Below are positions 1 through 33,891 of a stretch of 33,891 nucleotides of DNA, piece after piece. The DNA lies in NCBI GenBank assembly GCA_017471025.1, contig JAFUWX010000064.1, forward strand, positions 1-33,891. Direction: 5' to 3'. Origin of the DNA: Bacteroidales bacterium (GTDB lineage Bacteria; Bacteroidota; Bacteroidia; Bacteroidales; UBA932). The notes under the pieces were generated by a model, which saw nothing but the letters and a program-made list of their open reading frames with translations, was not told the DNA's origin and did not search any database. The position numbers were made by a program, and so were the translations under genes. The number at the start of each line of letters is the position of its first letter. Positions within the stretch are counted from its first letter, which is position 1.

Positions 1-188
1 CACACCGGGACGCTGTAGTAAGCGTCTTCACCGGTCTGATAGACTGAGATTTCCTGCTGCCCGCCATTGCGGAAATACACCATCGTCTGATAGTCTTCCA
101 AATACGCATTGCGGCTGTCTTCGCAGGCGGTCAGGCCACCGAGGACGGCGCCGGCAAGCAGGATGCTGTTGAATATGCTGTTTTTCAT
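1..188 (-). CDS. Lipoprotein start, DUF1735 (BT_3987-like N-terminal) type, truncated by window edge
   Basis: The reading frame starts at an ATG at 188 and runs off the left edge, so only about 62 residues are visible. It opens with a lipoprotein signal peptide (MKNSIFNSILLAGAVLGGLTAC, acylated Cys22). It continues with YLEDYQTMVYFRNGGQQEIS and a segment ending YYSVPV. That pattern, a YF/GGQQE strand followed by a tyrosine-rich strand, resembles the N-terminal domain of DUF1735 proteins, which sit on the cell surface and often follow SusC/SusD genes. The gene begins 24 bases after the SusD stop, so it is the third gene of the left operon. The domain call rests on pattern memory over a short stretch and is moderate. 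Confidence 0.6.
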   Translation of the reverse strand, partial: MKNSIFNSILLAGAVLGGLTACEDSRNAYLEDYQTMVYFRNGGQQEISVYQTGEDAYYSVPV

Positions 189-212
189 CTTGCGCTGTCG
201 TTATAAGTTAAA

Positions 213-2099
213 CTACCATCCATAGTTCTGGGTCAACTGATGGTTGCGGTCGAGCTCCCGCTGCGGGAACGGGTACAGGTAGTGGTTGGCGCGGAATACG
301 CGGGTCTCGAACACGTGACGCTGCCAGAGGGCATTCGGCACATCCGAGCCGGTCGCCTCGATGTCGATGTTCAGGCCGTACATCGGGCCGTTGTCGGTCT
401 CGGTGGCAATCTTCCAGGTGCGGGTGTCATAGTAACGGTGACCCTCCTGGGAGAGTTCGACGCGGCGTTCGCGGCGCACCAGGTCGAGCAGGTCCTCCGT
501 CGTGGCGTCGGGATAGGCGACGGACACGGAAGGGACGCCGCTGCGGGCGCGGAGTTCGTCCCACAGGGACTTGGCGGTATCCAGGCTGATGCCTTCACCG
601 GTGACCCCGTTCAGTTCGCATTCGATGGCGGCCTCGATGTAGTTGAGGTAGATCTCGCCCAGCCGGAAGGTCGGGAAGGTCATATAACCCCACTGGCCGG
701 CGTAGGAATTCTGGGTATGGTCATAGAAACGGTTGACCATGTAGCCGGACTTGGGATAGTCGTGCGCGGTACCGCGGCCCTCTCCCCCGATCGTGAAGGA
801 TGCGGCATGGTACTGGTCGCCGTGTTTCCACTGGCTTCCGGGCCAATACACATTGACATAGAAGCGGGGTTCACGGCCCCTGTACATCGCCGGGGACGAG
901 GAAGTCGCCGTCGCATCCGGCGCGCCGAGCGCGGACAGGAAAGGATTGGACACGCTGACCAGGGAGAACTCGCCGGCGACGGAAGGATAGCCCGAGGCGG
1001 CATCCACCACCGGGACGCCGGCACGGTCGTAGGACATGATGGGATAACGGCCGTTCGCCATGGCATAGGCATCCACCTGCTGCTGGGTCGGGGCCCATCC
1101 GCCGTAAGCGGTACCGGAAACGGAGAGGAAGCGCGGGGCCGTATGCACGGCGGGACCGGGATAGGCGCGGGAACGGTAGCCGCCTCCGCAGTAGATCAGT
1201 TCCTCATTCCAGTTCTTCTGGGTGATGCCGTAGTAATTGAGGTAGGGATTGGTCGGATCCTTTTCGTCATAATAGAGCTCGTATGCGCCCAGGTCGATGA
1301 CGGCCTTGGCGGCCTGTGCCGCTTCCACCCATTTCTGCGGGTCGTATTCCACCGGGAACAGGTTGGTTCCGTCGGGGTTGCGCATCGTCCGGTAAGCCGG
1401 GTTGCCGTTGAACAGGTCGCGGGCGGCATACAGCTGCAGGCGGGAAATGACGGCCAGGGCAGCGCCCTTGGTCGGCAGGCCGGCATCGGAAGCCGTCTGC
1501 TTCTCGGGCAGGTTGTCGGCGCACCATTCCATTTCACCCACGACATAGTCCACGCACTCCTCCCAGGTGTTGCGCGGGCGCTCCAGTTCGGCGGTCGTCC
1601 GGGTGAAATCCATGATTTCATCGCCCAGGAGCATCACGGGACCGAAGTCGCGCATCAGCAGGAAGTACATGTAGGCGCGGGCCCAGCGGGCGCAGGCATA
1701 CCAGTTCTTGAGCTCGGTCTCGGTGGCGGCGGAATCTTCGCAGGTCATCACGCGGGACAGGAAGATGTTGCAGTCACGGATTCCTTCGTAATAGGTATTG
1801 AAATTCCCGGTCGGCAGGTTGTTGGCATTCCAGGAACCGAAATTGATCAGCCGATAGACATTCCAGGCCCAGGTGCAGGTCGCTTCGTCGGAAGCGCCGA
1901 TGGCCGGGCTGTTCATGAACATCTCGGAATCATCCGGGAGATAGCCCATGCAGTTGAGGAAATACTGGCGGGTCGTCGAACGCTGCTGCCAGATTTTCTC
2001 GAAGGTCATCTGCTCGTCTTCCTGACGGTCAAGGAACTTGTCGCAGGATGCGAGCGTAAGGGCCGCGAGGGCAATGCATATATATTGTATCTTTTTCAT
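213..2099 (-). CDS. SusD/RagB-family nutrient-binding outer-membrane lipoprotein
   Basis: SusD proteins are surface lipoproteins that cap a SusC transporter and help capture its substrate. This 628-residue protein has a lipoprotein signal with a lipobox LASC at residues 16-19, giving acylated Cys19. The mature start DKFLDRQEDEQM is typical of the family. A helical, tryptophan- and tyrosine-rich body follows, and the C-terminal region (RRERRVELSQEGHRYYDTRT near residues 540-560, then FPFPQREL-type residues near the end) matches the conserved SusD C-terminus. The length is somewhat above the usual 500-600. It starts 12 bases after the SusC stop and is followed by a DUF1735-type lipoprotein, so the three are one operon. 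The substrate cannot be read from the sequence. Confidence 0.93.
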   Translation of the reverse strand: MKKIQYICIALAALTLASCDKFLDRQEDEQMTFEKIWQQRSTTRQYFLNCMGYLPDDSEMFMNSPAIGASDEATCTWAWNVYRLINFGSWNANNLPTGNFNTYYEGIRDCNIFLSRVMTCEDSAATETELKNWYACARWARAYMYFLLMRDFGPVMLLGDEIMDFTRTTAELERPRNTWEECVDYVVGEMEWCADNLPEKQTASDAGLPTKGAALAVISRLQLYAARDLFNGNPAYRTMRNPDGTNLFPVEYDPQKWVEAAQAAKAVIDLGAYELYYDEKDPTNPYLNYYGITQKNWNEELIYCGGGYRSRAYPGPAVHTAPRFLSVSGTAYGGWAPTQQQVDAYAMANGRYPIMSYDRAGVPVVDAASGYPSVAGEFSLVSVSNPFLSALGAPDATATSSSPAMYRGREPRFYVNVYWPGSQWKHGDQYHAASFTIGGEGRGTAHDYPKSGYMVNRFYDHTQNSYAGQWGYMTFPTFRLGEIYLNYIEAAIECELNGVTGEGISLDTAKSLWDELRARSGVPSVSVAYPDATTEDLLDLVRRERRVELSQEGHRYYDTRTWKIATETDNGPMYGLNIDIEATGSDVPNALWQRHVFETRVFRANHYLYPFPQRELDRNHQLTQNYGW

Positions 2100-2111
2100 A
2101 GCCCGATTCCA

Positions 2112-5100
2112 TTAAAAGTTAGCATTCACACCGAATGAGACCACCCGGTTGTTGGGATAGTTCTGACCGGCGGCGCCCATCTCGATGTCCCAGAGGTTGA
2201 ACTTGCTGAAAGTGAACAGGTTCGTGGCGGACACATAGAAACGGACAGCCTGGATGAAACCGGTGCGGTTGAGCAGGGTCTTCGGGAGGGTATAACCCAC
2301 CTCGAAGTTCTTCAGACGCAGGAAGGACCCGTCGCGCTGCCACCAGGAAGAGGTCTGGCTGTTGTTCATCGAACCGGCGGCGGCAGCGAGGGACAGGCGC
2401 GGATACACCGCGGCCGCATTCTCCGCCTCCGTGCGGTCCGAACGCCAGCCGTTCGCCCAGACATCGGACATGATGGCCGAACGCTCCAGGTTGTTGTTGG
2501 AGAACGGGGACTTGAGGTAGGATCCGCTGAGGAAGAAGTTGATGTGGCCGATGCCCTGGAAGAAGACATTGACGTCGAAGCCCTTCCACTGGGCGGTCAT
2601 GCCGAAACCGTAGGTGATTTCCGGGATGGTCGTATAGCCCAGGTAGATCATATCCTCGCTGTCGATACGGCCGTCACCGTTGATATCCTGGTACTTGATG
2701 TCGCCGACCCGGTATTCGCCGAAGGTCTGGACCGGGGAATTGGCGATTTCCTCTTCGCTCTGGAACAGGCCGGTGGCCAGCAGACCCCAAGGCTGGGAGG
2801 CACCGACGCCGTAAGGCTTGCCGACGCGGTTCTGGTACTTGTATTTCCAGTCGGGCTCGTCGTTGTTGAGGAGCTTGTTGCGGTTGTAGGTAAAGTTGCC
2901 GCGAGCGGTCAAGTACCAGTCGCCCAGTTGCTTATGCCATTCTGCGGACATATCGACACCTTGGTTCATCGTCTCGCCGATGTTCACATACGGGAGCTTG
3001 CTGCCGTTCTGCAGACCGGCGATGCCGGGCAGGCCGGCGCGCTGCATCAGGATGCCGCCGCGGTGGGAGCGGAAGAAGTCCGCCTGGACCCGCAGCTGGT
3101 TGAACATCTCGAATTCCACGCCGAGGTTGAGCTTGGTCTCCTCTTCCCAGGAGAAGTTGAGGTTCTCCGGACGGCCGGTGGAAAGACCGGTACCGCCGTT
3201 GGCGCCCGATTCGCCGAGCACGACGGAACGGCCGGCGATGATAGTGGACAGGAAGAGCCAGCGGTCGCCGCCGAGCTGGTCGTTACCGACCTTGCCGTAG
3301 GAGCCCCTGAACTTGAATACGTTGAAGACATTCTTGAGCGGAGCCCAGAAATCCTCCTCGGAAATCAGGTAACCGGCGGAAATGGCCGGGAAGAAACCGA
3401 AACGGTGACCCGGCGCGAAGTTCTCGGAACCATTGTAGCCCATGTTGAACTCGGCCAGATAGCGGTCCTTGAAGGCATAGGTCACACGCGCGGCGATACC
3501 CTGGTTCTTATACGGGAGGGACGTCGTGGCGGAACCGCCGTAAGCGATGCGGTGGATCTTGTGGTTGTACAGGAACATGGCGCCGACCCGGTGGACGTCC
3601 GCGAAGAGGCGGCTGTAGTTTAGGGAGCCTTCCAGATAGGTCGTAATCGTGCTGGAGGCGTTCTGGCCGAGGGTCAGGGTCTCGCTGCCCTGGTAGATCG
3701 GTTCGCCATAGACCAGGTTGCCCTGCTCGTCACGCGCGGTGGCGTGGAACTGGCGCGGGGTCTTCGTACGCTGCTGGATCTGCCAGTTCCAGGCATCCCA
3801 GGAGAACTTGATGTTCGCGGTGAGGCCCTGGAGGGGTTCGAAGACCTTGCCGAAATCCTGCGTCAGGCCGATCAGGGACTGGGCAGAGTTCCAGAATTCT
3901 TCGCGGTATCCGGAGTGGACGAGGAGGTTCCAGGGGTTGTAGCCGGTCGCGGCGGACGGCGCGGAAATCGTCCCGTCGGAATAGGCCACCGGGAAAGCGT
4001 TCGGCGAGGTGTTGAAGGCATAGCTCCAGATGTCGCCGACATACTGACCGGGTGCGAAACGCTTCTCGTAGATGTTGGCGAGGTTGAGGTTCAGCACCGT
4101 GGATTCGGTCAGGTTGAGGTCGATGTTCGCGCGGAAATTGATCTTGTTGTAGTTGATGGACGAGTCGTAGTCGTAGATGTTGCCCGCATTGCGGAAAATG
4201 GAGGACTCGTTGTAGATGCTACCGGAGATGAAGTACTTCACGATCTCGGAACCGCCTGTGATCGAGATGTTTCCGCGCTGGTTGGAGGCCAGCGGACGGT
4301 ACAGCTCCTGGATCCAGTTCACGTCCGGATACAGGTCCGGGTCGGAGTGGGTCCGGTAGGCGTCCAGCACCTCGGGCTTGTAGTAGTCCGTCCCGGCCGC
4401 TTCGTTGTACATCAGGGCGAACTGCTCGGCGTTGACGAAGGTGGGCATCTGGGTCGGGGAGGTCACACCGACCTCTCCGCGGAAATTGACCTTCGGGCGT
4501 CCGACCTCACCTTTCTTGGTGGTGATGAGGATGACGCCGTTGGCACCGCGCACACCATAGACGGCGGAGGCGGAAGCGTCTTTCAGGATGGAGAAGGAGG
4601 CGATGTCATCCGTATCGACGAGGTCGATGTCACGCTCGACGCCGTCCACCAGCACCAGCGGGGTCACCGTTCCCTGGAAGGAGGAGACGCCGCGGATGTA
4701 GAAGGCGTTGGAGGTGGACTTTCCGCCCGGTTCGCCGGACAGCTGCAGGGAGACGACACCGGAGAGCTGGCCGGCCAGGCCGGTGGACAGCTGGGCCGTC
4801 GGTACTTTCAGGGAACTGGCATCGACCGTGGAGATGGCGCCGACCACCGATTCGCGTTTCTGCGTACCGTAGCCGACCACGACCACTTCCTCAAGCTGGG
4901 AATTGGCCAGGCGCATCTGCACGTCGATATTCGTGCGGTTGTTGACCGGGATTTCCTGGTCTTCATAGCCCATCGAAGTAAACTGGAGGATACCGCCGCC
5001 GCCCAGGGCGTCCACCGTGATGGAATAACGGCCATCCAAGTCAGTAATCACACCGTTGACGGTGTTTTTGACCAGCACGCCGGCGCCAATCAGCGGCTCG

Positions 5101-5243
5101 CCCAGCTCATCGTAAACCACACCGCTGACGGTCAGTTTACCCGACTGGGATCCGCTGTCCTGCGCCCAGAGGGCCGGCGAGGACACCATGAGCAGCAGGG
5201 CTGCTATGACGCCTGTCAGTCTTGTTGGAATGTAGGACTTCAT
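2112..5243 (-). CDS. SusC/RagA-family TonB-linked outer-membrane transporter
   Basis: This is a TonB-dependent importer that moves a SusD-captured ligand into the periplasm using energy passed from the inner membrane. The 1043-residue protein has a signal peptide to about residue 27 (cut after ALWA). A carboxypeptidase-regulatory-like beta-sandwich follows at about 36-112. Next come a TonB-box-like stretch LEEVVVVGYG at 118-126 and a plug domain at about 127-245. The SusC/RagA signature includes LVDGVERD near 198-205 and ILKDASASAVYGVRGANGVI at 219-238. The rest is a long beta-barrel ending in an aromatic-rich last strand with terminal NF. It is the first gene of its operon, with SusD 12 bases downstream. 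A candidate promoter lies 53-85 bases upstream of the ATG. Confidence 0.96.
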   Translation of the reverse strand: MKSYIPTRLTGVIAALLLMVSSPALWAQDSGSQSGKLTVSGVVYDELGEPLIGAGVLVKNTVNGVITDLDGRYSITVDALGGGGILQFTSMGYEDQEIPVNNRTNIDVQMRLANSQLEEVVVVGYGTQKRESVVGAISTVDASSLKVPTAQLSTGLAGQLSGVVSLQLSGEPGGKSTSNAFYIRGVSSFQGTVTPLVLVDGVERDIDLVDTDDIASFSILKDASASAVYGVRGANGVILITTKKGEVGRPKVNFRGEVGVTSPTQMPTFVNAEQFALMYNEAAGTDYYKPEVLDAYRTHSDPDLYPDVNWIQELYRPLASNQRGNISITGGSEIVKYFISGSIYNESSIFRNAGNIYDYDSSINYNKINFRANIDLNLTESTVLNLNLANIYEKRFAPGQYVGDIWSYAFNTSPNAFPVAYSDGTISAPSAATGYNPWNLLVHSGYREEFWNSAQSLIGLTQDFGKVFEPLQGLTANIKFSWDAWNWQIQQRTKTPRQFHATARDEQGNLVYGEPIYQGSETLTLGQNASSTITTYLEGSLNYSRLFADVHRVGAMFLYNHKIHRIAYGGSATTSLPYKNQGIAARVTYAFKDRYLAEFNMGYNGSENFAPGHRFGFFPAISAGYLISEEDFWAPLKNVFNVFKFRGSYGKVGNDQLGGDRWLFLSTIIAGRSVVLGESGANGGTGLSTGRPENLNFSWEEETKLNLGVEFEMFNQLRVQADFFRSHRGGILMQRAGLPGIAGLQNGSKLPYVNIGETMNQGVDMSAEWHKQLGDWYLTARGNFTYNRNKLLNNDEPDWKYKYQNRVGKPYGVGASQPWGLLATGLFQSEEEIANSPVQTFGEYRVGDIKYQDINGDGRIDSEDMIYLGYTTIPEITYGFGMTAQWKGFDVNVFFQGIGHINFFLSGSYLKSPFSNNNLERSAIMSDVWANGWRSDRTEAENAAAVYPRLSLAAAAGSMNNSQTSSWWQRDGSFLRLKNFEVGYTLPKTLLNRTGFIQAVRFYVSATNLFTFSKFNLWDIEMGAAGQNYPNNRVVSFGVNANF

Positions 5244-5295
5244 CAGATTGTATTTAACGTTTTTAGTGTTTTAGTGTTATGTTGTTAAAAGTTGC

Positions 5296-5328
5296 GCAAT
5301 ATACAGAAAATAATCATCTATTCCAAAA
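5296..5328 (-). promoter_or_regulatory. Candidate promoter of the left SusC-SusD operon
   Basis: Read on the minus strand, a TTTTG (-33 element) is followed by 20 bases and then TATATTGC. This resembles the Bacteroidota -7 consensus TAnnTTTG but is not exact. Transcription would start near 5289, giving a leader of about 45 bases before the SusC ATG at 5243. It lies between the SusC start and the terminator of the ribosomal-protein operon. Confidence 0.45.
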
Positions 5329-5360
5329 TTTCACAGGCGATTTTCCTTCAAAATAATAAC

Positions 5361-5394
5361 AAAAAAAGAACCGCCCCGGATCGGGACGGTTCTT
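5361..5394 (-). terminator. Rho-independent terminator after rpmB-rpmG-DUF4295
   Basis: The arms 5366-5378 and 5382-5394 form a stem of 8 plus 4 base pairs with one internal C/A mismatch (5374/5386) and a three-base loop. On the minus strand the stem is followed by a run of seven T from 5367 to 5361. It starts 18 bases after the DUF4295 stop codon, which places it as the end of that operon. Confidence 0.85.
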
Positions 5395-5411
5395 ATCTAT
5401 AGGACGGATGA

Positions 5412-5570
5412 TTACTTCTTGTTGAAGAATTCTTTCTCCTTGCCGGAATCGACGAGCATCTCGGTAAAGACGTAGGCGCCGGTCTTGGGGGATTTATCCA
5501 TGCGGATGCACTTAACCATGCTCCTGGAGCCTGATTTAGCGGCGAATGTTGCAACTGCTTTCTTTGCCAT
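5412..5570 (-). CDS. DUF4295 small basic protein (probable Bacteroidota ribosome component)
   Basis: This 52-residue gene reads MAKKAVATFAAKSGSRSMVK at its start and FFNKK at its end. It is lysine- and arginine-rich and was found by translating the gap below rpmG. Small proteins of this type (DUF4295) follow rpmB and rpmG across Bacteroidota. From memory, a phylum-specific ribosomal protein named bL38 was described in a Flavobacterium ribosome structure, and this family is the likely counterpart; I cannot confirm that match here. The gene starts 13 bases after the rpmG stop and is closed by a terminator 18 bases further on, so it is the last gene of a three-gene ribosomal operon. Confidence 0.85.
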   Translation of the reverse strand: MAKKAVATFAAKSGSRSMVKCIRMDKSPKTGAYVFTEMLVDSGKEKEFFNKK

Positions 5571-5583
5571 ATCTCAACGTATT

Positions 5584-5772
5584 TTACTTGATCTCACGAT
5601 GAACAGTCACCTTGTGGAGGTAAGGGTTGTATTTCTTACGCTCGATACGCTCGGGATTGTTCTTTTTGTTCTTGGTCGTGATATACCTGGACATTCCAGG
5701 GACACCGGACTCCTTCTGCTCGGTGCATTCCAGGATGACCTGCACCCTGTTTCCTTTCGCTTTCTTTGCCAT
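5584..5772 (-). CDS. rpmG: 50S ribosomal protein bL33
   Basis: This is a small protein of the large ribosomal subunit located near the tRNA exit region. The 62-residue product starts [20 protein letters not shown] and contains the family core [20 protein letters not shown] followed by [18 protein letters not shown]. It holds only one cysteine (Cys16), so it is the zinc-free form of bL33 rather than the form with two CxxC pairs. It lies 11 bases downstream of rpmB and 13 bases upstream of the DUF4295 gene, all on one transcript. Confidence 0.97.
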
Positions 5773-5783
5773 AGTGATCTAGA

Positions 5784-6026
5784 TTAAACAAGGTTTACGT
5801 ATCCTTTCTGCTGTGCATCCTTCACGGTCGTCTCGAGACCGTTCTTACGGATGGTCCGCATACCCTTGGCGGACACTTTGAGGGTGATGAATCTCTGCTC
5901 TTCCTCAGACCAGAAACGCTTGGTCTTGAGGTTGATGCCGAATGTGCGCTTGGTGCGCAGCTTGGAGTGAGCGACGTTGTTGCCGATCATTCTCTTTCTG
6001 CCTGTGATTTGACAAACCTTTGCCAT
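5784..6026 (-). CDS. rpmB: 50S ribosomal protein bL28
   Basis: bL28 is a large-subunit ribosomal protein. The 80-residue product begins MAKVCQITGRKRMIGNNVAH, continues SKLRTKRTFGINLKTKRFW and has the typical C-terminal part LKVSAKGMRTIRKNGLETTV. A single cysteine (Cys5) remains, so a zinc-binding site is unlikely. It is the first gene of the rpmB-rpmG-DUF4295 operon. A promoter is recognisable 49-79 bases upstream, giving a leader of roughly 45 bases. Confidence 0.97.
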   Translation of the reverse strand: MAKVCQITGRKRMIGNNVAHSKLRTKRTFGINLKTKRFWSEEEQRFITLKVSAKGMRTIRKNGLETTVKDAQQKGYVNLV

Positions 6027-6074
6027 ATTGTTACTTTTTTATTATTATTCTGAACACAAATTTTACGCGGGCTG

Positions 6075-6105
6075 CAAATATCGCATTTTCTTTCCACAAA
6101 TCCAA
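6075..6105 (-). promoter_or_regulatory. Promoter of rpmB-rpmG-DUF4295
   Basis: On the minus strand TTG (6105-6103) is followed by exactly 20 bases and GATATTTG (6082-6075), one base off the Bacteroidota TAnnTTTG -7 element. The element sits in the 84-base gap between lepB and rpmB, with a predicted start of transcription near 6071. Confidence 0.6.
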
Positions 6106-6110
6106 GAAAA

Positions 6111-7457
6111 CTACACAAATTTGAAGAATCTGCGCCATCTGATATTGGCCGGGAAACCCTTGCGGGAATCGGTAGAGAGCCAGATGACGGAAGGTTTCCC
6201 CACGATGTGGTCTTCCGGGACGAACCCCCAATAGCGGGAGTCCAGGGAATTGTGGCGGTTGTCGCCCATCATAAAATAATAGTCCTGACCGAAGGTGTAG
6301 CTGGCGGTTTCTTCTCCGTCGATGAATATCTTGCCGTCCGTAACCGTCAGGCTGTGATGTTCATAGTCCCGGATGAGCCGCTGGTACAGCGGCAGGTTGG
6401 ACAGGTCCAGCGGGATGGTGGCACCCTTGGCGGGGATCCAGAGCGGACCGAAATTGTCTCGGGTCCAGCGGAAAGACTCCGTGAAGGGGAAAATGAGGCG
6501 GTAGGAGTCGGGATAATCCGGCGGCCACACGTCATTGTTCTGCTTCACCTCCTCCACATTGGCGCATCCTTCGATCTGCCCGCGCATCGCTGCGGTGAGC
6601 GGCATCATCGGATAGCCGGGAAGGGACTTGTCATACCAGAGTTCGGAGGGGACGAGCCCCAGCTTCTCCAGGGTCTTGGAATTGATGGGGGTCCCGTTGG
6701 TCCGCACGCTGTAGGTGTTCTGAATCCCCGGCCATACGGTCTGGGCTTCTCCATTGATATAGACCTGTCCGTCCCGGATGCTCAGCGTATCGCCGGCGAC
6801 GGCGACGCAGCGCTTCACGTAGTGGTCCTTCTTGTCGGCCGGGCGGACCTTGATGGGTCCATACGCCGAAACGGCGTATTCCTTGCCGGCCGTCCTGCAG
6901 ATGGCGTAATAGTCATCGGCCGGGGCCTTGGTCAGGACGGTGTCTCCATGGGGGAAGTTGAACACCACATAATCACCTCTCTCGACATGCCGGAAGCCTT
7001 TCAGCCTGCGGTATTTGTTCTGGATCAGCGTGGAGTAGGACTCCTTGCCGAAAATCACGTTGTGGGTAAACGGGACGGTGAGAGGGGTCTGCGGAATCTT
7101 GGGGCCATAGGTCAGCTTGCTCACGAAGAGATGGTCTCCCGTCAGGAGCGAGCTTTCCATCGAGGGGGAAGGAATCTTGAAGGCCTGGAAGAAAAAGATA
7201 TTGATGAACGTCACGAATACGACCGCGAAAATCAGGGCATCGACCCAGTCGAGCAGCGCATTCCGTTTTTCCCCTTCCTTGTATTCCTTTTTCCAGAACA
7301 ACCAGTTCACCTTCTTGGTGATATGGTAGTCGAAAAGGGGCACAAGGCCGAAGAGCCACCAATAATTTCCGAGCCAGACGACCCACGCGATATACAGGAC
7401 GGACCAGAAGCCCAGCCGCACCCATTTGTTCGCGCGTATTTCCTTCCAGCTCATCAC
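6111..7457 (-). CDS. lepB: Signal peptidase I (family S26)
   Basis: This inner-membrane serine protease removes signal peptides from exported proteins. The 448-residue product has a hydrophobic N-terminal region (about 13-42) and a membrane segment at about 72-92. Next is the catalytic serine in PSPSMESSLLTGDHL (Ser99). The catalytic lysine is in HYVKRCVAVAGDTLSIRDG (Lys215), followed by QVYINGE. The late box YYFMMGDNRHNSLDSRYWGF is followed by PEDHIVGKPSVIWLS. It is longer than the E. coli enzyme because of an insertion around 240-370, as is common in Bacteroidota. The start is either GTG at 7457 or the next codon, ATG at 7454; I favour the ATG. It begins 4-7 bases after the rplT stop, so it is cotranscribed with the translation genes, an unusual partner for lepB. 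Confidence 0.95.
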   Translation of the reverse strand: MMSWKEIRANKWVRLGFWSVLYIAWVVWLGNYWWLFGLVPLFDYHITKKVNWLFWKKEYKEGEKRNALLDWVDALIFAVVFVTFINIFFFQAFKIPSPSMESSLLTGDHLFVSKLTYGPKIPQTPLTVPFTHNVIFGKESYSTLIQNKYRRLKGFRHVERGDYVVFNFPHGDTVLTKAPADDYYAICRTAGKEYAVSAYGPIKVRPADKKDHYVKRCVAVAGDTLSIRDGQVYINGEAQTVWPGIQNTYSVRTNGTPINSKTLEKLGLVPSELWYDKSLPGYPMMPLTAAMRGQIEGCANVEEVKQNNDVWPPDYPDSYRLIFPFTESFRWTRDNFGPLWIPAKGATIPLDLSNLPLYQRLIRDYEHHSLTVTDGKIFIDGEETASYTFGQDYYFMMGDNRHNSLDSRYWGFVPEDHIVGKPSVIWLSTDSRKGFPANIRWRRFFKFV

Positions 7458-7461
7458 CAGA

Positions 7462-7806
7462 CTACTTTACGGAGTTGATGATGGCCTCGAATGCCTGGGG
7501 GTTATTCATGGCAAGGTCTGCGAGCACCTTACGGTTCAGGCCGACATTCTGCTTGGCAAGCTTGCCCATAAACTGAGAATAGGACATCCCGTACTGGCGG
7601 GCGGCGGCGTTGATACGCTGGATCCACAGGGCGCGGAATTCGCGTTTCTTGGCTTTGCGGTCGCGATACGCATAGGTGAGACCTTTCTCGTAGGTGTTCT
7701 TTGCTACGGTCCAGACGTTCTTTCTGGAGAGGAAGTTACCGCGGGTTCTCTTGAGAATCTTTTTGCGGCGAGCCCTGGAGGCTACTGAATTGACTGATCT
7801 TGGCAT
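7462..7806 (-). CDS. rplT: 50S ribosomal protein bL20
   Basis: bL20 binds 23S rRNA early in assembly of the large subunit and often represses its own operon. The 114-residue product starts [20 protein letters not shown] and contains the conserved [20 protein letters not shown] and [15 protein letters not shown], with the usual family length of about 115. It follows rpmI after a 76-base gap (7807-7882). No gene is seen in that gap, only a possible weak GCAGT/ACTGC stem on the transcript. lepB starts within 7 bases of its stop. The gene order infC-rpmI-rplT is the conserved one. Confidence 0.97.
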
Positions 7807-7882
7807 AATTGTGATAATTTCCGGAGGCAGTGATCATTGCTGATGCTTTTCGACTGCTTTCCTGTTAAACATAAATAAAAGA

Positions 7883-8077
7883 TTAGAGAACGAGAAGCTC
7901 TTTGACTCTCTTCACATCCGCCTTGTCGAGGATAGCGAAGTGATCCAGATTCCTTTTCTGCTTCTTCGTCTTCTTGGTGAGAATGTGGCTGTGATAAGCG
8001 TGTTTTCTCTTGATTTTGCCCGTTCCGGTAAGCGTGAAACGCTTTTTGGCACCGGAGTTGGTCTTAAGCTTTGCCAT
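7883..8077 (-). CDS. rpmI: 50S ribosomal protein bL35
   Basis: bL35 is a small, very basic large-subunit protein. The 64-residue product reads [20 protein letters not shown], then [20 protein letters not shown] and [20 protein letters not shown], matching the family along its whole length. It lies between infC (46 bases upstream) and rplT, the standard order. An AT-rich stretch precedes its ATG and no Shine-Dalgarno is seen, as usual for this phylum. Confidence 0.97.
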
Positions 8078-8109
8078 CTCTTTAAATTGTTAATTGTTAA
8101 TACTATATC

Positions 8110-8125
8110 AATCCGTCACCGGATT
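8110..8125 (-). other. Small GNRA-tetraloop hairpin at the infC stop codon
   Basis: The transcript sequence AATCCGGTGACGGATT folds into a perfect six-base-pair stem capped by GUGA, a GNRA tetraloop. Its 5' arm begins inside the infC stop codon (8126-8124). No T run follows, so it is not a normal terminator. It sits where an mRNA processing site or a ribosomal-protein binding site could control rpmI-rplT. Function is inferred only from position and shape. Confidence 0.4.
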
Positions 8126-8726
8126 ATTTCTTCTTTACGGGGGCAATCATCATTATCATGCGCTTGCCCTCAAGCTTCGGCATGGCTTCCGCCCGGCCGA
8201 ATTCTTCCAATTCCACTGCGAAACGCAGCAGCAGCTTCTCTCCCTGGTCGGAGAACATGATGGAACGGCCGCGGAAGAAGACGGATGCCTTCACCTTCGA
8301 ACCCTCCTCCAGGAATTCCTGGGCGTGCTTGAGCTTGAACTGGAAGTCATGCTCATCCGTGTTGGGGCCGAAGCGGATTTCCTTGATCACGATCTTGGTC
8401 GAGTTCTGCTTCATTTCCTTGGCTTTCTTCTTCTGCTGGTACAGATATTTCTGATAGTCAAGGATTTTACATACCGGGGGATCCGCCTTCGCACTGATTT
8501 CAACAAGGTCAAGTTCTAAAGCCTCGGCCAGTTTCCTGGCTTCGGTAAGGGTGTAAACGCCGGGGTTGGGAATGTTGTCACCCACCAACCGCACCTGGGG
8601 CGAACGGATCTCCCCATTGATGTTCAGCTCATTTTCGCCCTTTTCAGGGCCCTGAGCTCTGTTGTTCTGCCTGGAACCTCCGGGGCGGGGCCCGCTGGGT
8701 CGGTTCGGTCTAAAAGGCGCTGCGAT
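8124..8726 (-). CDS. infC: Translation initiation factor IF-3, probable AUC start
   Basis: IF-3 binds the 30S subunit and checks start-codon pairing. The conserved part is clear: RLVGDNIPNPGVYTLTEARK, then ELDLVEISAKADPPVCKILD and YQKYLYQQKKKAKEMKQ, with the C-terminal domain carrying IKEIRFGPNTDEHDFQFKLK and VFFRGRSIMF. The frame stays open upstream of the first GTG (8594) for 44 codons with no ATG, and GEIRSPQVRLVGDN supplies the expected N-terminal residues. The best start is ATC at 8726, eight bases after AGGAGG (8740-8735), giving about 200 residues. An AUC start would parallel the AUU start of E. coli infC, which lets IF-3 repress itself. It begins 44 bases after thrS and leads into rpmI. 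Confidence 0.9.
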   Translation of the reverse strand: MAAPFRPNRPSGPRPGGSRQNNRAQGPEKGENELNINGEIRSPQVRLVGDNIPNPGVYTLTEARKLAEALELDLVEISAKADPPVCKILDYQKYLYQQKKKAKEMKQNSTKIVIKEIRFGPNTDEHDFQFKLKHAQEFLEEGSKVKASVFFRGRSIMFSDQGEKLLLRFAVELEEFGRAEAMPKLEGKRMIMMIAPVKKK

Positions 8727-8734
8727 AAAACGTT

Positions 8735-8740
8735 CCTCCT
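8735..8740 (-). promoter_or_regulatory. Shine-Dalgarno sequence deciding the infC start
   Basis: AGGAGG on the minus strand lies eight bases before the ATC at 8726. Bacteroidota genes normally lack such motifs, and the other genes of this window show none this strong, so it is a specific signal and supports the non-AUG start for IF-3. Confidence 0.75.
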
Positions 8741-8770
8741 GTAATTAATTGTTTATAAATATGATAGCCG

Positions 8771-10708
8771 TTAATCCCGGCTCAGTTCCTCCTGTACGGC
8801 GTTGCGGAACCAAGCCACGAATTCTTCGGTCTTCATAGAGCCCTTGTCCTCACCCCAGTAGCGGATGGAGACCGTTCCCTCGCCCTGTTCCTTCTCACCG
8901 ACGATGATGAGGATCGGAACACGAAGGAGCGAAATCTCACGGATCCGTTTGCCGAGCGTTTCGTTACGGTCGTCTATGGAAGCGCGAATTTCGGAATAAT
9001 TCAGCAAATCACCAACTTTTTTTGCATAATCTGCATATTTTTCGCTGACTGGCAGGACTTTGACCTGGTCCGGAGCCAACCAAAGGGGCAGATGACCGGC
9101 CGTATGCTCGAGCAGCACGGCGGTGAAACGCTCGATGGAACCGAATGGGGCGCGGTGAATCATGATCGGCCGTTTCTTCGATCCGTCAGCATCGGTATAT
9201 TCAAGCTGGAAGCGTTCCGGGAGGTTGTAATCGACCTGGATCGTACCGAGCTGCCATTCGCGGCCGAGGGCGTCCTTCACCATGAAGTCCAGTTTCGGAC
9301 CGTAGAAAGCGGCCTCGCCATATTCCACGACGGCGGGCAGACCCTTCTCCCGGCAGGATTCGATGATGGCCTGTTCGGCGCGCTCCCAGTTCTCCTCGGA
9401 GCCGATGTATTTCTCGCGGTTGACCTTGTCGCGCAGGGAAATCTGCGCCTTCACGCGGTCGAACTTGAACACCTTGAACACATACTGGATCAGGTCGATG
9501 ACCTTCTTGAACTCGTCCTTGAGCTGGTCCGGACGGACATACATGTGGGCGTCGTCCTGGGTGAAGCTGCGCACGCGGGTGAGTCCGTGCAGCTCGCCGC
9601 TCTGCTCATAGCGATAGACCGTACCGAATTCCGCCAGGCGGATGGGCAGGTCGCGGTAGGAGTGGGGCGTCGAGGCGAAGATCTCGCAGTGGTGCGGGCA
9701 GTTCATCGGCTTGAGCAGGTACTCCTCCCCTTCCTGCGGGGTCTGGATAGGCTGGAAGGAATCCTTGCCGTACTTGGCCCAGTGGCCGGAGGTCACATAG
9801 AGCTGCTTGCTGCCGATATGCGGGGTAACGACCTGGAGGTAGCCCTGTTCCTTGAGCTTGACGCGGAGGAAGGACTCCAGCTGGTAACGGAGGACGGCGC
9901 CACGGGGCAGCCACAGGGGCAGGCCCATGCCGACGCGGCTGGAGAAGGTAAACAGGCCCATTTCCTTGCCGAGCTTGCGGTGGTCACGCTTCTTGGCCTC
10001 TTCGAGCATCACGAGGTACTCGTCCAGCATGGTCTTCTTCGGGAAGGTGATGCCATAGATACGGGTCAGCTGCTGACGCTTCTCGTCACCGCGCCAGTAA
10101 GCGCCGGCGATGGCGGTCAGCTTCACGGCCTTGATGACCTCGGTATTCTTCAGGTGCGGTCCCCGGCACAGGTCCGTGAAATGCCCGTTGGTATAATAGG
10201 TGATGGTACCATCCTCCAACTCGCTGATCAGCTCGCACTTGTACGGGTCGCCCTTGTCCTGGAAATGCTTCATCGCATCGGCCTTGGAGACTTCGATCCG
10301 CTGGAAGTCCTCCTTGCCGCGGGCGAGTTCGAGCATTTTCTTCTCGACCTTGGCCAGGTCGGCCTCGGTGAAGACCGCTCCGGCGAAATCGACGTCGTAA
10401 TAGAAGCCGTTTTCCACAGCCGGACCGATGCCGAACTTGACACCCGGGTACAGGGCTTCGAGGGCCTCGGCCATCAGGTGCGAGGAAGAATGCCAGAACA
10501 CATGCTTGGCATCGTCGTCCTCCCACTTGAGCAATTCCACCTTCGCATCTTCCGCGATGGGACGGGTCAGGTCCACGACCTGGCCGTTCACCCGGGCCGC
10601 CAGCACCTCGGCTGCCAGCCTCGGAGAGATGCTCATCGCTATATCATAACTGCTTACGCCGGCCTCAAAGGGGCGTACGCTGCCGTCAGGAAAAGTAATG
10701 TTTATCAT
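8771..10708 (-). CDS. thrS: Threonyl-tRNA synthetase
   Basis: This class II enzyme charges tRNA-Thr and edits mischarged serine. With the start at [17 protein letters not shown] the protein has 645 residues, close to the 642 of E. coli. It shows an N-terminal TGS domain (about 1-60). The editing domain carries HSSSH with His73 and His77, plus [11 protein letters not shown]. The class II core includes the zinc-binding region [13 protein letters not shown], a motif 2 stretch [11 protein letters not shown] and motif 3 [11 protein letters not shown]. An anticodon-binding domain follows (about 540-645). The frame stays open 27 codons further upstream, but that stretch overlaps the promoter, so the start at 10708 is chosen. 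It heads the thrS-infC-rpmI-rplT-lepB operon. The leader is only about 15-20 bases, so no T-box or leader operator is possible. Confidence 0.97.
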
Positions 10709-10728
10709 AAATCCAATTTTACAACCTG

Positions 10729-10762
10729 CAAATATAGCAATTTTTAAGAATACCTCAGCAAA
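10729..10762 (-). promoter_or_regulatory. Promoter of thrS-infC-rpmI-rplT-lepB
   Basis: On the minus strand TTTG (10762-10759) is followed by 22 bases and TATATTTG (10736-10729), an exact match to TAnnTTTG. Transcription should begin near 10722-10725, leaving a very short leader before the thrS ATG at 10708. Confidence 0.6.
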
Positions 10763-10772
10763 GAAATGGATG

Positions 10773-10802
10773 AAAAAGGGCCGGCTCATGGTGAGCCGGC
10801 CC
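10773..10802 (-). terminator. Rho-independent terminator of the five-gene SusCD operon
   Basis: Perfect 11-base arms (10778-10788 and 10792-10802) close on a three-base loop and are followed on the minus strand by TTTTT (10777-10773). It lies 22 bases after the stop of the BACON lipoprotein gene and just upstream of the thrS promoter, separating the two operons. Confidence 0.9.
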
Positions 10803-10824
10803 CATACTGTCGAATTTTGTCAAA

Positions 10825-12903
10825 TTACAGGGTAAGCAGTGACGCCCTGCTGGCATAGTTCCTGACAGCCTGCAATGACAGGGCGGGAGAACCGGTGACA
10901 TGGATCAGATTATCGCTATTACCGGTCTGCACATACAGGTCGAAGGTGACCTGGGTGCCTTCAATCGTGATGGAGCCGCTCGCAATGCTGCCCGGTGTAC
11001 CGGTCCAGCCATTGTTGAAGACGGAATACAGCTGCCCGCCGAACTTAGCGGGGACGATAGCCTTGTTGCCGATGGAATTGCTGAAGGTATATGTACCGTC
11101 CGGGAGCGGCGTACCGCAATAATTGGTCCGGATATTGTCTTCGAAGACCCACTCCTCCACAGGAACCGTAACGACCATGTTGCAGGTGTACGTATTGTTC
11201 AGATAGTTGAACTGGAGGATGAATGCATTGTAGCCTTCGCCCAGGGCCTCGCCGAAATACAGGCCGCTGTACATCGGGATGGTGGCGGTGGTGATTTCCA
11301 CATCGACATCCGGGTAAGGTTGCATTCCCTTCTTGGCAGCCGGGATCACCACGGAATCATCCTCGATGGCATAATCATAGGTCCGGAGCACCTTCGTGAT
11401 GGTATTCCAGTTTTCGTCATAGGTATAGTTTCCGTCCTCATCCAGGACGTACTCCCATTCTTCCAGGGTTGCGGTGAAGGAAATCTTATAGGTGCCGTCC
11501 TCGTTCTTGGCGATGACAAGGGTAGCCTCCGTGCCCTCCTTGATGCGGGAAGGCACCTGAGGGATATCATTGGCGGAGAAGTCGGTGAAGGTTCCGGGCT
11601 GTGCCTCCTTCTTACCGTTGTAATAGGCAACGGTCTCGGATTCAGGGATGGAGGCGACATACTTGAACGTGCCGACCGGGAACTCGGTACCGTCCACCTC
11701 TCCGGCCTCGGTGTAGAGGGTGAAATTGATGTAGCTGAGCGCGGGCACGTCGGCGCTGGGTGCAGCCGTCGGCCAGATGGTCAGCTGCCACCTGTTCGCC
11801 TTGGTCGTGTAGTAGGTATCGGTCGTCGAATCGAAGGTCGGAGTATAGTAGCCGTCTTCCATCACCAGGATGGAGAAGGACTGGTCTTCCACCGCGATGG
11901 GGCCTTCATAACTGTAGGAGTGGGTGGCCTGGGTGATATCCACGAGGGCGGCGGTGATGACGACGTTGCCGTTTTCTTCCGCAACGGTCACTTCGCCGTC
12001 CACGACGTCGATGGTACGGCCGCCTTCCACGAGATAGGAATAGAAGCGGCCGATGCCGCCCTTCAGCGCGAAGGTACCGGCGGCGCGGCCGGCCTCCTGG
12101 TCAGGGACGAAGGTACCCGTAGGCACGACGGTAACGTCACCCGGCTCCTCGCCGAGATTGAGGACGATGACAATCTGGTCACCGCCTTCGGTGACCATCT
12201 CCAGGACCGTCTGGGGAGAGGTCTGGTAGGCGTCGGCGTAGAAATAGTCGCGCAGGCCGACATAGATGGCGGCAGCCTCGGTGGCCGGGGTCCAGTCCGC
12301 ACCCTGTACCACTTCGTAGGTCTGGGAAGAGGCGTCCGTGGAAAGGGTGAAGTGGCCGGTACGGGGGCCGAGCTGGCTGTTGGCCGTAACGTGGAGCTTG
12401 ATGGTGCCCGCGACGGGCTCAGCCTTGGTCTGGGTGACCGTAATCCACGGGGTATCCTCGGCCACGGTCACGGTATAGGTGACATTGCCCTCAACCTTGA
12501 TTTCGATATCCTGGGCCTTGGAGTCAATGTTATAGACGAGGGCGGAGGAGAAGGTCGATACCTCTTTCTGCTCGATATTGAAGACCGTGCTCTTGGAGCC
12601 GGCCTTGATGGTGACTTTGGCCGTACGGGCGGCAAATCCGGTGTTGGGGGCCACCGTCATGACGACGGTCAGGTTGTTGCCCGCGGAGCCGGAGGTGCGG
12701 TCAAAGGTAATGAAGTCCTGATCTGCTTCCACGGTCCAATCCGCGTTGGAAGAGAACACCAGGTTCTGGGTAGCGCCCTCGTTGGAGACGACGATGGTGG
12801 ATGAATCCACGTTCAGGGCATCCTGCTGAACCTCTTTCTGGCAGGCGACGGCCAGCACCGCTGCGGCCATGGCCAAAAGATAACTGATTCGTTTCATACA
12901 CAT
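10825..12903 (-). CDS. BACON-domain surface lipoprotein with repeated beta modules
   Basis: The 692-residue protein has a lipoprotein signal ending in AVAC (Cys21; start at Met1 or, equally likely, Met3 at 12897). Residues about 29-115 form a BACON domain, shown by VVSNEGATQNLVFSSNADWT followed by VEADQDFITFDRTSGSAG and ending NIEQKE. A second BACON-like domain lies at about 124-205 (DTPWITVTQTKAEP, ending YEVVQGADW). BACON domains are carbohydrate- or mucin-binding or spacer domains of secreted Bacteroidota proteins. The remaining 480 residues carry about three similar beta-rich modules with a P-x-GT-Y/F turn and a later G-x-I/V-x-G strand pair. No catalytic residues are recognised. It is the last gene of the operon, just before the terminator, and probably acts as a surface ligand-binding protein for the SusCD pair. 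Confidence 0.85.
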   Translation of the reverse strand: MCMKRISYLLAMAAAVLAVACQKEVQQDALNVDSSTIVVSNEGATQNLVFSSNADWTVEADQDFITFDRTSGSAGNNLTVVMTVAPNTGFAARTAKVTIKAGSKSTVFNIEQKEVSTFSSALVYNIDSKAQDIEIKVEGNVTYTVTVAEDTPWITVTQTKAEPVAGTIKLHVTANSQLGPRTGHFTLSTDASSQTYEVVQGADWTPATEAAAIYVGLRDYFYADAYQTSPQTVLEMVTEGGDQIVIVLNLGEEPGDVTVVPTGTFVPDQEAGRAAGTFALKGGIGRFYSYLVEGGRTIDVVDGEVTVAEENGNVVITAALVDITQATHSYSYEGPIAVEDQSFSILVMEDGYYTPTFDSTTDTYYTTKANRWQLTIWPTAAPSADVPALSYINFTLYTEAGEVDGTEFPVGTFKYVASIPESETVAYYNGKKEAQPGTFTDFSANDIPQVPSRIKEGTEATLVIAKNEDGTYKISFTATLEEWEYVLDEDGNYTYDENWNTITKVLRTYDYAIEDDSVVIPAAKKGMQPYPDVDVEITTATIPMYSGLYFGEALGEGYNAFILQFNYLNNTYTCNMVVTVPVEEWVFEDNIRTNYCGTPLPDGTYTFSNSIGNKAIVPAKFGGQLYSVFNNGWTGTPGSIASGSITIEGTQVTFDLYVQTGNSDNLIHVTGSPALSLQAVRNYASRASLLTL

Positions 12904-12933
12904 AAACTATAGGTTAATAAATAAGATTCCGTT

Positions 12934-14484
12934 TTATACAAAGGTCGGCGCAATGGCCGTAATCTCGCCGAATCCGTCGAACGTTCCCCCGTTCTTGTAG
13001 GTGAGCATGCCGGTCGCGAGGTTGAACGGCCGCACATAGATCTTCCCTTCTCCCGTCGTATCGTTATGGGTCACGATCAGGATCTGCGTCCGGTTCGTGG
13101 GCAGGGTATAGGGATAGACGTTGAAGGTGCCGTACTGCATGCTCCCCCACCAGGCCTGGACATAATGCTTGACCATGGTGATTCTCTCCTGGTCCGAATC
13201 CGGCGCCCAGCTGAGTTTCCGACTGATAGCCTCGGAAGCGCCGAAGACCACGGCATACACGCTGCTGGAGGTGGTATAATACATGATGTCAACGTTGTCG
13301 CAGAAGGCCACGGACACGATGTCATCGGCCTCGGGCAGCGTCACCTGACGCAGATAGTACACCGAATCGTTGATGTACAGATAGGCGATGTAATAGTTGC
13401 CGTCGGCGGTTTTGATGATGAAGGCGCCGCCGTTGGACCGGGCCGGGCCGCTGCCGAGGCACTGCGAGCCGGACAGGTCGATGCCGAATCCCGTCTGCAC
13501 TTCGGTCATGGTGGAGTTGCTGATGAACGCGCCATGGCAGGCGTAGAATTTTCCGACCGTTTCATTGAAGGCCATGACCCAGCCCTGGTCCATCCGACCG
13601 AAGGCCAGGTTGTCCGGGCGGATGAAATCCGACGGGCTGACACCGATGGGGACCTTGCTGTAGGAGTTGTCGATATGGGTGGTATTGCCATACAGATTGC
13701 CGTTCACGATGGCCAGCGAAGCATATCCGGAGCAGTTCCACATGCCGGTGGTCCGGAAGGAAGACTCCCGGACATTGCTGAAGAGCATCTCATCGGCATC
13801 CCCCTTCTTGAAGGTCTGGGGGTCCACCCGGAACAGGTGCTTCTCCGTGCCGATCAGGATGTGCGGGTCGTTATAGACTTGGCCATTCGTGGCATATTTC
13901 GCGTTCATCGACAGGATCTTGTCGGGCACCGTTTCGTCATTGACCAGGGAATACACCCCCCGGGTATATCGGACGGCAGGGTCCTTAAAGCCATAGGTAA
14001 TGGATTCGCTGGCCACCAGGTCGATGTCATACGTCCCGTCCCGCTCATAGGCGACGAGGAGCCCTTCACCCAGTGCGGACTGGACATAGAGCCGGCACAT
14101 CTTGACGACAAACAGGCCGGTCTGGGTATCCGTCACGGTACAGGTAACGGCATACGGCATAGACGACGGCGAGCTGTTGACCTTCAGCGACATGGTCTTC
14201 TCTTCGCTCAGGACAATCCGCTCGTCAGAGTCGCCTGCGTGGAAATCCATTTCCCACAGATAGGTAAAGTCCGATTCCGTCCGGTTGTCCTGGAGGGCGG
14301 TGACGGAAAGGGTGATTTCCTGACCGAACAGGATATGCATGGCCGTATCCAGGCCGCTGACGCGCAGCTCGGGGATCTCGAACGTCGCCTGCGTGCTCTG
14401 GTCTTTGTAGCATCCTCCCGTGGAAAGCGCCGCCACCAGCAGCGCACAGAAGGCCAAACTATGATATAAATACTTCATTTTCAT
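12934..14484 (-). CDS. PKD-like family surface lipoprotein
   Basis: The 516-residue protein has a lipoprotein signal ending STGGC (Cys25). A PKD-like beta-sandwich follows at about 34-135, including FGQEITLSVTALQDNRTESD, FTYLWEMDF and a later YAVTCTVTDTQTGLFVVKMC. The rest (about 140-516) is beta-rich with regular aromatic residues, perhaps propeller-like, and has no recognised catalytic motif. Proteins of this type typically sit in operons with SusC, SusD and DUF4843 genes, exactly as here. It starts 4 bases after the DUF4843 stop, and the BACON gene follows after 30 bases. The likely role is surface binding of the operon's substrate. The family call is from pattern and context; function beyond that is unknown. 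Confidence 0.8.
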   Translation of the reverse strand: MKMKYLYHSLAFCALLVAALSTGGCYKDQSTQATFEIPELRVSGLDTAMHILFGQEITLSVTALQDNRTESDFTYLWEMDFHAGDSDERIVLSEEKTMSLKVNSSPSSMPYAVTCTVTDTQTGLFVVKMCRLYVQSALGEGLLVAYERDGTYDIDLVASESITYGFKDPAVRYTRGVYSLVNDETVPDKILSMNAKYATNGQVYNDPHILIGTEKHLFRVDPQTFKKGDADEMLFSNVRESSFRTTGMWNCSGYASLAIVNGNLYGNTTHIDNSYSKVPIGVSPSDFIRPDNLAFGRMDQGWVMAFNETVGKFYACHGAFISNSTMTEVQTGFGIDLSGSQCLGSGPARSNGGAFIIKTADGNYYIAYLYINDSVYYLRQVTLPEADDIVSVAFCDNVDIMYYTTSSSVYAVVFGASEAISRKLSWAPDSDQERITMVKHYVQAWWGSMQYGTFNVYPYTLPTNRTQILIVTHNDTTGEGKIYVRPFNLATGMLTYKNGGTFDGFGEITAIAPTFV

Positions 14485-14488
14485 GGAA

Positions 14489-15295
14489 TCAAAGAATTGC
14501 TAACGTCTCCAAGATGGTCGGCGGCGTCCCTTCCGGGCGCGTCCCCTCCCCCACAGGCACATTCCAGGTTTTGTACGTCTCGTAATCACTGCTGTGGCGG
14601 TACGGCGCGTCCGGGTTGGCCGCATCATGCTCCGCCACCACTTCGCGCAGCTGGCGGTTGGCAGACCACCACCATGTCGGGGATTTGAAAATCAGGGTGG
14701 GGTCCTCCTTGAGATAACCCGTACTGAGCGTATATTTCTCCACATCCAGACCGAATTCCTCCACCAGCAGCTTATGCAGATTCTGGCTGTACGCCGGGCA
14801 GAGATACAGGAACCAATAGCGCCAGGTATAGACGGCGGGGCGGGAATACAGTTCCGTCCAGGCCACGATGCACTTCTGGTAATTGGGCATGCCGGCCCGG
14901 AAAAACGCGTTGGGCTTGATCAGCATCGTACAGGCCCGGTCGGGGACCTCTTCGGTGAGCTGATTGACGCGGATGACGATATTCCCACGCAGCGCCCCGG
15001 CCGGAATCACGGCGGACACGATGGTAAAATCACGGCCCAGCACGGCCGTGGAATCCTTCACCTCCAGGGTGATTTCCCTGTCATAATCGGCAGGGATCCC
15101 CACGACCTCCACCGGAATGCTGAACTCGGCGGTCGGCTCGGTAATCCCCTTCATGGAGAAGGACGAGGAGCGGGCCTTGAAGTTGACGGCGCTGTCCTCC
15201 ATGGCGAATGTGCGGATATTGTCCTTCTGGCAGGCTCCGGCCAGGAGCAGTACAAGGGGAAGGACCAGTATTTGTATATTTTTGCGCATATCCAT
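14489..15295 (-). CDS. DUF4843 lipoprotein
   Basis: The 268-residue protein has a lipoprotein signal ending LAGAC (Cys22). It then has a beta-sandwich with FSIPVEVVGIPADYDREITL and EVKDSTAVLGRDFTIVSAVI, giving the Calx-beta-like rhythm of DUF4843. A C-terminal half follows with RYWFLYLCPAYSQNLHKLL and conserved tryptophans. DUF4843 proteins have no assigned biochemical role but are regular members of SusCD operons. It starts 3 bases after the SusD stop and ends 4 bases before the PKD-like gene, so it is tightly cotranscribed. An alternative start is Met3 at 15289. Confidence 0.85.
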   Translation of the reverse strand: MDMRKNIQILVLPLVLLLAGACQKDNIRTFAMEDSAVNFKARSSSFSMKGITEPTAEFSIPVEVVGIPADYDREITLEVKDSTAVLGRDFTIVSAVIPAGALRGNIVIRVNQLTEEVPDRACTMLIKPNAFFRAGMPNYQKCIVAWTELYSRPAVYTWRYWFLYLCPAYSQNLHKLLVEEFGLDVEKYTLSTGYLKEDPTLIFKSPTWWWSANRQLREVVAEHDAANPDAPYRHSSDYETYKTWNVPVGEGTRPEGTPPTILETLAIL

Positions 15296-15298
15296 AAC

Positions 15299-16861
15299 CT
15301 AAATGTCTTGAACTCTGCCGAAAGCCGTCTCCTGGGTAGGATACGGGAATTGATAGGCATCCTGGGAAAGGGGAATCGTCATGGGGAAATTAATAAACAT
15401 TTTCTTGCTGAGATACGCATCGCTGGCCACTCTTTTCATGATGAACAGACACTGTCCTTCGCCAATGAATTCCCGGAAATACTCCATGATGAGTTCCTGG
15501 GAGGCATACTCCTCATCGGCCAGCACATAAGGCAGGGACGTAGCATAGTCATCCGTAATGCCCCGGGCGTGCCGGACGACATCCAGGTAGGCGGCCGCCT
15601 GCGAAAGGGTACCGTTGAACAATTCGTTTTCGGCCAGGATGTAGTACATCTCGGATATCCTCAGCATCGGCATGATATTGCGATATGGGAGGGCCTGCGT
15701 GGAGGAGCCGTACAGCTTGTTCACATTGTAACCCGTTCCGTTGTAGGAGAGGCACATGGCCGTACCCCGGATATCCTCTATGCCGCCCTGGTATTCCGAG
15801 AACGGGCTCCTGAGGAAAAAGCTGTTCTCTATCACCTCGGCCGGGATGCTATAGCCCGAGCCCTGTGTACCACCACCGGGGAAGAAATAGGGCTGCACCG
15901 CAGCATACAGATCCGTCACTTCCAGGGAAAACAGATGCTCGCAGGAGAAAGTCCAGTCCCTTTGGTCGTTGTCATAGATTTTCAGCTGCTCGTCCGGGTC
16001 GATCCAGTGGACGACGCCCTTGTCGAAAACGGCATCGATGACTTCTTGTGCCGACTTGGCCGCATTCTTATAGTCCGAAAGCCATTGATAGACCCGGGCC
16101 TGCAAGGCCTTGACGGCATAATAATTCAAATGCTTGCGCCGGCCTTCCCAATAGCCGCCGACGTTGGGGCCCGTATTGAACGCATCGGAGTACCCGACCA
16201 CGATCGGGTCCACAGCGGACAGGAGGTCGAGCGCATCGTTGATATCCTGCTGGATCAGTTTGAAGGTCTCGGCATAAGACAGCTGGGGGCAGGGCTCCTT
16301 GTCATAATCCTTCTGGTAAGGGACCGCCAGGATTTCGGAAGTGGCCAGGTCCGCCCTGTACTTGTCATACATGCGGGACAGGTCGAAATGGACATACGCG
16401 CGGATGGCGAGCAGTTCGCCTTTGATCAGGCTGTATTCCACTTCGCCCAGGACGTCTTTTCCGTTTTCTTCCAGGGCGCGCAGGATCTTGTTCGCATTCG
16501 CGATGACGAAATAGCCTGAACGCCACATGCTTTCGAGCACGGGGACAGCCTCGTTCGAGGTATAAAGACGGCTTTGGAAGGCGCGGTAGGACGCATTCGG
16601 CATCGCCGTATAAGGATACACGACGGCATCGTTCACCCACCAGGTATAATCGGAGCCGTAGCACTCCGGCTGGGCCATGGCGATGTACACGCCGGACAGG
16701 GCCTCTTCATAGCCGAGGCGGGTCTGAAAGAGTTTCTGGTCGGAAATCTGGGAGGTGGACACGGCCGTGAGCCACTCGCTGCACGATGTCGCACAGGCGA
16801 GCAGGGCCGCGGCGGTCCCGGTCAGGAGTATGGTTTTCCGTATGATATTCATCGCTCGCAT
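15299..16861 (-). CDS. SusD/RagB-family nutrient-binding lipoprotein (second pair)
   Basis: This is the surface lipoprotein partner of the adjacent SusC. The 520-residue product has a signal peptide with two possible acylated cysteines, Cys23 (LLAC) and Cys27 (ATSC). The sequence after Cys27 (SEWLTAVSTSQISDQKLFQT) matches the usual SusD mature start, so Cys27 is preferred. Family traits include YEEALSGVYIAMAQPECYGS and RAYVHFDLSRMYDKYRADLA with a helical TPR-like scaffold. Met4 (16852) is an alternative start. It begins 4 bases after SusC and ends 3 bases before DUF4843. The surrounding operon has no glycoside hydrolase, so the ligand may not be a glycan. Confidence 0.93.
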   Translation of the reverse strand: MRAMNIIRKTILLTGTAAALLACATSCSEWLTAVSTSQISDQKLFQTRLGYEEALSGVYIAMAQPECYGSDYTWWVNDAVVYPYTAMPNASYRAFQSRLYTSNEAVPVLESMWRSGYFVIANANKILRALEENGKDVLGEVEYSLIKGELLAIRAYVHFDLSRMYDKYRADLATSEILAVPYQKDYDKEPCPQLSYAETFKLIQQDINDALDLLSAVDPIVVGYSDAFNTGPNVGGYWEGRRKHLNYYAVKALQARVYQWLSDYKNAAKSAQEVIDAVFDKGVVHWIDPDEQLKIYDNDQRDWTFSCEHLFSLEVTDLYAAVQPYFFPGGGTQGSGYSIPAEVIENSFFLRSPFSEYQGGIEDIRGTAMCLSYNGTGYNVNKLYGSSTQALPYRNIMPMLRISEMYYILAENELFNGTLSQAAAYLDVVRHARGITDDYATSLPYVLADEEYASQELIMEYFREFIGEGQCLFIMKRVASDAYLSKKMFINFPMTIPLSQDAYQFPYPTQETAFGRVQDI

Positions 16862-16865
16862 AATG

Positions 16866-19800
16866 TCAGAAAGTAGCCGTCAGGGAAAGGGAGAAGTTCC
16901 TGGCATAGGGGTAGGAAGTACCTCTTTCCACCTCGATGCTGGAGAATTTATACAGGTCGTTGGCATAGAACGTCAGCCGCATCCGGCTCATCTTCAGGCG
17001 GCTTACCCAGGCGTAAGGGAATTCGTAATACACCGACAGGGAAGACAGATTGAGCACATTGTTCTTCTGGACGAAACGGGTTGTGGCCTGGGTATAGGAG
17101 CCGGCGGTAATGTTCCGCTTGTAGGGAGCGACGTCGCCGGGTTTGGCCCAACGGCCCTCGAAGACCCGCCTATCGACATTGTCGCTCAGGTTCGTACCTT
17201 CCACCTTCTGGAGCAGGGTGCTGTTATAGATATACCCGCCGCCGTAGAAGGTGGCGACGAAGTTCATGCCGATCCCGTGGATTTCGCCGCTGAAGCCGAA
17301 GTTGCCGTTCAGCAGCGGGTCGGACGAGCCGCAGTTCACAAGGTCCTTCGCCGACCATTCACTGGTCATGTCCCCGTTCCTGTTCAGGAAGATTTCTTTC
17401 CCGTCCAGGGAATTGATTCCCAGGGAGCGGACGGCCCAGATGGAGTGCAGCGGCACCCCGTTGTAGTACTGCACGACCGGGGCTTCCGAATGGGTGGACT
17501 CGGCCACCGCCTGCTGCATGGCGTTGTAATTGGCCAGGGCTTCGGAAATCTCGATGACCCGGTTGTCATTCACGGCGATTTTCCCGAAGATGCTGAAGAA
17601 AGAGGCGCCTTTCTGGTACAGGGTGTAGCTCAGCGAGGCCTCGACGCCCCGGTTGCGGACCTTGCCCATGTTCTCATTGACGACGGTGAAACCGGAGGAA
17701 GGGACGATGGAACGCGGGAACACCAGGTTACGCGTATCCGCGATATAGAAATCCAGGACGGCATTGAGCCGGCGCGTCCGAAAATCCACACCGATATTAT
17801 AGTCCATCTTTTCCTCCCAGCCGAGGTTGACGTTTTCCATGTTGTCGAGCCGGGCGCCGGAGAAGCCGTTGTAATAATTCGAACTGTAATAGGAATACAC
17901 CGGCAGGGACACATTGGACATGAAGTTCTGGTTGCCGGATGAGCCCAGGGAGGCCCTGAGCTTGAACTGCCGGATCCAGGAGGCGTTCTTCAGGAAGGCC
18001 TCGTTGTGCAGGTTCCAGGCCAGGCCGGCGCTCCAGAACAAGCCCCAGTGGCGCTTCGTTCCGAACACGGACGAGGCGCTGGCCTTCAGCGTGGCATCGA
18101 CCATGTACCGGTTGTCATAGGTATATCCGCCGGTGAGCAGGCCGCCCAGGTTCCTGTTCCGGCCTTCATATCCGGTAGGGGTGGTGTCGGCGGTATATTG
18201 CCTGGCGAAGGAGATATTCTTCATGTTGCTGTTCGAGAACCCGCTCGTATAATGCTGGACCTCGCTGTATTCGGTCGAGGAGAGGTTCCACTGGACGGCG
18301 GAAAAGACGCTGTGCTTTTCCTGGAAGGTCTTGTTGAAATCGGCCGAGATATCGGCGGAGAAGGTCAGGCGGCTGCCGTTGGACACATCGTAGGAGCCCC
18401 GCGAGAGCCTGTCGTCTTCCGTGGTATTGGAGGTCGTGTAGAAATCGGTATGGTCCGCCGGTTTGAAATCGTCGGAAGCGGTCCGCTGCGTATCGACGCC
18501 CACCCTTCCGACAATCTTCAATTCCTTCGTCAGATAGAGTTCGGTATAGAAGTTTTCCGTGAAGTTCAGGTACTGCTGCTTGTAGAATGTCCCGATTTGC
18601 GCATTGTACATCGGATTCACGATATCATCGTCATCGTACGGGGAGAAGGCGGCGATTCCCGAGCCATAGGTCTTGGGGGACACCATTTTCACGACATTCC
18701 CTTCCGCATCATAGGGCGAGAAATAAGGGTTCATGGCCGCATAGCGGTCGAAGGAGCCCCAGGGGGAATCCTCGCTCTTCATGGCGGAGACGCTCATGAT
18801 GTTGCGGAAAATCCATTTGCTGTGCCGGTAGGACAGGTTGACGTCGCCGGAAAGGACATCGCGGTATGAGCCCTTCATGACACCCTGGACATCATTGTAG
18901 GAAATCGTGGCGAGGGCCTTGATTTCTTTGGTGCCCATTTCCACGGAGAGCGAATGCTTGTGGCCGATGCCCAGGCGGACCGGCTTGGAGAGCCAGTAGG
19001 TCGATTCGCCTTCCAGCGCTTTTTTGAGGCGCTCAGAATAGAGGTTGCCGGCCGTCTCCAAGGCATAGGATGGGGTATTCATGTCGCCCACGGTCCTATC
19101 GACACCCGGGCTGTAAAACCCTTCCCGGAACTCCACCGCCAGTTTCTCCAGGGCGTTGCACAGGTTGTAACTGGTGAGGTCCGGCGCTTCGATCGTCAGA
19201 TTGCCGGTATAGGTAATCAGCGTTTTATTGGAATTGAGGGCCTTGGTTTCGATGACGATGACGCCGTTCGCACCCTTCGAGCCATAGATGGCCTTGGCGG
19301 AAGCATCCTTCAGGATGGTGATGCTCTGGACCCGGTTCATGTCCATGTCGGTAATCTTCTCCAGCGTGGTCTCAAAGCCGTCCAGGATGAACAGCGGGGT
19401 GTTGGCCGGATTGATGAAATCGCTCTTCAGCCCGGTCGTCATTTCGGAGGCGAGGGTGGAGGCGCCGCGCAGCTGCATCGAGGCCAGCGCATTCGGATTG
19501 GAACCGTCCGTGAGGTTCTCCAGCACCAGCAGCGAAGGGTCCAGGTACTTGAGGGCCTGGACGACATTGCTGTTCGACACGCGCTTGATGTCCTCCGAGG
19601 ACATGGACTGCACCGCGCCGGTAAAGGAGTCTTTCTTCCGGGTAAAGATACCGGTGACGACGACTTCGTCGAGGGTGTTGGACTTGTCTTCTTCCAGGAA
19701 AATCCGCAGGGCGCGGCCTTCCTTGTAGTCGGCCACGTTGATGCGCTGGGAGACAAATCCCATGAATTCGACGATGAGGACGGCGTCGGAGGGGACACCG

Positions 19801-20018
19801 GCGACGGTAAAATGACCTTCCGGATCGGCCGCCGTGCCGAATTTCTTGTCGGCCGTATAAATCGCTGCCCCGACGAGCGGCTCACCGGTCCTGTCGAACA
19901 CGGAGCCCTGGACTGTCTTGGTCGCTTTTTGCTGGGCAAACAGCCCCGGCGAGCCCAGGCCCGTGAGCAGGAACAACATTAACCATCTTAACAAAAATAC
20001 ACCCTTTCGTTTCATCAA
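16866..20018 (-). CDS. SusC/RagA-family TonB-linked transporter (second pair)
   Basis: The 1050-residue TonB-dependent importer has a signal peptide to about residue 28 (GLFA). A carboxypeptidase-regulatory-like domain follows at about 35-112 (VQGSVFDRTGEPLVGAAIYT). Next are the TonB-box-like LDEVVVTGIF at 116-125 and a plug to about 260. The SusC/RagA signature includes LFILDGFETT and ILKDASAKAIYGSKGANGVI (235-254). The C-terminus is a barrel ending LSLTATF. It heads the five-gene operon SusC-SusD-DUF4843-PKD-BACON, with a good promoter about 95-125 bases upstream and a terminator after the BACON gene. The start could be Met1 (20018) or Met2 (20015). It is only distantly similar to the left SusC, so the two pairs are not a recent duplication. 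Confidence 0.96.
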   Translation of the reverse strand: MMKRKGVFLLRWLMLFLLTGLGSPGLFAQQKATKTVQGSVFDRTGEPLVGAAIYTADKKFGTAADPEGHFTVAGVPSDAVLIVEFMGFVSQRINVADYKEGRALRIFLEEDKSNTLDEVVVTGIFTRKKDSFTGAVQSMSSEDIKRVSNSNVVQALKYLDPSLLVLENLTDGSNPNALASMQLRGASTLASEMTTGLKSDFINPANTPLFILDGFETTLEKITDMDMNRVQSITILKDASAKAIYGSKGANGVIVIETKALNSNKTLITYTGNLTIEAPDLTSYNLCNALEKLAVEFREGFYSPGVDRTVGDMNTPSYALETAGNLYSERLKKALEGESTYWLSKPVRLGIGHKHSLSVEMGTKEIKALATISYNDVQGVMKGSYRDVLSGDVNLSYRHSKWIFRNIMSVSAMKSEDSPWGSFDRYAAMNPYFSPYDAEGNVVKMVSPKTYGSGIAAFSPYDDDDIVNPMYNAQIGTFYKQQYLNFTENFYTELYLTKELKIVGRVGVDTQRTASDDFKPADHTDFYTTSNTTEDDRLSRGSYDVSNGSRLTFSADISADFNKTFQEKHSVFSAVQWNLSSTEYSEVQHYTSGFSNSNMKNISFARQYTADTTPTGYEGRNRNLGGLLTGGYTYDNRYMVDATLKASASSVFGTKRHWGLFWSAGLAWNLHNEAFLKNASWIRQFKLRASLGSSGNQNFMSNVSLPVYSYYSSNYYNGFSGARLDNMENVNLGWEEKMDYNIGVDFRTRRLNAVLDFYIADTRNLVFPRSIVPSSGFTVVNENMGKVRNRGVEASLSYTLYQKGASFFSIFGKIAVNDNRVIEISEALANYNAMQQAVAESTHSEAPVVQYYNGVPLHSIWAVRSLGINSLDGKEIFLNRNGDMTSEWSAKDLVNCGSSDPLLNGNFGFSGEIHGIGMNFVATFYGGGYIYNSTLLQKVEGTNLSDNVDRRVFEGRWAKPGDVAPYKRNITAGSYTQATTRFVQKNNVLNLSSLSVYYEFPYAWVSRLKMSRMRLTFYANDLYKFSSIEVERGTSYPYARNFSLSLTATF

Positions 20019-20110
20019 TGCAAAATCTATATCGATTTAAGCCACAAAATTTCCATATCATCGGCCGGCAAACTTACAATAGATAAGAATGCAACTGCCT
20101 AATCACCAAA

Positions 20111-20145
20111 CAAATATAATAATAAAATTGGAATAATCACAACAA
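20111..20145 (-). promoter_or_regulatory. Promoter of the five-gene SusCD operon
   Basis: On the minus strand TTGTTG (20145-20140) is followed by 21 bases and TATATTTG (20118-20111), an exact match to TAnnTTTG. The -33 element abuts the stop codon of the upstream pseudoprotease gene. Transcription would start near 20105, leaving a leader of about 85 bases. Confidence 0.6.
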
Positions 20146-22626
20146 TTATTTCAATCTTAAAGCAGATTCAGACATATTCAACAGATAGTCCAGAATCCCC
20201 TTTTTCACGTCGTCGCGCTCGCGCGATGCGGCGGCCTTGAGAATCTTGTGCAAGGACTCCATCGCCTTGTAGCAGTCCGTGTCCAGGTCGCGGAGGCTTT
20301 CCGCCGGGATGCCCGTCAACACCGGGGCCAGGCCCTCATCCCTCCCCAGGTCCTCCGTCAGGGCGAAGGAGCGGTGGAAGGCCTCGTTGTAGCCCGACTG
20401 GAGCATGGCGGAATTTCCCATCAGGCCCCAGGCCATCAGCAGGGTGACGGGGAATTCATCTTTGCGGCTCACGCGGCCCTGCCGGATATCCTCCGTCAGC
20501 ATCTGGACCAGGTCTTCCAGGTACTCGGAGGCCGGATACCCGCTCCGGGCTTTGTCCGCGGCGAAGGCCACCATCGGAATCCGGGTGTAGAAGCCGGACT
20601 GATTGGTATAATTGGTGGAGAACAGGCCGTCGAAGGAGCGCACCGCGCCGGAAAAATGGAAGAGGTCGGTCGCGCCGGGAGCCAGGGAGAAGTCGGTGAA
20701 GGTATCGTTCACCTTGCGGAGGATGTGCTTCTGGAAATCCTTCGGGACGGCCGTCATGCCGGCGTCGTCATTATAGACGCCCCCCACGTGGTAGAGCAGC
20801 GTCCGGGCCGCCGAGAACATCTGCAGCGCCACCCGCTCGGGGAAGACGACGCGGAATTCGGTCATCTCGATATCTTCCTCCCCGATCCAGGAATAGGCCT
20901 GCTCCATCACGGCTTTCAGATGGCGCATCCTTTCGTCGAAACAGGCCTCCGGATCACTGCCCAGGTCGCCCGGGACAGCCCGGGGGTCCAGGATGTTCCG
21001 GCCGCCACCGAAGGGCACGTACAGGTACTCTTTCCCGGCGTGGGCATCGAGCATGCTGCGAAGTTCCGCCTGCACGTCGGCCCCTTCGGGAAGGGCGCTG
21101 TAGAGCCATTTCACGGCCAGTTTGTCATAGGGCCCGATGCGGTCCACGATGGTCACGAGGCCCTTTTCCCTATCCCCTTCGCGGGCGAAGATATTGAACA
21201 GCACGTCGTCGGTGACGGAGCCCGTGATGCCGTGCAGCTTCGTGAAGGAAGGGCTGCGGAGCTGGGCGGGGCTATAGGCCAGGGAACCGGCATAGTTGGG
21301 TTCGAGGCCCAGCACGCCGCCGAAGGCCTGCATGACGCGGGCGCGGAGCATGTCGCAGAGGGCGGACTCCGGAAGGTCGTAGGTCCGGAACCGGGCATCG
21401 ACATCGGCGATGTTGTAGAAGGCCTCATAACGGGAGGCGTCGATGAATCCGGCCGGGACCGTCATGGTGAAGGAGAGCAGCTCTCCGGTGGAATTGTCGC
21501 CGAACAAGGCGGTGCGGATGGTCTCCCGGCGCGGGTCGTCGTCCGCCATCACCTTGCTGACCAGCGGGTCCTCCGCCCGGAAGCCCCCGTAGGAAGGATA
21601 GCGGCGCACATCGACGGCCCGCTTGATGCCCAGCTGCTCGAAGGCGGGATTCCAGGCCTCGATCCCCTTCCGGATGGCCTGGTACCAAGCCTCGGGGAAA
21701 AGGGTGTCCACATAGACGGTGAGCCGCTCGTCCGGGGTGATGTTCCAGCGGCGCGCCGTACGGCCCGAACGGATGCCCCGGGCGGCGGAAAATTCCTGAT
21801 ACGGCACGCTCCGCACCCCGATCCGGCGGTCCACCGGACGGATGGCCAGGTCGCTTGCGGGAAGTACGGTCAGCGTGGTAATAAACTCACCGTCAATGCG
21901 TTCCTTTTCGCCTTCAAAGACATAGGCCCGGCCTCCGCCGGCCGGGATGTACGGGGTGACATGGAAGGACACGGCCTGCCGGACGCCGACGCTGCCCGGA
22001 TACGCCACCGGCGCGATGACCTCGGAGAAATCGGGGACGGGCGTACCGTCGTCATACGCGGTGAAGGTGTCATCTACGTTGACCCCCTTCATGCTGAACG
22101 CATCTTTGTTGGAGGGAGAGAACAGGCGCGTGGCATCCACGACCACGGCGCTGCTGTCCGCATTGCGGTATTTCAGCGGGAAGGCGTAGCGCACGGGCAG
22201 CAGGCCGGCTTTGCGCAGCGCGCTGTGCAGGGAGGTATCCCGGACGGAGACCGGTCCGCGCGGCTCGCGGAGCACCAGGAGGGAATCGGTGCGGGACAGC
22301 ACGAAGACCTTCTGGGGCGAGACGCTCCGGCCCACAGGCACCCACTCGGAGCTGGTCTTGCTCGTTACGGTGCTGAGGACCACCTTCTTTCCCATCAGGG
22401 AATCCGGAATCTCCAGCCAAACCTTCTGGCCGTCACGATAGACCTTGAAGCCTTCGCCGGCCGACTTGAGCCCCTTTTTGCCGGAGAATTTCTGATACGG
22501 GGTCTTGGCAGGGGCCTTGCTGACCTCTGTCCCTGCTTTTTTCCGGGGTTTCCGGGCCCCGGAAGCAGGCGTGACTGCCGCCGCGAGAGCCAGCGCAGTC
22601 AGGAGGATATATACTGTCTTTCTCAT
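20146..22626 (-). CDS. Catalytically dead paralogue of a DUF5117/DUF4953 zinc metalloprotease
   Basis: This 826-residue protein has a cleavable signal peptide (about 1-23) and a basic linker. The layout is that of the gene upstream: a DUF5118-like segment (about 44-95, with VWLEIPDSLMGK), a DUF5117-like beta region, then a DUF4953-like protease region. It lacks the active site. Where the paralogue has HEVGHTLGLMHN it reads QAFGGVLGLEPN (433-444), losing all three zinc-binding histidines and the catalytic glutamate. The paralogue's Met-turn SIMDY is SVTDD here (470-474). The frame is open throughout and the flanking alignment holds (LFNIFAREGDREKG against RFNYVAQPGDKERG), so this is a preserved pseudoenzyme rather than a decaying gene. 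Its ATG overlaps the protease stop as ATGA, implying translational coupling. A role as inhibitor, chaperone or substrate-binding partner is inference. Confidence 0.88.
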   Translation of the reverse strand: MRKTVYILLTALALAAAVTPASGARKPRKKAGTEVSKAPAKTPYQKFSGKKGLKSAGEGFKVYRDGQKVWLEIPDSLMGKKVVLSTVTSKTSSEWVPVGRSVSPQKVFVLSRTDSLLVLREPRGPVSVRDTSLHSALRKAGLLPVRYAFPLKYRNADSSAVVVDATRLFSPSNKDAFSMKGVNVDDTFTAYDDGTPVPDFSEVIAPVAYPGSVGVRQAVSFHVTPYIPAGGGRAYVFEGEKERIDGEFITTLTVLPASDLAIRPVDRRIGVRSVPYQEFSAARGIRSGRTARRWNITPDERLTVYVDTLFPEAWYQAIRKGIEAWNPAFEQLGIKRAVDVRRYPSYGGFRAEDPLVSKVMADDDPRRETIRTALFGDNSTGELLSFTMTVPAGFIDASRYEAFYNIADVDARFRTYDLPESALCDMLRARVMQAFGGVLGLEPNYAGSLAYSPAQLRSPSFTKLHGITGSVTDDVLFNIFAREGDREKGLVTIVDRIGPYDKLAVKWLYSALPEGADVQAELRSMLDAHAGKEYLYVPFGGGRNILDPRAVPGDLGSDPEACFDERMRHLKAVMEQAYSWIGEEDIEMTEFRVVFPERVALQMFSAARTLLYHVGGVYNDDAGMTAVPKDFQKHILRKVNDTFTDFSLAPGATDLFHFSGAVRSFDGLFSTNYTNQSGFYTRIPMVAFAADKARSGYPASEYLEDLVQMLTEDIRQGRVSRKDEFPVTLLMAWGLMGNSAMLQSGYNEAFHRSFALTEDLGRDEGLAPVLTGIPAESLRDLDTDCYKAMESLHKILKAAASRERDDVKKGILDYLLNMSESALRLK

Positions 22627-25202
22627 TTCAGGGCGGTTGCGTATTCAATGTACTGGATCAGCAGGGAATAATGGGCCTTCGTCGTGGGGTCGGCACCGGC
22701 GAGACGCTGCTTGAGGAGCTTGTGCGCCTTCTCGACCTGCGCATAAATCAGACCCGGCGTGACGACGCCGAAAGATTGCAGGGTATTGCGGGGCTCCCAT
22801 TCGAAGCCGCTGACCTCACCCAGGCACATGCCGGAGCAGGATTCCGGCTGGAACGCCGGCTCAGCGAGGGACGTCACGCCTTCCGGGAGCCGGAAAGAGC
22901 CCGTCTGGAGCATGGACAGCACATATTGCTTCTGGAGCGCCCGCTCATCGGCGGTGAGTTTTCCCTTGGGCGCCCAGACAAAGTCGAAGATCTTGTCGTA
23001 GAGCTCTTCCGGGGAAAGTTCCTCCGTCATGACGCCGTCCACGAAGCCCGCCACGAAGGGCAGGAAGAACAGCTGCTGCGCCATGCGGGTCTTGAGCGAG
23101 TAGCGCAGGTCACCCAGCAGGGGCAGGGTGCCTGTCGCGGACGGTTCGGCGAGCCAGTCCACGTCTTTGTACATCTCCAGCAGCATATCCAGGGCCTTGA
23201 GCTGCTTCTCGCGCGGGACATTGGCGTAACGCTGCTGTCCGTCCCCGGGGACGACTTCCCACTTATACAGACCGCCCACCGTGGTCGCCACATGGCCGAA
23301 ATAGCGCATGTACTGGCTGGCGATGCCGGAATACAGGGCCATCCGGTATTCGTAGTCGGGGTCGTCGGCATCGCTGATCCATTCCATGAAATGGGCGGTG
23401 ATATACTTCAGGTTGGATATGCCGTAGGCCGTGGCGCCGAACACGTCGTCGCTCAGGTCCTCGGTCTGGCAGCTGGGGTCGGCGCCGGCGGCGCTCATCT
23501 GCTGCTTGCCGTACCGGTAGAACGGCGCCACCTTCAGCGAATCCGTAATCCAGTCCGTGGTCATCTTGACCTCCTCCTCGAAAGAGGGTGCGTCGAAAAT
23601 GGGGGTATAGCCCCAGCGGATGGCCCAATAATCATACTTGCCGAAGCGGGGCGGGGTCAGCTTGACGCCCCTTTCCTTGTCGCCCGGCTGGGCGACATAG
23701 TTGAAACGGGCATAGTCCATGATCGACGTGGTGGTGCCGTATTCCCGGGTCTTTTCCGGGTCGCGGAGCCAGGCGAGCGGGATGCAGGTGGAGGCGCTCA
23801 TGTTGTGCATGAGACCCAGCGTATGGCCCACCTCGTGCTTGATGACATACATCAGGGCATCGCCCAGCAGCTCCTGCGGGATATCGACCCGGCGGACATC
23901 CGGATCGGCCTGGGCCGTCTGGACGAACATCCAGGTACTCAGCAGTTTGATGACGTCATGATAGACATACACCGAGGCGTTGATGATTTCGCCGCTGCGG
24001 GGATCCACCCAGGAAGGGCCCATGGCGTTCTGGATGGCGATGGGGGCATAACGGATGCAGCTGTAGCGGATGTTGTCCGGGTCGAAGGAAGGGTCGTCCT
24101 CCGGGAAAGGCAGAGCCTGGACCGCATCCTGGAAACCGATGTTCTCAAACACTTCGTTCCACTGCAGGACGGCATCATAGATATAGGGCTTCCACCACGC
24201 GGGGAAGTCGTTGTCGATGTAGAAGGTGATGGGCTTGACAGGGCGGACCTTCTCTCCCCGGCGGTAGGCCAGGGTGTCGGAAGGTTCCAGGCGCCAGCGC
24301 TCGGCGAAATAGACGGTCTTCGTCGAGGAATTGAAGCCGCCGAACTGCTGCCGGGGCAGGAAGAAGAAGCCGATACGCGGGTCGGCCATCCGGGGATGAT
24401 AGACCTGCTCGGGAAGCAGGAGGATGGAGGTGGTCATCTCCGCCGTGAGGGCACGGTCCTTGACCACGGTCTTGCCCGAGGCGTCCGTGATGGAATAGGT
24501 ATAGCTGCGGCTCGTCGTCACGGATACATTGTCCTCAAAGGCCTTGGCATCGACGACGTAGGACAGGTCTTTCTTGTAGTTTTCCCGGGCCCCGCCCCCA
24601 CGCATGGCGGAAACGCCGCCGAAGGGGCTGAATTCCTTCTTGTCATCCAGGATCCAGCCGGTGATGTCTATGCTGTATCGCTTGTCGGGCGACTCGGCCT
24701 TGACGGGGAACTTGGCCACGATGGCGCCGGCATGGGACTTGGCCAGCGCGCGGACGATGGACGAATCCTGCGAGCGGAAAGCGAAGTCCACCTTCTTCAT
24801 ATAGATGGTGCTGTCGGCCTTTTCAAAGGTAATGGGCATCAGGTCCTTCTTGCCGCCGGCCACGCCGAAGGCGTTGTTGCTGATGGAGCGGATGGTGGTC
24901 CCCATGATGAAGGTACGGCCGAGCAGGCTGTCCGGTATGTCGAAATAGACCTTCCCCTTCTTGACATGCACCGAAAGCATGCCCTGGGCATACTTGTCCT
25001 GCTTTTCAAACAGTTTCTCCCATTTGGAAAGGGTCTTGGTGGTGTCCTTTTTCTCGGTCTTCGGCTTTTTCCGCTTGAAAATCCGCGAAGACGCATCGGC
25101 CCGGGGCGCCGGCAGGACCAGCAAAAGTCCGATGGCCGTGCCCAAAAATAATTTGAAATAACCAGTCATAACGCTACTGTTTCTCGCAAAATTTATCATC
25201 AT
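22623..25202 (-). CDS. Secreted zinc-dependent metalloprotease (DUF5117/DUF4953 family)
   Basis: The 859-residue protein is predicted to be exported. A hydrophobic signal lies near residues 13-36, and Met12 (25169, MTGYFKLFLGTAIG) is a plausible start in place of Met1. A basic linker (41-57) leads to a DUF5118-like segment with VYFDIPDSLLGRTFIMGTT, a DUF5117-like beta region and a metzincin-like catalytic domain. Its zinc motif is HEVGHTLGLMHN at 456-467 (His456, Glu457, His460, His466), and SIMDY at 493-497 is a Met-turn. The C-terminal part is helical. It starts 10 bases after the barrel-protein gene and overlaps the dead paralogue by four bases, so three exported proteins are made together. 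The likely role is cleavage of protein or peptide substrates in the periplasm or at the surface; the actual substrate is unknown. Confidence 0.92.
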   Translation of the reverse strand: MMINFARNSSVMTGYFKLFLGTAIGLLLVLPAPRADASSRIFKRKKPKTEKKDTTKTLSKWEKLFEKQDKYAQGMLSVHVKKGKVYFDIPDSLLGRTFIMGTTIRSISNNAFGVAGGKKDLMPITFEKADSTIYMKKVDFAFRSQDSSIVRALAKSHAGAIVAKFPVKAESPDKRYSIDITGWILDDKKEFSPFGGVSAMRGGGARENYKKDLSYVVDAKAFEDNVSVTTSRSYTYSITDASGKTVVKDRALTAEMTTSILLLPEQVYHPRMADPRIGFFFLPRQQFGGFNSSTKTVYFAERWRLEPSDTLAYRRGEKVRPVKPITFYIDNDFPAWWKPYIYDAVLQWNEVFENIGFQDAVQALPFPEDDPSFDPDNIRYSCIRYAPIAIQNAMGPSWVDPRSGEIINASVYVYHDVIKLLSTWMFVQTAQADPDVRRVDIPQELLGDALMYVIKHEVGHTLGLMHNMSASTCIPLAWLRDPEKTREYGTTTSIMDYARFNYVAQPGDKERGVKLTPPRFGKYDYWAIRWGYTPIFDAPSFEEEVKMTTDWITDSLKVAPFYRYGKQQMSAAGADPSCQTEDLSDDVFGATAYGISNLKYITAHFMEWISDADDPDYEYRMALYSGIASQYMRYFGHVATTVGGLYKWEVVPGDGQQRYANVPREKQLKALDMLLEMYKDVDWLAEPSATGTLPLLGDLRYSLKTRMAQQLFFLPFVAGFVDGVMTEELSPEELYDKIFDFVWAPKGKLTADERALQKQYVLSMLQTGSFRLPEGVTSLAEPAFQPESCSGMCLGEVSGFEWEPRNTLQSFGVVTPGLIYAQVEKAHKLLKQRLAGADPTTKAHYSLLIQYIEYATALK

Positions 25203-25212
25203 TGCTACAATT

Positions 25213-28044
25213 TTATTCCATGTATCTTATGCTCCTGAACGAATCATCCCACTCGGCGAAGCCCTTGAATACGGAACGTTTCGAGGTCTTGTTCAGGCGG
25301 AAAGCCACATTCAGCATGTAATACCGCCCGTAGGCCGGCGTCCAGGACTGTACCCGCCGGTCCGCGGCCGTCGTCTCGGAATAGGTGGTGCTGCGGTTGA
25401 GCAAATCGTTGGCAGATACCGATATCACAAGCCTTCCCTTCATCAGGTTAGCCCCGGCGCAGGCGCTCAGGGCGAACACCGTCCGGTCCTGGAGCCCGCC
25501 GGCGAGGTAATGATAGACGCTGCCGAAGCTGTTTGCATCGACGAAGAAATATTTCAGGAAGGATGCGTGGGCGTTGAAGGAGAACGAGTGCGCCAGCCTA
25601 TCGACAATGGTCTGCCCGAGGGTATTGCTCCCGCGGAGGTAGGCCAGTCCGTATTCCGCCCTGAAACTCAGCGGTTTGGTGCGATAGTGCCACTCCAGCC
25701 CGGCGGAAGGGGACGAATCGAAATTGCGCATCAGCGTGCCCGACACATACTGGGGCGAGGTGGAGAAGGTATATCCCGCGTTGACGTGCAGGTTGGATTT
25801 GATCGGCTGGAGCCGCAGGACATAACTCGCCTGGACCCCGGCGAGGACACTTGCCGGCCCATTCGCATAGGTCGTGAAAGTCGTGCCCGGAAGAAGGTCA
25901 TATCCGCCCCAGCCATCCAGATGGGTGGCCCCGCCGTAGTACATGCTGTTGGATACGACAGGTGAAGTGGTCACGGTCGAGGTAACTTCCACCCGCAGGT
26001 TGGCGGGCATGACCTTGCTGTCCAGGGGCAGATAGCCGGAAAGGCGGAGCTGATGCTGATACGACGCGCGCAGGGCCGGATTGCCGCCCTGGAGGAACAT
26101 GGGGTTACGGTCGTCAATCCTGTCTCTGAGCTGCTCCAAGGAAGGGAGGTTCGTTTGCAGGTCATAACTGATCCAACTCCTTTTGCTTCGCATGGCAAAA
26201 TAAGCCTGCGGCACGAAGAAATACTTGGAAAAGCCTGTCGCGACGGGAATGCGCTCCGCATCGGACACCTGGCTCAGGCCGGCGAACAATCCGGCCGTAA
26301 GGCCTTTTCCGTCGGCCCTGGATACATGGAAAGACGTGCCTATGGCCGCTTTCCTTTCATGATACGTATAATCATACGTATTCACGGCATCGGGAAGCGG
26401 GTTGTCAGGATCGATGACATCGTAGGACAAGGATTTGGTTTTGGACGATCGGGTGCTGAGATTGATTCCCGGGCTGAGCGAAATCGTAAGGGAGTCGGAA
26501 TTGACCAGGACTCTTTCCACGCCCGCGTTCGCCAGGACGGACCAGTTGCCCTTGTCCGAGGCCATATCCAGTTTCCGCCTGTGGGTGGATGTCTTGAGGG
26601 TATCCTGGACGATTTCGCCGGATTTACCGCCGCCGATGGAAAGCTCCATCATGGCGTAGGGATTCCACCCGCTTTCCGCCGTAGGGTTTCTCCAGTAGAA
26701 ACGCCCGACGTAGCTGAGGTCCCGGACCTGGGACGAAGTCGTCTGGGAGGTCCGGGCCATCGTAGCGTCCTGCGTCCACGACCGGCTTCCGGAATAGGCA
26801 CTCGCCCCTGTCTTGGTAAATCCCAGCGTGCTGTTGACGCTCAGGCTTTTCACTTTCGCGTTTTGCAGAGACAGATTCATCGTGAGCGAATGACGTCCGT
26901 CGGTGGAGGAGGACGATGCGGTATCGGCATATTCCCGGGCCGGGCTGTCCCCGGTGGGGAAATAGCTTGTACGGGAGGTTCTGAAGGTGCGGGAAGCATC
27001 CCGCATGAAGGTGTAATCGGCATGGAACGAGCTGCCCAGGAGCCTGTCTCCCCAATATTTCGTCAGGGCCACTTCCGTCACCAGACGGTCGTTGTAGGTA
27101 TTCAGGGGGCCGTAGGGAGTGCGTACGCTGCGGACTTCATTGTCGGAGCGGCCGATGTTGTTGGCATTGAATTTCACGGACCACAACAGGCTTTCGGAGA
27201 AAAACCGTGTACTCAGACCGCCCTGATACCTGGGCTGAATCCGGCCCGCCGAGTTCCGCTGGGCGTCGGCACCGCCCGAGGCCAGGACATGGCCGTCGAA
27301 CGCGCTGAATACCGCTTCCTTGGTCGTGACATCCAGCACCCTTTCCTTCTGGCCGTTCTTGTTCCCTTTCAGCCTATCTTCCACGGACAGTTCCTCATAG
27401 GACTTGATGTGGGTCACATCCTCGGCCACGATCGCTCCGAGCGGAGCCATGGCGTTGTCACCATAGATCAGGCGGCCGTTCACATAGGTGCGCTTCACCT
27501 CCTGGCCGTTTACATAGATTTTTCCGCTTTTGATTTCCACGCCGGGCATCTGGCGGAGAATCTCCACCGCGTTCTCCCCTTCCGACAAAGGAATGGCTGC
27601 GGCATTGTAGATGATCGTATCTTTGCGGTGGGTCATCGGAGGCACGACGGCGCGGATATGCGCCTCCTTGATTTGTTCCGGCCTGCGGAACAGTTCCACG
27701 TACAGGAAGCCCTCGTCATCCTGGAGGTCGAGGATGATGTTCTGGTCGTAAAAGCCTTTTTTCACGAATTTGAGACGGGTCTCTCCGGGCCTGAGCCCGC
27801 GCAGGTTGAAGACGCCGAGGATATCGGTTCTGAACGAGGTGCTGTCGCCGCCTTGATACGCCATGATCTGGACCTGCGGTACAGGATACTCGTACAGGGA
27901 ACTGTCCCGCCCCATCATACTTTCGAAGACACGGCCCCGCATGCCGAGCTTTTTGTCCTGTCCCTGCAGCGGGAGACAGAAAAGCGCCAGCATGAGCGCA
28001 GCCGCCAAGACACCGGCTGAACTCCGAAGGGCGTGTTTTGTCAT
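25213..28044 (-). CDS. Outer-membrane beta-barrel protein, TonB-receptor-like (paralogue 1)
   Basis: The 943-residue protein has a signal peptide to about residue 28 and a carboxypeptidase-regulatory-like domain at about 34-118 (TSFRTDILGVFNLRGLRPGE). A plug-like domain follows (about 138-245) with AVEILRQMPGVEIKSGKIYV and KRTYVNGRLIYGDNAMAPLG. A long barrel resembles the OMP_b-brl_3 family. The last barrel strand is YYMLNVAFRLNK and a tail of about 26 residues follows it. No clear TonB box is seen, so energised transport is uncertain. It shares long conserved blocks with the 29654-32371 protein. It is the first gene of an operon with two metalloprotease-family genes, suggesting it imports, anchors or presents peptides processed by them. 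Confidence 0.85.
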   Translation of the reverse strand: MTKHALRSSAGVLAAALMLALFCLPLQGQDKKLGMRGRVFESMMGRDSSLYEYPVPQVQIMAYQGGDSTSFRTDILGVFNLRGLRPGETRLKFVKKGFYDQNIILDLQDDEGFLYVELFRRPEQIKEAHIRAVVPPMTHRKDTIIYNAAAIPLSEGENAVEILRQMPGVEIKSGKIYVNGQEVKRTYVNGRLIYGDNAMAPLGAIVAEDVTHIKSYEELSVEDRLKGNKNGQKERVLDVTTKEAVFSAFDGHVLASGGADAQRNSAGRIQPRYQGGLSTRFFSESLLWSVKFNANNIGRSDNEVRSVRTPYGPLNTYNDRLVTEVALTKYWGDRLLGSSFHADYTFMRDASRTFRTSRTSYFPTGDSPAREYADTASSSSTDGRHSLTMNLSLQNAKVKSLSVNSTLGFTKTGASAYSGSRSWTQDATMARTSQTTSSQVRDLSYVGRFYWRNPTAESGWNPYAMMELSIGGGKSGEIVQDTLKTSTHRRKLDMASDKGNWSVLANAGVERVLVNSDSLTISLSPGINLSTRSSKTKSLSYDVIDPDNPLPDAVNTYDYTYHERKAAIGTSFHVSRADGKGLTAGLFAGLSQVSDAERIPVATGFSKYFFVPQAYFAMRSKRSWISYDLQTNLPSLEQLRDRIDDRNPMFLQGGNPALRASYQHQLRLSGYLPLDSKVMPANLRVEVTSTVTTSPVVSNSMYYGGATHLDGWGGYDLLPGTTFTTYANGPASVLAGVQASYVLRLQPIKSNLHVNAGYTFSTSPQYVSGTLMRNFDSSPSAGLEWHYRTKPLSFRAEYGLAYLRGSNTLGQTIVDRLAHSFSFNAHASFLKYFFVDANSFGSVYHYLAGGLQDRTVFALSACAGANLMKGRLVISVSANDLLNRSTTYSETTAADRRVQSWTPAYGRYYMLNVAFRLNKTSKRSVFKGFAEWDDSFRSIRYME

Positions 28045-28061
28045 GTTCGTTTTTACACTTC

Positions 28062-28092
28062 TTGCGAATGTACCATAATTTCGTTAAATTTG
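28062..28092 (+). promoter_or_regulatory. Promoter of the DUF4199-glycosyltransferase operon
   Basis: TTG (28062-28064) is followed by exactly 20 bases and TAAATTTG (28085-28092), a full match to the Bacteroidota -7 element. The predicted start is near 28096, about 24 bases before the ATG at 28120. Confidence 0.7.
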
Positions 28093-28095
28093 CAA
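28065..28095 (-). promoter_or_regulatory. Candidate promoter of the barrel-metalloprotease operon
   Basis: On the minus strand TTG (28095-28093) is followed by 20 bases and TACATTCG (28072-28065), one base off TAnnTTTG. Transcription would start near 28061, about 17 bases before the ATG at 28044. It occupies almost the same bases as the plus-strand promoter at 28062-28092. Confidence 0.42.
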
Positions 28096-28119
28096 GATAA
28101 GAACCAGACAATTCGCCCA

Positions 28120-28701
28120 ATGAGCAAATTATTTGACAAAAAGGCATCGTGGAACGAAGCCGCCGTCGCAGGCCTGGCCCTGGGCGGGTTTACCATCGGG
28201 ATTACCTTACTTTCTTCCCTGACCGGCCATTTCGGCGAAGGGGTCATGCTTGCCATGGTGAAATCCGTACTGTCCTTCCTGTTGTGGGCCGCCAAGTTTG
28301 CCGGCTGCATCTGGCTGATGGCCTTTTTCATGAAGCGGCTAGTCGCCCGCTATGACGCGGTGGGGAATGACGACACCCGGCGTTTCGGGACCCAGGTCGC
28401 CCTGCTCTCCGCCGTCCTGGTCGCCGGATTCTCCCTGGCCCAATTCCATTTCATGGAGCCGGAGACGCTTCGGGCCACCATCGATACGGCCCTGGCCAGC
28501 TACCCGATGAAGATGGATTCCAACACCATGGCCGCCATGGACAAGGCCATCGACGCCCTCCCGACGACCGCCTTTTTCGTCACCCTGCTGTATTGCTGGC
28601 TGTACGGGACCATCGTGTCCGCCATCCTCTCGCGCAACATTCCTTCCCGAAACCCCTTTGACCAGCCTTCGTCTCCGGACGATACCCTTCCCCGCGTATG
28701 A
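28120..28701 (+). CDS. DUF4199 inner-membrane protein
   Basis: The 193-residue protein starts MSKLFDKKASWNEAAVAGLA. The frame extends further upstream, but that part overlaps the promoter, so 28120 is chosen. Four hydrophobic segments are visible at about 14-36, 45-70, 88-108 and 149-170, with a hydrophilic tail PSSPDDTLPRV. This layout fits DUF4199, a Bacteroidota membrane family of unknown function often found directly before a family 2 glycosyltransferase. The stop overlaps the next ATG (ATGA at 28698-28701), so the two are translationally coupled. A role in delivering or flipping the lipid-linked sugar made by the partner is only an inference. Confidence 0.85.
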   Translation: MSKLFDKKASWNEAAVAGLALGGFTIGITLLSSLTGHFGEGVMLAMVKSVLSFLLWAAKFAGCIWLMAFFMKRLVARYDAVGNDDTRRFGTQVALLSAVLVAGFSLAQFHFMEPETLRATIDTALASYPMKMDSNTMAAMDKAIDALPTTAFFVTLLYCWLYGTIVSAILSRNIPSRNPFDQPSSPDDTLPRV

Positions 28702-29651
28702 TTGACATCAGCATTATCGTTCCCCTTCTGAACGAAGCGGAATCGCTGCCCGAGCTGGCAGCCTGGATCGGCCGTGTGATGGACAGCCACGGCTGGCGTT
28801 ATGAAGTCATCTTCGTGGACGACGGCAGCACCGACGATTCCTGGCAGGTAATCCGCGGGCTGGCCGCGCAGAACCCTGCCTTGCGGGGCATTTCCTTCCG
28901 CCGGAATTATGGCAAATCGGCCGCCCTGTACTGCGGATTCCAGCAGGCCCAGGGCCAGGTCGTCTTCACGATGGACGCCGACCTGCAGGATTCCCCGGAC
29001 GAGATTCCCGAGATGTACCGGATGGTGACGGAAGAGGGATGGGACATCGTATCGGGCTGGAAGCAGCACCGGCAGGATAACAAACTGACCAAGAACCTGC
29101 CTTCGAAGCTGTATAACGCCACGGCCCGGAAAATCACGGGCATCCAGCTGCACGACATGAACTGCGGCCTCAAGGCCTACCGGCAGGAGGTCGTCAAGCA
29201 GGTGGAGGTCTATGGCGAAATGCACCGCTATATCCCCTATCTGGCGAAGAATGCCGGATTTACCCGGATTACGGAGAAGCCTGTCCACCACCAGAAGCGC
29301 AAATTCGGCAAGAGCAAGTTCGGGATGGAACGCTTCGTCAATGGCTTCCTGGATTTGCTGACGCTCTGGTTCCTGGGCACCTTCGGGAAAAAGCCCATGC
29401 ACCTGTTCGGCTTCAGCGGCATCCTGATGTTCCTGGTCGGCGGGGTCATGGCGATATGGATTATCGCCGCCAAGCTCATCCACCAGGCCCAGGGCGTGCG
29501 TTTCCGCGCCGTCACGGACCAGCCGCTCTTCTACCTGGCCCTGGTGGCCGTCATCCTCGGCGCCATGTTCTTCCTCGCCGGCTTCGTCGGCGAAATGATC
29601 AGCCGCAGCTCCTCCGAGCGCAACAACTACAACATCCGGGAGGAAATCTGA
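28698..29651 (+). CDS. Family 2 glycosyltransferase, polyprenyl-phosphate type (GtrB/DPM1-like)
   Basis: The 317-residue enzyme should transfer a sugar from a nucleotide donor to a polyprenyl phosphate at the inner membrane. The N-terminal GT-A domain has SIIVPLLNEAESLPELA, the DDGSTDD motif at 41-47 and the metal-binding DADLQD at 93-98. NCGLKAYRQEV and the acceptor-side HHQKRKFGKSKFG follow. Two C-terminal membrane helices are seen (about 232-258 and 272-296), the usual arrangement for GtrB-like enzymes. It overlaps the DUF4199 gene by four bases. Its stop is two bases from the convergent stop of the second barrel gene, and no terminator lies between them. The sugar cannot be told from sequence. 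Confidence 0.92.
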   Translation: MIDISIIVPLLNEAESLPELAAWIGRVMDSHGWRYEVIFVDDGSTDDSWQVIRGLAAQNPALRGISFRRNYGKSAALYCGFQQAQGQVVFTMDADLQDSPDEIPEMYRMVTEEGWDIVSGWKQHRQDNKLTKNLPSKLYNATARKITGIQLHDMNCGLKAYRQEVVKQVEVYGEMHRYIPYLAKNAGFTRITEKPVHHQKRKFGKSKFGMERFVNGFLDLLTLWFLGTFGKKPMHLFGFSGILMFLVGGVMAIWIIAAKLIHQAQGVRFRAVTDQPLFYLALVAVILGAMFFLAGFVGEMISRSSSERNNYNIREEI

Positions 29652-29653
29652 TC

Positions 29654-32371
29654 TTACCGGCTCAGGCTGCCTCGGAATTCCACAGGGGTTTTCATCTTGT
29701 TGAGGCGCCATTGGACATTCAGCATGAAATACCTTCCCAGGGAAGGTTTCCATGTCTGGATACGCGAATCCACACCGTTTACAAGGGTATATCCCGTATC
29801 TTTGGCGAGCAGGTCATTGGCCGATAAAGAGATGACGAGCATCCCTTTGAGAAGCCTTGCGCCGGCGACGGTGTGCAGGCTATGGAGATGGATGCTGTCC
29901 ATCGCTCCTCCGAGATAAGAACTGGCGGTATAATGATACGAACCGCTCAGAAAGAAGGATTTGCCGAAAGACCGGAAGGCGCTGATTTCCGCATGCGGCC
30001 TTATCGCACGAAGGGTAAAATCCTTACTTCGGGAATCCACATATTCGAAGGAAGCGTTCGCCATGACCCGGGTCTTGTTGTTCGGCCGCCAGTCTATGCT
30101 GCCGCGCAAACCCGGCGTGGTCTCCCTTCTGACCAGCAGATTGTCGCCAATGTATTCCGGCCTTGTCGCATATCTTGAATAAGCCGACAGGGATACCGTC
30201 GATTTCATCTTCTGAAGCCTCAGACTATAGAAAACCCGTAGAGAGGTGTTGGTGGAAACCGGGGCGTTTTCCCAAGTCTGGAGTGTCGTTCCCGCAGGGA
30301 TGCCATAGCCTTTCCAGGTGGAAGCGTCCGAGAAATACCGGGTCCGCATGACATGTACCGACGTTGCTGCCGTCGATTCAAGGCTGATGCGCAGGCTGCC
30401 GCTCCGCCCGACCTTCGGGAAGGCATATCCCACGGATAACTGATGGTTGTATGCCGGTTTCAGGTCCGGATTTCCGGCCCTTTGGAACAGTTGGTCCGAA
30501 TTGTCAATCCGCGCTCTCGCCTGCTCCAGGGACGGGATGGAGGGCTCCATGGAATACGTCATGCTCCACCGGGGACCGCTGAAATCACCATCCCATGCAG
30601 GCGTTACATATAGTTTGTCAATCCGCTGCCCGGCTGGCAGGACCTCAATATCCATCAGTCTGTTGAAACGCAGCTCTCCCCCAAGGTTGACCGATGTCTG
30701 ACCCAACGACATCTGTACGGCGGCCATCGCCGCGTGTCTGAAAATGTTCCACGTGAAGTCGTACGTGTTTACCAGGTCCGTAACGGCCATTTCGGGGTCA
30801 AGGGTGTCAAGCGCAATCTGTTTATCGGCATGCCTGTCCCACCCGAAACCATAGCCGAAGTGTCCTGTCATCGTCATCTTTTCATTGTTGAGCAGGAATG
30901 CGGTGCATGCCGCGGTCGCAGAGAATGAGGAGTTCAACCCGGTGTTTTCCAAAGTAATGAACCGCCTGTTCAGGGAGGACGCCAACGTGTCGATCCGGGC
31001 ACCGGTGCCCATGCTGTTGCTGACTTTGTACCCCACGCCGAGCATAGGGAACCAACCTTTCGGATTCTGGTCGTTTGACCAAACGATATCTCCCCCCAAA
31101 CTCCACTGCCGACTATGGTCAACGTTGATCTCCGCCTTCGTATTGTCTCCCGCCAGTCTGTCATGGAACATGGTCCTCAGGTCTGATTCCTTGTCGAGTC
31201 GCGTGAAATCAACGGTCTGGCTCACGGAAAGCGATTTGATTTTCTCGTTGTTGAGGGTCAGGAAGGCCCCGGCCGAATGCGACATCGTCGATGATTTGTC
31301 TGTATTTGCAATATCGTAAGCGCGGCTTTCATCACCCTCCGAGAAAAAGTCTTTGACAACGCGGGAATGGGAGCTGACCTTGTCAGAGGAAAACTTATAG
31401 TCCGCTTTGATATTGCTGCCCATCATGCGGTCGCCCCAGTATTTCTGGATACCGGTTCCTGCGGATATTTTCCTATCCTGGCTTCGCAAAGAACCCGGGG
31501 TCACGCCGGCGGGATGGAAGGAATTGTCCTGGGAACCGATATTGTTGGTATAGGCATCGCCATACAGCAATAATTTTTCCGAAAAAAGATTTCCGACGAC
31601 GCCTGCTTTATACTTGATATCGCCCGCCATGTCCGAACCGGCTCCGGCAGAAAAGTGACCGTCGAACGCCATGTGTACGGGATTTCGCGTCGCAATATCC
31701 AATACCGTCTCTTTTTTGCCGTGACGGGCCTTTCTTCTTCTGTCTTTCACCGACAATTCTTCATAACTCTTGATATTGACAACTTCCTGGGCCAGCAGCG
31801 CGTTAAGGGGTGTCATGGCATTGTCGCCATAAATCAGTACGCCGTTCACATAGGTACGCTTGACTTCTTTTCCATGAATGCGGATTTTGCCTCTACGTAT
31901 TTCCACGCCGGGCATTTGGCGCAGTATTTCCAGGGCGCTTTCGCCTTCCAGGACGTTTACGGCGGAAGCGTTGAATACAACCGTGTCCTTCCGGAAAGTA
32001 ACGGAAGGCGTTTCGGCCGTCACGGTAACGCCTTGAAGGCTCTGGGGCTTTCTTGTCATTTCGACAAAGAGGATATTGTTGCCGGGGACAAGTTCCACGG
32101 TCTGGTCCACAGCCCGATAAGCCTTGTCTTCTGCCATGAGACGGACGGTTCCGGACGGAACATTTTTATACTCGAACAGGCCGGACAACGCTGAAACCGT
32201 TCTTAGCGTATCCCTTCCGGCAACGATCCTTATGGCTATGCCTTTTACCGGGACCTCCTCTTTTTTGTCTCCATAGTCAAAATATTCGAACAATTTTCCG
32301 GAAATACGGCTCTGACCTGCCACCGACAAAAATGCCAGTGACAGGATCGCCGTCAACGCCATTGTCTTCAT
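29654..32371 (-). CDS. Outer-membrane beta-barrel protein, TonB-receptor-like (paralogue 2)
   Basis: The 905-residue protein has a signal peptide to about residue 19. A carboxypeptidase-regulatory-like domain follows at about 22-107, then a plug-like domain (about 125-232) with ALEILRQMPGVEIRRGKIRI and KRTYVNGVLIYGDNAMTPLN, and IKSYEELSVKDR. The barrel ends with YFMLNVQWRLNK and a short tail. The blocks EILRQMPGVEI, EVKRTYVNG, LIYGDNAM and IKSYEELSV are shared with the 25213-28044 protein, so the two are clear paralogues. Unlike paralogue 1 it has no protease partner and stands alone, divergent from a regulator candidate. Its base composition is more AT-rich than that of paralogue 1. The ligand is unknown. 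Confidence 0.85.
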   Translation of the reverse strand: MKTMALTAILSLAFLSVAGQSRISGKLFEYFDYGDKKEEVPVKGIAIRIVAGRDTLRTVSALSGLFEYKNVPSGTVRLMAEDKAYRAVDQTVELVPGNNILFVEMTRKPQSLQGVTVTAETPSVTFRKDTVVFNASAVNVLEGESALEILRQMPGVEIRRGKIRIHGKEVKRTYVNGVLIYGDNAMTPLNALLAQEVVNIKSYEELSVKDRRRKARHGKKETVLDIATRNPVHMAFDGHFSAGAGSDMAGDIKYKAGVVGNLFSEKLLLYGDAYTNNIGSQDNSFHPAGVTPGSLRSQDRKISAGTGIQKYWGDRMMGSNIKADYKFSSDKVSSHSRVVKDFFSEGDESRAYDIANTDKSSTMSHSAGAFLTLNNEKIKSLSVSQTVDFTRLDKESDLRTMFHDRLAGDNTKAEINVDHSRQWSLGGDIVWSNDQNPKGWFPMLGVGYKVSNSMGTGARIDTLASSLNRRFITLENTGLNSSFSATAACTAFLLNNEKMTMTGHFGYGFGWDRHADKQIALDTLDPEMAVTDLVNTYDFTWNIFRHAAMAAVQMSLGQTSVNLGGELRFNRLMDIEVLPAGQRIDKLYVTPAWDGDFSGPRWSMTYSMEPSIPSLEQARARIDNSDQLFQRAGNPDLKPAYNHQLSVGYAFPKVGRSGSLRISLESTAATSVHVMRTRYFSDASTWKGYGIPAGTTLQTWENAPVSTNTSLRVFYSLRLQKMKSTVSLSAYSRYATRPEYIGDNLLVRRETTPGLRGSIDWRPNNKTRVMANASFEYVDSRSKDFTLRAIRPHAEISAFRSFGKSFFLSGSYHYTASSYLGGAMDSIHLHSLHTVAGARLLKGMLVISLSANDLLAKDTGYTLVNGVDSRIQTWKPSLGRYFMLNVQWRLNKMKTPVEFRGSLSR

Positions 32372-32398
32372 GATTTTATCATTTTTATGGTTTCAACG

Positions 32399-32406
32399 CA
32401 AAATTA
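32399..32406 (-). promoter_or_regulatory. Candidate -7 element for the second barrel gene
   Basis: TAATTTTG on the minus strand fully matches TAnnTTTG and lies 28 bases before the ATG at 32371. No TTG is present at the expected -33 distance, so the promoter may be weak or need an activator. Confidence 0.38.
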
Positions 32407-32437
32407 CAGCAACTGCAAAAAATACGGATTCATAAAA

Positions 32438-32482
32438 TCTAACATCTGCGGTTCTATGTAATTGATAATCAAAGGTGTTAGA
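32438..32482. repeat. Inverted repeat in the divergent intergenic region
   Basis: TCTAACA (32438-32444) and its exact reverse complement TGTTAGA (32476-32482) are 31 bases apart. They lie upstream of both the second barrel gene and the regulator candidate, a position suited to an operator pair. The half-sites are short, so chance is possible. Confidence 0.3.
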
Positions 32483-32531
32483 CTATTATTTCCGACGGAA
32501 TCCAACACGCTTCCAAAAAAGGGAAAATAAC

Positions 32532-32562
32532 TTGGAAATACAGAACAATATTGTCATCTTTG
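32532..32562 (+). promoter_or_regulatory. Promoter of the membrane regulator candidate
   Basis: TTG (32532-32534) is followed by exactly 20 bases and CATCTTTG (32555-32562), one base off TAnnTTTG. The ATG at 32568 lies only five bases beyond the element, so the transcript would be leaderless or nearly so. Confidence 0.5.
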
Positions 32563-32567
32563 CGGTC

Positions 32568-33701
32568 ATGAAAAGGTATCTATCACTGATTTCTATTGTA
32601 CTCCTTTCCGGATGTTCCGCAAAGCGGCCGTTTCAAGCCATGGATGACTTATTGGCAGGCCACAAGGACAAAGCGGAGAAATCCTATATGATAGGAGCCG
32701 AGCGATTCGAACAGAATCAATATAACGCTGCATTAAGCCCGTTATTGGGGGCTTTATCTGCTGAGGACTCCCGTTTATTCATATACCAGGATGCCGAAGA
32801 CTCTGCCCTCATTGCGTCAACATGTTTCATGCTATCCCACATCTACAATTCCAATGGCCTGCCCCATCATGCCCGCTGGTATAGCGGCAGGGGAAAAGAG
32901 CATTGTCACGAAGGGGATTCCGTATATGCTTTGTTGGAAAAGGAAAGAGTTTCTGCTGCTGAAAGCATTTCGTCGGATACCCTGTCCCATGCCGCAATCT
33001 TTTCATGGAATGACCATAAGATATTGGCTGCAAACAGTATAGGCAGTAATCTGCAAAAGAGGATTTATCGGCTTTGGACTTTCCGCTTTATTTCATTATT
33101 GGCAATCATCGTATTGACAGTAACGCTGTTTTCGAAAAGACGCAAATATAAGAAAGAGAAAGAGATAGCGTATCTTGGAGCCGCATGTGAGACGCTACGC
33201 AGCAGTGTGGACAGCCTCAAACGTGACAATGATTCACATCAGGCCCAAATTACAGCCTTGGAGGAGGCAACTCATCGGAATGAGTATCTTCAAAGACTAT
33301 TTATCAATCTATACAAAAAAGAATTTCACGAAATTGGAGATTTGTGCCATGTGTTCATGACCGATCAAAGCCGCGAAAAGGAGGAGAATGTCTATCGCGA
33401 GGTTCAAAAAATTGTCGGTAAAATACAGCGTACACAAAACAACAACTCGGCATTTGAGAAGATGCTGAATGAGCGGCTGGATCATGTAATGTCCAAGATC
33501 CGACAAGATTTCCCTGGACAGGATGAATCGGAATACCAGTTTATCGGATATTGTATCGCCGGCTTCAGTGCAAGCTTTATCGCCGTGCTGATTCCGGGCC
33601 TGTATGTGCCCAGCGTCTATGTAAAGCGGGGTAGGATCATCAAGAAACTGACATCTTGCGATTCACCCCATGCAGAACTTTACCGCTCACTATTACAGTA
33701 G
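32568..33701 (+). CDS. Membrane-spanning lipoprotein with coiled coil and degenerate HTH, putative regulator
   Basis: The 377-residue product starts MKRYLSLISIVLLSGC with a lipobox (Cys16). The frame extends 31 codons upstream, but that part overlaps the promoter. Residues about 25-160 are helical and TPR-like. A single membrane helix lies at about 172-189, followed by the basic RRKYKKEKE. A coiled coil runs about 195-240. The C-terminal part (about 296-362) has LNERLDHVMSKIRQDFPGQD, then ESEYQFIGYCIAGFSASFIA and VYVKRGRIIKK, resembling the degraded LuxR-like helix-turn-helix of Bacteroidota TPR-TM-coiled-coil regulators (DUF6377-like, low certainty). The sensor part would be periplasmic and the C-terminus cytoplasmic. 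It is divergent from the second barrel gene, its most likely target. It is more AT-rich than most of the window. Confidence 0.7.
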   Translation: MKRYLSLISIVLLSGCSAKRPFQAMDDLLAGHKDKAEKSYMIGAERFEQNQYNAALSPLLGALSAEDSRLFIYQDAEDSALIASTCFMLSHIYNSNGLPHHARWYSGRGKEHCHEGDSVYALLEKERVSAAESISSDTLSHAAIFSWNDHKILAANSIGSNLQKRIYRLWTFRFISLLAIIVLTVTLFSKRRKYKKEKEIAYLGAACETLRSSVDSLKRDNDSHQAQITALEEATHRNEYLQRLFINLYKKEFHEIGDLCHVFMTDQSREKEENVYREVQKIVGKIQRTQNNNSAFEKMLNERLDHVMSKIRQDFPGQDESEYQFIGYCIAGFSASFIAVLIPGLYVPSVYVKRGRIIKKLTSCDSPHAELYRSLLQ

Positions 33702-33709
33702 AGAAATAT

Positions 33710-33748
33710 AAAAAAAGATCCCCGGGCCAATCACTTGGTCCGGGGATC
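33710..33748 (-). terminator. Rho-independent terminator of the rRNA operon
   Basis: The arms 33717-33730 and 33735-33748 pair over nine plus four bases with one mismatch and a four-base loop. On the minus strand they are followed by seven T (33716-33710). It begins seven bases after the 3' end of 5S rRNA. Read on the plus strand the stem lacks a T run, so it serves the rRNA operon rather than the convergent regulator gene. Confidence 0.9.
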
Positions 33749-33755
33749 CGAAAAA

Positions 33756-33863
<108 letters not shown>

Positions 33864-33891
33864 AGTATATTGCTTGAGAGAGCCTTCGGTC

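Follow-up and report, generated by a model that had tools for sequence, protein, structure and literature searches.

Within a 33,891-nucleotide stretch of DNA from a Bacteroidales bacterium (contig JAFUWX010000064.1; the whole stretch is hereafter called the window), a metalloprotease gene with an intact active site is directly followed by a homologue in which the zinc ligands, the catalytic glutamate and the Met-turn methionine have all been replaced. We refer to the intact protein as A and to its dead twin as D. D is probably not a broken gene but a functional partner of A. Our favoured reading, which is rather likely, is that D, a conserved and exported pseudoprotease, assembles with A into a hetero-oligomer and serves a SusC/SusD uptake operon. 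In such a hetero-oligomer, A would supply the sole zinc site and D a second, non-catalytic lobe required for the complex to assemble, remain stable or handle its substrate. Both proteins would be exported as soluble non-lipoproteins, most likely to the periplasm, and the pair would probably trim polypeptide imported through SusCD.

The intact protease and its degenerate twin

The two genes and their motifs are arranged in the window as follows.

22623..25202, minus strand: active-type protease A (859 aa; DUF5118-DUF5117-DUF4953; HExxHxxGxxH and Met-turn intact)
23805..23837, minus strand: zinc-binding motif HEVGHTLGLMH of A (residues 456-466)
23712..23726, minus strand: Met-turn SIMDY of A (residues 493-497)
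22623..22626, minus strand: 4-bp ATGA overlap between the stop of the A gene and the start of the D gene
20146..22626, minus strand: pseudoprotease D (826 aa; signal-peptide-like N-terminus, DUF5118, DUF5117, and DUF4953 with destroyed active site)
21295..21330, minus strand: degenerate zinc-site helix QAFGGVLGLEPN of D (residues 433-444), where A has HEVGHTLGLMHN
21205..21219, minus strand: degenerate Met-turn SVTDD of D (residues 470-474), where A has SIMDY

The two proteins share 25% identity over 621 positions (E 2e-41). At the H, E, H and H of the zinc site of A and the M of its Met-turn, D reads Q, A, G, P and T; in A numbering, the replacements are H456Q, E457A, H460G, H466P, M495T and Y497D. 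All elements of a zinc metalloprotease of this type (HExxHxxGxxH, catalytic Glu, Met-turn) are replaced in D, and HExxH was absent anywhere in its 826 residues. These features predict that A is proteolytically active and D catalytically inactive. The alignment bears out the initial annotation, which had placed QAFGGVLGLEPN at 21330-21295 opposite HEVGHTLGLMHN of the neighbour and had described the loss of three zinc ligands, the catalytic Glu and the Met-turn Met. It had also contrasted SVTDD with SIMDY, correctly, except that this motif (21219-21205) runs just past the end of the region it had delimited. Its remaining descriptions hold as well: the D frame is open over its full length of 826 aa, the downstream gD-E/R-G block is retained, as GDKERG in A and as GDREKG in D, and the 4-bp ATGA overlap between A and D is present in the window. 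On the opposite (plus) strand, long open frames at 20248-22671 (807 aa) and 22671-25151 (826 aa) lie over the D and A genes; these are likely shadow frames of G+C-rich codons and not genes.

Despite its destroyed site, D belongs to DUF4953 (PF16313, Met-zincin), DUF5117 and DUF5118, its three domains scoring 142.1, 54.3 and 31.7 bits against cut-offs of 24.2, 27 and 27. All three domains were also matched by five of six other D proteins scanned, and the sixth (L239) matched DUF4953 alone. NCBIfam offered no name for A or D. In the genome of the window, about 81% complete, no copy of the family other than these two was found. A separate assembly, RUG12468, carries the same pair (L033; A 82% and D 75% identical to those of the window) with the same replacements and an open frame, making a sequencing or assembly error at the D motif very unlikely.

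Both proteins begin in a manner suggestive of export. A hydrophobic N-terminal stretch was found in 47/47 A proteins and in 36 of the 37 D proteins long enough to test, and it is from these N-termini that export of D is predicted. The A and D proteins of the window have no lipobox. Across the family, a crude lipobox pattern occurred in 1/47 A and 6/40 D, by eye inside the hydrophobic stretch, and we rejected the possibility that A or D are lipoproteins.

Distribution of the pair

Homologues were searched for at several ranks, with overlapping samples: the genus (151 genomes), the family (149 genomes, then 199), the order (393) and the class (396). A search with the Pfam family covered 296 genomes of the phylum. 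At the ranks of order and class, two candidates were scored for each genome. Many loci, a subset of the profile matches, were fetched and aligned. Duplicates were dropped before counting (L228 = L033, L282 = L178, L192 = L160), and short loci were replaced by longer stretches, seven at first and then twenty more. Six fragments at contig edges (L293, L295, L297-L300) lack the motif and were left unclassified. For two of them, L293 and L299, the best match is D, and they stem from the same genomes as L235 and L241, loci in which the D gene is cut.

The first three rounds of classification gave 237 distinct loci, comprising 44 tandem pairs and 193 singles. Forty of the pairs were mixed, with one intact and one HExxH-less copy, and four were intact-intact (L090, L144-L146). 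A later round added nine mixed pairs and brought the dead copies to 49, each adjoining an intact copy; in all 49 mixed tandem loci, the dead copy lacks at least two of the three zinc ligands. The mixed pairs span seven families of the order (coded f1, f56, f57, f74, f82, f99 and f106), and within the genus sample, 21 of 151 genomes carried one. With 48 pairs beyond the window, the dead copy is not confined to a single genome. In total, 50 HExxH-less copies were found, 49 of them beside an intact copy; the fiftieth (L335) lies 174 bp from the start of its contig, so that its neighbour falls outside the contig.

Single copies gave a different picture. With the six motif-less fragments set aside, 186 of 187 singles were intact, a count in which one protein sequence occurs twice, on separate contigs of the same genome (L189, L248). 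The lone non-intact single, L178:891-3578 (= L282), keeps HExxH but has its third His replaced by Leu. For class members outside the order, 24 loci were retrieved from a longer list of matches, and all 24 were intact. None of 195 single loci (two duplicates and the six fragments included) matched the 35 A proteins of the main lineage, defined below, best. Two further groups of relatives were noted: L144, L145 and L146 are recent tandem duplicates from another subfamily, with both copies intact and 82-250 bp apart, and in eight genomes of the genus, L283-L289 and L291 are shorter intact proteins (574-639 aa; L286 cut at 435) encoded beside a BACON-type gene.

The two genes of a mixed pair are closely coupled. 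All 40 mixed pairs measured lie on the same strand with gaps of at most 18 bp, two values of -160 being an artefact of mechanical start-codon choice. The 4-bp overlap of the window is not a general rule, as it was seen in only 7/40 pairs. The genes of the intact-intact pair L090 overlap by one base.

Phylogeny of intact and dead copies

A tree of 86 proteins was calculated under a mixture model with the motif columns removed. Seventeen D proteins formed one clade (100/100) beside the clade of their 17 A partners (100/99), with a support of 86/66 for the joining node. For these 17 pairs, the branching inside the D clade nearly matched that inside the A clade, and A and D path lengths were correlated with r 0.955 (0/2000 permutations as high), although mirrored trees can also come from vertical co-inheritance alone. 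The D proteins evolved 1.93 times faster than A (median). A second, quick tree without a mixture model included 136 proteins, 48 of them single-copy, and excluded L140 and L143. It kept 35 D proteins (the main lineage) together and grouped 33 of their A partners with one another; the A proteins of L239/L240 stood apart. No single-copy protein fell inside the main-lineage group in this tree. Long branches are present in the trees, and the placements of L239/L240 and L089/L241 in the second are unsure; L239/L240 might represent a further origin of dead copies.

Dead copies also occur elsewhere in the family. Those of L091/L137 belong to a different subfamily, and in a second lineage (L087/L088/L237/L359/L360) the first gene of the pair encodes the dead copy, the gene order of intact and dead copies being reversed relative to the main lineage. 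A single origin of the dead copies was rejected (AU p 0.00022; log-likelihood lower by 135.5 when all D were forced together), as was a grouping of the main lineage with the second (lineage ii; AU p 0.00024), which was named after the tree had been seen. These AU tests used 36 of the 86 rows, chosen by us, with 11 dead copies. The tree requires at least three changes of the site. The counts do not give the direction of these changes, but regain of a zinc site is unlikely, and there seem to have been at least three independent losses of the active site. The initial annotation had asked, as a check, whether HExxH-less members form one clade that always sits beside an active member; in this sample, the second part stands, whereas the dead copies fall into at least three lineages.

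The order of events is informative in the second lineage. Both copies of L090 (4773-9898) carry a full zinc site, and in a 25-row tree L090 falls inside the first-copy clade of this lineage, of which the second copies form a mirror clade. An intact copy within the first-copy clade indicates that pairing preceded the loss of the site in this lineage. A separate loss of the site is possible for L237 (support 87/77).

Residues kept and lost in D

The catalytic positions are retained to different degrees. Among the first 40 dead copies, the Met-turn Met survives in 19 and the Glu in 12; of the three zinc ligands, the first His survives in 2, the second in 5 and the third in 1. Across all 49 dead copies, 39 lack all three His and 10 keep one. 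Other positions around the site are retained: in A numbering, G463, N467 and N501 are kept in 49/49 D proteins, G489 in 48/49, and D524 in all 46 that reach that position. Relatives of the window D share a new motif at the old Met-turn (SVTDD, SVTDN).

We further compared 106 columns that are conserved (≥85%) in 48 single-copy proteins. Counting a column as kept in both when it reached ≥80% in A and ≥80% in D, 36 were kept in both, 33 in A but not in D, 6 in D but not in A, and the rest lay in between. Strongly D-specific columns of the main lineage numbered only four (L, G, A and V), and none is His, Cys, Asp or Glu. D has not retained N392, G395, P396, W424 and Q428, conserved positions of A that precede the zinc helix and would lie in the cleft; some of the other positions lost in D may line it as well. 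Helix-packing and glycine positions are retained in D, while many other positions of the active relatives are gone. Parts of the D scaffold look to be under selection, and the catalytic site does not.

The initial annotation had named dN/dS on the dead member as a check, and this indicated purifying selection (0.06-0.18), which contradicts decay of D. By the NG86 method, D and A gave 0.144 and 0.114 between the window and L033, 0.062 and 0.035 between L037 and L038, and 0.081 and 0.077 between L087 and L088; six further comparisons among five related loci gave 0.096-0.175 for D and 0.083-0.119 for A. Over all comparisons with unsaturated dS, D ranged from 0.062 to 0.175 and A from 0.035 to 0.119, with D above A in every comparison that yielded a ratio; two comparisons were saturated and gave none, the ratios are rough because a number of dS values approach or exceed 1, and the comparisons are non-independent. 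The frames are open in the 48 further pairs, five of whose D genes are partial, cut by the end of the stretch or contig. With its catalytic residues lost, its fold residues and frame under selection, and its conservation across species, D has the properties of a pseudoprotease. Reciprocal complementation of A and D is at most weakly indicated, since 6 columns stand against 33 the other way.

Gene neighbourhood

The pair of the window belongs to a larger gene group, with SusC and SusD genes beside it.

16866..20018, minus strand: SusC/RagA-like TonB-dependent transporter, with relatives near the pair in other loci
15299..16861, minus strand: SusD-like lipoprotein, module gene
14489..15295, minus strand: DUF4843 lipoprotein, module gene
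12934..14484, minus strand: PKD_2 lipoprotein, module gene
10825..12903, minus strand: BACON-domain lipoprotein, directly downstream of the pseudoprotease in several related loci
25213..28044, minus strand: OMP_b-brl_3 outer-membrane protein, 10 bp upstream of the A gene

The order in the window is A-D-SusC-SusD-DUF4843-PKD_2-BACON; the usual order, where flanks suffice, is SusC-SusD-DUF4843-PKD_2-A-D, often followed by the BACON protein. The SusD, DUF4843, PKD_2 and BACON proteins of the window have lipoprotein-like starts (by eye). Among the pair loci examined, a relative of the OMP_b-brl_3 protein occurred only in L033/L228 (one genome), and this protein is probably not a core part of the module. 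A second SusC/SusD pair (213-5243, minus strand; SusC 1043 aa, SusD 628 aa) is separated from the module by genes for signal peptidase, IF-3 and thrS. The Bacteroidetes -7 element reads TAnnTTTG. It is fitted by TATATTTG at 20111-20118 (minus strand) in the AT-rich, 127-bp gap between D and SusC, and SusC may have its own promoter in the window.

Module genes accompany mixed pairs more often than singles, in fetched stretches that differ in length: SusC or SusD relatives were found at 32/40 mixed pairs versus 38/135 singles, and DUF4843 or PKD_2 at 26/40 versus 9/135. SusC and SusD were both near the pair in 24/40 mixed pairs, and the mixed pairs with module relatives include loci of all three lineages. 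The module genes were absent from the fetched stretch of six mixed pairs (L084-L086, L224, L227, L241), several of these stretches being short, and were not detected in the stretch fetched around the intact-intact pairs L144-L146. A single intact protease has the SusCD-DUF4843-PKD neighbourhood in L051, and in part in L053, L125 and L249; D is evidently not needed there.

The window SusC resembles components of known RagAB/SusCD importers, matching a solved SusC homologue (8aa4, E 1.1e-57) and RagA (6sli, E 3.5e-46). A difference from these importers is the presence of DUF4843, PKD_2 and BACON genes and of the protease pair in the group. The DUF4843 and PKD_2 proteins had no informative match in the PDB. 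By analogy with RagA and from the SusCD genes, our guess is that the substrate might be a polypeptide.

Discussion

The initial annotation had proposed a maintained, exported pseudoprotease that is a dedicated partner of the active enzyme. Its pairing with an intact copy in 49 of 50 cases, the purifying selection and the mirrored phylogeny support this proposal well; sequence does not separate the three roles offered for D, namely inhibitor, maturation chaperone and substrate receptor. We favour a hetero-oligomer because complete loss of the site was seen in one partner of tightly spaced pairs but at none of the single-copy loci, and because main-lineage A was not seen without D. In this reading, A would associate with D and may need it. 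Within such a complex, D would rather be a structural subunit, since pairing preceded the loss of catalysis in one lineage and since many positions conserved in active relatives are lost in D while helix-packing and glycine positions are kept. Less in keeping with a hetero-oligomer are the faster evolution and higher dN/dS of D, the 33 columns lost in D against 6 in A, the occurrence of the module with a single intact protease, the reversed gene order of the second lineage and the six mixed pairs without module genes.

Pairing, tight coupling and selection would look the same if D were instead a dedicated regulator of A, either an inhibitor or a chaperone that keeps A inactive during export or maturation, binding it as a pseudo-substrate or as a heterodimer before being released. 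Other metallopeptidase families offer cases in which an inactive homologue regulates an active one (PMC11266112). We consider this unlikely, as single-copy relatives manage without a partner, D retains a full-length three-domain body, and the intact sites of both L090 copies are odd for an inhibitor but expected for a two-lobed particle. A substrate receptor, acting alone or with SusD and the lipoproteins and binding polypeptide uncut in the old cleft, would suit a SusC-SusD-DUF4843-PKD-BACON neighbourhood that holds other presumed binding proteins. The loss of conserved positions from what would be the cleft (N392, G395, P396, W424 and Q428 of A) does not favour a receptor of this type; the ligand-site residues vary between D proteins, A and D lack the lipobox that marks the four lipoproteins, and D was never found without A where the neighbour is visible. 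This role is improbable.

Still less probable is a new catalytic or metal-binding activity gained elsewhere in D. The SVTDD/SVTDN motif shared by relatives of the window D might hint at one, but the four D-specific columns offer no His, Cys, Asp or Glu, and the replacements differ between lineages. That D is a decaying duplicate, a pseudogene or an assembly error can be practically dismissed: its faster evolution would fit decay, but the open frames in 48 further pairs, the low dN/dS, the same replacements in a separate assembly and the retained scaffold residues do not.

The favoured hetero-oligomer would have parallels in known systems. The fold of M16B peptidases differs from that of the metzincin-like family. 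A and D, for their part, match only DUF5118, DUF5117 and DUF4953 in Pfam and do not belong to M16, whose M16B members carry HxxEH. They differ from M16B also in the HExxHxxGxxH of A, their three domains, signal-like N-termini and SusCD neighbourhood. The likeness lies in the genetic arrangement: the alpha and beta subunits of mitochondrial processing peptidase (MPP) are a homologous pair, one with a zinc site and the other without, and bacterial M16B peptidases form such a pair from a two-gene operon (PMC11266112, in excerpt), just as the 49 loci here place a zinc-site copy next to one without. A heterodimer has been demonstrated for MPP and M16B, whereas for A and D it is a prediction. Single-copy DUF5118-DUF5117-DUF4953 proteins of Bacteroidota are of the same profile family and similar length, but have kept the zinc site (186/187) and have no paired copy. 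With the M10/M12 metzincins (EcxA, reprolysin-like), A has HExxHxxGxxH and the Met-turn in common. Profile similarity to EcxA (4l63) is weak and located around the zinc helix (E 0.0055), and Reprolysin_4 matched the active copy of L087 with 22 bits, exactly at the cut-off; no match was found beyond the zinc-site region, and the D alignment had no match in the PDB at E 0.1. Pseudopeptidase ADAMs are known as well (PMC11266112, in excerpt), but differ from D in architecture.

In the literature collection searched, no paper names DUF5117, DUF4953, DUF5118 or PF16313, and searches of the pseudoprotease literature (Bacteroid; heterodimer and metalloprotease) returned none on the DUF4953 family among the matches listed. 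DUF4843 is named in two papers. A Bacteroidota BAM paper (PMC12611786) was, in excerpt, unrelated.

Protease/pseudoprotease pairs like MPP are known, and the A/D pair adds a bacterial family that no paper of the collection searched names. It is conceivable, though somewhat short of probable, that the pairs represent an undescribed class of hetero-oligomeric metzincin-like proteases in this order of Bacteroidota, in which tandem duplication beside SusCD genes would have produced a two-lobed enzyme before one lobe lost its site repeatedly (three or four times), as a recurrent design. The family provides natural replicates, with at least three apparently independent inactivations and the intact-intact L090 beside inactivated sisters, and these make the reason for keeping a dead lobe directly testable. 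SusCD loci are best known as glycan systems, and the pair suggests a proteolytic step in them. If this is true, the pairing of protease and pseudoprotease would be a recurrent design principle of a SusCD-linked uptake system.
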